From: Nocardioides carbamazepini
GTDB taxonomy: Bacteria; Actinomycetota; Actinomycetes; Propionibacteriales; Nocardioidaceae
Length of the DNA: 64,000 nt
Assembly: GCF_024614185.1 (NCBI RefSeq)
Contig: NZ_JAHTLF010000025.1
Location: forward strand, 62,001-126,000
Direction: 5' to 3'
Shown here: in pieces, positions 1-64,000 of the stretch
Position numbering within the stretch: the stretch's first letter is position 1
How the letters are laid out: each line of letters begins with the position of its first letter
The notes under the pieces: generated by a model
The model's database searches: none
The model's input: the letters and a program-made list of their open reading frames with translations, nothing else
Told to the model about the DNA's origin: nothing
Position numbers and translations under genes: made by a program

Positions 1-2
1 CC

Positions 3-713
3 CAGGAGGGACGTCACCTGGTGGTCGCCGCGGTCGAGGTCGACTCCGCCGTACCGCTGACCGATGCGGCTGCCGCCGTCGAGGCGGCCTTCCACGACGA
101 CGAGCGGGCCGACCCGGCCGTGCTGGTCGGGGTGAGCGGTGGACACGTCGTCGTGGTGCACCGCGGGGGCAGGCGCCCGGTGCCGGCCCAGGTCCGCGAC
201 GAGCTGACCGGTGCCCGGGAGCGGCTCACCGTCCGGCTCCCCGGGCGGGTCCTGGTCGCAGCCGCCACCCCGGTCGCCGACCCGGGCGATCTGGCGTCGG
301 CGGTCGGCCGCGCCCGGCAGGTGCTGCGCACCGCCCGGCGATACGGTCGGCGCGACGGGGTCGTGATGGAGCGCGACGTGGCGGCGCACCGACTGGTCAC
401 CTCGTCGGTGGACCCCGCCGCGATGCGCGGGTTCGTCCGCGAGCAGATCGGCCCGCTCATCGACCACGACCGCGAGCACCGCAGCGAGCTGCTGCGGACC
501 CTGGACGCCTACCTCGCCTGCTCGCTGTCGAAGGCCCGAGCGGCGGACCTGCTCGGCATCCGCCGCCAGTCGCTCTACGACCGGTTGGCGCGGATCGAGA
601 GACTGCTCGGCGTCTCCCTCGACGAGCCGGACCACCGTACCGGCCTCGGCATCGCGCTGCTCGGCTGGCGGATGCAGACCGGCCTGGACCCGCAGGTCGG
701 CTTCGGCGGCTGA
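3..713 (+). CDS. PucR-type transcriptional regulator, C-terminal part (5' end outside window)
   Basis: The reading frame is open from the first bases of the window, so the true start lies upstream. The last ~60 residues form a PucR C-terminal helix-turn-helix (HTH_30): LLRTLDAYLACSLSK followed by AADLLGIRRQSLYDRL. The part in front is the GGDEF-like middle region usual in this family. PucR proteins are DNA-binding activators, often of purine or amino-acid catabolism; the target here cannot be told. It ends against a converging gene, and its stop codon lies just before a large inverted repeat. Family assignment is firm from the HTH; function is inferred. Confidence 0.8.
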   Translation, partial: QEGRHLVVAAVEVDSAVPLTDAAAAVEAAFHDDERADPAVLVGVSGGHVVVVHRGGRRPVPAQVRDELTGARERLTVRLPGRVLVAAATPVADPGDLASAVGRARQVLRTARRYGRRDGVVMERDVAAHRLVTSSVDPAAMRGFVREQIGPLIDHDREHRSELLRTLDAYLACSLSKARAADLLGIRRQSLYDRLARIERLLGVSLDEPDHRTGLGIALLGWRMQTGLDPQVGFGG

Positions 714-716
714 CCC

Positions 717-820
717 GTTGAGTCGGCGGATCTGACCGGTCGAGCCGTCACTTCTGGATCCGGTTGTCAGCGGCGATGGACGGAAGTGACGGTTCAACGG
801 GTCAGATGTGACGACTCAAC
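717..820. repeat. 38-bp imperfect inverted repeat (palindromic element) between converging genes
   Basis: Arms 717-754 and 783-820 are reverse complements at 32 of 38 positions around a 28-bp centre. Perfect sub-blocks are GTTGAGTCG (717-725) with CGACTCAAC (812-820), and CCGTCACTTC (745-754) with GAAGTGACGG (783-792). The element fills the gap between the PucR-type gene and the DUF1906 gene. It could act as a bidirectional terminator or be a dispersed palindromic (MITE/REP-like) element; there is no T-run. Confidence 0.8.
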
Positions 821-833
821 CCCAGCCGGCTCA

Positions 834-2051
834 CTAGGAAGCGCCGCCGGCCAGCAGCGAGGCCCAGTTCTTCTTGGTCCACTTGTCCTTGACCTTCTGG
901 CCGGCGCGGGCCTGCCAGCCGTGGATGCCGGCCTTCAGCTTCTTGTTGTACTTCTTCGACATCTTGCCCGGGTAGAGGCTCTGCTCCTGGAGCAGGCACT
1001 TGAGCGCGCGGACCTGCTTGGGCTTGGCCTTGCTCGGGGTGATCTTCTTGTAGTTGGCCAGGTTGACCTTGACGCCGCCGCACCGGAGCGGGCTCCCGTT
1101 GCCCAGCTCGAGGTAGTTGCTGTCGATGTTGATGGTGACGCCGCCCCAGGTCTCGTTGTGGCCGCCCCGGTACTGCTTCATCCGGTTGCCGGGCCGCCAG
1201 CCGTCCTCGGCGATGTAGCTGGTGGAGGTGTTCGCGACGTTGTCCCAGCGGGCGATCCAGATCCGGTCCGGGAGGACGACGTCGGCCCGGCCCTGCTGGC
1301 GCGCGTCGTCGAGGATCTTGATGCCCGAGCCGGCGCTGGAGTAGACCCCCGACACGTAGCCGAGCTGACGGATCCGGGCGGTCCAGCCGCTCAGGAAGGC
1401 GAGGGACGACTCGCGGCAGGTCGCGTCCTTGTAGTTGCTCCAGCCCTCGAGGTCGTACCACAGCGAGCTGCCGGGGACGATCCCCAGCGCCTGGGCGGCG
1501 GCCACGGCGCTGTCCGCCTCGGCCGTGCCCTGGGCGCGGGCGGCCTGGTAGCCGCCGGCGCTGGCGTTGCTGATCGTCGGGTCGATGGTGGCGCCGTAGC
1601 GGGGGAACCGGCCCACGCAGGTGGACTGCGGGCCCAGCGTGATCGGGAGGATCCGCCAGCCCTTGGCCAGCTGGGTGGACACCCACGTCGGGGTCAGGTT
1701 CTTCTGGGTCCTGCAGAACCGCGAGGCGCCGGAGATGTAGACCCCGACGGCTCGGAAGGGCGAGTGGGCCAGCCAGGCATCCATGTTCTTCTGCGACTGG
1801 GTCTCGCACTGGTCGAAGCCGTAGCCGGTGAAGTCACCGGGCGTCACCGGGTTCGTCGCGTTCGCGGCCAGGTCGACAGGCGTGTCGACGGGGGCGTCGG
1901 TCTCGGCAGCCTGGGGCGTGCCGCCGAGCGGCGTCAGCAGCGCCAGGGTCAGCAGCACGGCCAGCGCGCCGGCGGCGGCACCCGCGATCGGGACGCGGAG
2001 CCGGCGGTGGAGCCGGGGACGGGCGGACGGGGGAAAGGGCCGGGAAGGCAT
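834..2051 (-). CDS. Secreted DUF1906 (glycoside-hydrolase-like, Rv2525c-type) protein
   Basis: This 405-residue protein has an N-terminal signal peptide: basic RPRLHRRLR, then a hydrophobic stretch ending near PQAAE at ~residue 50. An RR pair makes Tat export possible. The body matches the DUF1906 / Rv2525c-like TIM-barrel family, which begins with a G(Y/F)D motif (here TGYGFDQCE) and carries YISG, WRILPITLGPQ and LWYDLEGW. The family resembles glycosidases of peptidoglycan or other glycans but lacks a firmly defined substrate. The C-terminal ~90 residues are lysine-rich and may bind the wall. GGAGTC precedes the ATG. It is divergent from the kinase gene. Confidence 0.8.
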   Translation of the reverse strand: MPSRPFPPSARPRLHRRLRVPIAGAAAGALAVLLTLALLTPLGGTPQAAETDAPVDTPVDLAANATNPVTPGDFTGYGFDQCETQSQKNMDAWLAHSPFRAVGVYISGASRFCRTQKNLTPTWVSTQLAKGWRILPITLGPQSTCVGRFPRYGATIDPTISNASAGGYQAARAQGTAEADSAVAAAQALGIVPGSSLWYDLEGWSNYKDATCRESSLAFLSGWTARIRQLGYVSGVYSSAGSGIKILDDARQQGRADVVLPDRIWIARWDNVANTSTSYIAEDGWRPGNRMKQYRGGHNETWGGVTINIDSNYLELGNGSPLRCGGVKVNLANYKKITPSKAKPKQVRALKCLLQEQSLYPGKMSKKYNKKLKAGIHGWQARAGQKVKDKWTKKNWASLLAGGAS

Positions 2052-2174
2052 CGCGGACTCCAGGGGAAGGGGAAGCTTGGCGGGCGGGGAGCCGAGTCAC
2101 GATAACCACAACTTTCACACGAGTAACAGGCCTCCCCGTGAACTACACATCTGTAATTCGCATACGGTGGCGGG
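2052..2174. promoter_or_regulatory. Divergent promoter region (DUF1906 gene / Ser-Thr kinase gene)
   Basis: This 123-bp gap is clearly more A/T-rich than its surroundings around 2098-2168 (for example AACCACAACTTTCACACG and CTGTAATTCGCATACG). It separates two outward-facing genes. TAATTC and CATACG are possible -10 elements for the rightward gene, whose GTG start lies within ~20 bp, so a nearly leaderless transcript is possible. The exact promoters are inferred. Confidence 0.4.
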
Positions 2175-3614
2175 GTGGCGCTGCAACCGGGTGACTCCTT
2201 CGGTCGGTACGACGTCACCGGACGACTCGGCCGCGGCGGCATGGGCGTGGTCCTGGCGGCGGTCCACCGCGACCTCGACCGGCCGGTCGCGCTCAAGGTC
2301 CTGGCTCCCCACCTCGTCGACGACGCGGCCTACCGCGCCCGGTTCCTGCGCGAGGCCAAGGCGCTCGCCCGGCTGGACTCCCCGAACGTCGTTCGCATCT
2401 TCGACGCCGGCGAGGAGGACGGCGCGCTCTTCATCGCGACGGAGCTGATCCCCGGCGGGGACCTCAACCAGCTGCTGCGCAACGAGGGCCCCCTGTTCCT
2501 GCCCGACGCGGTGGCGCTGGTCCGTGACCTGGCCCTCGGTCTCGGCGCGGCCCACGAGGTCGGCATCCTGCACCGCGACATCAAGCCCTCCAACGTGCTG
2601 GTCGGGCAGCAGGCGGACGGCCGGATCCGCCCGGTGCTGTGCGACTTCGGCATCGCGGCCGTCGCCGACCTCGAGCAGCTCGCCACCACCGGCGCCGTCG
2701 GGACGCCCGGCTACATGGCGCCCGAGCGGCACCAGGGCGTCGACGCGACCGTCGCCACCGACATCTACGCGCTCGGCTGCGTGCTCTGGGCGGCGCTGAC
2801 GGCGCGGGCGCCGTACGAGGGGGCGACCGGTCAGGTCCTGCTCGGCCACCTCCAGGGACCGGTCCCGCAGCTGCCCGCGTCGAGCGCCGACGCCGCGGCG
2901 GTCAACGAGGTGCTCGCCGTCGCGATGGCGAAGGACCCCGCCGCCCGGTTCGGTACGACGGCCGAGCTGATCGCCGCCCTCGACGCGATCCCGCTCGACG
3001 ACCCCGAGCCCACCCTGCTCGACACCGGCCCGCCGACCCGGCCGCGTCCGGCGGTCGCCGCGCCGCCCGGTCGTCCCCGGCGGGTCTCCTGGCAGACCGG
3101 ACTCCTCGTCCTCGCGCTCCTCGCCCTGGTCGTCGGCGCGGCCGCCTGGGCCCTCAACCGCTCCGACCCGACGCCGTCGGCGCGCCCGAACGACCCTTCG
3201 ACAGATGTCGCCGAGCCGGAGCCCGACGCGCTGCTCGCGGCCTTCCCGCGCGCTGCCGACTGCGAGGTGGTGCCCGATCCCAAGTCGGCCCGGGTGCAGG
3301 CCCGCTGGTGCCTCGACGACACGTCGTCGGTGTACTACGCCCAGTGGCGCGGCTGGGATGCCATGGACGCCAACTACCGCGACCGGGTCGAGCGGGACTA
3401 CGCGTACCGTCCCGACCTGCGGTCGGCCTGGGTGGAGCTCGCCGAGGTCGACCGCGAGCACTGTCGGCGCAAGCTCGCCCTCTGGTACGACGACCGCGCG
3501 GCGCCGTACTCGGTCACGGTCTGCGCGGACAGCGACCAGGCGGTGCGCGCGGCGCTCGACGACCTCGACCTGCCGCCGGGCGACGAGGTCGCCGCCCGCA
3601 GTCCACGGGGCTGA
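2175..3614 (+). CDS. Transmembrane serine/threonine protein kinase (PknB-like)
   Basis: 479 residues with a GTG start. The cytosolic kinase domain (~10-270) is complete: glycine loop GRGGMGVV (19-26), Lys41 in VALKVL, catalytic HRDIKPSN (133-140), DFG (157-159), the [10 protein letters not shown] activation segment and APE (182-184). A Pro-rich linker is followed by one membrane helix (~308-327) and a ~150-residue outer domain with four cysteines. That domain has none of the PASTA repeats seen in PknB proper, so the signal sensed is unknown. It sits 43 bp upstream of purL on the same strand and may be co-transcribed. Active-site residues are intact, so kinase activity is expected. Confidence 0.93.
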
Positions 3615-3657
3615 GCCGATCAGGGCGATCGGGCCGGCCACGGATACCCTTGGGGCC

Positions 3658-5931
3658 GTGGCCGACACCGCTTCCGCACCTGCCCGTCCGACGCTCGACA
3701 CCGTGGCCGTGGCGGCCGGTGATCCCGACCGGGAGCAGCCCTGGTCCGAGCTCGGCCTGAAGGCCGACGAGTACGACCGGATCCGCGAGATCCTGGGCCG
3801 TCGCCCCACCGGCGCGGAGCTGGCGATGTACTCGGTCATGTGGAGCGAGCACTGCTCCTACAAGTCCTCCAAGGTGCACCTCAAGCAGTTCGGCGAGCTC
3901 GCCCAGGAGACCCCGATCGGCCCGATGCTCGCCGGCATCGGCGAGAACGCCGGCGTCATCGACATCGGCCAGGGCTACGCGGTCAGCTTCAAGGTCGAGA
4001 GCCACAACCACCCGTCGTACGTCGAGCCCTACCAGGGTGCCGCGACCGGCATCGGCGGCATCGTCCGCGACATCATCGCGATGGGCGCCCGCCCGGTCGC
4101 GGTCATGGACCCGCTGCGCTTCGGCCCGCTCGACGCCGAGGACACCCACCGCGTGCTGCCCGGGATCGTCGCGGGCGTCGGCGGCTACGGCAACTGCCTG
4201 GGGCTGCCCAACATCGGCGGCGAGGCCGTCTTCGACGAGACCTACCTCGGCAACCCGCTCGTCAACGCGCTGTGCGTCGGCGTGCTGCGCCACGAGGACC
4301 TCCACCTGGCCAAGGCGTCCGGCGCGGGCAACCTCGTCGTGCTGTACGGCGCCCGCACCGGCGGCGACGGCATCGGCGGTGTGTCGGTGCTCGCCTCCGA
4401 GACCTTCGACGCGGACGGCCCGGCCAAGCGCCCCAGCGTCCAGGTCGGCGACCCGTTCATGGAGAAGCTGCTCATCGAGTGCACCCTGGAGCTGTTCGCG
4501 GCGGGCCTGGTCGCCGGCATCCAGGACCTCGGCGGCGCCGGCCTCTCGTGCGCGACCTCCGAGCTGGCCTCCGCCGGTGACGGCGGCATGAACGTCGCTC
4601 TCGACAAGGTGCCGCTGCGCGACTCGACGCTCTCGCCCGAGGAGATCCTCATGAGCGAGAGCCAGGAGCGGATGATGGCGATCGTCGAGCCGGACGACAT
4701 CGACGCCTTCCTCGCGATCACCACGAAGTGGGACGTCGAGGCGGCCGTCATCGGCGAGGTGACCGAGACCGGACGGCTGGTCATCGACTGGCACGGCGAG
4801 ACGGTGGTCGACGTACCGCCGCGGACCGTCGCCCACGACGGCCCGGTCTACCAGCGCCCGTTCGCCCGCCCCGACTGGCAGGACGCGCTGCAGGCCGACG
4901 GCGCCGAGGCGCTCCCGCGCCCGAGCAGCGGCGACGAGCTGCGCGCGACCCTGCTCCGGATGGTCGCCAGCCCCAACCTCTGCGACAAGTCGTGGATCAC
5001 CGACCAGTACGACCGCTACGTCCAGGGCAACACGGTCCTCGCCCAGCCCGCCGACTCCGGCATGGTGCGCATCGACGAGGAGACCCACCTCGGCGTCTCC
5101 GTCGCCACCGACTGCAACGGCCGCTTCGCCAAGCTGGACCCGTACGCCGGCGCGCAGCTCGCGCTCGCCGAGGCCTACCGCAATGTCGCCACCGGCGGCG
5201 CGCTGCCGCTGGCGGTCAGCGACTGCCTCAACTTCGGCTCGCCCGAGGACACCGACGTGATGTGGCAGTTCGCCGAGGCCTGCCGTGGCCTCAAGGACGC
5301 CTGCGCCGAGCTCGGGATCCCGGTGACCGGCGGCAACGTCAGCCTCTACAACCAGACCGGCGAGACCGCGATCCTGCCGACCCCGGTGGTAGCCGTGCTC
5401 GGTGTGATCGAGGACGTGCGCCGGCGTACCCCCTCGGCCTTCCAGGCCGCCGGTGAGCGGATCGTCCAGCTCGGCAGCACCCACGAGGAGCTCTCCGGAT
5501 CCGAGTGGGCGCACGTCGTCCACGGCCACCTCGGCGGTCGCCCGCCCGCGGTCAACCTCGCCAACGAGCACAATCTCGCCCTGGCCCTGCGCGACCTGGT
5601 CGGTGTCGCCACCAGCGCCCACGACCTGTCCGACGGCGGCCTCGCCCAGGCCCTCGCCGAGGCCGCGATGGTCAGCGGCGTCGGCGCCCGGGTGGAGCTG
5701 CCGGGCGACGCCTTCGTCGACCTCTTCGCCGAGTCCGCGGCCCGGGCGGTCGTCACCGTTCCGGCCGACAGCGTCGACGAGCTGATGACGATCGCGGCCC
5801 GCCACGGCGTGCCCGCCGTCGAGCTCGGCAGCACGGGCGGCGACGCGCTGGTCGTGGAGGGCCGGTTCGAGGTACCGCTCGCCGAGCTGCGCGAGGCGTG
5901 GAGCGGCACGCTGCCGAACGCCCTCGGCTGA
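3658..5931 (+). CDS. purL: Phosphoribosylformylglycinamidine synthase subunit PurL
   Basis: 757 residues, the size of the small PurL that works with PurS and PurQ; neither partner lies in this window. It catalyses the ATP-dependent conversion of FGAR to FGAM in de novo purine synthesis. Recognisable motifs are [12 protein letters not shown] (~61-72), VESHNHPS (113-120) and [13 protein letters not shown] (~128-140), with further synthetase motifs ([19 protein letters not shown]-like ATDCNGRF) behind. The GTG start at 3658 gives the usual MADT... N-terminus; the frame is open further upstream but that part overlaps the kinase gene. The gene converges with a lipoprotein gene. Confidence 0.97.
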
Positions 5932-5976
5932 AGGACGACGCGATCCTGGCCGCGCCGTCGTGCGGCCGGCCCGGCG

Positions 5977-7029
5977 CTACGGCAGCCGGGTCCGGTCGGT
6001 CACCGTCAGCTTGATCTGCTCCGGAGCGTCGATCGTGCCCCAGGTCGAGGTGCGCCCGAGCTCGTAGCGCTGCTTGACCACGAGGTTGCGCGGGGCGTCC
6101 TCGCCGACATCGAACAGCACGTGGAACACCGCGCTGCAGTTCTGGTTGGCGATGTCGGGGCAGGTGCCCCGGCCGGCGTCGCGGATGACCTGCACGGCCT
6201 TCGACCCGCCGAGGGTGAAGGCGCCGTCGACGGTCCCGGGGTAGTAGATCGCCCCGGCGCTGAGATCGGTCGTGGCCTCGTCCCACCGGCCGAACGCCGT
6301 CTCGACGGTGGTGGCCAGCCAGGTGCGCCCGTCCGCCGCCCAGTCGTCGCCGGCGTACGGCAGCAGGACCGGTGGCGTCATGGTGCAGGTGAACGCGAGC
6401 TCGCTGACCGTGAGGGTGCGGTTCGGCCGGGCGGTGCCGCCGCAGGGGACCGCCTCGGTGGGTGCCGGGTCGAGCTCGTAGAGGGGCGCGGCGGCGCCGG
6501 CGTCCACCTCGCCCGTCGTCAGATCGGCGGTCTGGGTCACGCCGTCGAACTCCACCTTCAGCTCGGGGTCGTCTCCCGACCCGCTGACGGTGACGAAGAA
6601 GGCCTCCGCCCCCTCGGTCGAGACCTCCGGCGGGGGGATCCGGTAGGACGCCCCGTCGACGACCAGGTCGACCACCGGCGTCGCTGTCGTCTCCAGGTAG
6701 CGGGCGTAGGCGCCGAGCGAGGTGGTGTCGTACTGCCAGCTCACCGGCATGAACACCTCGCCGTCGGTCGCGGTCAGCTGCTCGAGCTGACGGGTGTCGT
6801 CGGCGGAGATCTCCCGGACCGGCTTCCCGACGGTGACCAGGAGGTCGCCGATCGGCAGCGCCACGGTCGTCTCGCTCCCGCTGTCGGCGATCCGCGCGTC
6901 GGGGCGGGCCGGGACCACGTCGCCGGCCGCGACACCGGCCGAGTCGCCGCCGCACGCGGCGAGGGCGGGCGTGAGCAGGAGGAGGCCGAGCGCAGCCGCG
7001 GAGCAACGACGAAGGAGCATGGGCCCCAT
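5977..7029 (-). CDS. Putative lipoprotein of unknown function
   Basis: About 350 residues. The N-terminus MLLRRCSAAALGLLLL is followed by lipobox LAAC at residues ~23-26, so the protein is probably a lipid-anchored exported protein. I recognise no family. The rest looks like beta-rich domains with Asp/Thr-rich segments and paired cysteines (CGGTARPN...FTCTM; CPDIANQNCSAVF). ATG at 7020 is an equally good start. It lies alone between purL (converging) and the SCP-like gene (divergent). Confidence 0.75.
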   Translation of the reverse strand: MGPMLLRRCSAAALGLLLLTPALAACGGDSAGVAAGDVVPARPDARIADSGSETTVALPIGDLLVTVGKPVREISADDTRQLEQLTATDGEVFMPVSWQYDTTSLGAYARYLETTATPVVDLVVDGASYRIPPPEVSTEGAEAFFVTVSGSGDDPELKVEFDGVTQTADLTTGEVDAGAAAPLYELDPAPTEAVPCGGTARPNRTLTVSELAFTCTMTPPVLLPYAGDDWAADGRTWLATTVETAFGRWDEATTDLSAGAIYYPGTVDGAFTLGGSKAVQVIRDAGRGTCPDIANQNCSAVFHVLFDVGEDAPRNLVVKQRYELGRTSTWGTIDAPEQIKLTVTDRTRLP

Positions 7030-7194
7030 TGTGGTGGCCGCGGCCCGGTGCCGGGCGCAGACGTCCGGAATGACCGCCCACCTGAGCGGGTCGGCCGCGG
7101 GCGGTCGATAGGCTGCGGCTCATGGGGATGAGGTGCACGCACTGACCGGGAAGGCCGCGGTCCCTCCCCTCCCGCCGCCCGCGGGAGGCGGGTG

Positions 7195-7554
7195 ATGCCG
7201 GCCCGGCTCCGCCCCGCCGCCGCCGAGGATGTCGCCGCCGCCCTGGCCCGGGTGGCCGCCGGCGCCGCCGAGCGCGCGGACCTGCGGCTGTTGACCAAGC
7301 ACTTCCTCGCCCTCCTCGAGACCCGTGCACCCGGACGGTCCGTCGAGGTGCGGGTGCCGCCGTACGCCGCCGTGCAGGTCGTCGAGGGCGTCCGGCACAC
7401 CCGCGGCACCCCGCCGGCCGTGATCGAGACCGACGCCGCGACCTGGATCGCGCTCGCCACCGGGCGGCTCGCGTGGCCCGACGCCGTGGACGCCGGGCAG
7501 GTCCGGGCCAGCGGCGAGCGGACCGACCTGGCGCCGTACCTGCCGCTGGGGTAG
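7195..7554 (+). CDS. SCP-2/sterol-carrier-like domain protein (Rv0807 type)
   Basis: 119 residues from ATG 7195, with GGGAGG at 7183-7188 as ribosome site; GTG 7192 directly before it is the alternative start. The sequence (VEVRVPPYAAVQVVEG, RGTPPAVIETDAATWIALATGRLAW) matches the small bacterial SCP-like proteins found beside purF in actinobacteria. The family resembles lipid-binding SCP2 domains, but no biochemical role is established. Position between purL and purF supports the assignment. Confidence 0.8.
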   Translation: MPARLRPAAAEDVAAALARVAAGAAERADLRLLTKHFLALLETRAPGRSVEVRVPPYAAVQVVEGVRHTRGTPPAVIETDAATWIALATGRLAWPDAVDAGQVRASGERTDLAPYLPLG

Positions 7555-7654
7555 GGGTCGGTCCCCGAGAGGGCCGCCGCGACCGCCGCGACCGTCGTGG
7601 CCCGAGGGGCCGCGAAGGTGCCATGCCTCGATCGTGCCCCCTAGGTTTGGGGGC

Positions 7655-9007
7655 ATGACCGGACCTGTCTCCACCACCGACCTGCGTACGCGCCTCGCCG
7701 AGATCCTCCCGGCTGTCCGATCGGACCTCGAGGCCCTCGTCCGCATCCAGTCCGTCAGCGCCGACCCCGACCGCCTCGACCAGGTCGAGGTGAGCGCCCG
7801 GGCGACCGCCGACCTGTTCGCCGCGGAGGGCGTCGACGTGCGGATCGTGCGCGCCTTCGACGGCGCGCCGCCCGCCGTGATCGGCGAGAGGAAGGGCCCC
7901 GAGGGCGCGCCCACGGTCCTCCTCTACGCCCACCACGACGTGCAGCCCGAGAACGACCACGCCGAGTGGGACAGCCCGCCGTGGGAGCCGACCGAGCGCG
8001 ACGGGCGGCTCTACGGCCGCGGCGCCGCCGACGACAAGGCCGGCATCATGACCCACGTCGCGGCGCTGCGTCTGCTCGGCGACGACCTGCCCGTCACGGT
8101 CCGCCTGTTCATCGAGGGCGAGGAGGAGGTCGCGAGCGCGACCCTCCCGCAGCTGTTGGAGAAGTACGTCGAGGAGCTGCGCTCCGACGTCATCGTGATC
8201 GCCGACTCCGGCAACTGGGACATCGGCGTCCCGGCGCTGACCACGAGCCTGCGCGGCCTGGTCCGCGTCAACGTCGAGGTCCGCACCCTCACCCACGCCG
8301 TCCACCAGGGCATGTGGGGCGGTCTGGTCCCCGACGCGCTCATCACCCTGTCCCGCCTGATCGCCTCGCTGCACGACGACGCGGGCAACCTGGTCGTCGC
8401 GGGCCTGCACTCCGGCCCCGCCGCCGACGTGGACTACCCCGAGGAGCGGCTGCGCGCCGAGTCCGGAGTCGCGTCCGGTGTCGAGTGGATGGGCTCGGGC
8501 CCGGCCGTCGAGCGGCTGTGGACCCAGCCGGCGCTGTCGGTGATCGGTCTCGACGCGCCGAAGGTGGACGGCTCGTCCAACACGCTCATCCCGGCTGCCC
8601 GGGCCCGCCTCGCGCTGCGCACCGCCCCTGGCGAGACCTCCGCGAACGCCCTCAACTGCCTGCGCGCCCACCTCGAGCAGCACGTCCCGTGGGGTGCCCA
8701 CCTCACGGTCGAGGTCGTCGACACCGGCGAGCCGATCGCGCTCGACGTCAACGGCCCGGCGTACGACGCCGCGCGGGCCGCGTTCACCGAGGCGTGGGAC
8801 GGCACCGCGCCGGTCGACATGGGTGTCGGCGGCTCGATCCCGTTCATCGCGGAGTTCCTCGAGAGCTTCCCCGCCGCGTCGGTGCTCGTGACCGGCGTCG
8901 AGGACCCCGACACCCGCGCCCACGGCCCCAACGAGGGGCTGCACCTGGCGGAGTTCGAGAAGGTCCTGCTCGCCGAGGCGCTGCTGCTGCGCAATCTCGG
9001 CGCCTGA
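7655..9007 (+). CDS. M20/M25/M40 family metallo-dipeptidase
   Basis: 450 residues from ATG 7655, which follows a GGGGG stretch; an upstream GTG at 7634 is less well placed. It is a cytosolic zinc aminoacyl-peptidase of the dipeptidase/ArgE family. Metal and catalytic motifs are in order: LLYAHHDVQP (His), YGRGAADDKAG (bridging Asp), IEGEEEVAS (catalytic Glu), a lid domain, then a C-terminal HGPNEGL motif (His). Substrate is probably a dipeptide, but this cannot be fixed from sequence. Confidence 0.9.
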   Translation: MTGPVSTTDLRTRLAEILPAVRSDLEALVRIQSVSADPDRLDQVEVSARATADLFAAEGVDVRIVRAFDGAPPAVIGERKGPEGAPTVLLYAHHDVQPENDHAEWDSPPWEPTERDGRLYGRGAADDKAGIMTHVAALRLLGDDLPVTVRLFIEGEEEVASATLPQLLEKYVEELRSDVIVIADSGNWDIGVPALTTSLRGLVRVNVEVRTLTHAVHQGMWGGLVPDALITLSRLIASLHDDAGNLVVAGLHSGPAADVDYPEERLRAESGVASGVEWMGSGPAVERLWTQPALSVIGLDAPKVDGSSNTLIPAARARLALRTAPGETSANALNCLRAHLEQHVPWGAHLTVEVVDTGEPIALDVNGPAYDAARAAFTEAWDGTAPVDMGVGGSIPFIAEFLESFPAASVLVTGVEDPDTRAHGPNEGLHLAEFEKVLLAEALLLRNLGA

Positions 9008-9040
9008 GTCGCGGGGGGTGGCGGTGAACCCGCGCCCCTC

Positions 9041-9070
9041 AAAGTAGAGTGATACGCTAGACTAACTCGC
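9041..9070 (+). promoter_or_regulatory. Probable promoter/operator of the FAD oxidoreductase gene
   Basis: The 30 bp before ATG 9071 are A/T-rich in an otherwise GC-rich context and hold TAGAGT (9045) and TAGACT (9058) as direct repeats 13 bp apart, plus GATACGCT as a -10-like element. No clear Shine-Dalgarno precedes the ATG, so the mRNA may have a very short leader. Promoter role is inferred. Confidence 0.35.
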
Positions 9071-10465
9071 ATGACGGCGACGAGCACCACGACGGCCCCC
9101 CGAACGAGGACCCGGGTGGCGGTGATCGGCGGGGGTGCCAGCGGCGTGCTCACCGCGATCAACCTGCTGGTGCGCAGCGACGACCCCGGGCTCGAGGTCG
9201 TGGTCCACGAGGCCAGCGGGATCGTCGGGCGCGGGGTGGCGTACGGCACCAACGACCAGCGGCACCTGCTCAACGTCCGGGCGCGTCACATGAGCGCGTT
9301 CCCGGACGCCCCGTCCGACCTGCTCGACTGGGCGCTGCGCACCGGCCGCAGCAGCGACCCGCAGGGCTTCCTGCCGCGTGCCGACTACGCGATCTACCTG
9401 CAGGACCGGCTCGCCGACGTCGCCGACGACCGGCTCCGGATCCGCGCCGGCCGGGTGCTCGACGTCCGGCCCTCCGGCTCCGGCTTCGAGATCGTCACCG
9501 AGCGGGCTACCTCGAGTGCCGACGCCGTCGTGCTCTGCCACGGGAACCAACCGCCCCGTCCGCTCGCCACGGCGGACGGGGCGGTTCTGCCCGACGCGGC
9601 GTGGCACGTCGCCAACCCGTGGGAGCTGGCCCGCCTGCGCACCCTCCCGGCCGATGCCCGGGTCGTCGTGGTCGGCACCGGCCTGACCGGCATCGACACC
9701 GCCATCACCCTGCTCGAGGACGGCCCGGAGCGGCACGTCACGCTGGTCAGCCGGAACGGGCTGCTGCCCAAGCCGCACGTCGGGCAGGCCCACACCGCCT
9801 GGGTCACCAAGGTCCCCGACGACGCCGTGACCGCCGATGCGATCGCGGCCGCGGTCGCCGAGGAGTGCCGGGCCGCCGACGAGCGCGGCGTCAGCTGGCG
9901 TGCCGTCGTCGACGGTCTCCGCCCGCTCACCCAGGAGCTGTGGCGCCGGCTCCCCGTCGCCGAGCGGCGCCGCTTCCTCGACGTCCACGCCCGCGACTGG
10001 GAGGTCCGCCGGCACCGGATGGCGCCCGAGGTCGCGCTGCGTGTCCAGTCCTACCGGTACGACGACCGGCTGGTCGTGCACACCGGCAGCCTGCACGCCG
10101 TCGAGGACCTCGGCGAGCGCTGTCGGGTCACCACCGCGCCCGGCCGCCCCCCGGTCGAGGTGGACGCCGTCGTCAACTGCACCGGCCCCCTCGCCGACGT
10201 CCGTCGCAGCACCGATCCGCTCCTGCGTGCCCTCGTCGCCCGCGGCACGGTGGTCCCCGACCCGCTCGCGCTGGGGATCGACGCCACCGTCGACGGCGCG
10301 GTCCGGGGGACCGGCGGTCGGGTGGTCGACGGCCTGTTCGTGGTCGGCCCGCCGCGCAAGGGCACGCTGTGGGAGTCGACCGCCATCCCCGAGATCCGGG
10401 CCCAGGCCGCGCAGGTCGCGAGTGCCGTCGTCGAGCGGGTATCTCGTCAGGTCGTCGCGAACTGA
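9071..10465 (+). CDS. FAD/NAD(P)-binding oxidoreductase (SidA/HpyO-like amine oxidoreductase family)
   Basis: 464 residues. An N-terminal Rossmann motif VAVIGGGASGV (~16-26) binds FAD. A second motif VVVVGTGLTGIDTA (~198-211) binds NAD(P)H. The sequence RGVAYGTNDQRHLLNVRARHM is typical of the FAD-NAD(P)-binding family (pyr_redox_9). These proteins are often N-hydroxylase-like or of unknown substrate. It stands alone between the peptidase gene and purF; no dedicated pathway partner is visible. Confidence 0.8.
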   Translation: MTATSTTTAPRTRTRVAVIGGGASGVLTAINLLVRSDDPGLEVVVHEASGIVGRGVAYGTNDQRHLLNVRARHMSAFPDAPSDLLDWALRTGRSSDPQGFLPRADYAIYLQDRLADVADDRLRIRAGRVLDVRPSGSGFEIVTERATSSADAVVLCHGNQPPRPLATADGAVLPDAAWHVANPWELARLRTLPADARVVVVGTGLTGIDTAITLLEDGPERHVTLVSRNGLLPKPHVGQAHTAWVTKVPDDAVTADAIAAAVAEECRAADERGVSWRAVVDGLRPLTQELWRRLPVAERRRFLDVHARDWEVRRHRMAPEVALRVQSYRYDDRLVVHTGSLHAVEDLGERCRVTTAPGRPPVEVDAVVNCTGPLADVRRSTDPLLRALVARGTVVPDPLALGIDATVDGAVRGTGGRVVDGLFVVGPPRKGTLWESTAIPEIRAQAAQVASAVVERVSRQVVAN

Positions 10466-10499
10466 ACGATCGGGAGTTCGGCCGGTAGGCTTGCGCAAC

Positions 10500-11960
10500 G
10501 TGTGCGGAGTCTTCGGTGTATGGGCCCCGGGTGAGGACGTCGCGAAGCTGACGTACTTCGGCCTCTACTCGCTGCAGCACCGCGGGCAGGAGTCCGCGGG
10601 CATCTCGGTGAGCAACGGTCGTCAGATCCTCGTCTACAAGGACATGGGCCTCGTCTCCCAGGTCTTCGACGAGAACACCCTGGAGTCCTTCGCGGGCCAT
10701 CTCGCCGTCGGCCACTGCCGCTACTCGACGACCGGCGCGAGCACCTGGCAGAACGCGCAGCCGACCTTCCGGCCGACGGCGGACGGCTCGATCGCGCTCG
10801 GCCACAACGGCAACCTGATCAACACCGCTCAGCTCGCGGAGATGGTGCAGGCGCTGCCGAGCGACGACGGCGAGCTCGACATCCACGCCCGCAACCTCGA
10901 GTCGTCCACCAACGACACCAGCCTGGTCACGGCGCTCCTCGCGCACCACCCCGACCAGTCGCTGGAGACGCGCGCGCTGGAGCTGCTGCCCCAGGTCAAC
11001 GGTGCCTTCTCGTTCGTCTTCATGAACGAGAACACGCTGTACGCCGCCCGCGACCCCGAGGGCATCCGACCCCTCGTGCTGGGCCGGCTCGAGCGGGGCT
11101 GGGTCGTCGCGAGCGAGGACGCCGCGCTCGCCACCACCGGCGCCAGTGTCGTGCGCGAGGTCGAGCCGGGCGAGCTCATCGTCATCGACGAGGACGGCCT
11201 GCGCTCCCACAAGTTCGCCGAGCCGCGCCGCAAGGGCTGCGTGTTCGAGTACGTCTACCTCGCCCGCCCCGACGCCACCATCGCCCACCGCAGCGTCCAC
11301 GAGGCCCGGGTCGAGATGGGCCGCCAGCTCGCCCGCGAGTTCCCGGTCGAGGCCGACCTCGTCATCCCCGTGCCCGAGTCCGGCACGCCGGCCGCGTCGG
11401 GCTACGCGCTCGAGAGCGGCATCCCGTTCGGCCAGGGCTTCGTGAAGAACGCCTACGTCGGTCGCACCTTCATCCAGCCCAGCCAGACCCTGCGCCAGCT
11501 CGGCATCCGGCTCAAGCTCAACGCGCTCGAGCACATGATCCGCGGCAAGCGGATCGTCGTGGTCGACGACTCCATCGTGCGCGGCAACACCCAGCGCGCC
11601 CAGGTCCGGATGCTGCGCGAGGCCGGGGCGACCGAGGTCCACGTCCGGATCTCCTCGCCGCCGGTGAAGTGGCCGTGCTTCTACGGCATCGACTTCGCCA
11701 CCCGTGCCGAGCTGATCGCCAACGGCCTCGAGGTCGACGAGATCGCCGCGTCCGTCGGTGCCGACAGCCTCGGCTACATCTCGCTCGAGGGCATGGTCCA
11801 GGCGACCGGCCAGCAGCAGTCGAGCCTGTGCACCGCCTGCTTCACCGGCGACTACCCGATCGAGCTGCCCGATGAGAGCCTGCTCGGCAAGCACCTCCTG
11901 GAGGCGACGCTCAAGCCGAGCACGCACGGCGAGGCGCTTCCTGTCTTCAACAATCCATAA
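10500..11960 (+). CDS. purF: Amidophosphoribosyltransferase PurF (4Fe-4S type)
   Basis: 486 residues from GTG 10500, giving Met-Cys-Gly so that Cys2 becomes the N-terminal catalytic nucleophile; an in-frame TTG at 10491 would add a three-residue propeptide. The N-terminal glutaminase carries GLYSLQHRGQESAGI and GHNGNLIN. The PRPP site is RIVVVDDSIVRGNT. Four cysteines expected for the Bacillus-type Fe-S cluster are present: KGCVFEY, WPCFYG and CTAC near the C-terminus. It catalyses the first committed step of purine synthesis. The frame is open upstream but that stretch overlaps the FAD oxidoreductase gene. A repeat element separates it from purM. Confidence 0.96.
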   Translation: MCGVFGVWAPGEDVAKLTYFGLYSLQHRGQESAGISVSNGRQILVYKDMGLVSQVFDENTLESFAGHLAVGHCRYSTTGASTWQNAQPTFRPTADGSIALGHNGNLINTAQLAEMVQALPSDDGELDIHARNLESSTNDTSLVTALLAHHPDQSLETRALELLPQVNGAFSFVFMNENTLYAARDPEGIRPLVLGRLERGWVVASEDAALATTGASVVREVEPGELIVIDEDGLRSHKFAEPRRKGCVFEYVYLARPDATIAHRSVHEARVEMGRQLAREFPVEADLVIPVPESGTPAASGYALESGIPFGQGFVKNAYVGRTFIQPSQTLRQLGIRLKLNALEHMIRGKRIVVVDDSIVRGNTQRAQVRMLREAGATEVHVRISSPPVKWPCFYGIDFATRAELIANGLEVDEIAASVGADSLGYISLEGMVQATGQQQSSLCTACFTGDYPIELPDESLLGKHLLEATLKPSTHGEALPVFNNP

Positions 11961-12080
11961 TGGGCCGAGCGTGTCGCCCGATCGAGGACGCCGCACGGTC
12001 CTCGCTTCGCTCGCACCGCGGACGCCCTCGATGCGCTTCGCGCGGCGCGCCACGCTGCCGGCCACGCGGTCGAGGCGGTC
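11960..12080. repeat. Hairpin repeat copy A (purF-purM gap)
   Basis: The element starts ATGGGCCGAGCGTGTCGC at 11960-11977. AGCGTGTCGC (11968-11977) pairs with GCGCCACGCT (12047-12056) with one mismatch. An inner pair ATCGAGG (11981-11987) / CCTCGAT (12026-12032) makes a nested stem. The same start and end blocks recur at 13534-13588 (copy B), so this is a small dispersed repeat. It occupies the space inside the purF-purM transcription unit. Confidence 0.7.
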
Positions 12081-12129
12081 CGGATCCACAACTTTTGCTG
12101 GCGGCAACATCGCAGATTAAGGAATTGCA

Positions 12130-13191
12130 ATGACTGACAACGCCTATGCCCGTGCCGGCGTCGACATCGAGGCCGCGGACCGCGCCGTCGACCTGATGAA
12201 GGAGTGGGTCGAGAAGGCCCGCCGGCCCGAGATGCTCGGCGGTCTGGGCGGCTTCGCCGGTCTCTTCGACGCGACCGCGCTGACGTCGTACAAGCGGCCG
12301 CTGCTCGCGACCTCGACCGACGGCGTGGGCACCAAGGTCGCCGTCGCGCAGCTGATGGACAAGCACGACACGATCGGCTTCGACCTCGTCGGCATGGTCG
12401 TCGACGACCTCGTCGTGTGCGGTGCCGAGCCGCTCTTCATGACCGACTACATCGCGACCGGCAAGGTCGTGCCCGAGCGGATCGCCGCGATCGTCAAGGG
12501 CATCGCCGAGGCGTGCGTCGAGGCCGGCTGCGCGCTGGTCGGCGGCGAGACCGCCGAGCACCCCGGCCTGCTCGCGCCCGACGAGTACGACGTCGCCGGC
12601 GCCACCACCGGTGTCGTCGAGGCCGACGCCCTGCTCGGGCCGGGTCGGGTCCGGCCGGGTGACGTCGTGGTCGCGATGGCCGCCAGCGGCCTGCATTCCA
12701 ACGGCTACTCCCTGGCTCGCCACGTGTTCTTCACGCAGGCCGGCTGGACCGTCGACCGCCACGTGGAGGAGTTCGGCCGCACCCTGGGCGAGGAGCTCCT
12801 CGAGCCGACCCGGCTCTACACGAAGCCCTGTCTCGCGATCGCCCGCGAGACCCAGACGCACGCGATGGCCCACGTCACCGGCGGCGGCCTCGCCAACAAC
12901 CTCGCGCGGGTCATGCCGCCCGAGCTGAAGGCGACCCTCGACCGCGCGACCTGGACCCCGGCCCCGGTCTTCGACGTCGTGCGCCGGGTCGGCGAGGTCC
13001 CCCAGCCCGACCTCGAGGCCACCCTCAACTGCGGCGTCGGCATGGTCGCGCTGGTGGCTCCCGACGCCGTCGAGGCGGCCGTGGCCCGTCTCGCCGACTT
13101 CGGCATCGACTCCTGGGTGGCCGGCGAGGTCGCCGTCGACCCGGAGCAGAAGGGCACCGTCGAGCTGGTGGGCCAGCACCCCGGTTGGTGA
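12130..13191 (+). CDS. purM: Phosphoribosylformylglycinamidine cyclo-ligase (AIR synthetase)
   Basis: 353 residues, normal length. It closes the imidazole ring of FGAM to AIR using ATP. Characteristic motifs: NAYARAGVDIEAAD at the N-terminus, LATSTDGVGTKVAVAQ (ATP/metal site), LVGGETAEHPG and a C-terminal NCGVGMV. AAGGAAT lies just before the ATG. It lies 170 bp downstream of purF, the gap being filled by the hairpin repeat, and is followed by the DUF3073 gene as in other actinobacteria. Confidence 0.97.
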   Translation: MTDNAYARAGVDIEAADRAVDLMKEWVEKARRPEMLGGLGGFAGLFDATALTSYKRPLLATSTDGVGTKVAVAQLMDKHDTIGFDLVGMVVDDLVVCGAEPLFMTDYIATGKVVPERIAAIVKGIAEACVEAGCALVGGETAEHPGLLAPDEYDVAGATTGVVEADALLGPGRVRPGDVVVAMAASGLHSNGYSLARHVFFTQAGWTVDRHVEEFGRTLGEELLEPTRLYTKPCLAIARETQTHAMAHVTGGGLANNLARVMPPELKATLDRATWTPAPVFDVVRRVGEVPQPDLEATLNCGVGMVALVAPDAVEAAVARLADFGIDSWVAGEVAVDPEQKGTVELVGQHPGW

Positions 13192-13345
13192 CCTGCGCCT
13201 CATTCGCACTCTCCGGGAGCGGCAGAAGACATCCCGGCGTGCGGGAACAGCCACCGGCCATGTACCGTTGGACCCACGAGACTACGTATTCAGCAGTCCG
13301 GGGCCCGGAGGGCTACCGGCCAAGTGTGCGAGGGGGCTGGACCCT

Positions 13346-13528
13346 ATGGGCCGCGGCCGTGCGAAAGCCAAGCAGACCAAGGTCGCTCGCGACCTGAAGT
13401 ACCGCACTCACGAGACTGATCTCTCGGCTCTGGCCGCTGAGCTCCATGGCGAGCCCGCGACCAGCGCCGACGAGGTGGAGCCCGAAGTGCTCGACAAGTG
13501 GTCGGACTACGCCGACCGTCGCGACTGA
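13346..13528 (+). CDS. DUF3073 family small protein
   Basis: 60 residues beginning MGRGRAKAKQTKVARDLKY, the hallmark of the DUF3073 family found next to purM in actinobacteria (Rv0810c neighbourhood). Its N-terminal half is strongly basic and the C-terminal half acidic. ATG 13346 was chosen because GAGGGGG (13330-13336) precedes it and the conserved family start follows directly; the frame continues upstream to 13268 without homology. Function is unknown. Confidence 0.88.
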   Translation: MGRGRAKAKQTKVARDLKYRTHETDLSALAAELHGEPATSADEVEPEVLDKWSDYADRRD

Positions 13529-13533
13529 GCTGG

Positions 13534-13588
13534 ATGGGCCGAGCGTGTCGCTCGTTCCTCGCGACACGCTGCCGGCCGCGCAGTCGAG
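13534..13588. repeat. Hairpin repeat copy B (downstream of the DUF3073 gene)
   Basis: ATGGGCCGAGCGTGTCGC at 13534-13551 is identical to the start of copy A at 11960. AGCGTGTCGC (13542-13551) and GCGACACGCT (13561-13570) form a perfect 10-bp stem with a 9-nt loop, followed by GCCGGCCGCGCAGTCGAG. It may also terminate the pur-DUF3073 transcript. A 16-bp block, GTCGCTCGTTCCTCGC, occurs here (13548) and again at 13659. Confidence 0.75.
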
Positions 13589-13702
13589 TTCCGTAGGTCC
13601 TGCGTCCGCGTGGCGGCAAGACGGTCGGCTCGCGGAAAGACTCGGTTCCTCCGCTCCGGTCGCTCGTTCCTCGCTCCCTGCGCTCCGTCGCCGTCGCTTC
13701 CC

Positions 13703-13814
13703 GCGATGACCGACGGGCGATGACCGACGGGCGATGACCGACGGGCGATGACCGACGGGCGATGACCGACGGGCGATGACCGACGGGCGATGACCGACGG
13801 GCGATGACCGACGG
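13703..13814. repeat. Tandem repeat: eight perfect copies of a 14-bp unit
   Basis: The unit GCGATGACCGACGG repeats at 13703, 13717, 13731, 13745, 13759, 13773, 13787 and 13801 without a single mismatch; the next unit diverges after GCG. It sits between the DUF3073 gene and the MFS gene, which converge. A 14-bp period is neither a codon multiple nor a CRISPR format (no spacers). Perfect identity suggests recent slippage expansion or an array of protein-binding sites. Confidence 0.95.
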
Positions 13815-13876
13815 GCGGGTCTGCGCGGGGTGCGGCGTCGGTCGGCCTCGGCGGGCCCACCGGGCCGTCGTCGAGG

Positions 13877-15067
13877 TCAGGTCCGCCGCGCGAGCATGCT
13901 GGTCGCCAGCACGAGACCCGCGACGAGCACGACGGCGGAGGTGTAGCTGCCGGTGGCGGTGGCGAGCAGGGCGCCCACCGACGGGGACACGGCGATGCCG
14001 AGGGCGACAGGCAGGTTGAACCAGCCCATCACCGCGCCGAAGTTGGCGGGGCCCCATCGCTCCAGCACGCCGTCGCGCATCAGCAGCGTGTGGCTGCCCC
14101 GGACCGCGCCGGCCAGGACCGCGAGCGCGGCAAGAGGGGTGACGGGCGGCGCGAGGGCCAGCGCGAGGAGCGCCAGCGCCGCCACCAGCATGAGCCCGCG
14201 GGTGCGTGCGGGCGGGGCGCCTCGTGAGGGAAGCAGGGTGAATCCCACCCGACCGATCACCTGCCCGAGGCCGACGAGGCCGAAGATGATCGCTGCCTGC
14301 TGGTAGGTCGCACCCTTCTCGACAGCGACCGGCACCAGGTTCAAGGTGACGCCGAAGAGCGCCACCCCGGCGACCAGCATGCAGAGCTGCAGCAGGATGA
14401 ACCGGGGCTGTCGGGTGGTCTCGCGCAGCCGTTGCCGGGGGACGCGCAGCTCGGCGTGCGGCACTGCCCAGGTCGTCCTCAGGCAGAGCAGCTGCAAGGG
14501 CAACGCGAGCGTGCCGTAGGCGACGGCGAGCCCGACGAACGTCGGGCGCCAGCCGAGGTCCGTGACCGCGTGGGCGACCAACGGGGCGAAGAGTACGGAG
14601 GCGGAGCCTCCGACGGCGGTGATCACGGTCATCGGCCAGGACCCGTGGTCGCCGTACCAGCGGGTGATGGCGATGAACGCCGGCGTCCACAGGCAGCCGG
14701 CCTGTGCCACCCCGACGAGCACCCAACCGAGGAGGAAGAGCGGCGCCACGGCGGTCGCCGACAGCGCCATCCCGGCGCAGCCGAGTGCGGTGCACCACGG
14801 CATCACCCGGCGCAGGTCGCCGGCGTGGTCGATCGTCCGCCCGAGCCACACGCCGGCCGCGGCCGCGGAGACCAGGCAGATCGAGTACACCAGCATCAGC
14901 AGCTCGTGCGACCAGCCCGTCGCCTCCGCGATCCGCGGTGCCGCCACCGGATAGGTGTAGTAGAGGACGCCCCAGCTGAGCAGCTCCGCGACAGCCAGAG
15001 CGGCCATCGACGTCCTTCGTCCCCGGCGCGCCGACCCTCCGGCGACCCCGGCGACCCCGGTCACCAC
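13877..15067 (-). CDS. MFS transporter (oxalate/formate- or monocarboxylate-carrier-like)
   Basis: 396 residues with about twelve hydrophobic helices. After helix 2, GVWLGRTIDHAGDLRR fits the MFS loop 2-3 motif (GxxxDxxGxR type). The general pattern (WGVLYYTYPVAAP at the N-terminus) resembles MFS carriers of the monocarboxylate/oxalate type. The GTG start at 15067 overlaps the end of the amidohydrolase gene by 7 bp, indicating translational coupling as last gene of the operon. It may import the pathway substrate or export a product. Confidence 0.8.
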   Translation of the reverse strand: MVTGVAGVAGGSARRGRRTSMAALAVAELLSWGVLYYTYPVAAPRIAEATGWSHELLMLVYSICLVSAAAAGVWLGRTIDHAGDLRRVMPWCTALGCAGMALSATAVAPLFLLGWVLVGVAQAGCLWTPAFIAITRWYGDHGSWPMTVITAVGGSASVLFAPLVAHAVTDLGWRPTFVGLAVAYGTLALPLQLLCLRTTWAVPHAELRVPRQRLRETTRQPRFILLQLCMLVAGVALFGVTLNLVPVAVEKGATYQQAAIIFGLVGLGQVIGRVGFTLLPSRGAPPARTRGLMLVAALALLALALAPPVTPLAALAVLAGAVRGSHTLLMRDGVLERWGPANFGAVMGWFNLPVALGIAVSPSVGALLATATGSYTSAVVLVAGLVLATSMLARRT

Positions 15068-16449
15068 AGTGCCCGCGACAGCCGATCTCCGTCGAGCCGG
15101 ACATAGAGGTCCCGCGCCACGGCGCGCCCGCGGCGGAGCACCTCCGTCTCGTCGACACGGGTGAGCGCCCCGGCCTCGACCACGATCTCACCGTCGACCA
15201 GGACCATGTCGGCGGTGTTGCCGGTGGCCGAGTAGACCAGGTTCGACACCGGATTGTAGAGGGGCTGCCAGCTCGGTCGGTCGGTATCGAAGAGCACCAG
15301 GTCCGCGCGCTTGCCGACCTCGACGGAGCCGAGCTCGTCGGCGACACCGAGGATCCGCGCGGCGTGGACGGTGGCCATCTCGAGCGCGTGCTCGGGCGGC
15401 ATCACCCTCGGGTTGACCCGGACCTCCTTGTAGCCGCAGGCGACCAGGAACATCTCTCGGACCAGGTCGTTCGGGCCGGAGCAGGCATGGTCGGTCCCGA
15501 GGGCGACCGGGACCCCGAGCGCGAGCAGCTCGGGGACGTGGCCCATGGCGATGTTGCCGTATCCGTTGTGGAGGCTCGACGTCGGCGCGGCGACGACGCC
15601 CGCGCCCGAGGCCGCGAGCAGAGCGATCTCCTCGGGCTCGAGCCAGCCGCAGTGGACCAGCATCGCCAGCTCGTCCAGCACTCCGAGCCGGTGCAGCCGG
15701 GCGATCTCGGTGGTGCCGTGCTTGGCGACCGACGCATCGTGGGTCGAGTAGCTGAAGCAGGCGTGGGTCTGGAGCACCCGACGATGTTCCCGGGCCACCT
15801 CGCCGAGTGCGCGGATGAGGTCGTCGCTGCTGTTGTTCAGGCCGCGGAAGCTCACCGATGCCCGCACCCTGCCGTCGAGCGCGCCGTCGAAGGTCCGGAC
15901 CAGGTCGTCCGCCTGCTGCTGCGCCTGGTCGGGCGTGGCGACCAGGGCGTCGGGCACCGCACCGAAGTCGGAGCCTCCGAGATCGAACGCGCTGCGGGCG
16001 AGCACGATCCGCTGACCGGTCCGGGCGACCCCGTCCACGCTCGCCTGGGGGTGCTGGTTGCCCGGGTCGACGAAGCAGGTGGTGCCGTTGAGCAGGGACT
16101 CGCGCGACGCCAGCAGTGCCGAGGTCACCACGTCGTCGTACGTCAGTGCGGCCTCGTAGGGGTACATGCGCTGGATGAGGAACTCCCGCGCGTTGGCCTC
16201 GTCGGCCAGTCCGCGGGAGAGCTGGAAGGACGCATGCAGGTGGCAGTCGATGAAGCCCGGCGTCGCCACCCGGTGCCGGGCGTCGACCATCCGGGCACCA
16301 GCAGGAGCGGGCACGTCGGTGGTGGGGCCGACCCAGGCGATCACCCCGTCGCGGACGACCACCGCGGCGTCGCGGAGCACGCGGCGCTCGGCGTCCATCG
16401 TGACCAGGTGGTCGATGCCGTGGAGGACGACGGCCTCGGGGCTGCTCAT
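15061..16449 (-). CDS. Metal-dependent amidohydrolase (AtzA/TrzN/MTA-SAH deaminase-like)
   Basis: 462 residues of the amidohydrolase superfamily, cytosolic. Features: beta-sandwich start with ATPGFIDCHLHASF (metal HxH), LLNGTTCFVDPGN, QTHACFSYS, LVHCGWLEPEE (metal/catalytic His) and GTDHACSG (catalytic Asp). This is the pattern of ATZ/TRZ-type hydrolases that remove amino or other groups from heteroaromatic rings or guanine-like compounds. The ATG at 16449 overlaps the preceding stop (TGATG), so the gene is coupled to the amidohydrolase-cupin gene. Together with an SsuABC-like importer it suggests degradation of an imported N-containing compound; the substrate is unknown. Confidence 0.85.
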   Translation of the reverse strand: MSSPEAVVLHGIDHLVTMDAERRVLRDAAVVVRDGVIAWVGPTTDVPAPAGARMVDARHRVATPGFIDCHLHASFQLSRGLADEANAREFLIQRMYPYEAALTYDDVVTSALLASRESLLNGTTCFVDPGNQHPQASVDGVARTGQRIVLARSAFDLGGSDFGAVPDALVATPDQAQQQADDLVRTFDGALDGRVRASVSFRGLNNSSDDLIRALGEVAREHRRVLQTHACFSYSTHDASVAKHGTTEIARLHRLGVLDELAMLVHCGWLEPEEIALLAASGAGVVAAPTSSLHNGYGNIAMGHVPELLALGVPVALGTDHACSGPNDLVREMFLVACGYKEVRVNPRVMPPEHALEMATVHAARILGVADELGSVEVGKRADLVLFDTDRPSWQPLYNPVSNLVYSATGNTADMVLVDGEIVVEAGALTRVDETEVLRRGRAVARDLYVRLDGDRLSRALW

Positions 16450-17945
16450 CACGGACGGGGACCGACGTAGGTCAGGTCGTCCTTGACCTTGACCTCGACG
16501 AGGACGTTCTGCTCGGCGGAGTCCTCGCACAGGGCCGACCGGTGGGCCACTCCCCGCGGGATCACCAGGATGTCGCCGGCGCGCAGGACGTTGCTGCCCA
16601 ACTCGGTCTCCCACAGGAGCGCGCCCCGGATGCAGATGATGATCTCGCTGTAGTCGGTGCTGCGGTGCCAGAAGCCCATGTCCTCGACACTGCGCTTGGA
16701 GACGTCGAGCTTGGCCGCCACCGAGTCGAGGACGCGGAGCGGCGCCCCGTCCGCCTTGGCCTGGTTGTCGGGACGGATCCGTTCGTCGTGGACGCTGAAG
16801 ACACTGAGGTGCTCGGCGCCGGAGACGACCTGGGGCAGCGCGAACGAGGGGCCGTGATCGACCTCGATACGGCGGTCGGCGGTGGTGATGACCTCGCGGC
16901 GCGGGTGGGTGGGGTGGGGCTGGGTGGGGTGGGGCTGGGTTCCGTCGGGCACGGTGGGGACCTTTCTGGTGAGGGCGAAGAAGGCAGCGGCATTGGCGCC
17001 GAGGATGCGGTCTTTGACGTCGGACGCGAGGCTGGAGAGGTCGACGACCCGGCGTGGAGCGGGATCGCGGATCGGGAACGGGTAGTCGGACCCGAGGAGC
17101 ACCCGGTCCGGACCGGCGAAGGAGACGAGACGCTCCAGCGCCTCCGGTCGGTAGACGACGGAGTCGAACCACAGACAGCCGCGCGACCGCTCGGGGTCGG
17201 TGGTCCCGGGGGTGATGGCGTGGTTGCGCTCCAGCCGTCCCCAGAGCAGGGGGATCGAGCCGCCGCCGTGCATCAGGAGCAGGCGCGTGGCGGGACTCCT
17301 GGCGAGGACGCCGGAGAGGACCAGCCGGGCGACGGCCACGTCGGTGTCGTGGGGTCTCCCGACGGTGTTCGGCAGGCCGAGATCACTGGTGCGGCGCTCG
17401 GTCGTGTGGAAGGACGGGTGCATCACCACCGCCATGCCGCGGGCGGCGAGCTCCGCCCAGACGGGTTCCAGGCTGGGGTCGTCGAGCTCGAGGTGGCCCG
17501 CGCGGCAGCCGATCGTCACGGCCCGGTAGCCGGTGGCGTGGCTGGCCTCGATCTCGCGCAGGGCGGCAGCCGGGTCCTGCAGCGGCAGTACGGCGAGCGG
17601 GACCAGTCGGGGCTCGCCGTGCAGCTCCTCCCACTGCAGGTCGTTGAGCAGCCGGCACCACCGGCTGCCCTCCCCGGCATCGAGCTGGTAGCCGAAGAGG
17701 TCCGCCCAGGTGCCCACCACCTGCAGGTCGATCCGCTGCTGGTCGAGCCAGCTGAGGGAGGTGGTGGCCGAGTTGAGGATCTCGGGCATGGGCCGGACCT
17801 CGTCGAGGCCGGGCATCGCCAGGGCGTCGCGGCCCGACGACAGCCGCACGACGTCGAGCGAGGGAAGCGCGCCACCGGCGTCGCGCACCGCGTCGAACAG
17901 GCCACGGGGGACGTAGTGACCGTGCGCGTCGACGACCTCAGTCAT
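16449..17945 (-). CDS. Amidohydrolase_2 / cupin fusion protein
   Basis: 498 residues from ATG 17945. Residues 1-~325 are an amidohydrolase-2 (ACMSD-like decarboxylase/hydrolase) domain: metal HxH at His8/His10 (VDAHGHY), His176, His226 (LLMHGGGS) and Asp287 (LLGSDYPFPI). A Thr-Gln-Pro-His-Pro repeat linker (~336-348) leads to a cupin domain (~355-495) with YSEIIICIRG, the AGDILVIPRGVAHRS metal-binding motif and a C-terminal YVGPRP. Joining a ring-processing amidohydrolase to a cupin (dioxygenase- or isomerase-like fold) is unusual. The two halves may catalyse consecutive steps. The start overlaps the ABC ATPase gene by 8 bp. Confidence 0.85.
   Translation of the reverse strand: MTEVVDAHGHYVPRGLFDAVRDAGGALPSLDVVRLSSGRDALAMPGLDEVRPMPEILNSATTSLSWLDQQRIDLQVVGTWADLFGYQLDAGEGSRWCRLLNDLQWEELHGEPRLVPLAVLPLQDPAAALREIEASHATGYRAVTIGCRAGHLELDDPSLEPVWAELAARGMAVVMHPSFHTTERRTSDLGLPNTVGRPHDTDVAVARLVLSGVLARSPATRLLLMHGGGSIPLLWGRLERNHAITPGTTDPERSRGCLWFDSVVYRPEALERLVSFAGPDRVLLGSDYPFPIRDPAPRRVVDLSSLASDVKDRILGANAAAFFALTRKVPTVPDGTQPHPTQPHPTHPRREVITTADRRIEVDHGPSFALPQVVSGAEHLSVFSVHDERIRPDNQAKADGAPLRVLDSVAAKLDVSKRSVEDMGFWHRSTDYSEIIICIRGALLWETELGSNVLRAGDILVIPRGVAHRSALCEDSAEQNVLVEVKVKDDLTYVGPRP
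16908..16939 (+). repeat. G-rich 15-bp tandem repeat at a domain junction (possible G-quadruplex)
   Basis: Two copies of GGTGGGGTGGGGCTG (16908-16922 and 16923-16937) follow a similar partial copy. On the plus strand there are at least six runs of three or four G separated by one or two bases, enough for a G-quadruplex. The repeat encodes the TQPHP linker of the amidohydrolase-cupin fusion on the minus strand. Confidence 0.8.
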
Positions 17946-18744
17946 GGGTGTCCGGCCGTCCCGCGACCCCGGCACCGGCGCCGGAGTCGCGCAGCCCGGC
18001 GCGCACCTGCTCCTCGATCTCGCTGTCGGAGCGGCCCCGCGAGCGCAGATCCCGCACGTCGACGACCCTGCGGACCTGGCCCGGCCGGGTGAAGACGAGG
18101 ACCCGGTCGGCGAGCGTGACCGACTCCGGGACGGAGTGCGTGACGAAGATCGTCGTCATCTCCTCCTCGGCGAGCAGCGCGAGCAGGTCGGCGCGCACCG
18201 AGGCCGCGGTCATCTCGTCCAGTGCGCTGAACGCCTCGTCCGCGACCAGCACCTCGGGCCGGATGGCCATCGTCCGGGCGATCGAGACGCGCTGCCGCAT
18301 GCCGCCGGACAGCTCGTGCGGATAGGCCTCCAGGAACGAGCCCAGCCCGAGGCGGGTGAGCCAGTCCGTGGCGATGCCGAGCCGCTCCGACCTGCCGACT
18401 CCGAGCATCTCCAGCCCGAACGCGGCGTTGCCCACCGCAGTGCGCCAGTCGAGCAGCCGCGCGGACTGGAAGATGATCCCCACCCGGCCGGCGAGCTCGG
18501 AGAACTGCGCGAACGGATCGAGGCCGATGACGCGGACCTCGCCGTCGGTCGGCCGGGTCAGTCCGAGCAGGAGGTTGAGCGCGGTGGACTTGCCCGAGCC
18601 GGTCTCTCCGACGATCGCGACCCGTTCGCTCCCGTGCACCGAGAAGGTCAGCTCGTCCACGGCGCGGAAGCGGTGCCCGCGCTTGGAGAACTCCTTCCCC
18701 ACGCCGTCGAAGCGGACGAGGGCGGTCGGTGATGCGGCGTTCAT
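17938..18744 (-). CDS. ABC transporter ATPase, SsuB/TauB-like
   Basis: 268 residues. Walker A GETGSGKST (~48-56), Q-loop FQSARLLDWRT, signature LSGGMRQRV, Walker B VLVADEAFSALDE and switch His in FVTHSVPES are all intact. The family energises uptake of sulfonates, nitrate, taurine or other small anions and heterocycles. ATG 18744 overlaps the permease stop by 4 bp; the open frame before it belongs to the permease gene region. Part of a three-gene importer with the permease and binding protein. Confidence 0.92.
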   Translation of the reverse strand: MNAASPTALVRFDGVGKEFSKRGHRFRAVDELTFSVHGSERVAIVGETGSGKSTALNLLLGLTRPTDGEVRVIGLDPFAQFSELAGRVGIIFQSARLLDWRTAVGNAAFGLEMLGVGRSERLGIATDWLTRLGLGSFLEAYPHELSGGMRQRVSIARTMAIRPEVLVADEAFSALDEMTAASVRADLLALLAEEEMTTIFVTHSVPESVTLADRVLVFTRPGQVRRVVDVRDLRSRGRSDSEIEEQVRAGLRDSGAGAGVAGRPDTHD

Positions 18745-19586
18745 CGGCGTTCTCCTACCGGCCGCCAGGCGAGCAGGCGGCTCTCGATCAGGTTGAGCAC
18801 GGTCTGGAAGAGGAGGAGCATCAGCACGAGGAGCAGGGTCCAGGCCATCGCGTCCGCCATGTTGAAGAGCGACTGGGCCAGCAGGAGCCGGTTGCCGACG
18901 CCGACGGTGGCGCCCACCAGCTCGGCGACCACGACGGCACGCACCCCGTTGCCGAGGTTGACCGCCCAGCTGCTGAGGATCGCCGGCGTGATGGCCGGCA
19001 GCACGATCTGCCGGAACTGGTTCCAGCGCGAGGCACGGAACGCGTGGCCGAGCTCGCGGAGCTCCTGAGGCACACCCCGCACGGCGCCCTCGACGAAGAG
19101 CGAGAAGTTGGGGAAGGTGACCATGACCAGGATGAACGCGATCCGGACCTCCGCGTCGGTGAACCACAGCACGGCGAAGACCACCCAGGACAGTGCCGGG
19201 ATGCCCTGCACGAAGTACAGGATCGGCCGCAGGTAGGTCCGGATGCCCTCGCTGAACCCCATCAGCACGCCGGGGACCATCCCGATCGCGAAGGCCAACA
19301 GCAGACCGATGAGGATCCGCACGCCGGTGCGGACCAGGTTCTCCAGTTGGGCCCAGTCGGTGACGATCGCCTGCATCGACGACCAGATCTCGGTCAGCGA
19401 CGGCGTCGCCACGGGGGAGAGGAAGACCGAGGAGAGCTGCCAGAGACCGGCCAGGGCTCCCAGCGCGATGACGCCGGGGACCGAGCGCCGCAGGCGGTCT
19501 CGCACCGACATCCGCCGCCGGGGCGCCGGGCCCGTGGGGAACTCGGTCGGACCGTCGCTCAGGGGCGTTCGGCTCAAGACGCTCAT
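18741..19586 (-). CDS. ABC transporter permease, SsuC/TauC-like
   Basis: 281 residues with about six transmembrane helices and a BPD_transp_1 domain. The coupling-loop EAA motif is ELGHAFRASRWNQFRQIVLPA. The N-terminal helix begins VPGVIALGALAGLWQ. It forms the channel of the importer with the adjacent ATPase. The start overlaps the binding-protein stop by 4 bp (ATGA). Confidence 0.92.
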   Translation of the reverse strand: MSVLSRTPLSDGPTEFPTGPAPRRRMSVRDRLRRSVPGVIALGALAGLWQLSSVFLSPVATPSLTEIWSSMQAIVTDWAQLENLVRTGVRILIGLLLAFAIGMVPGVLMGFSEGIRTYLRPILYFVQGIPALSWVVFAVLWFTDAEVRIAFILVMVTFPNFSLFVEGAVRGVPQELRELGHAFRASRWNQFRQIVLPAITPAILSSWAVNLGNGVRAVVVAELVGATVGVGNRLLLAQSLFNMADAMAWTLLLVLMLLLFQTVLNLIESRLLAWRPVGERR

Positions 19587-20587
19587 CGCGCCAGCTCGCC
19601 GTCGTAGACGAGGTCGCCGACCTCGGGCTTCTCGGTCAGCACGCCGTACTCCACCGCCGCCTCCAGGAGGGCCTCGAGCTCGGCGGCGGCGTCCTTGGCG
19701 GGATAGACGTCCAGTGCCAGCCGGTCGGGAGCGCCGATCAGCTGGCGCAGCGCGTCGCCGTCGACGCCCGTGGCCTCGGCGATGAGCTCGGCGGCCTCGT
19801 CCGGGTTGTCACGGATGAAGTCGACCGCGTCGGCGAAGGTCGCGTACATGGGCTGCACCAGGTCCTCGTTCTCCGCCAACCAGGCGCGCTGCACGGCCAT
19901 CCCGACGTAGGGGATCCGCTCGATGCCGAGCGCCTTCTTCAGGCCGCCGACGAGGTCGAGCGACCGGAAGTCGTCGTTGCCGGCGGTCAGGACGGTGTGG
20001 GCCGGCTCCCAGAGCTGGACGGCGCCCTGGCGCCCCGACTTGGCGGCGGCGACGAGGCCGGACGGCTCAGCGGTGTTCTCCTTCAGCGAGCTCAGCTCCA
20101 CCCCGTCCAGACCGGCGGTGATCTTGAACATCGCGTAGTTCGTGGTCGAGAGCGCCCCGACGACCGTCTTCCCGGCGAGACCGCTGACGCTGTCCACGGC
20201 GCTGTCGCTCGGAGTCACCACCGTGCCCCACCAGTCGAAGACGTTGAACAGGTACTCCGTGTCGGCCCCCTGCTGGTTGAGGAGGGCGACATCGGTGAGC
20301 ACGCTGGCGCCCGCCGTGACCTGGGCCGAGCCGTTGGCGACCTCGGTGCGCAGGGCGACGGTCGACTTCGGCACGAAGGTGATGTCCAGGCCGTTGGCCC
20401 GGTCCAGCTCCAAGCCGTCGATGATCGGCGCGTAGAAGGACGTGAGCGAGGGCGCCTCGAGCACGGCGATGTCGACGAGGGCGAGGTCGCCCTCGCGCTC
20501 GGCGCCGAGCTCCTCGGAGCCGCAGGCGGTGGTGAGTGCGAGCACGAGGCTCGACACCGCTGCGATGCGGATGACGGAGTGCTTCAT
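19583..20587 (-). CDS. ABC transporter substrate-binding lipoprotein, SsuA/NMT1-like
   Basis: 334 residues from ATG 20587, with AAGGAAGGATC in front. Signal peptide with lipobox LTTACGSE (Cys ~22) predicts a lipid-anchored extracellular binding protein. The fold resembles NMT1/SsuA proteins (FYAPIIDGLELDRANGLDITFV; TEVANGSAQVTAG; GKTVVGALSTTNYAMFK). Ligands in the family are sulfonates, pyrimidine precursors and similar small compounds; the ligand here is undetermined. First transporter gene after the GntR-type regulator. Confidence 0.88.
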   Translation of the reverse strand: MKHSVIRIAAVSSLVLALTTACGSEELGAEREGDLALVDIAVLEAPSLTSFYAPIIDGLELDRANGLDITFVPKSTVALRTEVANGSAQVTAGASVLTDVALLNQQGADTEYLFNVFDWWGTVVTPSDSAVDSVSGLAGKTVVGALSTTNYAMFKITAGLDGVELSSLKENTAEPSGLVAAAKSGRQGAVQLWEPAHTVLTAGNDDFRSLDLVGGLKKALGIERIPYVGMAVQRAWLAENEDLVQPMYATFADAVDFIRDNPDEAAELIAEATGVDGDALRQLIGAPDRLALDVYPAKDAAAELEALLEAAVEYGVLTEKPEVGDLVYDGELAR

Positions 20588-20670
20588 GGTGATCCTTCCT
20601 TGCCGCGGGGGCATGGATGAGAGGGATGAGGGGATGGGCGGGATCGGCCGGGCGGTGTCGTCGCCGCGGG

Positions 20671-21312
20671 TCAGGCGTCGATGAGTGACCGGACGGTCTC
20701 GAGGTGCTCGGCCATGAGAACGGCGGCCCGGTCCGCATCCGCGTCGAGCAGCGCCGACACGATCTGCCGGTGCTCGGCGAGGGAGTCCTCGAGGCGGTGG
20801 GGGCTGCCGAGCGATCGTCGGCGGATCTGTGCCACGTGCGCGCTCAGGCTCCTCAGGACCGCCGCGAGCGGGGGCGCGTGCGCCATGTCGAGGATGAGGT
20901 GGTGGATCTGCGCCTGCCGGTCCGCGAACGCGACGACGTCGCGCGCCGCGCAGCACTCGGCCATCTCGGCGAGCAGCCGGCCCAGCCGCTCCGCCTGGTC
21001 CGGCGTGCGCCGCGCGCTGGCCCAGCGCACCGCCATCGACTCCAGGGCGATGCGCATGTCCAGCACGTCGCGGCTCTCCTCTGGTGAGATCTCACGGACG
21101 ACGACACCGCGGTTGGGGCGTCGTTCCACCAGGCCCTCCTGCTCGAGCCGGGCCAGCGCCTCGCGGACCGCGGCACGGTTCACCCCGAGTGTCGAGACGA
21201 GGTCCATCTCGACCAGACGCTGGTTGGGCCGCAGGCGACCGTCGAGGAGGGAGGCACGGAGGTCCTGGTAGGCCCGACCGGTCATCGATCGGGCGGGCGT
21301 CGTCGCGCTCAT
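20671..21312 (-). CDS. GntR-family regulator, FadR/FCD subfamily
   Basis: 213 residues from ATG 21312, preceded by AAGGGGAAGG. The winged HTH (~10-75) shows YQDLRASLLDGRLRPNQRL, GVNRAAVREALARLEQEGLV and RRPNRGVVV. The FCD ligand domain follows, with metal-binding residues in DMRIALE and the later IHHLIL, HVAQIRR and SLAEHRQIVSAL segments. It heads the operon of importer, amidohydrolases and MFS carrier and probably controls it in response to the substrate or an intermediate acid. Confidence 0.92.
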   Translation of the reverse strand: MSATTPARSMTGRAYQDLRASLLDGRLRPNQRLVEMDLVSTLGVNRAAVREALARLEQEGLVERRPNRGVVVREISPEESRDVLDMRIALESMAVRWASARRTPDQAERLGRLLAEMAECCAARDVVAFADRQAQIHHLILDMAHAPPLAAVLRSLSAHVAQIRRRSLGSPHRLEDSLAEHRQIVSALLDADADRAAVLMAEHLETVRSLIDA

Positions 21313-21413
21313 GTGCCTTCCCCTTACAGGTATGGGATTGGTGATGTCCGTCATGGTTCTGCGTCGCGTCCGCCACGGTCAACAGGACTGCCGACGGGAT
21401 TGCTGACAGCTCG

Positions 21414-21431
21414 CCCAAGAGGTCCTTATGG
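21414..21431 (-). promoter_or_regulatory. LysR-type box 1, upstream of the GntR-ABC-amidohydrolase operon
   Basis: Read in the direction of transcription the site is CCATAAGGACCTCTTGGG. It matches the pattern CCATAAG(C/G) - ~7 bp - CTGG seen at three more places in this region (25069, 26725, 29191). It lies ~100 bp upstream of the GntR start and just beyond the end of the LysR gene. Operator role is inferred. Confidence 0.45.
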
Positions 21432-21449
21432 CTGCCGGCGTTCCCCTGC

Positions 21450-22361
21450 TCAGGAAGGGGTGCCGCGGTGGACCTCCGCCTCGCGGAGGGCCTCGACGAT
21501 CAGGGTGTACTCGGGGGTCGCCACGAACTCCACGGACGCGACGATGCTGACGCGGCGCGTGCAGCGAGGCTGGCCGAGAGGCACGGCCACGACGTCGGAG
21601 CGGTGCTGGGCGATCGCCAGGCTCGGCGCCAGGCCCACCCCCACCCGGGCGGCGACCAGGCCCTGCAGCGACTGGTAGTCGTCGGTCCAGAAGACCGCGC
21701 GAGGAGTGACTCCGGCGCGGCGGAACAGCAGGTCGTGGATCCGCTCGTAGGGGGCGCGGTGGTTGCGCAGGATCCACGACTCGTCGCCCAGGGCGACCAG
21801 GTCGACCGACTCCTTCTGGGCCCGCGGGTGATCGGCGGGAAGCAGGACGCAGATCGGGTCGTCGGTCAGCGCGACGTAGGTGAAGGTCCCGTCGACAGGA
21901 CGCGGCGCCAGGTCGTACTCGAAGAGGAGGACGATCTCCGCCTCGTGCTCGCGGAGCAGCGAGACCGGGTCGACCGCGTCGAGCTGCTTGACGGCCAAGC
22001 GGATGTCGGGTCGCTCGTGGAGGACGCGTTGGAACGCGCGGGGCAGCAGGTCCACCCCGGCCGTCGGGAATGCGCCGATGGTGATGTGGAGGTGGCCGTC
22101 GCGCTGGGCCTCGAAGTCGCGCTCCAGCGCCGTGACCTGTTCGAGGAGGGTGCGGGCGCGGTCGCGGAGGAAGACGCCTGACTGGTTGAGCCGGACGCCA
22201 CGGGCTCCGCGCACGAACAGCGGCTCGCCCAGGTCGCGTTCCAGCAGGCCGATCTGCTGGGACACGGCAGGCTGGCTCAGGTAGAGCTGCGCCGCAGCCG
22301 CCGTGAAGGAGCCGGTGTCCGCGACCGCCACGAACAGCTGGAGTCGTCGCAGGTCCAACAC
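21450..22361 (-). CDS. LysR-family transcriptional regulator
   Basis: 303 residues. N-terminal HTH: LRRLQLFVAVADTGSFTAAAAQLYLSQPAVSQQIGLLERDLGEPLF compressed in the first ~55 residues, followed by a periplasmic-binding-like effector domain (LLPRAFQRVLHERPDIRLAV; VCVLLPADHPRA-like ICVLLPADHPRA). It lies 44 bp downstream of the flavin monooxygenase gene on the same strand and is likely part of that operon. It is the natural candidate for binding the boxes at 21414 and 25069. Confidence 0.92.
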   Translation of the reverse strand: MLDLRRLQLFVAVADTGSFTAAAAQLYLSQPAVSQQIGLLERDLGEPLFVRGARGVRLNQSGVFLRDRARTLLEQVTALERDFEAQRDGHLHITIGAFPTAGVDLLPRAFQRVLHERPDIRLAVKQLDAVDPVSLLREHEAEIVLLFEYDLAPRPVDGTFTYVALTDDPICVLLPADHPRAQKESVDLVALGDESWILRNHRAPYERIHDLLFRRAGVTPRAVFWTDDYQSLQGLVAARVGVGLAPSLAIAQHRSDVVAVPLGQPRCTRRVSIVASVEFVATPEYTLIVEALREAEVHRGTPS

Positions 22362-22404
22362 GGCTGCCCCCTTTCGCCGCGGCGCCGACGCTGCCGAGTC
22401 ACGG

Positions 22405-23733
22405 TCAGGCAGGCACTCGCGTCGCGGAGGCGGTCGGCAGCCCGAGGTTGCTCCGCAAGGTCTCGTGCTCGTAGTCGAGGTGCATCAGGCCGCGTCGCTG
22501 GAGCTCCGGCACCAGGAGGTCGACCACGTCGTCGAGTGCCTCGTGCACGATCGGCAACATCAGGTTGAAGCCGTCCGCCGCTCCGGCGACGTAGCGCTCC
22601 TCCATGGCGTCCGCGACCTGCTCGGGGGTGCCCACGACCTGATGGTGGGCGGTCGGAGCCCGTTCCAGCAGCTCGCGCACGGTGAGGTCGTCCTTGACCG
22701 CCAGCCCGACCACACTGCGTCGCCAGCCGACACCCCCGGCGAACTCCTCGTCGGGCACCAGGAGGTCCGTCCGCAGTGGTCGGTCCAGCTCGAGCGCCTC
22801 CACGGGTAGCCCGGTCCACTTCGACAGGCCGGCCAGATGGACCTCGATCGGAACGGTGTCGAACAGCTGCTTCTTCTTCGCGCGCGCCGTCGCCTCCGTG
22901 TCGCCGATCACGGTGGACATGCCGGGCAGGACCTTGACGCTGTCGGGGTCCCGGCCGAAGGCGGCGGCACGCCGGCGGATGTCGGTGCGGAACTCCAGCG
23001 AGCCCTCGAGGGTGTGCTGAGCGCAGAACACCACGTCCGCCAGCCGACCCGCCTGATTGCGCCCGGCCTCCGACGAGCCGGCCTGGAAGACGACCGGACG
23101 CCCCTGGGGAGTGCGCGGGAAGGGCAAGGGGCCCTTCACCCCGAACAGTGGACCGACGTGGTCGATCTCGTGCACCTTGGCCGCATCCGCGAAGACTCCG
23201 GTCTCCTTGTCGCCGACGAGGGCGTCGTCCTCCCAGCTCTCCCAGAGCGCCACGACCACGTCCATGAACTCCTCCGCGCGGGCGTAGCGGCGCGCCGCGT
23301 CGGGGAGCGGACCGGCGCCGAACTGCGCGGCGGTGCCGGCGTGAGCGGTGGTGACCATGTTCCAGGCGGCGCGTCCGCCGGTCATGTGGTCCAGGGTCGC
23401 GAACCGCCGGGCGACCTCGTAGGGCTCGTTGTAGGTCGTCGAGGCGGTGCCCACCAGGCCGACCCGCTCCGTCACCGCGCCCATGACCGCCAAGACGGTG
23501 GCTGTGTCCAGCGCTCCCGTCGGCCGCGCGGCGCCCGTCTCCGCGTTCGTGATCTGCTCGGCGAGGAAGACGCCGTGGAGCTTGCCGCGCTCCGCGGTCA
23601 GGGCGATCCTCTTGTAGTAGGCGCTCTTGACGTAGTCGTCGGCGTCGCCCTGCCGGACGCGCCAGGCGTCGTGCAGCTGTCCCATGCCGTACATGACGGC
23701 GGCGTTGATGACCATCTTGCGGTCGCGCTTCAC
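22405..23733 (-). CDS. FMN-dependent monooxygenase, DszA/NtaA/SnaA (LLM) family
   Basis: 442 residues from GTG 23733, chosen because AGAAGGAGG stands six bases upstream and the start overlaps the reductase stop by 4 bp (GTGA). It is a bacterial-luciferase-like TIM barrel. Family landmarks: RIALTAERGKLHGVFLAEQ, the TYNEPYEVARRFATLDHMTGGRAAWNMVTT segment at ~90-120, and GRPVVFQAGSSEAGR. Such enzymes use FMNH2 from a partner reductase and O2 to attack sulfones, aminopolycarboxylates or similar compounds. Genes around encode reductase and LysR regulator. Substrate unknown. Confidence 0.92.
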   Translation of the reverse strand: MKRDRKMVINAAVMYGMGQLHDAWRVRQGDADDYVKSAYYKRIALTAERGKLHGVFLAEQITNAETGAARPTGALDTATVLAVMGAVTERVGLVGTASTTYNEPYEVARRFATLDHMTGGRAAWNMVTTAHAGTAAQFGAGPLPDAARRYARAEEFMDVVVALWESWEDDALVGDKETGVFADAAKVHEIDHVGPLFGVKGPLPFPRTPQGRPVVFQAGSSEAGRNQAGRLADVVFCAQHTLEGSLEFRTDIRRRAAAFGRDPDSVKVLPGMSTVIGDTEATARAKKKQLFDTVPIEVHLAGLSKWTGLPVEALELDRPLRTDLLVPDEEFAGGVGWRRSVVGLAVKDDLTVRELLERAPTAHHQVVGTPEQVADAMEERYVAGAADGFNLMLPIVHEALDDVVDLLVPELQRRGLMHLDYEHETLRSNLGLPTASATRVPA

Positions 23734-24980
23734 GGTAGACCTCCTTCTCCTCGCGCGCGGTCGCGCGCAGAACATCTGTGCCCGTCGTCGCCCTGACCGA
23801 GGGCGCGGGTGCTCGGCAGACCGCCGATGCTCAGGGCCGCTCGCTCCAGCTCGGCCCTGATGTGCGTCAGGGGGACGTCGTCCTCGGCACCCGGCACGTC
23901 GTGGACGCCGATCTGGAACGGGACCCGCCCACAGCCGTCCCGGACGGGGACGGCCAGCATGCGAACCGTCGGTTGCGAGACGTTCGTCGGCGCCGACTCG
24001 TCGTACGACTGGCGCAGCTCGTCGAGGAGCCGCATCAGTGCGCGACCCTGCGCGGGCGTGCGGACATCGTCCGCGATCACTTCGAGCATGTTGTCGAGCT
24101 CATCGTGGCGAGGGCTCTTCCGGGCCAGCACCCAGCCCTTGCTGCGGATCAGGCGAAGCTGCTCGGCAAGCGACTCGCGATCGCCGTCCTCCCCGGCCCG
24201 TGACGAGCGACGGAGCCAGGCATCCTGTGCCCCCTCGTCGGCGTTGGCGACGAGCAGGGAGCCGAGCGGCGGCGCGAGGGGCAGGCGTCGTCCGACCAGA
24301 GGGGACGGGTGGATCGACGTGTGCCCGATGACGGCGACGTGCACGAGCTGGTCGTCCACGGCCGCGGTCACGACGATCTCGGAGCCGATGGTCTCCGCCG
24401 TCCGCTCCAGGATCGGACGCGCCGCCTCGACGGCGCGCAGGAGCGGGAACAGGTGCGCAGGCGCCCCGGCCGCGAACTGCAGTGGGGCGAACCGGCCGTA
24501 GCCACGCTCGAAGAACAGCAGCGGGAGGGCCGGCCGAACGACGTCGAGCGCACGGATCCGTCCGACCACGAGGAAGTGGTCACCGATCTCGCTGATCCGG
24601 TCCAGGTCGGCGTCGATCCACGCGATCGCACCGTCCACGATCGGACTGCCGCTGGGCGAGGCACGCCACTCGACCTCGCTGAACTTGTCCTCGGCGGACG
24701 AGGCGAAGGTGCGGCACAGGGCCTCCTGGTCGGCGCCGAGCACGTTGACGCAGAAGGCGGGGGAGCGCCGCAGCCGGGCGAAGCTCCGCGAGGACCGGGC
24801 GGGCAGGAAGGCCACGAGTGCGGGGTCCAGCGAGACCGACATGAAGGTGCCGACCGTCATGGCCTCGGGCCTGCCGTCCGGTGACAGGGCGGTGATCACC
24901 GTGACGCCGGTGGGGTAGTGGCCGAGCACGTCGCGCATCAGCTGGGGGTCGATCCGGTCGGGCTGCTCGATGATCGTCAC
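23730..24980 (-). CDS. Flavin reductase domain fused to an IclR-like ligand-binding domain
   Basis: 416 residues from GTG 24980 with AGGAGGAG in front. Residues 1-~170 are a flavin-reductase-like (HpaC/NtaB type) FMN-binding domain: MRDVLGHYPTGVTVIT, MTVGTFMSVSLDPALVAFLP, FCVNVLG and GDHFLVVGRI. Residues ~175-360 resemble the IclR effector-binding domain (VHVAVIGHTSIHP, VGRRLPLAPPLGSLLVAN, LRLIRSKGWVLARK), with no DNA-binding HTH visible. The reductase presumably supplies FMNH2 to the adjacent oxygenase, and the extra domain might sense substrate. The domain join is in one uninterrupted frame. Confidence 0.85.
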   Translation of the reverse strand: MTIIEQPDRIDPQLMRDVLGHYPTGVTVITALSPDGRPEAMTVGTFMSVSLDPALVAFLPARSSRSFARLRRSPAFCVNVLGADQEALCRTFASSAEDKFSEVEWRASPSGSPIVDGAIAWIDADLDRISEIGDHFLVVGRIRALDVVRPALPLLFFERGYGRFAPLQFAAGAPAHLFPLLRAVEAARPILERTAETIGSEIVVTAAVDDQLVHVAVIGHTSIHPSPLVGRRLPLAPPLGSLLVANADEGAQDAWLRRSSRAGEDGDRESLAEQLRLIRSKGWVLARKSPRHDELDNMLEVIADDVRTPAQGRALMRLLDELRQSYDESAPTNVSQPTVRMLAVPVRDGCGRVPFQIGVHDVPGAEDDVPLTHIRAELERAALSIGGLPSTRALGQGDDGHRCSARDRARGEGGLP

Positions 24981-25319
24981 GGCTCCTCCTCGGGGCGGGT
25001 CAGGGCGACTCGGAGGCCACCCTAGGAACGCCGCCCGGCCGGCAGTAGGGACCAAAGAACGAGGCTTGCCAGAAGGAACGCTTATGGCCGAGCACGCGGT
25101 CTTGAGGCTCCCGCGCGGCAGCTCCTCGACGCCCGTCTCCCTGTGCTTGATGGCCATGACGCCACCTGACCAGGCCACGCCGACGCATCTGCCCCTCGGA
25201 GCGACACCACCCGACGATCCTGTGAACAACCCTTGTGGACAACCTGGACTGTGCACGAACGACGGCACCGAGCGGGACGCAGGAGGCCTGCGACGCCCGG
25301 GGGAGGGGCGGGGCGTCGG
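24981..25319. other. 339-bp gene-free stretch upstream of the flavin reductase gene
   Basis: It carries the promoter region of the reductase-monooxygenase-LysR operon including LysR-type box 2. A short plus-strand frame from 25084 lacks homology and family features and is not called. It also contains the end of the beta-propeller gene's downstream region; no terminator hairpin was obvious. Confidence 0.5.
25069..25087 (-). promoter_or_regulatory. LysR-type box 2, upstream of the flavin reductase-monooxygenase operon
   Basis: In the direction of transcription the site reads CCATAAGCGTTCCTTCTGG. It is ~90 bp upstream of the GTG start at 24980 and shares CCATAAGC-N7-CTGG with the site at 26725. 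The nearby direct repeat of AAGAACG / AAGGAACG (25055-25080) may be part of the same operator. Confidence 0.5.
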
Positions 25320-26660
25320 TCAGCCGTCGACGGACGTCGCCGCGCGCATGACCACGACGTCCCCGTGGGTGCCGTAGCCGGCCAGCCGGCCGCCGTACCT
25401 CGTCCCGTCGAACGTCACCAGCCGCCACTCGTCGCCCGGCACGTCCGGGTCGGGCGGTACGACGGTCGGCCACGGGATGTTGGTGGGGTACGGCGCGGTC
25501 AGGGCGCCGACCTCGGTGAGCGACGTGTCGAAGACGGGGTACCGACCGCGGACCGCCCGGCGGTTGTCCCGGCCGTCGCTGGCGAGGACCCGCCAGGCGT
25601 CCCCGTCCCGCAGCAGGGTGGTGCCCTCGGTCGCGCGCCGGCCGGTCGCCGCGCCCCGCAGCGCGAGGTGGTCGAGCGAGGGTCCGGCGGCGAGCAGCGG
25701 GTGGAAGTCGAAGAACCTCCGCGCGCTGACGTAGCCGACCAGCCAGCCGCCCTCCGGTCCGTCGGGGCGCACGAGGTGCGGGTCCCACATCCCGACGCTC
25801 GGTCCGTCGGTCGGCAGCGTCAGCCGCCGGGTCGCCAGCACGTGCTGCCCGCGGGTGAGGTCCTCGGTGGACTCGGCGAGGGTGATGCCGAGCGCGCCGG
25901 GCACCCGGTCGGCCTTGCGCGCCGGGAAGTCGGACCAGGTGCTGGTCGCGACCAGCCAGCGCTCGCCGTCGCGGACGAGGTGGGTGGCGTGGTCGCCGTA
26001 CACGCCGGGCCGGTCGGGACGCTCGAAGAACAGGTCGCTGCGCCAGTCGAGATCGCCGGACGCCGACAGTGCCCACACCGAGGTGTGCGCCGTGTCGAAG
26101 AAGCCGGGTCCGGCGCTGGTCGCGGTGAGGAGCACGTCACCGCCGACCCGGTACGGCGACCCGTCGGCGTGCGACACGACGCGGACGTCGCGGAGCCCGA
26201 GCTGCCCGAAGCTCCCCGCGCGCACGTCGTCGACCCCGCCGGAGGCGTCCGGCCGCAGCCCGGCCAGCCACGCCGGATCCCGGGTGTCGGGTCCGCCGAT
26301 CTCGCGCAGGTCGATCCGCCCGCGGGCCACCCACCCGTCGCGCTCCCGGGTCAGCACCGCCAGGTGGCTGCCCGTCAGGGTCAGACCGAGACGGCTCGCT
26401 GACGCGCCGACCCGGCCGTGGCGCCGGCTCCGCAGCACCCGCTCACCGTCGCCGAGGCCGACGCGCAGCGACACCCGGCCCTCGTCCAGCCGGACCGCCA
26501 GCCGGGTCCCGTCCGGACCGTGCAGCGCGAGCTCGGCGCCCTGTCCGCCCCGGACCGCCGCCTCGACCGCGCCGAAGGGTGCGCGCAGCGGGAAGGCGTC
26601 GGCCGCCGCCACCAGCGCGACCGGTCGGAGGCGGGCGGCGATCTCGAAGGACGGCAGCAC
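25320..26660 (-). CDS. Conserved hypothetical protein, beta-propeller (GH43-like) fold suspected
   Basis: 446 residues without signal peptide or membrane helix. Repeated pieces such as MWDPHLVRPDGPEGGWLVGY, GVYGDHATHLVRDGERWLVA, FFDFHPLLAAGPSLDHL and TTLLRDGDAWRVLASDGR resemble the strand-turn pattern of five-bladed beta-propeller glycosidases (GH43/GH32-like), with Asp and Glu residues at blade starts. No family-specific catalytic triad can be assigned with certainty. It is divergent from the permease gene. Function is unresolved. Confidence 0.55.
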   Translation of the reverse strand: MLPSFEIAARLRPVALVAAADAFPLRAPFGAVEAAVRGGQGAELALHGPDGTRLAVRLDEGRVSLRVGLGDGERVLRSRRHGRVGASASRLGLTLTGSHLAVLTRERDGWVARGRIDLREIGGPDTRDPAWLAGLRPDASGGVDDVRAGSFGQLGLRDVRVVSHADGSPYRVGGDVLLTATSAGPGFFDTAHTSVWALSASGDLDWRSDLFFERPDRPGVYGDHATHLVRDGERWLVATSTWSDFPARKADRVPGALGITLAESTEDLTRGQHVLATRRLTLPTDGPSVGMWDPHLVRPDGPEGGWLVGYVSARRFFDFHPLLAAGPSLDHLALRGAATGRRATEGTTLLRDGDAWRVLASDGRDNRRAVRGRYPVFDTSLTEVGALTAPYPTNIPWPTVVPPDPDVPGDEWRLVTFDGTRYGGRLAGYGTHGDVVVMRAATSVDG

Positions 26661-26724
26661 CCGCGCAGGCTACTTGCTCGCCGGCCGCGGTCAGGTAGAC
26701 GCCTGGCCGCCGACGCGGGCGCGG

Positions 26725-26743
26725 CCATAAGCCGCGCTACTGG
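26725..26743 (+). promoter_or_regulatory. LysR-type box 3, upstream of the NCS2 permease gene
   Basis: CCATAAGCCGCGCTACTGG lies ~75 bp before the permease ATG. The core AGC-CGC-GCT is palindromic. It matches box 2 (CCATAAGC-N7-CTGG) and box 4 (GGCCAT-AGC-N3-GCTA). Confidence 0.5.
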
Positions 26744-26818
26744 GACCTTCGCGTTCTCGTGATTGCTGCCGCGCGCGGGGCGGGATTGAGTCGGTCTACC
26801 TCGAACCGGGAGATGACC

Positions 26819-28252
26819 ATGGCTCACGACATCACGGACCCCGCCCCGCCGACCCGGCGCCTGCTCTACGGCGTCGACGACGTACCCCGCCCCTTCCCGA
26901 AGGCACTCGGACTCAGCCTCCAGCATGTGCTCACCATGTTCGGTGCGACCGTCGCGGTCCCCCTGCTGCTGCGCGAGCCGCTCGGCTTCGACGACGCGCA
27001 GACCGCGAAGTTCATCAGTTGTGTCTTCATCTGCTCAGGACTCGCGACCCTGCTGCAGACGACGGTCGGCAGCCGGCTCCCGATCGTGCAGGGGGTCTCG
27101 TTCACCTTCTTGCCGGCGCTGTTCTCGATCATCGCCGGGTCGAGCGGCGGCGAGGTCTCGATGCAGTACGTCGCGGGCGCGATCCTCGCGGGATCGCTCG
27201 TGTCCATCGCGATCGGCTATCTCGGCGTGGTCGGCAAGATCCAGCGGTTCGTGACGCCGGTCGTGATCGCGCCGACCATGGTGCTCATCGGCGTGAACCT
27301 GGCGGGGGCGGCCTCCGAGGAGTCCGCCAAGAACTGGTTCATCGCCTCGATCGTCATCGTCGCGGTGCTGGTGTGCACCTTGATCCTCTCGCCGTGGAAG
27401 CGCGCGTTCTCGCTGTTCCCGATCCTGCTCTCGGTCCTGGTCGCCTACGTCGCCGCGATGGTGTTCAGCTATCTGGGCGTGATCGGTGAGGGCAATCCCG
27501 CGTACCTCACCTTCGTCACGATCGGCGACTCCGTCGCCGAGAGTCCGTGGATCCGGAGCCCCGAGGGTCTGCTGTTCCCCTGGGGAGCCCCGCGCTTCAA
27601 CGCCGGGTTCATCATCACGATCGTGATCGCGTACATCGTGTTGACCATCGAGTCGCTCGGCGACATCCACGGCATCTCGCGGGCGGCAGGGCGGGGGAAC
27701 CCGTCGCGCCAGGAGCTGAACCGCGGCATCGGCGCCGAGGGACTCGGCTGCGCGGTGACGGGGCTGTTCGGTGGGGTCGCCTCGTCGTCGTACGCCGAGA
27801 ACGTGGGACTCGTCGGACTGACCCGGGTCGCCAGCCGCTATGTCGTGATGCTCGGCGCCGTCGTGCTCATCGTGCTCGGCTTCTTCGCCAAGTTCGCCGC
27901 GGCGGTCGCGACCATCCCGAGCCCGATCGTCGGCGGTCTCTACATGGTCACCTTCGGGATCATCGCCTCGATCGGCTTCTCGACGATGCAACGGGTGGAC
28001 CTCAACTCGCAGCGGACGCTGACCATCATGGGCTTCGCGATCCTCGCCGGGCTGTCGGTGGCCGGCTACTTCGAGACCGTCGTCGATCCCGACTTCGGGC
28101 CCGAATGGCTGACCAACGCGGTCATGGGCGTCGGCGGCAGCGCGATGGCGGTCGGCGCCTTCGCGGCACTGCTCCTGGACAACGTCGTGCCGGGGACGGA
28201 CGCCGAGCGGGGGATTGAGAACCTGGCCGACGGCGAGCCGATCATCCCCTGA
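26819..28252 (+). CDS. Uracil/xanthine permease (NCS2 family)
   Basis: 477 residues with ~12-14 hydrophobic helices. ATG 26819 was preferred over 26813 because CGGGAG stands 7 bp before it. NCS2 landmarks: ALGLSLQHVLTMFGATVAVPLLL (QH motif, helix 1), GLATLLQTTVGSRLPIVQGVSF, and the signature SSYAENVGLVGLTRVASRYV in the second half. It carries out proton-coupled uptake of purine or pyrimidine bases; exact specificity cannot be told. A LysR-type gene follows 22 bp downstream. Confidence 0.92.
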   Translation: MAHDITDPAPPTRRLLYGVDDVPRPFPKALGLSLQHVLTMFGATVAVPLLLREPLGFDDAQTAKFISCVFICSGLATLLQTTVGSRLPIVQGVSFTFLPALFSIIAGSSGGEVSMQYVAGAILAGSLVSIAIGYLGVVGKIQRFVTPVVIAPTMVLIGVNLAGAASEESAKNWFIASIVIVAVLVCTLILSPWKRAFSLFPILLSVLVAYVAAMVFSYLGVIGEGNPAYLTFVTIGDSVAESPWIRSPEGLLFPWGAPRFNAGFIITIVIAYIVLTIESLGDIHGISRAAGRGNPSRQELNRGIGAEGLGCAVTGLFGGVASSSYAENVGLVGLTRVASRYVVMLGAVVLIVLGFFAKFAAAVATIPSPIVGGLYMVTFGIIASIGFSTMQRVDLNSQRTLTIMGFAILAGLSVAGYFETVVDPDFGPEWLTNAVMGVGGSAMAVGAFAALLLDNVVPGTDAERGIENLADGEPIIP

Positions 28253-28274
28253 GACAGCCTGGCATGATGCGCCG

Positions 28275-29177
28275 ATGATTGATGTCCGCCAGCTCCAGTA
28301 CTTCGTCGCGCTGAGTGCCGAGGGGACCTTCGCACGGGCTGCTGAGCACCAGCACATCACCCAGTCCGCCCTCAGCCAGCAGATCGCCCGGCTGGAGCGC
28401 GAGGTGGGCGTCCAGCTCTTCGAGCGGGGGGCCCGCGGCGCGCGCCCTACCGAGGCCGGCGCGGCGCTGCTGCCGATGGCGCAGGAGGTGCTCGACGGTC
28501 TCGTCGCGTTCGGCGCCCGGGCCGCGTCGATCGTGCGCGAGGCACGCCAGGAACTGCGTGTGGGGTCGCCGACCTACGCCGTGCGCAGCGGTGCTCGGCA
28601 GCGGACGGTGGCGACCTTCGTGGCCGAGCACCCGTCGGTCGAGATCGGGTTCGACAACGCGTGGAGCCCGCGGTTGCTGGACGCACTGGCCGAGGGCCGG
28701 CTCGACCTGAGCTTCGCCATGCTCGCCCCGGACGACCGCCGGCTGGAGCTGCTCCTGGTCCAGGACGAGCCCGCCCTCCTCGTCGTCCCGGTCGGCCACC
28801 GCCTGGCGGGGCTGCCCACGGCCGGGCTCGCGGACCTCGCGGGCGAGCAGGTTCTGCTCTACCCCCGCGCCGTCAACGCCTGGCTGCATGCGCAGATGGC
28901 GCCGCCTCTGGAGGCCGTCGGGGCCGTCGCGGGCGAGCTGGAGGAGTCGTCACTGCCGGCGGCCATCGATCAGGTGCGGGCCGGACGCGGGCTCTTCCTC
29001 GCGGTGCCGTGGGAGATGGACTTCGTCAACCCGACCCAGCTCGAGGGGCTCGCCGTCGTCGCGACCTCGGGCGAGCCCGGCCTGCGCTACCGCCTCTGGC
29101 TGGCCCGGCGCGCCGGTGAGCAGTCGGGCGCGATCGACGCCTTCTGGCGCTGCGCGGTCCGTGCCGTGGCGGGGTGA
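28275..29177 (+). CDS. LysR-family transcriptional regulator
   Basis: 300 residues from ATG 28275. HTH in MIDVRQLQYFVALSAEGTF and QSALSQQIARLEREVGVQLFE; the effector domain follows from ~residue 90. It lies directly behind the permease and before the MOSC-ferredoxin unit. Boxes 3 and 4, which share GGCCAT(A/T)AGC-N3-GCTA, precede exactly these two transcription units, so this protein probably controls both. Confidence 0.92.
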   Translation: MIDVRQLQYFVALSAEGTFARAAEHQHITQSALSQQIARLEREVGVQLFERGARGARPTEAGAALLPMAQEVLDGLVAFGARAASIVREARQELRVGSPTYAVRSGARQRTVATFVAEHPSVEIGFDNAWSPRLLDALAEGRLDLSFAMLAPDDRRLELLLVQDEPALLVVPVGHRLAGLPTAGLADLAGEQVLLYPRAVNAWLHAQMAPPLEAVGAVAGELEESSLPAAIDQVRAGRGLFLAVPWEMDFVNPTQLEGLAVVATSGEPGLRYRLWLARRAGEQSGAIDAFWRCAVRAVAG

Positions 29178-29190
29178 CCGGCGCCCGCGG

Positions 29191-29209
29191 CCATTAGCGG
29201 GGCTAATTG
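29191..29209 (+). promoter_or_regulatory. LysR-type box 4, palindrome upstream of the MOSC gene
   Basis: ATTAGC (29193-29198) - GGG - GCTAAT (29202-29207) is a perfect palindrome in a GC-rich setting, 56 bp before the MOSC ATG. The T-N11-A layout fits LysR operators. The flanking GGCCAT is shared with box 3. Confidence 0.6.
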
Positions 29210-29264
29210 CTCCTTCGCCGGTTCGTCCTGTCCCCGGCCGGCCGAGCCGACTTCACTGGTCGAC

Positions 29265-30005
29265 ATGAGCGAGACCACCGGGCACCTGCTGGCCCTGAAC
29301 ATCGGAGCGGTCGGGGAGATCAGGCAGGGGCCGCGCAGGATCGTCACGGCGTACCACAAGAGCCCGGTGGAGGGCCCGCTCGAGCTCGGGTCGCTCGGCT
29401 TCCCCGGAGACGAGCACGTCTACGAGCACCATGGCGGACCGGACAAGGCGGTCTGCGTCTACCCGTACGAGCACTACGCCTACTGGGAGGAGCGCCTCGG
29501 CATCCAGCTGCCCGCCAGCGCCGCCTTCGGCGAGAACTTCACGCTGGTCGGGCTCACCGAGCGCCAGGTCTGCCTCGGCGACGTCTTCGCGATCGGCGAG
29601 GCAGTCGTCCAGGTCACCCAGCCACGGGCGCCGTGCTACAAGATCGCGGCGCGCTACGGCGTCCCGAAGATGGCCGTGTACGTGCAGCAGGAGAGCTTCA
29701 CCGGCTACCTGCTGCGGGTGGTGGAGACCGGTGCGGTGGAGGCCGGGCAGACGATGCGCCTGCTTCGCCGCCCGGAGCCCGACCACCGGGTGACCGTGGC
29801 CGAGGCCAACACGATCCTCAACGTCGCGAAGAAGGACGTCGAGGGTGCGCGGCGGCTGCTCGCCGTACCTGACCTGCCGGGCGGTCTGCGCCCCGATCTC
29901 GAGCGCCGGGTCCGCGAGCACGGTGCCGAGGACGACGTCGACCGCCTCTTCGGCGACGACGTCGCGTCTGACTCCCCCGACCCCACAGAAGGTGGCACCC
30001 GATGA
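29265..30005 (+). CDS. MOSC domain protein (YiiM-like molybdenum-cofactor enzyme)
   Basis: 246 residues. YiiM-type MOSC features: GDEHVYEHHGGPDKAV (48-63), YPYEHYAYW, FGENFTLVGL (~88-97), LGDVFAIGEAVVQV and RAPCYKI with Cys124 as likely molybdenum ligand. A C-terminal three-helix tail follows (HRVTVAEANTILNVAKKD). E. coli YiiM protects against N-hydroxylated bases such as 6-hydroxylaminopurine. The stop overlaps the ferredoxin start by 4 bp, arguing that the next two proteins feed electrons to it. A LysR box precedes the gene. The N-reductive role is inferred. Confidence 0.88.
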   Translation: MSETTGHLLALNIGAVGEIRQGPRRIVTAYHKSPVEGPLELGSLGFPGDEHVYEHHGGPDKAVCVYPYEHYAYWEERLGIQLPASAAFGENFTLVGLTERQVCLGDVFAIGEAVVQVTQPRAPCYKIAARYGVPKMAVYVQQESFTGYLLRVVETGAVEAGQTMRLLRRPEPDHRVTVAEANTILNVAKKDVEGARRLLAVPDLPGGLRPDLERRVREHGAEDDVDRLFGDDVASDSPDPTEGGTR

Positions 30006-30196
30006 ACATCGAGGCGGACCTGGGCAAGTGCCAGGGCTTCGCGAACTGCGTGATGGCGGCTCCCGAGGTCTTCGACCTCGACGATGCGTCGCTCGTCGTG
30101 CTCGCCCGGCGGCAGGTGCTCCCCGACGAGCTGGAGGACGTCCGGGAGGCGGTGCGCTCGTGCCCCGTCGAGGCGATCTGGCTGACGGAGTCGTGA
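30002..30196 (+). CDS. 3Fe-4S ferredoxin
   Basis: 64 residues. Three cysteines, Cys10 and Cys16 (KCQGFANC) and Cys54 followed by Pro, with no fourth ligand, point to a 3Fe-4S cluster (family Fer4_15-like). Such ferredoxins usually serve P450s, but no P450 is in this window. ATGA overlap with the MOSC gene and TGATG overlap with the reductase gene make a coupled trio. Confidence 0.92.
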   Translation: MNIEADLGKCQGFANCVMAAPEVFDLDDASLVVLARRQVLPDELEDVREAVRSCPVEAIWLTES

Positions 30197-31395
30197 TGGC
30201 TCCGCGACGGATCGTGATCGTCGGGGCGTCCCTGGCCGGCCTGCGGGTTGCTGAGGGACTGCGCAGCCACGGCTATCTCGGTGAGGTGGTCCTGATCGGC
30301 GACGAGGATCATCCGCCCTACGACCGTCCTCCGCTGTCGAAGCAAGTCCTCTCCGGGACCTGGGAGCCGAGTCGGACCTACTTCCGCACCCCGGACGAGC
30401 TGGCGGCGCGGGGCATCGTCCATCGCCGCCGGACGAGGGCGACGAGCCTCGACCGGGACGTGTCCGGGGGTGTCGTCCGTTGCGCCGACGGCACTGAGGA
30501 GCGCTTCGACCACGTGGTGGTGGCGACCGGCGCGCGGGCGCGGCGGGTCGGGGCCTGGGAACTGCCCGGTGTGCAGACGCTGCGGACCATCGAGGATGTC
30601 CGCTCGCTGACGGAAGCCTTCGCACGCCGGCCACGCCTGACCGTCGTCGGAGGTGGGTTCATCGGCGCGGAGGTGGCCAGCGCCGCGCGCCACCGCGGCC
30701 TGGACGTCACCCTCGTGGAGGCGCTCCCGGCTCCACTCAGCCGGGTGCTGGGCACCGAGGTCGGCATGGCGTGTGCCGGCCTTTACCGGCGCAACGGGGT
30801 GCGGGTGTTGACGGGTGTGGCGATCGAGGGTGTGCAGGGAGGGCCTGGCGTCGAGTCGGTCGACCTGACCGACGGCACCCGGATCGACAGTGACCTGGTC
30901 GTGGTCGGGATCGGTGCGGTGCCCAACACGGAGTGGGCCGACGGCGGGGGGCTGCGACTGGACGGCGGCATCGTCTGCGACGCGTCCGGCGGGGCGGGCG
31001 CTCGAGTTTGGGCGGTGGGCGACGTGGCGCGCTGGTACCACCCGGTCTTCGACGCGCATATCCGGGTCGAGCACTGGACGCACGCCACCGAGCAGGCGCA
31101 CCATGTCGCGCGGGCGATCGCCGGCCAGGCGGTCGGGCCGATGACGGCGATCCCGTACGCGTGGTCGGACCAGTTCGGCGTCAAGATCCAGATCGTCGGT
31201 CGTCCGTCGCCGGACGCGACCTTCGTGCTCGCCTCCGGCACCCCGGAGCAGGGCAGATTCGTCGGCCTCTACGCCGCCGCCGGCCGGGTGGTCGGCGGGG
31301 TCGGTTTCGACCAGCCGAGGGCCATCGCACGGGTCCGGCGGATGGTCGCTGGCGCGGCCGAGGTGGGGGCCGCCGTGCAGGCGCTGGCCGGGTAG
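30196..31395 (+). CDS. NAD(P)H:ferredoxin reductase, FAD-dependent
   Basis: 399 residues from ATG 30196. FAD motif IVIVGASLAGLRVAEGLR (~5-22), YDRPPLSKQVL (~40-50), NAD motif LTVVGGGFIGAEVAS (~145-160) and VWAVGDVARW (FAD, C-terminal third) define the BphA4/rubredoxin-reductase-like group. It passes electrons from NAD(P)H to the ferredoxin encoded just upstream. The final acceptor is probably the MOSC protein. Confidence 0.93.
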   Translation: MAPRRIVIVGASLAGLRVAEGLRSHGYLGEVVLIGDEDHPPYDRPPLSKQVLSGTWEPSRTYFRTPDELAARGIVHRRRTRATSLDRDVSGGVVRCADGTEERFDHVVVATGARARRVGAWELPGVQTLRTIEDVRSLTEAFARRPRLTVVGGGFIGAEVASAARHRGLDVTLVEALPAPLSRVLGTEVGMACAGLYRRNGVRVLTGVAIEGVQGGPGVESVDLTDGTRIDSDLVVVGIGAVPNTEWADGGGLRLDGGIVCDASGGAGARVWAVGDVARWYHPVFDAHIRVEHWTHATEQAHHVARAIAGQAVGPMTAIPYAWSDQFGVKIQIVGRPSPDATFVLASGTPEQGRFVGLYAAAGRVVGGVGFDQPRAIARVRRMVAGAAEVGAAVQALAG

Positions 31396-31436
31396 CCCTC
31401 CAGCACCGGACGGGACGCCCTGGGGCCGGGGAGCAT

Positions 31437-31523
31437 ACCGGTGACCGACCGGTTCGCATTAGTTGCCCAAGAGGTCGGATCCGGTTGGGCAACGCTCGCC
31501 GGTGCCGTCCCTTACCAGGCACC
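31437..31523 (+). promoter_or_regulatory. Operator / structured leader of the BMP-type ABC operon
   Basis: In 87 bp there are: ACCGGT at 31437-31442 and 31448-31453 (11 bp apart, one helical turn); a perfect inverted repeat GTTGCCCAA (31462-31470) / TTGGGCAAC (31485-31493) with a 14-bp spacer; and GGTGCC (31501-31506) / GGCACC (31518-31523). The arrangement could be regulator sites or two consecutive hairpins in the leader RNA. I recognise no known riboswitch consensus. Confidence 0.5.
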
Positions 31524-31614
31524 ACAAGGATCTCCCGAAGTGACGCCCGACACATCCGCCCTCGTGGCGGCCCCAGGTAGGTCGGGCGTGGGACTCCTTG
31601 AAGGGTGTGGCGAC

Positions 31615-32616
31615 ATGCGCGGACTCATTCGACTCATGGCGGGGCTGGTGGCGGTCCTGCTGGTCGCGGCCGGCTGCGGCGGCGGCGACAGCGACGGCGG
31701 CTCGGGCGACGGGAAGGTGCGGATCGCGGCGATCTTCTCCGGACCGACCACCGACGCCGACTACAACGCTCTCGGACTCGAGGCGCTGAAGGCCGCCGAG
31801 AAGGATGGCGCCGAGGTGTCGTACTCCGAGAGTGTCGCGGTGCCCGACATCGAGCGTGTGCTCCAGGAGTACGTCGCGGACGGCTTCAACGTGGTCTGGA
31901 CGCACGGCTCGCAGTTCTACGAGGCCACCGCCAAGATCGCGAAGCAGAACCCCGAGGTCCGCTTCATCGGCGAGTTCGACGGCGAGCCCGAGGGCCAGCC
32001 CGAGAACGTCTGGGTGATCGACCGCAACTTCCACACGGTGTTCTACCCGCTCGGCGTGCTCGCCGCGAACCTCACCAAGAGCGGCGAGGTCGGCTACCTC
32101 GGCGGCCTGAGCCTGCCGTTCTCCTACTCCGAGGTGCACGCCGTGGAGCAGGCGATCGCGGACAGCGGCAAGGACGTCGAGCTCACCCCCGTGTGGAGCG
32201 GTGACTTCAACGACACCGTCAAGGCGCAGCAGCTCACCAGCCAGCTCATCTCCGGCGGTGCGGACGTCATCGTCACCTCGCTCAACCTCGGCGTGGTCGG
32301 TGCGTTCAAGGCCGTCAACGACACCGACCCCGGCTCCGCCTGGGTCACCGTGAAGTACACCGACAAGTCCCAGAACGGGCCCGAGCACTACGCGGCCACC
32401 GTCCTCTACGACTTCGTGGGCCCGCTCGCCGAGATCCTCGCCGACATCGACGGGGGCACGACCACGGGCCACTACGTCATCGGCTTCGGCCAGGGCGCGA
32501 GCGTCGACGTGGGCGGCAACGTCCCGGCCGAGGTCAAGGCCGAGGTCGAGAAGGCCGTCGCCGGGATCACCGACGGCTCGATCGAGGTCGAGCTCGACCA
32601 GGCCGAGGTGAAGTGA
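31615..32616 (+). CDS. BMP-family ABC substrate-binding lipoprotein (BmpA/PnrA-like)
   Basis: 333 residues from ATG 31615. Lipobox VAAGCGGG (Cys ~22) predicts an anchored extracellular protein. The BMP signature pieces KVRIAAIFSGPTTDADYN, VWTHGSQFYEA and VRFIGEFDG fit PnrA-like proteins, many of which bind nucleosides. Genes for ATPase and two permeases follow. The unit is convergent with eutBC, so the solute could instead be amine-related; this remains open. Confidence 0.9.
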   Translation: MRGLIRLMAGLVAVLLVAAGCGGGDSDGGSGDGKVRIAAIFSGPTTDADYNALGLEALKAAEKDGAEVSYSESVAVPDIERVLQEYVADGFNVVWTHGSQFYEATAKIAKQNPEVRFIGEFDGEPEGQPENVWVIDRNFHTVFYPLGVLAANLTKSGEVGYLGGLSLPFSYSEVHAVEQAIADSGKDVELTPVWSGDFNDTVKAQQLTSQLISGGADVIVTSLNLGVVGAFKAVNDTDPGSAWVTVKYTDKSQNGPEHYAATVLYDFVGPLAEILADIDGGTTTGHYVIGFGQGASVDVGGNVPAEVKAEVEKAVAGITDGSIEVELDQAEVK

Positions 32617-34187
32617 CCGTGGAGAACCCGCGTCTGGAGATGCGGGGGATCGTCAAGACCTTCGGGCCGGTGACCGCTCTCGATGCCGTCGACCTGGTGG
32701 TCGGGCGCAACGAGGTGCACGGCCTGCTCGGCGGCAACGGCGCCGGCAAGACGACGCTGATGAACGTCCTCTACGGGCTGTACCGGCCCAACGCCGGCGA
32801 GGTCCTCCTCGACGGGCAGCCGGCCAGCATCGGCTCGCCGAAGGACGCCATCGCCGCCGGGGTGGGCATGGTCCACCAGACGTTCCTCCAGGTCGACAAC
32901 TACACGGTGACCGAGAACATCGTGCTCGGGACCGACGTGCCCGGCCCGCTGCGGCTGGACCTGTCCGACGCCAAGGCGCGGATCCGCGAGCTGAGCGAGC
33001 GGTTCGGGCTCACCGTCGATCCGGACGCGGTCGTGGAGGACCTGCCTGTCGGCGTGCGTCAGCGGGTCGAGATCCTCAAGGCCCTCTACCGCGGTGCGAA
33101 GCTGCTCATCCTCGACGAGCCGACCACCAACCTGACTCCCCAGGAGGTCGACGACCTCTTCGGCTCGATGCGGGCGATGGTGGACGACGGCATGAGCGTC
33201 GTGCTCATCACGCACAAGATCCGCGAGACGCTCAGCGTCTGCGACCGGATGACCGTGATGCGCGACGGCCGCCGGGTCGAGACCATCGAGCGCGCGGACA
33301 CCGACGCCGAGCACCTCGCCGAGAAGATGGTGGGCAGCACCACGGACCCCGGTGCCGCGGTGGATGCCGCTGCGCTCGGGGCGGTGGACGCCGAGAAGGT
33401 CGAGGAGATCCTGTCCTCGGTCGGTACGACGACCGCGGTCGCGGTCCGTGACCTGGTCGTCGTCAACGACCAGGGCCACGAGCTCATCCAGGGCTTCGAG
33501 CTCGAGCTGCGCGAGGGTGAGATCGTCGGCATCGCCGGTGTCGCCGGCAACGGCCAGGTCGAGCTCGCGGAGGCGCTGGCCGGCGTCCGGCCGCTGCGTT
33601 CCGGCAGCGTCGAGGTCTCGGGCCGCTCGATGGGCGGGCTGGCGACCTCGACCTGGTTGCACCACGGGGTCGCCTATGTGCCGGAGGACCGGCACCGCGA
33701 CGGCATCCTGCCGACCGCGAGCATCACGGAGAACCTGGTGCTCGGCTCGCAGCGCAGCCCTCAGGTCCGCAGGCGCGGCCTGATCGACTGGGGAGCCGCG
33801 AAGCAGCGGGCCGTCGACGCCATCGCCGAGTTCTCGGTGCGCGCGAACGGCCCGGCCACCCTCGTCGGCGACCTGTCCGGCGGCAACATCCAGCGGGTCA
33901 TCCTGGCCCGGGCCTTCGCCCGGCAGCCGCGGATGCTGATCCTGCACAACCCGACGCGCGGCCTCGACATCGGCTCGACGCGGTTCGTGTACCAACAGGT
34001 GCGCAAGGCCACCGCGGCCGGCTGCGCGGTCCTGCTCATCTCCGAGGACCTCGACGAGGTGATCGCCCTGTCCGACCGGGTGATCGCGCTCTACCAGGGC
34101 TCCCGCGCAGGGGAGTGGCAACACGGATCCGTCGACGCCTACGCGGTCGGCCGCAGCATGACTGGACTGGGAGAAGCTCGTGTCTGA
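32613..34187 (+). CDS. ABC transporter double ATPase (NupO-like, RbsA type)
   Basis: 524 residues with two ATPase halves. First half: Walker A GGNGAGKTT (~43-51), signature-like PVGVRQRVEI, Walker B LLILDEPTTNLTP. Second half: degenerate Walker A GVAGNGQVE as usual in this family, LSGGNIQRV, MLILHNPTRGLDIG. Note Asn for the usual Asp-Glu in the second Walker B (LHNP), a common family trait, so only one site probably hydrolyses ATP fully. GTG start at 32613 overlaps the previous stop; GTG 32619 is possible too. Confidence 0.92.
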   Translation: MTVENPRLEMRGIVKTFGPVTALDAVDLVVGRNEVHGLLGGNGAGKTTLMNVLYGLYRPNAGEVLLDGQPASIGSPKDAIAAGVGMVHQTFLQVDNYTVTENIVLGTDVPGPLRLDLSDAKARIRELSERFGLTVDPDAVVEDLPVGVRQRVEILKALYRGAKLLILDEPTTNLTPQEVDDLFGSMRAMVDDGMSVVLITHKIRETLSVCDRMTVMRDGRRVETIERADTDAEHLAEKMVGSTTDPGAAVDAAALGAVDAEKVEEILSSVGTTTAVAVRDLVVVNDQGHELIQGFELELREGEIVGIAGVAGNGQVELAEALAGVRPLRSGSVEVSGRSMGGLATSTWLHHGVAYVPEDRHRDGILPTASITENLVLGSQRSPQVRRRGLIDWGAAKQRAVDAIAEFSVRANGPATLVGDLSGGNIQRVILARAFARQPRMLILHNPTRGLDIGSTRFVYQQVRKATAAGCAVLLISEDLDEVIALSDRVIALYQGSRAGEWQHGSVDAYAVGRSMTGLGEARV

Positions 34188-35277
34188 CACCCTCACCGCG
34201 CCCCCGTCGGCCGCATCGGGGCCGCCGGCAGGCCCCGGGCAGCGACCCCGCCGGGTCGTCGAGGCGCTCTGGCTGGTCGTGCCGTACATCGTCTCGGTGG
34301 TGCTCGCCTTCGTGGTGGGCGGCCTGATCATCGCCGCGATCGGGCGGGACCCGTTCGCCGCGTTCGAGTCGGTCCTGACGACCAGCTTCAACACCCGGTT
34401 CGGGACCATCGAGACCCTCCACAAGTGGGTCCCGGTGCTGCTGTGCGCCTATGCGTTCGCGATCCCGCTCGCCACGGGCAAGTTCAACATCGGAGCCGAG
34501 GGCCAGCTCCTGGTGGGTGCGACCGGTGGCGTCGCGCTCGGCATCCTCTGGTCCGACCTGCCGATGGTGCTGCTGCTGCCCTGCGTCCTGGTCGCGGGAG
34601 CGCTCTCGGGCGCCGTGTGGGCCGGGATCGCCGCCTTCTTGATGACGAAGTTCCAGGTCAACGAGATCCTCAGCACCGTCGTGCTGAACTTCATCTCGTT
34701 CCAGCTCATCGACTACGTCGCCAGCCACGTCTGGCCCGATCGCGGTGCCGGCCACCCGGCGACCACCCCGGTCGGGGAGGGTGCGCTGCTGCCGGGCATC
34801 GGCCAGGCGCCGCCCATGCACACGGGTGTCCTCCTGACCGTCTTCCTGGTGATCGTGATCGCGGTGTTCATGCGGCGTACGTCGACCGGGTTCGAGATGC
34901 GCGCCGTCGGCGCGAACCTCCGCGCCGCCCAGGTGCACGGCATCCGCACGTCGCGGCTCGCCGGCGCGGGTCTGGTCGTCGGCGGGGCCGTCGCCGGTCT
35001 GGCCGGTGCGATCGAGGTGGCCGGTGTCCACGGCAAGATGCTCGAGGGCATGCAGTCGAACTTCCTGATCCTCGGCATCATCGTGGGCCTGATGGCACGG
35101 GGCAGCATGCTCGCGCTGCCGTTCATCGCCTTCGGCATCGCGGTCCTCGAGGTCGGCGCCGGGTCGATGCAGCGCACCGCGCAGGTGCCCGTCGAGATGG
35201 TCCTCATCATCGAGGCGCTGATCCTGCTCTTCCTGCTGTTGTCCGACATCGCCCGAGCGAAGATCCGGAGGCACTGA
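34180..35277 (+). CDS. ABC transporter permease (NupP-like)
   Basis: 365 residues, a BPD_transp_2 permease with ~9-10 membrane helices. A short Pro-rich N-terminal tail precedes helix 1 (LWLVVPYIVSVVLAFVVGG). Family motifs KFNIGAEGQLLVGATGG and FEMRAVGANLRAAQVHGI are clear. GTG start overlaps the ATPase gene by 8 bp. It forms the membrane pore with the next protein. Confidence 0.92.
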   Translation: MSDTLTAPPSAASGPPAGPGQRPRRVVEALWLVVPYIVSVVLAFVVGGLIIAAIGRDPFAAFESVLTTSFNTRFGTIETLHKWVPVLLCAYAFAIPLATGKFNIGAEGQLLVGATGGVALGILWSDLPMVLLLPCVLVAGALSGAVWAGIAAFLMTKFQVNEILSTVVLNFISFQLIDYVASHVWPDRGAGHPATTPVGEGALLPGIGQAPPMHTGVLLTVFLVIVIAVFMRRTSTGFEMRAVGANLRAAQVHGIRTSRLAGAGLVVGGAVAGLAGAIEVAGVHGKMLEGMQSNFLILGIIVGLMARGSMLALPFIAFGIAVLEVGAGSMQRTAQVPVEMVLIIEALILLFLLLSDIARAKIRRH

Positions 35278-35278
35278 C

Positions 35279-36211
35279 ATGGGTGAGATCACCGAGTTCC
35301 TCACGCTGATGATCCCGGCGATGGTGCCGTTCCTGCTCGCGGCGCAGGGCACCGTCCTCAGCGGCCGGGCCGGCGTCTTCAACGTCTCGCAGGAGGGCCT
35401 CATGGTCCTCGGCGCGGCGGTCGGCTTCCTGGTCAGCTTCAAGGTCGGCAGCAATGTCGTCGGCATGGCGGCCGCCTTCGCGATCGCCGGCGTCTTCGGC
35501 CTCGTGCTGGCGTACATGACCACCCAGCTCCGGCTGGACCAGTTCGTCGTCGGCCTGGCGCTGTACTTCGCGGCGCTGGGTGCCGCGGGCCTCCTCTATC
35601 GCGAGGTGATCGGGGTGACCATGGAGCCGCCGCTCATCCCGACCCTGGAGGACAAGCCGATCCCGCTGCTCTCGGACATCCCGTTCCTGGGTGAGGTGCT
35701 CTTCGACCACGACCTGGTCGTCTACCTCGCGTTCGCGATCTCCGTGGCGATCTGGTGGTTCATGTACAAGACCCGCAGCGGGCTGGCGTTCCGTTCGATC
35801 GGCGAGAACCCCAAGGCGGCCGACAGCCTCGGCATCAACGTGACGTGGGCCCGGACCTGGTCGACCGTCGTCGGCTCGGGCCTCGTCGGCATGGCCGGCG
35901 CCTACCTGCCGATGGTCTACACGGGGCTCTACACCGAGGGCATGGTGGCCGGTCGCGGCTGGCTGGTCATCGCCCTGGCCTTCCTCGGCGGCTGGCGTCC
36001 GCACCTGGTGATCGCCGGCGCGGCGTTCTTCGCCGGCATGGAGGTCCTCGCCCTGCGGGCCCAGGTGGCCGGCATCGGCATCCCGCACCAGTTCGTGCTG
36101 ATGCTGCCGTACGTCGCCACGCTGCTGGTGATGGTGTTCGCGTTCCGCTGGGCGCGGCAGCCGTCCTTCCTCGGACGCAACTACGACCGCGAGAGCCGTC
36201 TGGTCGGCTGA
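35279..36211 (+). CDS. ABC transporter permease (NupQ-like)
   Basis: 310 residues with ~9 hydrophobic helices. SGRAGVFNVSQEGLMVLGA at ~28-46 and FRSIGENPKAADSLGINV at ~175-192 are the paired motifs of the second permease of Nup/Yuf-type importers. It begins one base after the NupP-like stop. Last gene of this operon; a terminator follows. Confidence 0.92.
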   Translation: MGEITEFLTLMIPAMVPFLLAAQGTVLSGRAGVFNVSQEGLMVLGAAVGFLVSFKVGSNVVGMAAAFAIAGVFGLVLAYMTTQLRLDQFVVGLALYFAALGAAGLLYREVIGVTMEPPLIPTLEDKPIPLLSDIPFLGEVLFDHDLVVYLAFAISVAIWWFMYKTRSGLAFRSIGENPKAADSLGINVTWARTWSTVVGSGLVGMAGAYLPMVYTGLYTEGMVAGRGWLVIALAFLGGWRPHLVIAGAAFFAGMEVLALRAQVAGIGIPHQFVLMLPYVATLLVMVFAFRWARQPSFLGRNYDRESRLVG

Positions 36212-36237
36212 CCGGACCGCCGACCGGCCCCCGAACG

Positions 36238-36272
36238 CGAAGCCCCTGCCGAGAGTCCCGGCGGGGGCTTCG
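36238..36272. terminator. Hairpin terminator between converging operons
   Basis: CGAAGCCCCTGCCG (36238-36251) pairs with CGGCGGGGGCTTCG (36259-36272) over 14 bp with a single G-U pair and a 7-nt loop. It lies 27 bp after the NupQ-like stop and 44 bp before the eutC stop on the other strand, so it can serve both. There is no long T-run, as often in high-GC actinobacteria. Confidence 0.75.
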
Positions 36273-36315
36273 TGCCGTCGGCGCCGCGTCGCCCGCCGAA
36301 CCGGTGGCCAGATGA

Positions 36316-37038
36316 TCAGCCCAGCTCGAGGCGCCCCTCCTTCAACGCGATGCCGGTCGCCCGCAGCTGACGTGCGCCGTGCACGAGTGAGGCGATGGTC
36401 CGGGCGGCCGTCTCGTGGTCGAGCCCGTGCGGAGGGTGGATGTTGGAGACGCAGTTGCGGGCCGAGTCCGGTGTCCCCGGGTGCGGCGCCCAGGTGAGGT
36501 AGGCGCCGAGGCTGTCGGCCGTGGTCAGCCCCGGTCGCTCGCCGACCAGCACCAGCGCCATCCGGGCCCGCCAGGCTGCGGCGACGTGGTCGCCCAGCGC
36601 CACCCGGGCCTGGGTGGCGATCACCGGAGGGGCCCACCGGGTGCCGGGCAGCAGCGGCCGGAGAGCCCGCAGCACGCCGTGAGCGTGCCGCTGCACGGCC
36701 GTCGCGCTCAGGCCGTCGGCGAGCACCACCACCAGGTCCGCACCGGGCTCGGCCGACGGGAGCGGGTCGCGGAGCCGGCGTCCCAGGTCCGGCCGGGTCA
36801 GGTACGTCGCCCGGTCGGGTGCCGCGGACGCGACGACGACGGGCGCCGCGAGCCCCGGGATCGAGGCGAGGTCGGCGACGAGCGCGGAGACGTCGAGCGG
36901 CTCGTGCACGGCGTCGCGCGCGGCGGCGTGAGCGGTCACGAACTCGAGCCGCTCTCGGGTGCCGGGCGCCTCACCGAACCGCTGTTGCCCGATCCGGGCG
37001 GGGGTGTGGGCGCGCAGGGCCGCCCAGAAGTCGCTCAC
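36316..37038 (-). CDS. eutC: Ethanolamine ammonia-lyase small subunit
   Basis: 240 residues from GTG 37038, overlapping the eutB stop by 4 bp (GTGA). EutC motifs: RIGQQRFGEAPGTRERLEF, LSATAVQRHA, VALGDHVA, LVLVGERPGL and the conserved tail RNCVSNIHPPHGL. With EutB it forms the B12-dependent lyase that converts ethanolamine to acetaldehyde and ammonia. No microcompartment genes, eutA reactivase or ethanolamine permease gene lie in the window. Confidence 0.95.
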   Translation of the reverse strand: MSDFWAALRAHTPARIGQQRFGEAPGTRERLEFVTAHAAARDAVHEPLDVSALVADLASIPGLAAPVVVASAAPDRATYLTRPDLGRRLRDPLPSAEPGADLVVVLADGLSATAVQRHAHGVLRALRPLLPGTRWAPPVIATQARVALGDHVAAAWRARMALVLVGERPGLTTADSLGAYLTWAPHPGTPDSARNCVSNIHPPHGLDHETAARTIASLVHGARQLRATGIALKEGRLELG

Positions 37039-38435
37039 ACCAGCTCTCGCAGCACACTGAGAGCGGGGTCGACCGGACGGATGCCACCGTCGTCGGCAAG
37101 CAGGCCGACCCGGTCGAGCCAGGCCTCGAACTCCGGGGCCGGCCGCTTGCCGGAGATCCGGCGGGCGTAGAGCGCGTCGTGGAAGCTCGTCGACTGGTAG
37201 CCGAGCATCACGTCGTCGGACCCGGGGACGGCGATGATGAACGAGCACCCGGCCGCGGTCAGCAGGGTCAGCAGGGTGTCGGTGTCGTCGGAGTCGGCCT
37301 CGGCGTGGTTCGTGTAGCAGACGTCAACCCCCATCGGGACGCCGAGCAGCTTGCCGCAGAAGTGGTCCTCCAGCCCCGCGCGGATGATCTGCTTGCCGTC
37401 GTAGAGGTACTCCGGGCCGATGAAGCCGACCACCGTGTTGACCAGGAACGGGTCGAAGGCCCGCGCGACGGCGTACGCCCTGGCCTCGAGGGTCTGCTGG
37501 TCGACGGGGAGGCCGCCCGTGCCATGATGCGCGCCCGCGGAGAGGGCGGAGCCCTGGCCGGTCTCGAAGTACATCACCTGCTCGCCGACCTCACCACGGC
37601 CGAGGGACAGGGCGGCGTCGCGGCCCTCGGCCAGGACGGCGAGGTCGACCCCGAAGCCGGCATTGGCGGCCTGGGTGCCCGCGATCGACTGGAAGACCAG
37701 GTCGACCGGCTCCCCGGCGGCGATCAGGTCGATGGTGGTCGTGACGTGCGTCAGCACGCAGGACTGGGTCGGGATCTCGTAGCGCCGGCGCACCTCGTCG
37801 AGCAGCCGGAGCAGGCGCGCCACGGTCTCGGGGTTGTCGGAGGCGGGGTTGATGCCGATCACCGCGTCGCCGCAGCCGAGCAGCAGCCCGTCGAGCACGG
37901 CGGCCGCCACGCCGGCCGGGTCGTCGGTCGGGTGGTTGGGCTGCAACCGGGTCGCCAGTCGCCCCGCGAGGCCGATCGTGGACCGGAAGCCGGTCACCAC
38001 CTCCGTCGCCGCGCCCACGGCGATCAGCTCCTGGTTGCGCATCAGCTTGCTGACCGCCGCGCCCATCTCCGGGGTCAGGCCGGGCGCGGCGGCGGCCAGC
38101 GCGGCGGCGGCACCCGGTCCGGCGGCGGTCGCGAGCAGCCACTCCCGCAGGCCGCCGACGGTGAGATGTCGCAGCGGCGCGAAGGCCAGGGCGTCGTGGC
38201 CGTCGAGGATCAGCCGGGTGACCTCGTCGTCCTCATAGGGCACGACCGGCTCCTCGAGGAAGGTCGTGAGGGGAACGTCGGCCAGCACCCACTGCGCGGC
38301 GGCCCGCTCGGCGCCCGACTCGGCAGCACTGCCGGCGAGGACGTCGCCGGACCGCAGGGGCGAGGCCCTGCCGAGCACCTCCACCAGCGAGGAGAACGCG
38401 TAGGTCCGGCCCCGGGCCCGGTGCGTGTACCTCAT
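37035..38435 (-). CDS. eutB: Ethanolamine ammonia-lyase large subunit
   Basis: 466 residues, normal EutB length. TIM barrel carrying the active site: LMRNQELIAVG, GDAVIGINPASDN (substrate/metal region), the FQSIAGTQAANAGFGVD segment, YFETGQGSALSAGAHHG and PFLVNTVVGFIGPEYLYDG. ATG 38435 faces away from an SDR gene. Together with eutC it forms a two-gene minus-strand operon. Confidence 0.96.
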   Translation of the reverse strand: MRYTHRARGRTYAFSSLVEVLGRASPLRSGDVLAGSAAESGAERAAAQWVLADVPLTTFLEEPVVPYEDDEVTRLILDGHDALAFAPLRHLTVGGLREWLLATAAGPGAAAALAAAAPGLTPEMGAAVSKLMRNQELIAVGAATEVVTGFRSTIGLAGRLATRLQPNHPTDDPAGVAAAVLDGLLLGCGDAVIGINPASDNPETVARLLRLLDEVRRRYEIPTQSCVLTHVTTTIDLIAAGEPVDLVFQSIAGTQAANAGFGVDLAVLAEGRDAALSLGRGEVGEQVMYFETGQGSALSAGAHHGTGGLPVDQQTLEARAYAVARAFDPFLVNTVVGFIGPEYLYDGKQIIRAGLEDHFCGKLLGVPMGVDVCYTNHAEADSDDTDTLLTLLTAAGCSFIIAVPGSDDVMLGYQSTSFHDALYARRISGKRPAPEFEAWLDRVGLLADDGGIRPVDPALSVLRELV

Positions 38436-38708
38436 GCGGGCTCCCTTCGTCGTGCGCGGCGGTCGTGCGCTGACTGGCCAGCGTAGGCCCGCGCGCTGTG
38501 CGGCGGCGTCGGTCGATCGACGTATCCCGCGGACGGCCTCGCGCCTCGTCCGTTACGGCTGACCACCTCGTTCGTGAAGATCCGGTCTCGCTCACGCTCA
38601 CCGGCGCGCAGATACGTCAAACGACGGACGCGCCGGCCCGCGCCGCCTTCCTACGGTCCTCGTCACCACCGGGTGTGACCCGGACCGCACGACGAGGAAG
38701 CAGGACGC
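38436..38708. promoter_or_regulatory. Divergent intergenic region (eutBC / SDR-amidase cluster)
   Basis: 273 bp between outward-facing operons. GACGTATC (38519-38526) and GATACGTC (38611-38618) form an 8-bp inverted pair that might be shared operator halves, but that length can occur by chance. ACGAGGAAGCAGGACGC just before 38709 serves as ribosome site of the SDR gene. I see no B12 riboswitch features before eutB. Confidence 0.35.
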
Positions 38709-39428
38709 ATGGACAACCTGACGGGACGCGTGGCGCTCGTGACCGGCGCCGCCCAGGGCATCGGGTACGCCGTCGCGACGCGGCTGGCCGAGGCCGGAGC
38801 CCGGGTCGTGGCGACCGATGTGCGCGACCAGTCGGACCTCGGGGAGCACATCGCGACCCGCTCGCACGACGTCACCTCGGCCGCGCGCTGGGCCGAGGTC
38901 GTGGGGGAGGCCGTCGCGGAGCACGGCCGGCTCGACATCCTCGTCAACAACGCCGGCGTCTCGGGCTACGACCAGCTCCACGAGCTGCCGCTCGCCGAGT
39001 GGGAGCGGATCGTCGCGATCAACCAGACCGGCGTGCTGCTGGGCATGCAGACCGCGCTCGGCCCCATGCGGAAGCAGCGCTCCGGCGCGATCGTGAACAT
39101 CTCCTCGATCTGCGGCGCCACCTCGGTGCGGGGCGTCGCGGCGTACCACTCGTCGAAGCACGCCGTGCTGACGATGACCAAGAACGCCGCGGTCACCTAT
39201 GCCCGTGAGGGGATCCGCGCGAACGCCGTGCTGCCGGGCTGGATCCGCACCCCGCTGACCCTCGGGCAGACCGACGACCTCAACGAGGCCTTCCTCGACG
39301 CGACGCCGATGGGCGCCGGTGGTGAGCCGCAGGACGTCGCCGAGGCCGTGTGCTTCCTCGTGTCCGACCGCGCGCGGTTCATCACCGGGGTCGACCTGCC
39401 GGTCGACGGCGGCTACCTGGCCCGCTGA
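38709..39428 (+). CDS. Short-chain dehydrogenase/reductase (SDR) 1
   Basis: 239 residues, classical SDR. TGAAQGIGYA (~12-21) binds NAD(P); VNNAGVSG, the catalytic Ser in ISSICG, and Tyr-Lys in YHSSKH are present; NAVLPGWIRTPLT completes the pattern. An Asp after beta-2 (VVATDVRD) suggests NAD preference. First gene of a five-step-like catabolic cluster with a paralogue next to it. Confidence 0.93.
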   Translation: MDNLTGRVALVTGAAQGIGYAVATRLAEAGARVVATDVRDQSDLGEHIATRSHDVTSAARWAEVVGEAVAEHGRLDILVNNAGVSGYDQLHELPLAEWERIVAINQTGVLLGMQTALGPMRKQRSGAIVNISSICGATSVRGVAAYHSSKHAVLTMTKNAAVTYAREGIRANAVLPGWIRTPLTLGQTDDLNEAFLDATPMGAGGEPQDVAEAVCFLVSDRARFITGVDLPVDGGYLAR

Positions 39429-39467
39429 CGCCCGCAAGCACACAGACACCGATCGGAAGGAAGCGAC

Positions 39468-40193
39468 ATGGACCGGCTCAAGGACAAGGTGGCCGTGGTG
39501 ACCGGCGGTGCCGTCGGCATCGGCCTGGCGACCGCGCGGCTGTTCGCCGAGGAGGGCGCGACCGTCGTCGTCGCGGACCTGGACAAGCCCGAGCAGGAGG
39601 TCGACGCTCCCGGCCTGGAGTACGCCGAGCTCGACGTCACCGACGAGGACGCATGGTCCCGCGTCGTCGCCGAGGTGGTCGCTCGCCACGGCCGGCTCGA
39701 TGTGCTCGTCAACAATGCCGGCGTCATCGACTACGCCGCGATCGACGCCGTCACGCCCGAGGACTGGGCGCGCGTGATCGGTGTCGACCAGACCGGCGTC
39801 TTCCTCGGTATGCGCGCCGCACTCGGCCCGATGCTCGCCCAGGGCTCGGGCTCGATCATCAACCTCTCCTCGGCGTGGGGGGTGGTCGGCTCGGAGGGCG
39901 TCGCCGCCTACCAGGCGGCGAAGGGCGGCGTGCGCGGCCTGACCCGCAACGGCGCGGTGACCTATGCCTGCCGCGGCGTCCGCGTGAACACGGTGATCCC
40001 CGGGTGGGTCACCACACCGCTCACCGACGCGCAGCCCGCGGAGAAGAACGCGGAGGTGATCGCGCTGACGCCGCTCGGCTACGGCGCCGAGCCGCGCGAC
40101 ATCGCGTGGGGCTGCGTCTACCTGGCCAGCGACGAGTCCCGCTACGTGACCGGCAGCGAGCTGGTCATCGACGGCGGCCTGCTCGCCCAGTGA
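39468..40193 (+). CDS. Short-chain dehydrogenase/reductase (SDR) 2
   Basis: 241 residues, classical SDR with TGGAVGIGLA (~12-21), VVVADLDKPE (Asp after beta-2, NAD preference), NNAGVIDY, SSAWG and the Tyr-Lys pair in YQAAKG. It is clearly related to the preceding SDR (same VDQTGVFLGM / INQTGVLLGM segment), pointing to tandem duplication with divergence. GGAAGGAAG precedes the ATG. Confidence 0.93.
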   Translation: MDRLKDKVAVVTGGAVGIGLATARLFAEEGATVVVADLDKPEQEVDAPGLEYAELDVTDEDAWSRVVAEVVARHGRLDVLVNNAGVIDYAAIDAVTPEDWARVIGVDQTGVFLGMRAALGPMLAQGSGSIINLSSAWGVVGSEGVAAYQAAKGGVRGLTRNGAVTYACRGVRVNTVIPGWVTTPLTDAQPAEKNAEVIALTPLGYGAEPRDIAWGCVYLASDESRYVTGSELVIDGGLLAQ

Positions 40194-40207
40194 GAGAGGA
40201 CGTTCCC

Positions 40208-41083
40208 ATGAGCCGCACCCTGGCCGTCGCCGCCGCGCAGTTCGAGCTGCGCGAGGTCGACTCCTTCGATGCCTGGGCCGCTCAGGTCCGCACCCTGCTC
40301 GACCGCACCCCCGACGCACGCGTGGTCGTGCTGCCCGAGCTGGTCACCGAGTCGCTGTTCACCACCGATCCCGGCTGGCGCGAGCACCCGATCGCCCAGC
40401 TGACGCGGATCGCGGAGCACACCGACGCCTATGTCGCGCTCTTCACCGAGGAGGCCGCGCGCCGCGACCAGTGGATCCTCGCGGGCACCCATCTGGTGGC
40501 GACGCCCGGCGGCGGCCACGAGAACGTCGCCTTCCTGTTCGGTCCCGGCGGCGAGGTGCACCGTCATGCGAAGACCCACATCTTCCCGGCCGAGGCCGAC
40601 TGGGGCACCGGCGAGGGCGACGAGCTGGCCGTGCACGAGATCGACGGCGTCACCGTCGGCATCGCGATCTGCTACGAGGCCGAGATCCCGGAGGTCTGCA
40701 CGACGCTGACCGCGATGGGCGCCGAGGTGCTCCTCGTGCCGTCGTACACCTTCACGGAGGCGGGCTTCTGGCGGGTGCGGCACTGCGCCGCGGCCCGGGC
40801 GATCGAGAACCAGGTGTACGTCGTGCACTGCCCCACCGTCTCGCACCTGGCGGCGCCGCTGGCGCCCGGTTGGGCGCGGGCCTCGGTGCTGTCGCCGTGC
40901 GACCTGGTCTTCCCCGCCGACGGCGTCCTGGTCGAGGCCCGCACCAACGAGCAGGACGCGATCACCCAGGTGCTCGACCTCGACCTGCTGGCGGAGAACC
41001 GCAGGACAGGAGCGGCCACCACCCACCGGGACCGGGGGCGCCGTCGCGACCTCTACGAGAAGTACGCCCACATCACCCTCTGA
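40208..41083 (+). CDS. Carbon-nitrogen hydrolase (nitrilase superfamily amidase)
   Basis: 291 residues from ATG 40208, with GAGAGGA in front. The catalytic triad is intact: Glu44 (VVLPELV), Lys122 (HRHAKTHIFP) and Cys155 (GIAICYEAEI). Members hydrolyse amides, carbamoyl groups or nitriles. In this cluster, a role as half-amidase opening the product of the neighbouring imidase-like enzyme is attractive but inferred. Confidence 0.92.
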   Translation: MSRTLAVAAAQFELREVDSFDAWAAQVRTLLDRTPDARVVVLPELVTESLFTTDPGWREHPIAQLTRIAEHTDAYVALFTEEAARRDQWILAGTHLVATPGGGHENVAFLFGPGGEVHRHAKTHIFPAEADWGTGEGDELAVHEIDGVTVGIAICYEAEIPEVCTTLTAMGAEVLLVPSYTFTEAGFWRVRHCAAARAIENQVYVVHCPTVSHLAAPLAPGWARASVLSPCDLVFPADGVLVEARTNEQDAITQVLDLDLLAENRRTGAATTHRDRGRRRDLYEKYAHITL

Positions 41084-41118
41084 TCCTCCCGACCGACCGG
41101 ACCACCTAGGAGCACCTC

Positions 41119-41961
41119 ATGCCTCTCAACCTCCCCGAGGGCAAGAAGATCGCCGTCAACATCGGCGCGGACTTCGACGCCCACGCCGTGTGGATGGGCA
41201 CCTTCGGCAAGACCAGCCCCAGCTACCTCTCGCGCGGCGAGTACTGCGCGACCGTCGGCGTACCGCGGCTGCTCGACCTGTTCGACCGCTACGACATCCA
41301 GGGCACCTGGTGCACGCCGGTGCACACGATGGAGACCTTCCCCGAGGCGTTCGCGAGGATCGTCGAGGCGGGCCAGGAGATCGCGGCCCACGGCTGCTAC
41401 CACGAGTCGGTGCCGAGCCTCGACCAGGACACCGAGATCCGGCTGATGGAGCAGACCATCGAGGGTCACCTCAAGCACGTCGGCAAGGCGCCGCGCGGCT
41501 ACCGCTCGCCGGCCTGGGACTTCACCGAGCACACCCTGGAGCTGCTGGAGAAGACCGGCTTCGAGTGGGACTCCTCGCTCATGGGCCACGACTTCCAGCC
41601 GTACCACCCGCGACCGGTCGACGTCCGCTGGGAGGAGGGGTCGGTCTTCGGTCCGCCGAGTCCGCTGCTGGAGTTCCCCGTCTCCTGGTACCTCGACGAC
41701 TTCCCGGTCGGCGAGTACATCCCCGGGGTGAACCCGGGCCTCGGCTCCAGCGAGGTGATGTTCCAGCGCTTCCAGGACCACTTCGACTTCGCCTACGAGC
41801 GGGAGAGCGCGCCGGTCCTGGCGATCACGCTGCACCCGCAGACCGCGGCCCGCGCCCACCACCTGCTGGGCCTCGAACGGCTGCTCGACCACATGGCGTC
41901 CCACGAGGGCGTGTGGTTCGCGTCGCTGAGCGACATCTACGACACCTGGACCGAGGACTGA
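41119..41961 (+). CDS. NodB-fold deacetylase-like hydrolase (cyclic imidase / PgdA-like)
   Basis: 280 residues, no signal peptide, so cytosolic. The polysaccharide-deacetylase fold has metal/catalytic residues in GADFDAH (Asp18, Asp20, His22) and AHGCYH (His91, His95), with RSPAWDFTEHTLELL (motif 3) and a late His in LAITLHPQ. The DFDAH variant and cytosolic location fit the HpPgdA/cyclic-imidase branch that opens cyclic imides, rather than sugar deacetylases. Next to an amidase gene, this suggests ring opening of a cyclic amide followed by hydrolysis. Confidence 0.85.
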   Translation: MPLNLPEGKKIAVNIGADFDAHAVWMGTFGKTSPSYLSRGEYCATVGVPRLLDLFDRYDIQGTWCTPVHTMETFPEAFARIVEAGQEIAAHGCYHESVPSLDQDTEIRLMEQTIEGHLKHVGKAPRGYRSPAWDFTEHTLELLEKTGFEWDSSLMGHDFQPYHPRPVDVRWEEGSVFGPPSPLLEFPVSWYLDDFPVGEYIPGVNPGLGSSEVMFQRFQDHFDFAYERESAPVLAITLHPQTAARAHHLLGLERLLDHMASHEGVWFASLSDIYDTWTED

Positions 41962-42040
41962 CCCGGTCCGCAGCTCCGTCTCGGGCCCACCGGTCGCAGC
42001 GTCGCGCCCGTCACTCGACCCCACGTTCGAAGGAAGCCAC

Positions 42041-43072
42041 ATGAAGCACCGTCCCCTCCTCTCCGTCGCCGTCGCCGGCGTCGCCGCCTGCCTCGCGATG
42101 GCCGGCTGCTCGTCCGGTGTCTCGGACACCGCCTCGGCGTCGACCGAGATCATCGACCCGCCGGTCTCCGACCCGGCCGACCTCAAGATCGCCTACTTCT
42201 CGGCCGGAACGAGCAACTCCTACCTGCAGGCCGCGATCGACGAGGCGAAGAAGACCGCCGGTGAGCTCGGCGCCGACCTCGACGTCTTCGACGGCGCCTT
42301 CGACGCGCAGGTCCAGTTCGACCAGATGCAACAGGCCCTGACGAGCGGCAAGTACAACGCGTTCGTCGTGGAGCCCAATGACGGCAATCTGGTGTGCGAC
42401 ATCCTCACCCAGCAGGCGCCGGAGAAGGACGTTCTGGTCTCCGTCTTCAACCTGCCGATCTGCGGCCGCGGCACGAACCTCGGCGAGGAGACGCACCAGC
42501 CCGGCACGATCACCTATGTCGGCGGGCAGACCCTCGACGTCTACGAGGACTGGGTGCAGGACGTCATCGACTCCCACCCCGACGGGGCGAAGATCGCGCT
42601 GGTCTCGGGACCGGACCTCAACGCCAACACGCTCTGCTTCTTCGAGGCGGCCAAGGCGTTCGCGAAGGTCGACGGCTTCGAGGTCGTCGCCCGGCAGACC
42701 ACCGACTACACGACGCCGAAGGCGTTCGACGCGGCGCAGACGATCGTTCAGGCCAACCCCGACGTCGACATCATCATGTCGAACTTCTCGGGCATGACCC
42801 GCGGCGTCGTCGAGGCGGTCGGCGGCAAGGACGTCGAGATCTACGACTTCGGCGGCGACGAGTGGGCACTGCAGAACGTCGCGTCCGGCGCGCTGACCAG
42901 CTCGGTGATGATGCTGCCGCGCGTCGAGACCCGCGAGGCCATCGAGGCCGTCGCCCGCTACGTCGAGGGCGAGGACGTTCCCGTGTTCATCAACCTCGCC
43001 GAGTCCGACAGCCTGCCCGGCACGCCGTTCGCCACCAAGGAGAACGTCGCGCAGTTCACGGCCGAGTACTGA
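42041..43072 (+). CDS. ABC sugar-type substrate-binding lipoprotein (RbsB-like)
   Basis: 343 residues. Signal peptide with lipobox LAMAGCSS (Cys ~23). Peripla_BP_4 fold: LKIAYFSAGTSNSYLQAAIDEAKKTA at the mature N-terminus, AFVVEPNDG, KIALVSGP and DIIMSNFSGM. Ligand may be a sugar-like or polar ring compound; the enzyme neighbours favour an amide-containing one. GAAGGAAG precedes the ATG. Confidence 0.9.
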   Translation: MKHRPLLSVAVAGVAACLAMAGCSSGVSDTASASTEIIDPPVSDPADLKIAYFSAGTSNSYLQAAIDEAKKTAGELGADLDVFDGAFDAQVQFDQMQQALTSGKYNAFVVEPNDGNLVCDILTQQAPEKDVLVSVFNLPICGRGTNLGEETHQPGTITYVGGQTLDVYEDWVQDVIDSHPDGAKIALVSGPDLNANTLCFFEAAKAFAKVDGFEVVARQTTDYTTPKAFDAAQTIVQANPDVDIIMSNFSGMTRGVVEAVGGKDVEIYDFGGDEWALQNVASGALTSSVMMLPRVETREAIEAVARYVEGEDVPVFINLAESDSLPGTPFATKENVAQFTAEY

Positions 43073-43092
43073 GCAGGGTCCCGGAGACTGTC

Positions 43093-44607
43093 ATGAGCGA
43101 CACCAACACGCCCGCCATCGCCTGCCGTGGGGCCCGCAAGGTCTTCGGGGGAGCGGTCGCCGTCGCCGGTGCGGACCTCGTGGTCCGGGCCGGGGAGGTG
43201 CACGCGCTGGTCGGCGAGAACGGCGCGGGCAAGTCCACCCTGCTCGGCATGGTCAGCGGTCGGCTGGGCGCCGACGGCGGGACCGTCGAGGTGTTCGGGC
43301 ACCGGATGCACGGCGGCAACCCCCGCGAGAGCAGGGAGCGCGGCCTGGTGGCGGTCTACCAGGAGCTGACGATGGTGCCGGGCCTGACCGCCGAGGCCAA
43401 CGTCTTCCTCGGCCAGGTCCGCACCCGGCACGGCCTCCTGGACGGCCGTGCCATGCGTCGGCGCTACCTCGAGCTCTGCGCGGAGCTGGAGATCGACGTA
43501 CCGCCGACGGCGCTGGCGCGCGACCTGTCGGTCTCGCAGCAACAGATGCTCGAGATCATGCGCGGCATCGAGAGCAACGGCCGGGTGCTGGTGCTCGACG
43601 AGCCGACCGCCGCGCTGGCCGAGCACGAGCGGGACACGCTCTACCGGATCCTGCGCCGGCTGACGGCACGCGGCACGACGATCGTCTTCGTCAGCCACAA
43701 CCTCGACGAGGTGCTGGATCTCAGCGACACCATCACCGTGCTCCGTGACGGACACGTGGTGCGCAGCGCTCCCCGGGGGGAGTGGACCAAGCCGACGCTG
43801 ATCGAGCACATGGTCGGCCGCACGGTCGACAGGCTGGCCGAGCGCGGCACGCACCCGTTCGGCGCGGAGGTGCTGGCTGCGCGCGGCGTACGACTGCCCG
43901 GAGTGCTGCACGACATCGACGTCACCGTGCGGGCCGGCGAGATCGTCGGTCTGTGGGGCCTGGTCGGCTCCGGCCGCACGACCTTCCTCCGCTCGCTCGC
44001 CGGTGCCGAGCCGGCCTCGTCGGGCGAGCTGCGCCTGCTGGGGGAGCCGGTCCCGTGGCCGCGCTCGGTCCGTCAGGCCGTCGGCCGGGGGGTGGTGATG
44101 GTGCCCGAGTCGCGCAAGCAGGCGCTGGTGCTCGGCATGGACGGCACCAGCAACTACTGGCTCGGCCGCGGTGGCCGCCGGATCTTCCTCGACCGCCGGA
44201 CGGAGCGGGTGGAGGCGGGCGAGACGGCCGACTTCTTCGCCTTCAAGCGCTCGCGGATCGGGGAGCCGGTGCGCAACCTGTCGGGCGGAAACCAGCAGAA
44301 GGTGCTGCTGGCCAAGTGGGCCGGGCACGAGCCCGACGTGTTCCTCATCGACGAGCCGACCCGCGGCATCGACATCGGCGCGAAGGCCGAGGTGCTCACC
44401 TCGCTCGTGCGCCTGGCCGCCGAGGGCGCCGCCGTCGTCGTCACCTCCTCGGAGCTGGAGGAGGTGCTCGCGATCGCCAACCGGCTGCTCGTCTTCGCCC
44501 ACGGCTCCGTGGTCCGCGAGATCCCCAGCGACGACCCCGAATTCAACGTCGACGCCGTCGTGCGTCACGGCTTCAGCACAGGAGAGACCCATGAACCCGT
44601 CCACTGA
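43093..44607 (+). CDS. ABC sugar-type double ATPase (RbsA-like)
   Basis: 504 residues from ATG 43093. First half: Walker A GENGAGKST (~40-48), LSVSQQQMLEI, Walker B VLVLDEPTAAL. Second half: GLVGSGRTT, LSGGNQQKVLL, FLIDEPTRGIDIG. The last 17 bp overlap the permease gene. It powers import of the ligand of the RbsB-like protein. Confidence 0.93.
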   Translation: MSDTNTPAIACRGARKVFGGAVAVAGADLVVRAGEVHALVGENGAGKSTLLGMVSGRLGADGGTVEVFGHRMHGGNPRESRERGLVAVYQELTMVPGLTAEANVFLGQVRTRHGLLDGRAMRRRYLELCAELEIDVPPTALARDLSVSQQQMLEIMRGIESNGRVLVLDEPTAALAEHERDTLYRILRRLTARGTTIVFVSHNLDEVLDLSDTITVLRDGHVVRSAPRGEWTKPTLIEHMVGRTVDRLAERGTHPFGAEVLAARGVRLPGVLHDIDVTVRAGEIVGLWGLVGSGRTTFLRSLAGAEPASSGELRLLGEPVPWPRSVRQAVGRGVVMVPESRKQALVLGMDGTSNYWLGRGGRRIFLDRRTERVEAGETADFFAFKRSRIGEPVRNLSGGNQQKVLLAKWAGHEPDVFLIDEPTRGIDIGAKAEVLTSLVRLAAEGAAVVVTSSELEEVLAIANRLLVFAHGSVVREIPSDDPEFNVDAVVRHGFSTGETHEPVH

Positions 44608-45589
44608 ACTCTCGCCCGCCGGCGCGGTGGCCGCCGTGCCGGCGCCCGAGCGCGCCTCGCTCGCGCCGCTGGCCTCGCGCTTCGCGATGATCGCTGTGCT
44701 CATCGGCCTGGTGGTGCTCGCCAGCATCCTCTACCCGGGCTTCCTCGCCCCCGCCAACCTGCGCGACCTCCTGCTGCAGAACACGGCGGTCGGCATCGTG
44801 GCGCTGGGCATGACGTTCGTGATCATCTCGGGAGGCTTCGACCTCTCGGTCGGTGCGACGTACGCGCTGGGGGCCACGGTCTCGGCCGGCGTGGCGATCT
44901 CGACCGGATCGCCGGTCGCGGGGATCGTCGCGGCGGTCCTGGCGGGGCTCGTGTGCGGTGTCGCCAACGGGATCCTCGTCGCCCGGGTGGGCATCAACCC
45001 GTTCGTCGCGACCCTCGGCAGCGCGTCGGTGATCTCGGGAGTCGCCTACCTCTACTCCAGCTCGGCGCCGTTCATCGTCTCCGACGCCGACTTCAAGATC
45101 CTCGCCCGCTCGAGTGTCGCGGGTGTGCCCACGCCGATCCTGGTCCTCGTGGTCACGTTCGTGATCGGTGGCATCGCGCTGGCGATGACCCGCTACGGCC
45201 GCAACATCTACGCCGTCGGCGGCAACCACGAGGCGGGCTGGCTGTCCGGCCTGCGGGTCAAGGACCTCACCGCCAGCGTCTACGTCCTGACCGGTGTGCT
45301 CGCCGCGTTCGCGGGCACCATCGACGCCTCGCGGCTCGGCGTCGGCCAGGCCGACGTGGGTGCCAACATCGCCCTCGACGCGATCGCCATCGTCATCGTC
45401 GGCGGCACGTCGCTGCGCGGCGGCGAGGGCGCGGTCTGGCGCAGCGCGGTCGGCCTGCTCATCTTCGCGACGCTGACGAACCTCTTCTACAGCCTCAACC
45501 TGTCGCAGAACTGGCAGCTGATCGCGAAGGGGACCATCGTGCTGCTCGCCGTGGCACTCGACTCCTGGTCGCGCAACCGGCGCTCCTGA
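44591..45589 (+). CDS. ABC sugar-type permease (RbsC-like)
   Basis: 332 residues from ATG 44591 with GGAGAG in front. ~10 membrane helices; family motifs GFDLSVGATYALGA (~80-93), VARVGINPFVATLGSA and GRNIYAVGGNHEAGWLSGL are intact. It completes the RbsBAC-type importer and ends shortly before the LuxR-binding-protein fusion gene. Confidence 0.93.
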   Translation: MNPSTELSPAGAVAAVPAPERASLAPLASRFAMIAVLIGLVVLASILYPGFLAPANLRDLLLQNTAVGIVALGMTFVIISGGFDLSVGATYALGATVSAGVAISTGSPVAGIVAAVLAGLVCGVANGILVARVGINPFVATLGSASVISGVAYLYSSSAPFIVSDADFKILARSSVAGVPTPILVLVVTFVIGGIALAMTRYGRNIYAVGGNHEAGWLSGLRVKDLTASVYVLTGVLAAFAGTIDASRLGVGQADVGANIALDAIAIVIVGGTSLRGGEGAVWRSAVGLLIFATLTNLFYSLNLSQNWQLIAKGTIVLLAVALDSWSRNRRS

Positions 45590-45681
45590 GCGACGATCGA
45601 CGAGCGCGGCCGACCCCGGGCGGCGCCGTCTATCCTCGGGGGAGGGGCTCGGGTTCTGCTCGGAGGGGGAAAGGAGGGGCC

Positions 45682-47451
45682 GTGCCCAAGGACGAGACCA
45701 CTGTCGCGACCGCGCACGAGATCGTCCTCGCCCCCGGGGGAGAGCTCTCCACGATGCGTGGGGTCGGCGCCGAGGCGGCCGGCCGCCTCGAGGGCCTGCT
45801 CGATATCGCGCGGCGGGCCGGTCGGCTCGCGGGCCACCACGAGCTGTCGTTCTACTGGCGCGACGGCGACAACAGGATCGTCTTCGCCACCGTCCGCTCA
45901 CCGGGCCACGAGTCCCGCACCTCACTCTCCTGGGTCGACGAGGCAGAGCTCCCGCACGGCGTCACCCAGCGCGAGCTCGACGTCCTCACGTTGCTGGTGG
46001 GCGGCCTCAGCAACGCCCAGATCGCGACCCGGCTCTGGACGAGCGTCCGCACCGTCTCCACGCACGTCGAGCGGGTGCTGGCCAAGCTCGAGGTCGCGAC
46101 GCGAGCCGGTGCCGCGGCGGTCGCGGTCGAGGAGAGCCTGCTGGTGCTGCCCGTCCCGGGCGGCCCGGAGGGCTTCGAGCGGCTTCTCATCGGCAGGCTC
46201 AGCACGCCCGACCAGGAGCCGGCGCCACTGCCGCTCGGGCGTCGCCCGCCGCCGCCACGCAGCGGTCGCCGTTCGGTACGACGACCGATACTGCTCGGCA
46301 GCGCCTTCCCGACCACGGGCCAGATCGCCGAGGACGGCCTCGAGATGGTGCGCGCCAGCCAGCTCGCCATCGACGAGATCAACGCCCGCGGCGGCATCAG
46401 CGGCCGCCCGGTCAAGCTCGTCAACGTCGACCTGGACATCCGGAGCTCGGTCTCCGTCGCGCGCGCCTTCGACGAGCTGGCCGGTCTCGACGTCGACGCG
46501 ATGGTCTCGGGCTACCTCGACGACCAGCGGGTGGCTCACGAGATCGCCGCCGAGCACCAGGCGCCTTATCTCCACGCCGCGACCCTGGACGCGATGGTGC
46601 GGGTGGTCGAGGACAACCCGAGCCGCTACGGCAACGTCTTCCAGATCTGCCCGAGCGACACCAACTACGGCCCCGGATTCGTCAATGCGATGAGCTTCCT
46701 GCGCGAGTCCGGGCAGCTCTCGCCCCACTCCCGCTCGCTCGCCGTCGTCCGCGGGCGGTGGAAGCTCGGCGACCTGGGCCTGGAGGACGCCGTCGCCCGG
46801 GCCGAGCGCGACGGCTGGCGCATCGACTACCTCGCCGACGACGTCGTCGGGGACGAGGCGTGGCGCGAGCACGGCCGCCGCGTCGCGCAGTTCGCCCCTG
46901 CCGCGGTCCTGATCGGCACCTACTTCGAGGACGAGGCGGCACAGTTCGTGCGCGCCTTCCAGGCGGACCCGGCACCGACGGTCCTCTATGCGCTCTACGC
47001 GCCCTCGATCCCGCGGTTCCGAATCGACCTCGGCCCCGCGGCCGAGGGACTTCTCTGGGCCACGACGACCGGCACCTACTCCGACGACGTCGCCCGGGCC
47101 TTCTCCCAGCGCTACCGTGACGCCTGGGCGGTGAGCCCCGGCCGCTCCCATGCGGGCATCGCGTACGACCGGGTGCGGATCCTCGCCTCCGCCTGGTCCC
47201 GGGCGGACTCACCGCGCGACTTCACGTCGGTGATCGAGTCGCTGCGCCAGGGGGTCCACCGCGGGGTCAACGGTGCCTACAGCTTCGCCAACGCCGGCCA
47301 GTCCGCCCTCGCCTACCCGTTGGCGACCCCGGACCCCTCGATCGGCATGGCCCACCTCGTGTTCCAGATCCAGGACAACCGGCAGCGGATCGTGCACCCC
47401 GCGCCGTACACGGAGGCACGCTTCCGGCGCCCGGCCTGGTGGCCCGCCTGA
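45682..47451 (+). CDS. Regulator fusing a LuxR-type HTH to an ABC-type ligand-binding domain
   Basis: 589 residues from GTG 45682 with AAGGAGGGG in front. No signal peptide, so cytosolic. Residues ~94-145 are a LuxR/GerE HTH: GVTQRELDVLTLLVGGLSN and IATRLWTSVRTVSTHV. A Pro/Arg-rich linker leads to a type-I periplasmic-binding fold (~203-585) of the AmiC/UrtA/branched-chain-amino-acid kind: LLGSAFPTTGQIAEDGLEM, AIDEINARGGISGRPV, YGNVFQICPSDTNYG and LWATTTGTYSDD. The binding domain probably senses the imported compound and switches DNA binding of the HTH. It directly follows the importer genes and is the likely regulator of this cluster. Confidence 0.88.
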   Translation: MPKDETTVATAHEIVLAPGGELSTMRGVGAEAAGRLEGLLDIARRAGRLAGHHELSFYWRDGDNRIVFATVRSPGHESRTSLSWVDEAELPHGVTQRELDVLTLLVGGLSNAQIATRLWTSVRTVSTHVERVLAKLEVATRAGAAAVAVEESLLVLPVPGGPEGFERLLIGRLSTPDQEPAPLPLGRRPPPPRSGRRSVRRPILLGSAFPTTGQIAEDGLEMVRASQLAIDEINARGGISGRPVKLVNVDLDIRSSVSVARAFDELAGLDVDAMVSGYLDDQRVAHEIAAEHQAPYLHAATLDAMVRVVEDNPSRYGNVFQICPSDTNYGPGFVNAMSFLRESGQLSPHSRSLAVVRGRWKLGDLGLEDAVARAERDGWRIDYLADDVVGDEAWREHGRRVAQFAPAAVLIGTYFEDEAAQFVRAFQADPAPTVLYALYAPSIPRFRIDLGPAAEGLLWATTTGTYSDDVARAFSQRYRDAWAVSPGRSHAGIAYDRVRILASAWSRADSPRDFTSVIESLRQGVHRGVNGAYSFANAGQSALAYPLATPDPSIGMAHLVFQIQDNRQRIVHPAPYTEARFRRPAWWPA

Positions 47452-47486
47452 ACGCAGACCGGGCCGGACCGGGGCGAGCGGCCCGC

Positions 47487-47529
47487 GGGCGCGGACCGGC
47501 GGGGCACTCACCCCGCCGGACCCGCGCCC
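47487..47529. terminator. Strong hairpin terminator between converging genes
   Basis: GGGCGCGGACCGGCGGGG (47487-47504) pairs with the segment 47511-47529 (CCCCGCCGGACCCGCGCCC) over nearly its whole length, with one bulge and a 6-nt loop. It lies between the fusion regulator and the large secreted protein gene, which converge. Very GC-rich and without a T-run. Confidence 0.75.
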
Positions 47530-47547
47530 GAGGTCCGGTCCGCCCGG

Positions 47548-50500
47548 TCAGCGCCGTGTGATCCGCCGCGCCTTGCTCGTCGCGGTCGCCGGTTCGTATC
47601 CGGCGGCGGTCGCCGTCACGGTCACCCGGACCCGCTTGCCCGCCTGCTTCGGCTTGAGGGCGAGCCGGGGCACGTCGGTCGTGACGCTCTTGCGGCCGAT
47701 CCGCCACACGTAGCTGAGCTGGGCGCCCTGTGGCAGCACGTTCACCCTCACCCGCAGCCGCTTGCCCGCGACGGCCTTGCCCACCAGCGTGACCTGGCCG
47801 AGCTCGGCCTTCCCGGGCGCGACCGCGGCGTCGGCCGTCCCCTGGGCGGTGACGGCGATCTTGCCGGCCTCGGCCGCCAGCACCCGTACGCCGAGCCTGC
47901 TGCCCAGGTCGCTCGCGACCGGCGTGTAGGAGCTGCCCGTCGCACCGGAGATCGGGGCGCCGTCCCGCAGCCACTGATAGGCCAGCTCGGTGGACGGATC
48001 CCAGGCGCGAGCCGTCGCTCGGAGCGGCTGCCCGACCCGGGCGGAGCCCTCCACCAGGACGGACCCGAGCCGCACGGTCTCGGGGACCGGGTCGGGACCC
48101 GGCCCGCCGCTCGACTCCGCGACCGCGGTGGTCGCCGCGCTGGTGGCGCTCGCCGGCTCATGCCCGGCCAGGTAGCCGCTGACCCGCACCGCGAGCCGGT
48201 GGCCGAGGTCGGCCCGGACGGCCGTGTAGGCGCTGGAGAGCGCACCGGGGATCGGTGCGCCGTCGCGCAGCCACTGGAAGGTGAGGGTGGTGCCCTCCGG
48301 CCACGACCCGGTGTCGGCCAGCACGGTGGCGCCGACCTCGGCGATGCCGCGCACGCTCGCCCGGGGCGCGCTGAGGCGGGCCAGCGCGACCGGCTCGGCC
48401 GCGGCGGCCCTGACCTCGATCGGGGCCCGGTCAGGCGCGCTCACCGTGGCCACCACGGTCAGCACGGTGCCCAGGTCGTCGATGCCGGCGGCGTGACCGG
48501 GGCCGGTGGCTCCCTCGATCACGGCGCCGTCGCGCAGCCACCGGTAGGTGACCTCGGCGCCATCGGCCCACTCGCCGAGGTCCGCGGTGAGGGTCTCGCC
48601 GAACATCGGCGTACCCCGCAGCGTCAGGTCACCGCCCGTGACGGTGACCTGGACCGGCGTCTCGGCGTCGTTGACGGTGAGGGTCGCGGAGGCCGAGCCC
48701 GACCGCAGCGCGGTCAGCTGGTGCGTGGACGGGTCGATGGCGACCACGGCAGTCTCGGGTGCGTCGGCGGCCGGGCCGACGTACACGCCGGTGTCGCCCT
48801 TCCAGGCGTAGCTGGTCGGCCAGGCGACGTCGAAGGTCCGGGCGCCGTCGTCCTGGGAGACGCGCGGCGCCAGGTCGTGGATCGTCCCGACCGGCAGGAC
48901 GCCGCCCGGCTCCGCGACGACCAGCTCGTCGACCCTGGTCTCGACCTCGGCCTTGAGCCAGTCGGTGCCGCCGTCGGAGAGCTGCCAGCGGCCCTCGGCG
49001 GGGTCGACGCCGAGCATGGTCCAACCGGTGAAGCCGCCGTCCTCGGGCACCGAGGCCGGGCTCTTGCCGGAGTTGCCGTTGACGACGTAGGGCACACCGT
49101 CGACCTGCTCGGCGTGGAAGACGCCGACGTGGCCGGCGACGTAGGCCACCGACTTGCCCGAGTCCGCCCGGAACTCCTGCAGCCAGTCGTCGATGAAGGC
49201 CGCCTCGTTGCGGTCGGCCAACTGGCTGCCGTCGGTCGGGAGCGGGTCGTTGGTCGGCATGTGGGTGAACAGCAGCACGCCGGTGATGGACGGGTCCTCG
49301 GCCGCGGCGTCGAGCTGCTCGCGCAGCATCTTGACCTGGGCGAAGTCGCTGGCGAGCTTCCCGGTGGCCGAGTTCAGCGTGATGAATCGGGTGTGGCCGA
49401 GGTCGAACACCTGGGTCGTGTCACCGAACTCGGTCTTGAAGTTGGCGATGTCACCGCCCATGATCTCGTGGTTGCCGGGCACGTAGTACCACGGGAAGTC
49501 GATGCCGGCGAGCTCCTCGTCGAGGATCGAGCGGGCGAGGTCGAAGTCGGCCTCGCTGGCCTCGTCGACGAAGTCGCCGTTGATCACCAGCACGTCGGGC
49601 TCGGCGGCCACGATCTCGCGCAGCGCCTGCCGGGCGCCCGTCACCGCCCCGCTCTCGGGATCCCGCGCCACGAACTGCGCGTCCGACATCACCGCGACCC
49701 GCAGGTCGCTGTCGTCGGTCTCGCCGGCCTCCGCCACGACCGGGTCCTGCGCCCGCTCCGCGACCGGCGCCTCGACGCCCTCCGGCGGCAGGTAGGCGTA
49801 GATCTGGGAGAACTCCAACGATCCCGTGTACTGCTTGGCCGCGACGGTCTCCAGGGCACGGATCCGCTCCAGCTTGAGCGGGAAGGAGAACGTCTCGGGC
49901 ACGAGGAAGTCGACCCGCTCCCAGCCGGTCCAGGTGGCGTGCAGCGACTGCTGGCCGTCGGGACCGTCGATCCAGTTGCGCACCCCGTTGGCCTGCATGA
50001 CCTGCAGCCGCAGCAACGATCCCTTGCCGTCGCCCTTGATCCACACCGACAGCTTCTGGGGGCGCCCCGGGATGTCGATGCCGGTACCCGGGGCGACGGC
50101 GTACCGGCCGCGGGTGGCGGTGGAGCCGGTGAAGTCGTAGTTGAGCCGGATGCTGGCCGACCCCTCGAAGCCCTCGCCGGGCTCGATGCCGCCCACCGGG
50201 GCCCGGTCGTGCGCGGTGGTCCAGCCGGAGACGTCGGAGAAGTCGTCGATGAGCTTCAGCTCCAGCGGGACGGCGACGGCGACCTGCGCCTCGTGGCCGC
50301 CCACCCGGAACCGCAGCGTGGCCGACCCCTCGGTCCCGGTGGCGGTGATGGTGAAGCGGCCGTCGGCCGTGGGCGCGACCGAGAAGAGGTCCGGCGCCGG
50401 GTTGACGACCTCGACGTCGGCCGGCTCGATCGGGGCGCGGAAGCCCTGCACGTCGATGCCGGTCAGCGCGAGGGTCTGGGCCGAGCCCTGCTTCTCGAGG

Positions 50501-52029
50501 TTCAGCACCGTCTGGTCGAGCTCGACGCGGTGGAGCTCGCCGAGCACCTGCAGGTCGATGCCGCCGACCGCGGCGCTGTTGCTGGCCCGGACCGTCGCGG
50601 TGCCGGCGGCGCGCCCGGTGACGATGCCATCGGCGACGGTTGCGACCTGGCCGTCGCTGCTGCGCCATCGGTCGGGCCGGCCGGGGGCCGAGGAGAGGGT
50701 CTCGTCCACGCCGAGCGCGCTCAGCGCGCGGTGCAGACCGGGGAAGACCCGGTCGGCGCCCTCGTCCTGGGAGGCGGTCTCGACATCGAAGGCCACCAGC
50801 GAGCCCGAGCCCGGCCGGGCCAGGACCAGCCCCATGCCGTCGCCGTCGTAGCGCTCATAGCCGTCCGACGGTGTGTTCATCACGGTGGTGTCCTCGTCGC
50901 CGGCGAGCCGGACGTTCATCTGGCTCGACCCGCCGCCGTCGGCGTTGATGGCGTCGTACGCGCCGAGGTCGAGCATCAGCTCGGCCTGCTGGTCGAAGTT
51001 CATGCCGCTGGCGACGGCGGTCCGGCCGTCGACGACCACGAAGTACGCCGTGCGGCGGTCTTGGCTGAACCCGACCATGGTGCGGGGGTTCTTGTCGGTG
51101 AAGTACCCGTCGCCACCCCAGGACCCCTTCTGGCCGCCGGTGACCAGCCGGTGCCAGGCTCCTCCGGCCTCCTCGATCTCGACGCCGGGATCCTGGATCC
51201 GGTAGCTGACCTCGACCTGGTCTCCGGTTTGGAGCGCCGCCAGCCGGATGCCGGCGGCGCTGCCGTCCTCGGCGACGAGGATCTGCGTCCCGGCCGGGAT
51301 CTCGCCCTCGCCGACGGTCTGGGCGACCTGCTGCACCTTGTTGTCGGGGCCGACCCAGACCTCCACCCCGGCGGTGGCGTCGGGCAGCGCGCGGGCGCGG
51401 GAGTAGGTGCCCCACTGCGCGTTGTAGAGCGCGACACCGCCCGCGGGCATCGCGTAGGCGTTGATGCCGGTGATCGAGACCGAGCTGTCGTCCGCGAAGG
51501 TCGCCGCGCCCTCCAACACCAGGTCGACCAGTGCGCCGAGACCGTCGGAGGTCATGCCGACGGAGGCGGCGGCGTCGGGGTTGCCCGACTTGATGATCTC
51601 GCCGTCCCTGACGCCCCAACCGGCCGCGGCCCAGGAGTTGTTGATGTCGAAGCGGTCCAGGTTGACGCCGGCGATGGCGTCGGCGGCATCGACCATCTCG
51701 GTCACCGTGCCGCCAGGGCCCGCGACGGTCTCCGGCGTGAGGTACGTCATCTTGACGGTCTCGTCGCCGAGGTCGGCCTTGAGGATGTTGACCTGCTGCC
51801 AGCCGTTGGGGTCGAGCCTCTCGTACTGCACATGCACCAGGCCGGGCGCGACCTCGGTGCGCGCCAGGCCGTTGATGACCGCCGTGCCGTCCGCGTCGAG
51901 GTTCATGCCCTCGACGACGATCCGGTCCGAGGCTCCGGCGGGCGACGGGACGAGCATGACCCCGGCGCCCACGGCGAGTCCCACACAGGCGGCGACGAGG
52001 CTGCCGCCACGTCGGGAGAAGAATGACAT
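47548..52029 (-). CDS. Large secreted phosphodiester glycosidase / metallophosphoesterase / Ig-like protein
   Basis: 1493 residues. Signal peptide 1-~33 (LVAACVGLAVGAGVMLVPSPAGA). A phosphodiester-glycosidase (NAGPA) domain runs to ~430 and includes AYDAINADGGGSSQMNV. Bacterial Ig-like segments (~430-640) and a beta-sandwich carbohydrate-binding-like module (~640-790) follow. A metallophosphoesterase domain (~810-1080) has MSDAQF, VINGDFVDEA, YVPGNHEIMGG, LLFTHMP and GHVGVFH as metal ligands. The C-terminus has Ig-like repeats with recurring YxWLRDGAxIxGA three times and ends KARRITRR. No sorting signal. It probably releases sugars or phosphate from phosphodiester-linked surface glycans or teichoic acids; this is inferred. 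Confidence 0.88.
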   Translation of the reverse strand: MSFFSRRGGSLVAACVGLAVGAGVMLVPSPAGASDRIVVEGMNLDADGTAVINGLARTEVAPGLVHVQYERLDPNGWQQVNILKADLGDETVKMTYLTPETVAGPGGTVTEMVDAADAIAGVNLDRFDINNSWAAAGWGVRDGEIIKSGNPDAAASVGMTSDGLGALVDLVLEGAATFADDSSVSITGINAYAMPAGGVALYNAQWGTYSRARALPDATAGVEVWVGPDNKVQQVAQTVGEGEIPAGTQILVAEDGSAAGIRLAALQTGDQVEVSYRIQDPGVEIEEAGGAWHRLVTGGQKGSWGGDGYFTDKNPRTMVGFSQDRRTAYFVVVDGRTAVASGMNFDQQAELMLDLGAYDAINADGGGSSQMNVRLAGDEDTTVMNTPSDGYERYDGDGMGLVLARPGSGSLVAFDVETASQDEGADRVFPGLHRALSALGVDETLSSAPGRPDRWRSSDGQVATVADGIVTGRAAGTATVRASNSAAVGGIDLQVLGELHRVELDQTVLNLEKQGSAQTLALTGIDVQGFRAPIEPADVEVVNPAPDLFSVAPTADGRFTITATGTEGSATLRFRVGGHEAQVAVAVPLELKLIDDFSDVSGWTTAHDRAPVGGIEPGEGFEGSASIRLNYDFTGSTATRGRYAVAPGTGIDIPGRPQKLSVWIKGDGKGSLLRLQVMQANGVRNWIDGPDGQQSLHATWTGWERVDFLVPETFSFPLKLERIRALETVAAKQYTGSLEFSQIYAYLPPEGVEAPVAERAQDPVVAEAGETDDSDLRVAVMSDAQFVARDPESGAVTGARQALREIVAAEPDVLVINGDFVDEASEADFDLARSILDEELAGIDFPWYYVPGNHEIMGGDIANFKTEFGDTTQVFDLGHTRFITLNSATGKLASDFAQVKMLREQLDAAAEDPSITGVLLFTHMPTNDPLPTDGSQLADRNEAAFIDDWLQEFRADSGKSVAYVAGHVGVFHAEQVDGVPYVVNGNSGKSPASVPEDGGFTGWTMLGVDPAEGRWQLSDGGTDWLKAEVETRVDELVVAEPGGVLPVGTIHDLAPRVSQDDGARTFDVAWPTSYAWKGDTGVYVGPAADAPETAVVAIDPSTHQLTALRSGSASATLTVNDAETPVQVTVTGGDLTLRGTPMFGETLTADLGEWADGAEVTYRWLRDGAVIEGATGPGHAAGIDDLGTVLTVVATVSAPDRAPIEVRAAAAEPVALARLSAPRASVRGIAEVGATVLADTGSWPEGTTLTFQWLRDGAPIPGALSSAYTAVRADLGHRLAVRVSGYLAGHEPASATSAATTAVAESSGGPGPDPVPETVRLGSVLVEGSARVGQPLRATARAWDPSTELAYQWLRDGAPISGATGSSYTPVASDLGSRLGVRVLAAEAGKIAVTAQGTADAAVAPGKAELGQVTLVGKAVAGKRLRVRVNVLPQGAQLSYVWRIGRKSVTTDVPRLALKPKQAGKRVRVTVTATAAGYEPATATSKARRITRR

Positions 52030-52358
52030 CTGCCCTCAGATCCGAGCGCCCCTGGTCTCGTCGGGCCGGATGCGGGCGCACTTCACCGGCCGGTCAGCAC
52101 CTGATCGCACCGGCGTGAGCGGCAGGCGTCCGGAAGGTGGCCCCCGCCGATCCCCCGTGGGGACAGCAGGCGAAGACGCGCGCCGGCCGAGGTCGCCCAC
52201 CCGTCTCGCCGGACCGCTCCGGGCCTGGTTCGGTCGGCGTGCGCGAACGGCTCGGCCAGCTCAACGACCTGCCCGGCGGCAACGTCCGTGAGGAGAGGAG
52301 CGACGCCGTCCACGTGTCCGGCCATGGTGTCGGGGGCCGTGGGCCCTATCTTTCCGTC
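52030..52358. other. 329-bp intergenic region between divergent genes
   Basis: It separates the secreted glycosidase gene (leftward) from the MMPL gene (rightward) and must hold both promoters. A plus-strand frame stays open upstream of the MMPL ATG but encodes no membrane or conserved segment. I see no repeat or RNA structure of note. Confidence 0.5.
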
Positions 52359-54407
52359 ATGGAATCGTCCGCGGTGGTCGCGCGCCTGCTCCGCCCGCGG
52401 TCGGCCTGGATCCTGCCGGTGCTCTACCTGCTCGTCGGAGGCGCCCTCATCGGCGTGTTCGGCACGGCGCCGGTCGACCGCGCGGCGACCGACAAGCTGC
52501 CGGACGGCTACGACTCGACCGAGGTGGTCCGCCTCCTCGAGGACTTCCCGTCCGGCGACGGCCAGGTGGCGGTCGTGCTGTTCGCGGCCGAGCAGGCCCT
52601 CACCCCGGCCGACCGGACGGCGGTCGAGCAGGTCTTCTCCCGAGCCGCGGGTGGGGCTGCGACAGTGCCGCTGCAGGCGGCGGAGGACGGCACCGCGCTG
52701 GTCGGTGTGCTGCCGATGCCGAGCACGGACGCGGCGAAGCTCGCCGACGACGTCGAGGAGCTGCGGGCCGGCGTACGGGAGGGCCTGCCGGACGGTGTGC
52801 GGGCCGAGGTCACCGGTCCGGCCGCGATCCAGGGCGACCTCGCCCGGGTCTTCGAGGGCGCCGACCTGACGCTCCTCGCGGTGACCGCCTCGGTCGTGGC
52901 GGTGCTCCTGATCATCACCTACCGATCGCCCGTCCTGTGGCTGGTGCCGCTGCTCGTCGTCGGTCTCACCGACCGGCTCGCGGCGGTGGCGGCCACCCAC
53001 GTCCTCAGCGCGCTCGAGGTCGCCTTCGACCAGTCGACGACGGGCATCCTCTCGGTGCTGGTCTTCGGGGCGGGCACCGACTACGCGCTGCTGCTGATCT
53101 CCCGCTACCGCGACGAGCTCCGTCGTACGCCGAGCCGCCCCGAGGCGATGGCCCGGGCGTGGTGGCGCACGAGCGAGGCCGTGCTCGCCAGCGCGGCCAC
53201 GGTCGTCGTCGCGCTGCTGACGCTGCTGCTCTCCGCCTTCCCGACCACCCGCGGCCTGGGTCTCGCCTGCGCCATCGGCGTCCTCGTGGCGGCGTTCGCC
53301 GTGCTGGTCGTCCTGCCCCTGGCCCTCGTCGTCTTCCCACGGGGGATCTTCTGGCCGCGCCGCCCCGAGGTGGGGGAGCCGGCGCTCTCGGAGGGCCGTT
53401 CCTTCTGGCGTCGTGTCGGCGACGCCGTGGCGCGCCGGCCGGTCCTCTCCGCGTCCGCGGGACTGGTGGTGCTGGCCGTGATGGCGAGCGGCATCCTCGG
53501 CATCCGGAGCGGGCTCTCGGAGGCGGACCAGTTCATCGACACGCCCGAGTCGATCGTCGCCGCCCAGCGGCTGGCGGAGTCGTTCCCGGCAGGGAGCGCC
53601 GACCCTGCCGTCGTGCTCACCCGCGACGACGTCGCCGCCGTCGTCCGGGCGGCGGAGGCGGCCGACGGCGTCGACGCGGTGCGACCGGTCGGGGAGCACG
53701 ACGGTCGGACCCGGGTCGACGTCGTACTGGCCCACGCGCCCGGTACGCCGGAGGCGCGGGCCGACGTCGCCTCGCTCCGCGCCGCCCTGGCGGACCTCCC
53801 GGACACGCTGGTGGGTGGCACCGACGCCGAGGACGTCGACACGGACGCCGCCACCGGTGACGACCGCGCGCTGCTGCTGCCGCTCATCCTGGTCGTGGTC
53901 CTGCTGGCGCTGGGCCTGCTCCTGCGCTCGGTGGTCGCGCCGGTCGTGCTGGTGCTCACCGTGGTCGCCACCTACCTGGCCGCCCTCGGTGCCGGATGGC
54001 TGCTGAGCAGCGGCCTGTTCGGATTCGACCGGCTCGACGTCGGCGTACCGCTCCAGGCGTTCCTGTTCCTGGTCGCGCTCGGCGTCGACTACAACATCTT
54101 CCTCGTCGCCCGGGCGGCCGAGGAGGCCCGCCGGCACGGCGCCCGCGAGGGCATGTTGCGCGCCCTGGCCTCGACGGGCGGCGTCATCACCAGCGCCGGC
54201 ATCCTGCTCGCCGCCGTGTTCGCGGTCCTCGGCGTCCTCCCGCTCGTGGTCCTCGCCCAGCTCGGCATCGTGATCTGTGTCGGCGTGCTGCTCGACACCC
54301 TGCTGGTCCGCACCGTCCTCGTCCCGGCCGTCGCGATCCGGATGGGCGACCGGTTCTGGTGGCCACGCCGCGTCGACGCGGCGCGGGCTGGCGGGCACTC
54401 GGCCTGA
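52359..54407 (+). CDS. MMPL-family RND transporter
   Basis: 682 residues from ATG 52359, in the size range of small MMPL proteins. Each half has one large loop and about six membrane helices: helix 1 at ~17-36, then a large loop, then helices from ~170. MMPL core motifs GAGTDYALLLISRYRDEL (~227-244) and GVDYNIFLVARAAEEAR (second half) hold the proton-relay Asp-Tyr pairs. It likely exports lipids or hydrophobic compounds to the envelope. A textbook terminator follows. Confidence 0.93.
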   Translation: MESSAVVARLLRPRSAWILPVLYLLVGGALIGVFGTAPVDRAATDKLPDGYDSTEVVRLLEDFPSGDGQVAVVLFAAEQALTPADRTAVEQVFSRAAGGAATVPLQAAEDGTALVGVLPMPSTDAAKLADDVEELRAGVREGLPDGVRAEVTGPAAIQGDLARVFEGADLTLLAVTASVVAVLLIITYRSPVLWLVPLLVVGLTDRLAAVAATHVLSALEVAFDQSTTGILSVLVFGAGTDYALLLISRYRDELRRTPSRPEAMARAWWRTSEAVLASAATVVVALLTLLLSAFPTTRGLGLACAIGVLVAAFAVLVVLPLALVVFPRGIFWPRRPEVGEPALSEGRSFWRRVGDAVARRPVLSASAGLVVLAVMASGILGIRSGLSEADQFIDTPESIVAAQRLAESFPAGSADPAVVLTRDDVAAVVRAAEAADGVDAVRPVGEHDGRTRVDVVLAHAPGTPEARADVASLRAALADLPDTLVGGTDAEDVDTDAATGDDRALLLPLILVVVLLALGLLLRSVVAPVVLVLTVVATYLAALGAGWLLSSGLFGFDRLDVGVPLQAFLFLVALGVDYNIFLVARAAEEARRHGAREGMLRALASTGGVITSAGILLAAVFAVLGVLPLVVLAQLGIVICVGVLLDTLLVRTVLVPAVAIRMGDRFWWPRRVDAARAGGHSA

Positions 54408-54412
54408 ACGAC

Positions 54413-54443
54413 GAGACCCCCGCCGGTGTCCGGCGGGGGTCTC
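54413..54443. terminator. Rho-independent-type terminator after the MMPL gene
   Basis: GAGACCCCCGCCGG (54413-54426) and CCGGCGGGGGTCTC (54430-54443) form a perfect 14-bp stem with a TGT loop, 6 bp after the MMPL stop and 6 bp before the 3' end of the minus-strand tRNA-Phe gene, so it serves both transcripts. Confidence 0.9.
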
Positions 54444-54448
54444 GGTGC

Positions 54449-54525
54449 TGGTGGGCAGGGGCGGGGTCGAACCGCCGACCTATCACTTTTCAGGCGATCG
54501 CTCGTACCAACTGAGCTACCTGCCC
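54449..54525 (-). tRNA. tRNA-Phe (GAA)
   Basis: 77 nt with encoded CCA. Acceptor stem GGGCAGG / CCTGCCC, D-arm AGCTCAGTTGGTACGAGC, anticodon loop CTGAAAA (anticodon GAA) and T-arm GGCGGTTCGACCCCGCC. The anticodon stem is A-T/T-A/C-G/G-U/C-G (ATCGC with GTGAT), weaker than the usual GC-rich actinobacterial stem. It lies opposite in orientation to the Glu and Asp tRNA genes. Confidence 0.95.
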
Positions 54526-54680
54526 AAGCAGTCGCCCACCTTACCGGAGGGTGTGCCGACGTACGAAAGCGGCGGGGACATCGGGACGATCCAGGCCCCC
54601 GCCCGCGGTCGCGATGAGCGGGCGCGCCCCGCCGGGCACTATGCTGGCGCCCGCCACGGAGGACCTGTCCGCCGTGGCGG

Positions 54681-54753
54681 GCCCCCATCGTCTAGCGGCC
54701 TAGGACACCGCCCTTTCACGGCGGGTACGCCGGTTCGAATCCGGTTGGGGGTG
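54681..54753 (+). tRNA. tRNA-Glu (TTC)
   Basis: 73 nt without encoded CCA. Acceptor GCCCCCA / TGGGGGT (first pair G-U), anticodon loop CTTTCAC (TTC), T-arm GCCGGTTCGAATCCGGT, discriminator G. Confidence 0.95.
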
Positions 54754-54848
54754 CGCTCGCCGGCCGAGGTAGCTCCCGATTGGGACTCCCGACGGTCGAT
54801 GGGTTAGAGTTCCATCCGCTTCACCACGCGAGAGCAACGTGAGCGAAT

Positions 54849-54925
54849 GGCCCTGTAGCGCAGTTGGTTAGCGCGCCGCCCTGTCACGGCGGAGGTCGCG
54901 AGTTCGAGTCTCGTCAGGGTCGCCA
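54849..54925 (+). tRNA. tRNA-Asp (GTC)
   Basis: 77 nt with encoded CCA. Acceptor GGCCCTG / CAGGGTC, D-arm GCGCAGTTGGTTAGCGC, anticodon loop CTGTCAC (GTC) on a strong CCGCC/GGCGG stem, T-arm GCGAGTTCGAGTCTCGT. It is the tRNA gene next to the accessory segment. Confidence 0.97.
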
Positions 54926-54930
54926 GCAGT

Positions 54931-54965
54931 CCGGACCGCAAGGTCCGGGCTTCTTGCTTTTTCCG
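54931..54965 (+). terminator. Intrinsic terminator after tRNA-Asp
   Basis: CCGGACC (54931-54937) - GCAA - GGTCCGG (54942-54948) followed by GCTTCTTGCTTTTT is a classic stem-loop plus T-rich tail, 5 bp after the tRNA end. Confidence 0.9.
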
Positions 54966-55018
54966 GGCCGCCGCTCAGGTACCGCCTTCTGCCGGCACAT
55001 CGACCTACCATCATTGGT

Positions 55019-55240
55019 ATGACCGCGGAGCGCGACGAGCTGATCCACCTGATCGAGGGCCTGCCCGACGATCAGGTCGTGGTCGTGCTCGAAGACGTGC
55101 GTCGGTTGACCACGACGAAACCCATGGGTGAGTGGCCACCGAGGTTCTTCGGCATCGGCGCATCCACGGACGGCCGCACCGACAACGCACGTCGGGCTGA
55201 GGAGATCCTTGCCGAGGGATTCGGCGCTCGCCGGTCGTGA
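55019..55240 (+). CDS. VapB-like antitoxin
   Basis: 73 residues. The N-terminus TAERDELIHLIEGLPDDQV and the WPPRFFGIG / AEEILAEGFG tail are typical of small actinobacterial antitoxins paired with PIN toxins. Its stop overlaps the following toxin GTG by 4 bp. It should neutralise the PIN nuclease and repress its own operon; the partner here is frameshifted. Confidence 0.8.
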   Translation: MTAERDELIHLIEGLPDDQVVVVLEDVRRLTTTKPMGEWPPRFFGIGASTDGRTDNARRAEEILAEGFGARRS

Positions 55241-55667
55241 TCATCTGCGACACGGGCCCGATCTTCGCGGCGGCCGATCGCCAGGACGCCGACCATCACG
55301 CTTGTGTCGAGCTCTTCACCGGTCTACGGCTGGCAGGCAGGCGTCTGCTGTTGCCGCAGACCGTCTTGGCCGAGGTGGGTTACCTGCTCGAGGCCAAGGT
55401 GGGGACGTTCGCAGAGGTCGCCTTCCTCGAGTCAGTGGCAGACGGGAGTTTCGAGCTCGTGGATCTCACGCGATCGGATGCCGCTCGCATCGCCGAGTTG
55501 GTGGCGCGGTAGACGACCTCCCTCTCGGAACCACCGACGCCTCGGTCATCGCACTCGCCGAGCGCCTGGGTGTGGCCGACATTGCGACGCTGGACCATCG
55601 GCACTTCCGTGTCGTACGACCCAGACACGTGGACGTGTTCACGCTCCTGCCGGAGCTACATCCCTGA
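55237..55667 (+). pseudogene. VapC-like PIN-domain toxin, frameshifted
   Basis: From GTG 55237 the frame reads MIICDTGPIFAAADR (Asp5 of the PIN active site) and TVLAEVGYLL (conserved Glu) but stops at 55510-55512 (TAG) after ARIAELVAR. The remaining PIN sequence, with TTDASVIALAERLG (conserved Asp) and IATLDHRHFRVVRP (conserved Asp), continues in the next frame to 55667. Loss of one base in a Tyr-type codon near 55510 explains this. The toxin is probably inactive unless the break is a sequencing error or is bypassed. Confidence 0.85.
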
Positions 55668-55813
55668 GACCAGTCGGTCCCCCCGGGGCCGCTGAGTCGA
55701 CTCAGTCCCGCGATGGCTGCCCGCGTCGGACCGCCCAGAACGACGCGCGCCTGGATGAATCAGACCAGAGGATCCTCGGACAGGACCGGTGGGGCGGGCA
55801 CTCGGATCAGCCA

Positions 55814-58800
55814 CTAGCTCTCCTCTAGTTGTTGGAGCTCTACGGACGCTGAGTCGCCGGCCGCGGCGAGGCCGTCCACGATGCGGCGGTATCGCGCGAT
55901 GGTGGGGCCAGTCACGGCACCGGACGCTCTTAGCTCCCCCAGCCAGTTGGTCACGAACCAGGCGCGGTTCGCGAACGTGCTGAACCTTCCGTCAAGTACG
56001 GTCTCCAGCCAGAGAAGTCCGGTTGTTGCCTGCCAATGGGTCGTGGCCGTCCGTGCGAACCCGGCCACGGCTTCGGCGCATTTCGGCTCGCCTTTTCCGA
56101 TTGCCATCCATCGGTCGATCACGCCCTCGAAGGCGTCGGGCAGTGCCCACGAGTCTCTGCAGCTAGTCAGAGTTGCATCAGGGTCCAGGTCTTCGGACTT
56201 GATCTGCGGTACCGGAAGCAGTGCCGAAATGGCGTAGTCGTACCACGAGGTGGAGTCGTCGATGAGGCTCGCGCCTGCGTCGATCTCGTCGATAACCGTA
56301 GCCATCGCTGGCGGCCAGAAATCAGCCAGCAAGGGGCGCAGTTGGTCGTCGTAGCTAAACACCGTTGCGAAGCTGTGCAGGAACGAATGAAGGGCGTGTG
56401 CGTTCGACGCGAACAGGCTGAGGTGGGTGTCGAGCGCCTCTCTGTCGCCATCCGCCGCCAACTGGATGAACAGGCGGGCGATGAGTTCATGGTGGCGTTC
56501 GCCCAGGTGGTCGTAGTTCTCGCGCCAGGCGTGATCGAGACCTCGCAGGTGAGCGTCCCAAAGGGGGCCAGCGAGGAGTTCAGCGCGAGTAGCTGTGCAT
56601 AGGGACGATAGTGCCGCGTAGTTGCAGACCACCGGCATCCGGAGACGGTTCACCAGAATCTCGTCGCTTGGGACGGCCAGCAACGTCTCTTCGAAGGGAC
56701 CTTCGAGACGCAGGTGTTGCCGGCGCTGGGTTTCGTAGTCCCACGGCCCCAGCCGGACCGTCGCAATGCAGGCCTGGATGGCCTCCCAGAGTGGTTCGTG
56801 TCGCGTGCAAGCAGTCCCCTCGCTGATCTCGCAGTTTGCTTCCCAAACGGGCGCTGTCCCGTTCGCGAAGGCGGTGCGAACCTCGTCGTAAACGCTCGTT
56901 GCCAATGAGATCAGGGCTCGGTGAAGGCGTGCGGCGTCCACGCTCAGCGAGTCAAAGACTGGCAGGAGTAGAAGCGGCACCGCGATGGCCGCGGCGCGGT
57001 CCGAGCCCATGGAAAAGAGACTTGAGGCTCTGCTGAACCCGTCTATCCATGGCTCTTCAGCGGCAGTGAGCACGAGGTCGACGGCCCACTCCAAGTCCGT
57101 CTGTTCCAACGTCGCGAGCCCGAAAGCGTGCGCGCGCAATCCAGCGGCCGCGACAGCCACAACGGGATTCTCGTGCCGGTCGAGCATCGCCGACGAACTC
57201 TCATCCATGAGCTGTCGAGCCTCGGCAATGTCCGCAGCGATCGAGTCGACCGGCCATGCCTCAGGCGTCTCGTTCTTCAACGCGTACGCGACCTGCAGCC
57301 GCATGAACGCCTGCGTCGCGCTGATCTGGGCATTGCCTGGCGCCAGCACAGCTTCGAGCTCTGCCGGACGCTCGAACTGGATAATGACGCTGCCGTCGAC
57401 GACGGAGGCCTCGTAGTTCTCGGCGCTGAACTCAGCAGCCCAACTGCCGATCATCGCTAGGTACTGCTTCGGTCCTTCTCTCGTTAGAGCCGCTTCGGCG
57501 GGGTCTGGCTCCGGCGCAGCCTGCTCGTCGTCGACGTTCCGTTGGGCCGACTCCAGTAGCCGTGAACCCACTGCTTCAAGTTGGTTGAGACGTCCATGAT
57601 CGCCTGCCGCGCGCGCGTTGACGACCATCCAGCCGACCGTCTCGTGCGGCGAATGCCGGCGCTTGTCTCGGCCAACCAGCGTGTCGGCGTCGCGGTCGCG
57701 AACGGTGAACGCACCTTCAGTTGTTACGCGCCCAATCTCCAGGTGCCAGACGTCCACGTCGGCGAGAAACGGGTCGAGGAGGTCGCCTACTTCGTCGAGG
57801 TGGCGGGTCAGGAACCCGTGGAGCAGGCCAGGGATCGCGAGATTGTGGCAGTCCTCCAGCAGGAGGTCGACGATGTTGTCCAAGGGGATCCCAGCGTCCT
57901 TGTGCAAGTAGTCGATGAAGCGTTCGAGCGCAAGAAGAGCGCTCATGCACGCGTAGGGGCCGACAGTGGTGCCGCGGTACCAACTCCAGACGTGGGAGTC
58001 GCCGACGTAGTGCCGCGGCCCGCTCTTGGCAGTCAGGTGCAGCGACGCGCCCGGATAGCTGCTCCAGTCCACGTCGGCGGTCAGGGTCTGGGTCTCGTCG
58101 GTGACGCGATAGAACGCTGCCTGGTTGAGCATGCGGTTGATGAAAGCGATGGCCTTCAGCGGCGTTAGGTTCAGCAGTCTGAAGAACGGTCCGTAGTACC
58201 AGGCGGCGCTGGGTGGGCCGAACCCGAACTTGTTGCCGTGTTGGAAGTCGCGGATCCCGTCGTCGAGGTGTCTGCGGCCTCTCAGACCGGCCCACCCGAG
58301 TTCACTGTCTTCAGGGTCGGGTCGCTCGATGTAGTAGGCCTCGCTGAGTTCGAGGAGAAGCTCCGGGTCGATTGACGCTAACGCGAGCACCGAGGCCGGC
58401 GACTCGGGGATCTCATGAAGCGAGCTCGGCCGCTCCCGCGCGACTTTGCGCAGCCACGAGGCAGCGGCGTCGTTGAGATCTTCGCCCAGCGCGGCTAGAG
58501 CTTGGATTGCGAACTCGTCATACAGCGGCCGGTCCTGCCCAAGGATCGTTTCACGCACACGCTGACGGAGGGCGTCGGGCCCTGAGCTGGCGTGAGCCAT
58601 GCCCCGTAGCCATGCAAGGACTAGTTCCTGGACACGTTCTTGCTGAGAGTCGCGCATGCCGGCCCGTGTACGGCCAAGGTCCCTACCTTCGCAGAAGGCA
58701 ACCTCAACAATGGGTGCCAGCGCGAACCGGTCACCGAACACGCCGACATACCGCGATGCGGCAAGGCGCAACAGCGCATCGAGACCTTCGCCTTCCTGGA

Positions 58801-60859
58801 GTACGTCCCAGAGCTCGCTGATCGCCTCGCGTGCATCGCCGACAGCCAGGAGGGCTTCGACTGGGACCTCGGTCCATCGGACCCCCTCGCCGGCAGCTAT
58901 GGCGTTGAACTCCTCGGCGAGCTCGTCCCAGATCTGGCGGCGCGTTCTGTGTCCCGGGTTCGCCAGACGAGCCTCGCACGCCAATCTGACTGCTCGAATC
59001 GTCCAGCGGGGAGCCGCGTTATCGGTGAGCGGCGCCCATCCGACTGACAGGAATAGCCTGCATAGCGCGAAGTCGCGGTACAGGTCTGTCGAGAAGTCAG
59101 GCCCTTGAGACAGAGCCGGGTTGGCGTCGGAACGGAAGACCCCGTCGGAACGCAGCTCCCTGACGGCGCCGGTGGTAGGAGCTGTCTCTTGCGACCCGAG
59201 ACGGCGCCGAGCGACCGTTAGGGCTGCGTCTTCGCGCTCTTCCGGCGGCGCAGACCCCGATTGTTGTGACCCATCACGGAGCACAAGTCCGTTCCAAACG
59301 GCGACGTAGACGTCTGCCTCACAGAGGAGCTGATCGGGCTCGATGGGCCGGCCGGAACGTAGCAAGGCGTCGATCAGGCCGGGGCGTCCCAGCAACCAGT
59401 TGGATCTGGCGTCTTCGTTGACTCGCGTCAGTCCGGGTATGCGTTCGGCGAGGAACCTTCGTTCTTCCTGGGTGAGTTCCTGGACTACATGGGTCTGCAG
59501 TTTGTGCGCCGGATCAACCGCAGTGGCCGCGCGGTGCAGGACGGTCTCAACGAACTTCGCCCCATCGGACCGCGTCACGGCCACGACGCCGATGTATTGC
59601 TTCATTGCCGACGCAGCCAGTTCGGCGAAGAGCGACTCTTGGCCCTCCAAGACTGCTTCGCACCCGTCGATCACGAGCAGACGCATTATGGCGGTCGGCG
59701 CGCCGGCGAAGAGCTCCGTCACACTTACGCCGCCGAGTTGGCCCTCGAACTCGAGAACAGTGCCGCGAACGTCTCGGAGATTCATGCACGCGACGAACGC
59801 TCCGTCAGCGCGCAACAGGTCGCCGACTGCGACCGAGAGCGCAGACTTACCGACGTCTGGCTCGCCCGTCACCACAAGCGCCCCGCCCGCCTCCGCGCAG
59901 GACTCCATCGACCGTCGAAGCGCTTCGCCAGCAGCTTTGCGCTGAAGGTGAATCGACTCGTTCCCATCAGAAATGGTCGACCGGGACTGCCGCCGCAGGA
60001 GGTCACTGAGTCGTTCGACAGTCGCCCAGGCGCGTTCGTGAGGCCCAAAGCTCTTCAACGGAAGGGTCGCAAGGCGACGGCGCAACATCGCGCCTGTCGC
60101 CTGCGCACCAGCCGGGGCGTACTCGTCGGCGAGTTCAGCAAGGCTGTGCAGAACAATCTCCGCCGTTGCCGACGACCCATCGACGACGGCCTGCTGTAGG
60201 ACGGCAACAGCAGACGACCGGTCAGCTGTGTCGGTTCCTTCAAGCCTCAAGGACCGAACAGACAGGCTCGACAGCAGTTTCCAAACAAGGTCGTCTACAT
60301 CGAGGCCGGCTAGCTCGATACCCCCCTCCGCAGCAGAAACGACCAGATTCTTCAGGTGCACAAGGCGTTTTCGCGTCGGAGCGTTGGTCGCCCTGGGCCG
60401 ATGCACCGCGGCGTCGAAAGCGGTGGCATCGGAAACTGACCGGGCGATGACCGAGAGAGTCGCTACCTGGCCAAAGGCTTGCCTCGACCCGGCTACCGCC
60501 AGGACCACGGCCCATCGCCCGGCCGAGACTTCGTCCCAGTGCTCGGTGACAACCTTCAGGAAGGCACGGATTAGCGGAACGGACGCCGTGTCGCTGGAGT
60601 TGAGGGCTGGATCGCGACGAACTCCGATGGAGGCTCGATGAACGGCTCCGTCGGGCGCCGTCCCCTCGAGAACGATGTCGTCGACTGCACTGAGGTCGCT
60701 CGCCTGAAGACGCACCCTTGTTAGTGCGATGTTGTCGCCGATCTCCCCGCAGGGCGCTCCCACAAGTAGGCGTGCGAGCAGGGTCGCGGCGTAGCGGTGC
60801 TCCAGGACGACGCCTCCGCCGCCCGTGGAGTAGGAACTCGCCGCACCTTCTGTCGTCAT
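55814..60859 (-). CDS. Giant STAND-type P-loop NTPase, putative anti-phage defence protein
   Basis: 1681 residues. Walker A GEPDVGKS (332-339), Walker B LLVIDGCE (~394-401) and a sensor VVAVTRSDG (~425-433) form a STAND/AP-type ATPase after a ~300-residue N-terminal region. That region (GGGGVVLEHRYAATLLARLL; VDDIVLEG; SIGVRRDP) has the layout of Cap4/Mrr-like nuclease effectors, but the usual Q/E-x-K catalytic triplet reads GVR here, so activity is uncertain. The C-terminal ~1000 residues are helical and would serve as sensor. Base composition is visibly less GC-rich than neighbours and the gene lies beside a tRNA cluster, both signs of transfer. No partner gene is coupled to it. Confidence 0.75.
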   Translation of the reverse strand: MTTEGAASSYSTGGGGVVLEHRYAATLLARLLVGAPCGEIGDNIALTRVRLQASDLSAVDDIVLEGTAPDGAVHRASIGVRRDPALNSSDTASVPLIRAFLKVVTEHWDEVSAGRWAVVLAVAGSRQAFGQVATLSVIARSVSDATAFDAAVHRPRATNAPTRKRLVHLKNLVVSAAEGGIELAGLDVDDLVWKLLSSLSVRSLRLEGTDTADRSSAVAVLQQAVVDGSSATAEIVLHSLAELADEYAPAGAQATGAMLRRRLATLPLKSFGPHERAWATVERLSDLLRRQSRSTISDGNESIHLQRKAAGEALRRSMESCAEAGGALVVTGEPDVGKSALSVAVGDLLRADGAFVACMNLRDVRGTVLEFEGQLGGVSVTELFAGAPTAIMRLLVIDGCEAVLEGQESLFAELAASAMKQYIGVVAVTRSDGAKFVETVLHRAATAVDPAHKLQTHVVQELTQEERRFLAERIPGLTRVNEDARSNWLLGRPGLIDALLRSGRPIEPDQLLCEADVYVAVWNGLVLRDGSQQSGSAPPEEREDAALTVARRRLGSQETAPTTGAVRELRSDGVFRSDANPALSQGPDFSTDLYRDFALCRLFLSVGWAPLTDNAAPRWTIRAVRLACEARLANPGHRTRRQIWDELAEEFNAIAAGEGVRWTEVPVEALLAVGDAREAISELWDVLQEGEGLDALLRLAASRYVGVFGDRFALAPIVEVAFCEGRDLGRTRAGMRDSQQERVQELVLAWLRGMAHASSGPDALRQRVRETILGQDRPLYDEFAIQALAALGEDLNDAAASWLRKVARERPSSLHEIPESPASVLALASIDPELLLELSEAYYIERPDPEDSELGWAGLRGRRHLDDGIRDFQHGNKFGFGPPSAAWYYGPFFRLLNLTPLKAIAFINRMLNQAAFYRVTDETQTLTADVDWSSYPGASLHLTAKSGPRHYVGDSHVWSWYRGTTVGPYACMSALLALERFIDYLHKDAGIPLDNIVDLLLEDCHNLAIPGLLHGFLTRHLDEVGDLLDPFLADVDVWHLEIGRVTTEGAFTVRDRDADTLVGRDKRRHSPHETVGWMVVNARAAGDHGRLNQLEAVGSRLLESAQRNVDDEQAAPEPDPAEAALTREGPKQYLAMIGSWAAEFSAENYEASVVDGSVIIQFERPAELEAVLAPGNAQISATQAFMRLQVAYALKNETPEAWPVDSIAADIAEARQLMDESSSAMLDRHENPVVAVAAAGLRAHAFGLATLEQTDLEWAVDLVLTAAEEPWIDGFSRASSLFSMGSDRAAAIAVPLLLLPVFDSLSVDAARLHRALISLATSVYDEVRTAFANGTAPVWEANCEISEGTACTRHEPLWEAIQACIATVRLGPWDYETQRRQHLRLEGPFEETLLAVPSDEILVNRLRMPVVCNYAALSSLCTATRAELLAGPLWDAHLRGLDHAWRENYDHLGERHHELIARLFIQLAADGDREALDTHLSLFASNAHALHSFLHSFATVFSYDDQLRPLLADFWPPAMATVIDEIDAGASLIDDSTSWYDYAISALLPVPQIKSEDLDPDATLTSCRDSWALPDAFEGVIDRWMAIGKGEPKCAEAVAGFARTATTHWQATTGLLWLETVLDGRFSTFANRAWFVTNWLGELRASGAVTGPTIARYRRIVDGLAAAGDSASVELQQLEES

Positions 60860-61173
60860 GCCTGAAGGATATTTGCCGCCAGGGACAAAGGGCAGGTAGC
60901 CAGCGATTGGGTCCTTGAGAAGGCCCGAAGCGACGGCCGCATATGCGGTTTCGTGAGAACAGGCTCCGCTGTTTGGGACCGGCCCGGAAACCTGACAAGC
61001 CCGCGTTTTAACGCCGCGTTCGGTCGCCGAGTTGCAGCGTCGATGGCGCGACGTCTGGTTGCATGCGGGCGATCGACTCTTTGGATCGGCTGGAGCTTCG
61101 TGCGGCAGGCCGTGGACCGAGGTGGGCTGCGTTCGGCCGAAAGGCGGCTGGGTGCCCCGGGCACAATGGCGTC
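60860..61173. other. 314-bp gene-free stretch upstream of the NTPase gene
   Basis: It holds the promoter of the leftward NTPase gene and of the rightward metallopeptidase gene. A perfect 12-bp palindrome CCGCATATGCGG at 60937-60948, 78 bp before the NTPase start, may be an operator. No tRNA-derived direct repeat (attachment-site remnant) was found by eye. Confidence 0.45.
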
Positions 61174-61530
61174 GTGCCCGTCGAGATGAGCCCCGAGGAC
61201 TTCGATGCCCTCGTCGACCGTGCCCTCGACGAGATCCCCGAGGAGCTGGCCGGCCTCGTGCACAACGTGGTCGTGCTCGTCGAGGACGAGCCGCCGGAGG
61301 GGGAGCCCGGCGACCTCCTCGGCCTGTACGACGGGGTGGCGCTCACCGAGCGCGGCGGAGGCCTGCTGCCGCAGCTGCCCGACCGGATCTTCCTGTTTCG
61401 GGGTCCGTTGCTGGACATGTGCCACGACGAGGAGGAACTCGCCGAGGAGGTCCGGATCACGGTGGTCCACGAGGTCGCCCACCACTTCGGGATCGACGAC
61501 GCCCGCCTCCACGACCTCGGCTACGCCTGA
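61174..61530 (+). CDS. Minimal zincin-like metallopeptidase (metallopeptidase family protein)
   Basis: 118 residues from GTG 61174; ATG 61186 (MSPEDFDALV) is a plausible alternative. The conserved motif HEVAHHFGIDD (HExxHxxGxxD) near the C-terminus is the zinc site of this small cytosolic family. Family members start SPEEFdxLVxxAldxiPe, matched here. Substrate unknown. The stop overlaps the converging crcB gene by 10 bp. Confidence 0.88.
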   Translation: MPVEMSPEDFDALVDRALDEIPEELAGLVHNVVVLVEDEPPEGEPGDLLGLYDGVALTERGGGLLPQLPDRIFLFRGPLLDMCHDEEELAEEVRITVVHEVAHHFGIDDARLHDLGYA

Positions 61531-61856
61531 CCCCCGGCCACCCAGAACCCCGCCGCGCACGCAGCCAGCCCGAGCAGGATCGTGACGACGGCGTAGGCCG
61601 CCCCGCGGCGTGGCCCCAGGTCGCGCGCCTGCACCGCGAGCGAGGAGTAGGTCGACAGGCCGCCGCAGAAGCCCGTCCCGACCAGGGCGAGGGTGAAGCC
61701 GTCGACGGACCAGCCGACGCAGGCACCCAGCACCAGGCTCGCCAGCGTGTTCGCGGTGAGCGTGCCGCGGTGCCAGCCACCGTCGAGACGGCGGCCGAGG
61801 GCGTAGCGCAGGGGAGCGCCGACCGCGGCGCCGAGCGCGACGAGGAGGACGCTCAT
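61521..61856 (-). CDS. crcB: Fluoride channel CrcB/Fluc, copy 1
   Basis: 111 residues, four hydrophobic helices. Fluc motifs: GAPLRYALG (helix 1), GTLTANTLASLVLG (conserved Asn, pore) and GTGFCGGLSTYSSL (central Na-site/Phe-box motif). The motif carries Ser-Tyr where most members have Thr-Phe. It lies 7 bp after the second crcB; in such pairs the two proteins form a heterodimer that exports fluoride. Confidence 0.92.
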   Translation of the reverse strand: MSVLLVALGAAVGAPLRYALGRRLDGGWHRGTLTANTLASLVLGACVGWSVDGFTLALVGTGFCGGLSTYSSLAVQARDLGPRRGAAYAVVTILLGLAACAAGFWVAGGQA

Positions 61857-61863
61857 GGGGCGC

Positions 61864-62262
61864 TCACAGCTCGTCCTCCTCCGGCAGCGAGGGCGCGAGC
61901 AGGCCGACCAGGCTCACCGCGACCAGGCAGGCGGCGAGGGTGCCGGCGACGTAGGCGAGCGCGAGCCCGGCGCGGCCGTCGGCGAGGAGTGCCCGCGCCT
62001 GCTCGGAGGTGGCGGAGAAGGTCGTGTACCCGCCGAGCACGCCGGGACCCAGCGCCGCGGCCCAGGTCGGCGAGCGGCGGGCGAGGGGGAGGAGCAGCAG
62101 GGCGGCGAGCAGGGCCGACCCCGAGACGTTGACCGCGAACGTCGTCCACGGGAAGCCACGACCGTCGGCGACCAGCTCGGTCGCGGCGTACCGGGCCACC
62201 GCACCCACGGCGCCGCCCGCGGCCACGGCCAGGAGCAGCCGTGGAGGCGGGCCAGGCGTCAT
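61864..62262 (-). CDS. crcB: Fluoride channel CrcB/Fluc, copy 2
   Basis: 132 residues with four helices. Motifs GAVGAVARYAATEL, FAVNVSGSALL (pore Asn) and LGPGVLGGYTTFSATSEQ are the complementary half-signatures. The start overlaps the stop of the RsbW-like gene by 4 bp (ATGA). No fluoride riboswitch is visible before this gene or the operon head. Confidence 0.92.
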   Translation of the reverse strand: MTPGPPPRLLLAVAAGGAVGAVARYAATELVADGRGFPWTTFAVNVSGSALLAALLLLPLARRSPTWAAALGPGVLGGYTTFSATSEQARALLADGRAGLALAYVAGTLAACLVAVSLVGLLAPSLPEEDEL

Positions 62263-63245
62263 GCCTGCAGGCTAGGGCGTGCTCCGGAGCCGTTGCCGCT
62301 GCCCTGCCACGCGACCGGCGGCGCGCCCACGGCCTGCCGGCGGAACTCGCCGAGGAACCAGATCTGGAAGGACCGCTGCTCGGGGGTGCGCGGCGCCGTC
62401 AGCAGTCGCTGGGCGCGGGAGAACTCGTCGGCCGCGTCGAGGAGGTCGATCAGGCCGCCGATCTGCCGAGCGGCCTCCCGGGGCATCCGCAGGCGCAGGT
62501 CGATCGACTCCCGCCCGTCGGCGTACGCCTTGTCGACCTGCTCGCGACCCATGTTGGCGCGCAGCGGCCGCTCCAGGGCGTCGAAGTGCTCGGAGAGCAC
62601 CTTGGCCAGGGGGTAGTCGTCCTCGTGGGCGAGGGCGAGCAGCCGGATCTCGCGACGCAGGTCGCGGTAGTGGCGCTGGAACCGGCCGAAGGCCCCGATC
62701 GGGACCCCGTTGATCTGGACGCCGACCTCGCCCACCCGGGTGTGGTCGGCCTGGAGGGACGGCATGCTGTGGGTCTGCTGGTACGGCGCGCCCTCGGTCT
62801 CGGACAGCTCGGGCGACGGCTCGAACCACACCGCCTTGCCGTCCTCGTCGATCTCGGCACCCCACGCGACCGAGGCCCGCGAGACGATGTCGAGGCCGCG
62901 GCCGACGGTCGTCAGCGTGGCCAGCTGCTCCTCGTCGAGGGAGTCGAACGCGTCGAGGTCGAAGGCGTCGATGTCGAAGCCGCCCGCCTGGGTCGACGGC
63001 TGCGGGGGGATGACGGAGGCGTCGTGCACCTCGAAGCGGGGGTGCTCGGTGGTGCCGTGCACCTGGAGCCGGATGGGGGAGGTGCCGTGCAGGACGGCGT
63101 TCGTGACCAGCTCGGACACGGCGAGCTCGGCGCAGTCGGCCAGGTCCGCGCGGCCCAGCTGAACGCAGGTCTGGACCACCCAGCGTCGTGCATCGTGCAC
63201 GATCCGCGGCCCGGGGGCCAGGTCCAGTGTCTGCCGGTGCTGCAC
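62259..63245 (-). CDS. RsbW-like ATP-binding protein with extra C-terminal domain
   Basis: 328 residues from GTG 63245, chosen for the GGAAGG 7 bp upstream; the frame is open to 63320. The N-terminal ~140 residues are an HATPase_c_2 domain: ELAVSELVTNAVLHG (N box) and TVGRGLDIVSRASVAWG (G2 box). The G1 box is atypical (VHDASVIPP for the usual DxGxG). The C-terminal ~190 residues are mostly helical (FGRFQRHYRDLRREIRLLA...) and unfamiliar. Possibly an anti-sigma factor or sensor-kinase-like regulator of a stress sigma factor. It heads an operon with two crcB genes. Confidence 0.8.
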   Translation of the reverse strand: MQHRQTLDLAPGPRIVHDARRWVVQTCVQLGRADLADCAELAVSELVTNAVLHGTSPIRLQVHGTTEHPRFEVHDASVIPPQPSTQAGGFDIDAFDLDAFDSLDEEQLATLTTVGRGLDIVSRASVAWGAEIDEDGKAVWFEPSPELSETEGAPYQQTHSMPSLQADHTRVGEVGVQINGVPIGAFGRFQRHYRDLRREIRLLALAHEDDYPLAKVLSEHFDALERPLRANMGREQVDKAYADGRESIDLRLRMPREAARQIGGLIDLLDAADEFSRAQRLLTAPRTPEQRSFQIWFLGEFRRQAVGAPPVAWQGSGNGSGARPSLQA

Positions 63246-63472
63246 GGAGGAACCTTCCGGGGTCTCGTCCGGTCGATGGGGGTGGCGATCCCGGGTCCGA
63301 TACCCCGCCCGGGTTGCCACTAAACCAACCGCCTCGATGATATTTGATCACGGGCCGCCCGGTGTGTGACCAACCAGACCTTGACGTCGGATTGGGGGTC
63401 GTGCGGCGGAGGCGGAAGAATGGGCGGCAAGGACGTCATCGTGTCGTCGACAGAGGTGCCCAGGAGGAAGCC
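63246..63472. promoter_or_regulatory. Divergent promoter region (RsbW-like operon / ndh)
   Basis: 227 bp between outward-facing genes. The A/T-rich patch GATGATATTTGATCACG around 63335-63352 and TTGACG at 63381 are promoter-like. AGGAGGAAG (63462-63470) is the ribosome site of the NADH dehydrogenase gene. Confidence 0.4.
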
Positions 63473-64000
63473 ATGGCAGCAGGCGATACTCAGCCCGACC
63501 TGACCGACCGCATCATCGTCCCCCGCTCCGACCGTCATCAGGTCGTCGTCATCGGCTCCGGCTTCGGTGGCCTCTTCGGCACCAAGCAGCTGCGCAAGGC
63601 CGACGTCGACGTGACCATGATCGCGAAGACCACGCACCACCTCTTCCAGCCCCTGCTCTACCAGGTGGCGACCGGCATCCTCTCCGAGGGCGAGATCGCC
63701 CCGCCGACCCGCGAGGTGCTCGCCAACCAGAAGAACGCCCAGGTCCTGCTCGGCGAGGTCACCACCATCGACCTGGAGCAGCGCCAGGTCACCTCCCACG
63801 TCCTGGGCCGCGAGATCGTGACGCCGTACGACTCCCTCATCGTGGCCGCCGGCGCGGGCCAGTCGTACTTCGGCAACGACCACTTCGCCGAGTTCGCCCC
63901 CGGCATGAAGAGCGTCGACGACGCCCTGGAGCTGCGCGGCCGGATCTTCGGCGCCTTCGAGATGGCCGAGCTCGGCGCCTCGCGCGGCGAGAACGTCGAC
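63473..64000 (+). CDS. ndh: Type II NADH dehydrogenase, N-terminal part (runs off the window)
   Basis: The first 176 codons are present. FAD motif VVVIGSGFGGLFGTKQL (~24-40), HHLFQPLLYQVATGILS (~57-73, typical NDH-2) and YDSLIVAAGAGQSYFG are recognisable. A non-proton-pumping, membrane-associated FAD enzyme that passes electrons from NADH to quinone. The C-terminal NADH-binding and membrane-anchor parts lie outside the window. Confidence 0.93.
   Translation, partial: MAAGDTQPDLTDRIIVPRSDRHQVVVIGSGFGGLFGTKQLRKADVDVTMIAKTTHHLFQPLLYQVATGILSEGEIAPPTREVLANQKNAQVLLGEVTTIDLEQRQVTSHVLGREIVTPYDSLIVAAGAGQSYFGNDHFAEFAPGMKSVDDALELRGRIFGAFEMAELGASRGENVD

Follow-up and report, generated by a model that had tools for sequence, protein, structure and literature searches.

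LuxR-type helix-turn-helix (HTH) domains often activate transcription from about −42, and the lux box is centred at about −42.5. The LacI/GalR regulators place an N-terminal DNA-binding part ahead of a type I binding-protein fold that serves as an intracellular sensor. AmiC also has a type I binding-protein fold. According to PMC3795266, AmiC is a small-molecule-binding protein that controls the operon for aliphatic amide breakdown in Pseudomonas aeruginosa. A census of 991 LuxR proteins from 53 actinobacteria (PMC3466318, in part) lists other partner domains; in its main text, 'periplasmic' is absent and 'substrate-binding' occurs once, with 12 of the 14 matching places covered. The locus described here encodes a LuxR-type HTH and a solute-binding half of the LIVBP/AmiC side (Peripla_BP_6) in one protein, a fusion regulator of which no description was found in the open-licence literature searched.

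The fusion protein and its family

The window (the whole 64-kb stretch of DNA that was analysed) contains an open reading frame that starts with GTG at 45682 and ends with a TGA at 47451. It encodes 589 amino acids with no internal stop, and AAAGGAGG lies just 5′ of the start. Its layout is as follows:

45682..47451, + strand: fusion regulator, with an N-terminal region (residues 1–90), a LuxR/GerE HTH (95–148), a Pro/Arg-rich linker (about 180–200) and a Peripla_BP_6 half (about 203–587)

The earlier note had read this frame as a LuxR-type HTH joined to a ligand-binding domain, to be checked by a domain search for GerE plus Peripla_BP_5/6, and that search bears it out. In Pfam, GerE (PF00196) matches residues 95–148 (6.4e-14, 51.8 bits against a cut-off of 23.5) and Peripla_BP_6 (PF13458) matches residues 203–540 over positions 2–328 of its 343-position profile (2.6e-22, 80.4 bits against a cut-off of 31.7). 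Peripla_BP_5 falls just under its cut-off. No ANTAR, receiver, autoinducer-binding, LacI HTH (PF00356) or Peripla_BP_1/3/4 match appears in the Pfam listing at E ≤ 1, in which the HMMER filters drop most matches above 0.1. PADLOC returned weak HTH matches only.

The closest solved periplasmic-binding protein is PDB 3h5l, whose entry describes it as a putative branched-chain amino acid ABC transporter. It aligns nearly end to end with the binding half (residues 200–587) at 1.2e-51 by phmmer and at 1.6e-83 with a family profile, and the type I fold of this half is predicted from that homology. An AlphaFold2 model built from four sequences only (the window, L013, L014 and L015) was of poor quality, with a pLDDT of 40.7. 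AmiC is a distant relative, matching the fusion protein only at E of about 0.03, and orthology to AmiC was rejected. The suggestion that the binding half resembles AmiC/UrtA-type amide sensors stands as to Peripla_BP_6 membership by sequence and falls short as to a close likeness to AmiC. The absence of a signal peptide, also claimed previously, is borne out: the HTH precedes the binding domain, and there is no hydrophobic leader, the best 19-residue Kyte-Doolittle mean being 1.35 compared with 2.07 at the N-terminus of RbsB from the same operon.

We count 15 full-length fusions including the window protein, and both Pfam domains occur in all of them (E ≤ 0.001 for GerE). Ten of the others were compared with the window protein and show 33–91% identity. 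These include the fusion of Pimelobacter simplex ATCC 6946 (91%), those of three other Nocardioidaceae (65–73%), three from genomes of family f18 (42–46%), a paralog with the same domain plan in the window's own genome (41%), and two borne on plasmids of Agrobacterium tumefaciens and Paenarthrobacter. Four more were found later, two in family f94 and one each in f108 (L102) and f92. That a frameshift or an assembly artefact has joined two genes is barely conceivable, since one frame is kept in 15 sequences from different genomes, with a paralog in the same genome; the two-gene reading was rejected.

The family was met at low frequency and may be mobile. Full-length or not, a match occurs in 44 plasmid records; among the matches listed, a single place covers at least 80% of the query in two, which are the two plasmid fusions, and 28 other records match only from residue 203 onward. 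The frequencies are lower bounds because only part of the candidates in each genome was scored: at least 3 of 58 relatives, at least 3 of 198 genomes of the family, at least 7 of 396 genomes of the phylum (four being full fusions) and, with the Paenarthrobacter query, at least 6 of 394 genomes of the class (five being full fusions). In a tree of 19 binding domains, one branch with support 99/97 separates 11 regulators from 8 solute-binding proteins. This tree leaves out the four later fusions, and its long branches make the inner details unsure. The single regulator-side branch fits one fusion event followed by transfer.

Gene neighbourhood

The fusion gene is the last of a rightwards series of genes, with the ethanolamine ammonia-lyase genes diverging from its far end:

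36316..37041, − strand: EutC, ethanolamine ammonia-lyase small subunit
37035..38435, − strand: EutB, ethanolamine ammonia-lyase large subunit
38709..39428, + strand: SDR1, short-chain dehydrogenase, at the head of the operon
39468..40193, + strand: SDR2, short-chain dehydrogenase
40208..41083, + strand: CN_hydrolase, nitrilase-superfamily amidase, predicted half-amidase
41119..41961, + strand: polysaccharide-deacetylase/HpPgdA/PuuE-family protein, predicted cyclic imidase
42041..43072, + strand: Peripla_BP_4 solute-binding protein (RbsB type) with a hydrophobic N-terminus
43087..44607, + strand: ABC ATPase (RbsA type)
44585..45589, + strand: ABC permease (RbsC type)

This agrees with two further statements of the earlier note. 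The regulator gene directly follows an RbsBAC importer, as the Peripla_BP_4, ABC and BPD_transp_2 genes attest, and an amidase and an imidase-like gene lie upstream, the amidase being the CN_hydrolase and the imidase-like gene being of the polysaccharide-deacetylase family. Among solved structures, the product of 41119–41961 best matches HpPgdA (3qbu, 3e-55), with the PuuE allantoinase further off (1.5e-14). In PMC9304392, the cyclic imidase HxnM of Aspergillus nidulans is likened to the imidase of Pseudomonas putida, both being tied to 3qbu, and HxnM works between a dehydrogenase and an amidase (PMC9304392 and PMC8478523). We predict from these sequence matches that 41119–41961 encodes a cyclic imide hydrolase.

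The order SDR1-SDR2-CN_hydrolase-deacetylase family-RbsB-RbsA-RbsC-regulator is common to the window and four relatives. EutB adjoins the cluster in all five; EutC was found in four, the locus L013 being cut within EutB, and in L016 and L018 eutBC is on the opposite side of the cluster. At greater distance the shared set shrinks to CN_hydrolase, the deacetylase-family gene and the regulator, which are common to the paralog locus, Agrobacterium, Paenarthrobacter and the two f94 genomes. In all, tblastn (E ≤ 1e-8) places the imidase-type gene near 14 of the 15 fusions and CN_hydrolase near 10 of the 15. The sole locus without a deacetylase-family gene, L103, has Hydantoinase_A and Hydantoinase_B genes divergent from the regulator. 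At the three f18 fusion loci, which lack CN_hydrolase, an Ntn-type gene adjoins the imidase gene; in L034 it matches Pfam AAT and lies next to the SDRs, and in L035 and L036 it was recognised by eye. Relatives of the deacetylase-family gene also occur without the fusion, and 17 of 198 genomes of the family carry one; the closest copies among these genomes (84–100%) are in three, and they are the three with the fusion. Taken together, the neighbouring genes suggest that the substrates are cyclic imides or similar cyclic amides, along with the corresponding half-amides.

The three f18 genomes and the f108 genome (L102) have a deacetylase-family gene followed by two SDRs and, near the regulator, an ABC operon whose first gene encodes a further, free-standing protein related to the sensor half. 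This operon is divergent from the regulator in f18, and in L102 the regulator sits at its far side. The sensor-half relative in L034 is a Peripla_BP_6 protein with a Tat match under the Pfam cut-off, and twin-arginine leaders can be made out by eye in those of L035, L036 and L102. These proteins bear on the question of whether the fusion is itself an ABC solute-binding protein with an incidental HTH, working in transport. Two public plasmid records do name homologues 'ABC transporter substrate-binding protein'. Yet the window protein has no signal peptide, the HTH is kept in 15 of 15, and the adjacent ABC operon of f18 already begins with a binding protein of its own that has a Tat-like leader. 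We rejected a role in transport alone on these three points and hold it to be very improbable; the present annotation of such proteins as ABC transporter substrate-binding proteins would hide their regulatory role.

A candidate operator and its promoters

Most fusion-linked operons are preceded by an inverted repeat like ATMCGTCAnnTGACGKAT, which is reported as new here. Fifteen gene-start regions were extracted, and the inverted repeats in each were listed. The identical perfect palindrome ATCCGTCA-AA/TT-TGACGGAT occurs in all three f18 divergent regions. In the other regions, similar 18-mers were picked out by eye before the operons, and several of these regions also hold unrelated inverted repeats. 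As a guard against choosing by eye, we used matrices trained apart from the lineage being scanned, one by leaving out one lineage at a time and one from the three f18 sites alone. Both matrices found the same two best sites in the window, and both sites are in the divergent gap between eutB and SDR1, each with a −10 box at the same distance:

38612..38629, + strand: operator candidate ATACGTCAAACGACGGAC, centred 88.5 bp 5′ of the SDR1 start; best site in the 64-kb window with the matrix made without its own lineage
38652..38657, + strand: −10 box TACGGT, 34 bp from the centre of the first operator candidate
38508..38525, − strand: second operator candidate ATACGTCGATCGACCGAC, 5′ of eutB; second-best site in the window, its score alone being within random controls
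38480..38485, − strand: −10 box TACGCT, 34 bp from the centre of the second operator candidate

The site at 38612 scores 20.1 with the leave-lineage-out matrix and 20.3 with the f18 matrix, whereas the top score among 20 Markov controls is 19.0. The site at 38508 scores 11.5 and 12.0, respectively, below the mean control maximum of 12.9. The sites of L017 (21.0 against 16.5) and L021 (24.2 against 19.9) are above their 40 controls, and that of L021 is inside the 95 bp that separate CN_hydrolase from the fusion gene. By score alone, the sites of L013 (10.8), L016 (10.9), L018 (15.7) and L037 (7.0) are within controls; the two best sites in each of L013, L016 and L018 sit before SDR1 and eutB, and the weak site of L037 ranks second in its locus. 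Agrobacterium has a diverged repeat, ATACGCATTAACGCGTAT, which the f18 matrix misses; the presumed recognition helix reads RTVAKHIE there versus RTVSTHVE. With three mismatches allowed, the pattern occurs once in the window where 0.38 occurrences are expected, and sequence alone does not decide the matter there.

Held-out fusions were then scored. The top site of L100 (11.8) and of L101 (11.9) is GTCGGTCATCTGACCGAC; it immediately precedes CN_hydrolase and has CACGCT in place of TANNNT. The best site of L102 scores 22.6 and is 5′ of the imidase gene with a −10 box at 34 bp. L103 has only a weak site (12.5) with no −10 box. L104 has a strong site (27.3) between the binding-protein and imidase genes, and there is no fusion on this 3.8-kb contig. 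The scan also covered five of six imidase-like loci without a fusion (all but L060), and in no case did any of the four top-scoring sites fall just before the imidase-like gene.

The distance from the repeat to the −10 box is nearly constant. In 17 of 19 gene-assigned sites, among which the relatives are not independent, the repeat centre and a TANNNT are 33 or 34 bp apart; the background is 71 of 9490 positions (0.75%) on both strands of 14 such regions, true sites included. The two failures are a single Paenarthrobacter site read in both directions. This spacing recurs at the SDR1 and eutB promoters, at the paralog, at the promoters of binding-protein and imidase genes in f18, and in Agrobacterium. 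Across 17 promoters, the best −35 hexamer at spacings of 16–18 matches TTGACA in only 2–4 of 6 positions; these promoters were chosen for having a −10 box, and they include one of L102 and leave out eutB of L013. With transcription starts assumed 7 bp past the −10 box, the arrangement is that of a class II activator, with a site near −42, a fixed distance to the −10 box and a weak −35 box. A repeat near −43 without a −35 box is placed where LuxR-type activators work from.

The same architecture and operator could serve a repressor released by its ligand, following the logic of LacI. An HTH ahead of a periplasmic-binding half does resemble the LacI plan, and a site beside the −10 box could also block polymerase. 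But the constant 33/34-bp spacing and the weak or missing −35 box suggest promoters that need help rather than blocking, and LuxR-type HTHs often activate from about −42. We therefore regard repression as unlikely and prefer activation by the fusion protein.

A combined rule (the repeat with at most two mismatches plus the −10 box) was applied to both strands of 11 loci and gave 17 hits. Sixteen of these precede SDR1, eutB, CN_hydrolase, binding-protein or imidase genes, and the remaining one (L035:15931) precedes a hydantoinase A gene. By this rule there were no hits in L020 and L021 (neither Agrobacterium nor Paenarthrobacter passes it). Nor does the rule find a site before eutB of L037, in the 45400–45690 interval directly before the regulator gene of the window, or 5′ of CN_hydrolase in a decayed Paracoccus copy (L024).

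Across the window's own genome, the pattern with at most one mismatch gives 81 strand matches versus 8 for a reversed control pattern. These fall in 63 places, or 126 site-directions, of which four have the −10 box: the two window promoters, the CN_hydrolase of the paralog locus and one Amidase gene (Pfam 1.4e-107). The Amidase gene is followed by its own GerE-type regulator, and we list it only as a candidate member of the regulon. Three perfect matches to the pattern elsewhere in this genome have no −10 box at 33/34 bp. Similar sites may also serve LuxR-type paralogs whose HTH is alike but whose N-terminal parts differ.

This raises the question of whether the repeat belongs to separate LuxR regulators with other sensors, the fusion binding elsewhere or acting otherwise. 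The genome does encode GerE-type paralogs with similar HTH sequences (L003, L004 and L010), one of the sites is before an amidase gene with such a regulator next, and L104 has the repeat on a short contig with no fusion. Against this, the repeat accompanies the fusion gene onto the Paenarthrobacter plasmid and into distant families, it was not found at the five scanned imidase-like loci without a fusion, and in L021 it lies in the short gap between CN_hydrolase and the fusion gene. We consider this assignment decidedly unlikely, and it is the fusion protein that we take as the probable binder of the repeat.

Proposed mechanism and comparison with known systems

Probably, then, the fusion is a cytosolic one-component activator whose binding half senses a substrate and whose HTH acts on the 18-bp repeat to turn on both divergent promoters. 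We infer binding of the repeat by the fusion protein, dimer formation, activation and the nature of the ligand from the arrangement of domains, sites and genes. The proposal of a one-protein amide sensor-activator thus survives in its main lines: both domains are there without a signal peptide, amide and imide hydrolases are neighbours in two phyla, and a conserved repeat has the geometry of an activator site. Its narrow appeal to AmiC does not. The enzyme genes indicate that the ligand is most likely a cyclic imide or lactam, or its half-amide, rather than simple aliphatic amides.

The binding half would have been recruited from the solute-binding protein family of ABC importers. In the proposed scheme, the compound enters via RbsBAC and is bound in the cytosol by the binding half. 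Binding would change the dimer such that the central LuxR-type HTH occupies the repeat, whose centre is near −43, and brings RNA polymerase to the divergent promoters in 38480–38657 in place of the absent −35 contact. This would switch on SDR1-SDR2-amidase-imidase-RbsBAC-regulator and, divergently, eutBC; as the regulator is the last gene of the operon, there is probably positive feedback. The imide, whose ring the imidase would open, may arise from a hydroxylactam through oxidation by the SDRs. The CN_hydrolase would then split the half-amide, and, in the most speculative step, EutBC would deaminate the released amine. We include eutBC in the predicted regulon because a site precedes eutB in four of five Nocardioidaceae, including L016 and L018, where eutBC is across the cluster.

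A broader reading, which could equally well prove right or wrong, is that a mobile family of one-protein activators, all from one fusion of a LuxR HTH to a binding protein, controls cyclic imide and lactam catabolism in Actinomycetota and Alphaproteobacteria through a shared −43 operator, that one lineage has an exported sister protein of the sensor half which supplies the importer and whose gene is turned on by the cytosolic copy, and that the presence of eutBC in the Nocardioidaceae regulon reflects release of ethanolamine, or an amino alcohol like it, from the amide. If so, the same binding fold would in one lineage read a compound both outside, as the exported sister, and inside, as the cytosolic copy, and the predicted regulon would tie ethanolamine ammonia-lyase to an amide pathway. 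The candidate operators, promoters and regulon are given here in directly testable form, and a cyclic imide sensor would be of use as a biosensor component.

Among known systems, the enzyme genes can be compared with HxnW-HxnM-HxnN of the Aspergillus nidulans nicotinate pathway, in which a dehydrogenase, a cyclic imidase and an amidase work one after another (PMC9304392 and PMC8478523), resembling the SDR, imidase-type and amidase genes of the window. That system differs in being eukaryotic, in having an amidase of PF01425 and in its regulator, HxnR. For the regulator itself, the HTH parts of VraR, NarL and DevR match that of the fusion, but the fusion has no receiver domain, and its HTH is central instead of C-terminal. 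Unlike quorum-sensing LuxR proteins, it has no match to an autoinducer-binding domain (Pfam, E ≤ 1). Proteins of the 3h5l type align with nearly its whole binding half; the fusion adds the HTH and lacks the export signal. With LacI/GalR it shares the combination of an HTH with a type I fold, but the HTH is GerE rather than LacI, the sensor is Peripla_BP_6 (of the LIVBP/AmiC side) rather than the sugar-binding Peripla_BP_1/3/4, and it is predicted to be an activator. With AmiC-AmiR it shares a small-molecule-binding protein governing an amide operon; that system uses two proteins, of which AmiR is an ANTAR RNA-binding antiterminator, whereas the fusion is one protein with a LuxR DNA-binding HTH and no ANTAR match. 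The fusion would be a compact, one-protein analogue of AmiC/AmiR and an analogue of LacI built on a LuxR-type HTH.

Paralogs and operator-like repeats in the same genome

The genome that carries the window has a second fusion regulator, and operator-like repeats are found at several of its loci:

G000:C11:611996-615542 (L017), second fusion regulator (41%)
L151:4170-5693 (G000:C24), Amidase (PF01425) gene
G000:C19:237545-237562 (L079:8546), ATCCGTCAGTTGACGGAT, a perfect match to the operator-like pattern

The L017 locus has CN_hydrolase and imidase-type genes of its own, convergent with the second fusion regulator and preceded on their 5' side by the palindrome ATCGGTCAGATGACCGAT. The Amidase gene has a 5' operator-like repeat with a -10 box at 34 bp and is followed by a GerE-type regulator gene; either that adjoining regulator or the fusion regulator could control it. 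ATCCGTCAGTTGACGGAT lies about 4 kb from L004, and no -10 box is present at 33 or 34 bp from it. L004, L003 and L010 are LuxR-type regulators of this genome whose N-terminal parts differ from that of the fusion, while their HTH closely resembles its HTH. The operator class of the fusion regulator may be common to all three.

A repeat before a hydantoinase gene

In one of the f18 genomes a repeat precedes a hydantoinase A gene, which would extend the likely regulon to hydantoin- or oxoproline-like rings:

L035:15931-15948 (-), repeat with -10 box, 5' of the hydantoinase A gene

Neighboring genes and plasmid copies

Two further features of the window are:

31441-36211, Bmp/PnrA-type ABC importer
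47548-52029 (-), NAGPA (phosphodiester glycosidase) domain fused to a calcineurin-like phosphoesterase within one long protein

The importer is directly 3' of the regulator in Pimelobacter simplex (L013) and beyond eutBC in the window.

Plasmid pPAN2 of Paracoccus pantotrophus (L024) carries the same module as the fusion loci in a decayed state: CN_hydrolase is a single piece, the imidase-type gene and the fusion regulator are in several pieces, and the annotation splits the binding half into three hypothetical proteins. The plasmid fusions of Agrobacterium (L020) and Paenarthrobacter (L021) are publicly named 'ABC transporter substrate-binding protein', which obscures their HTH.
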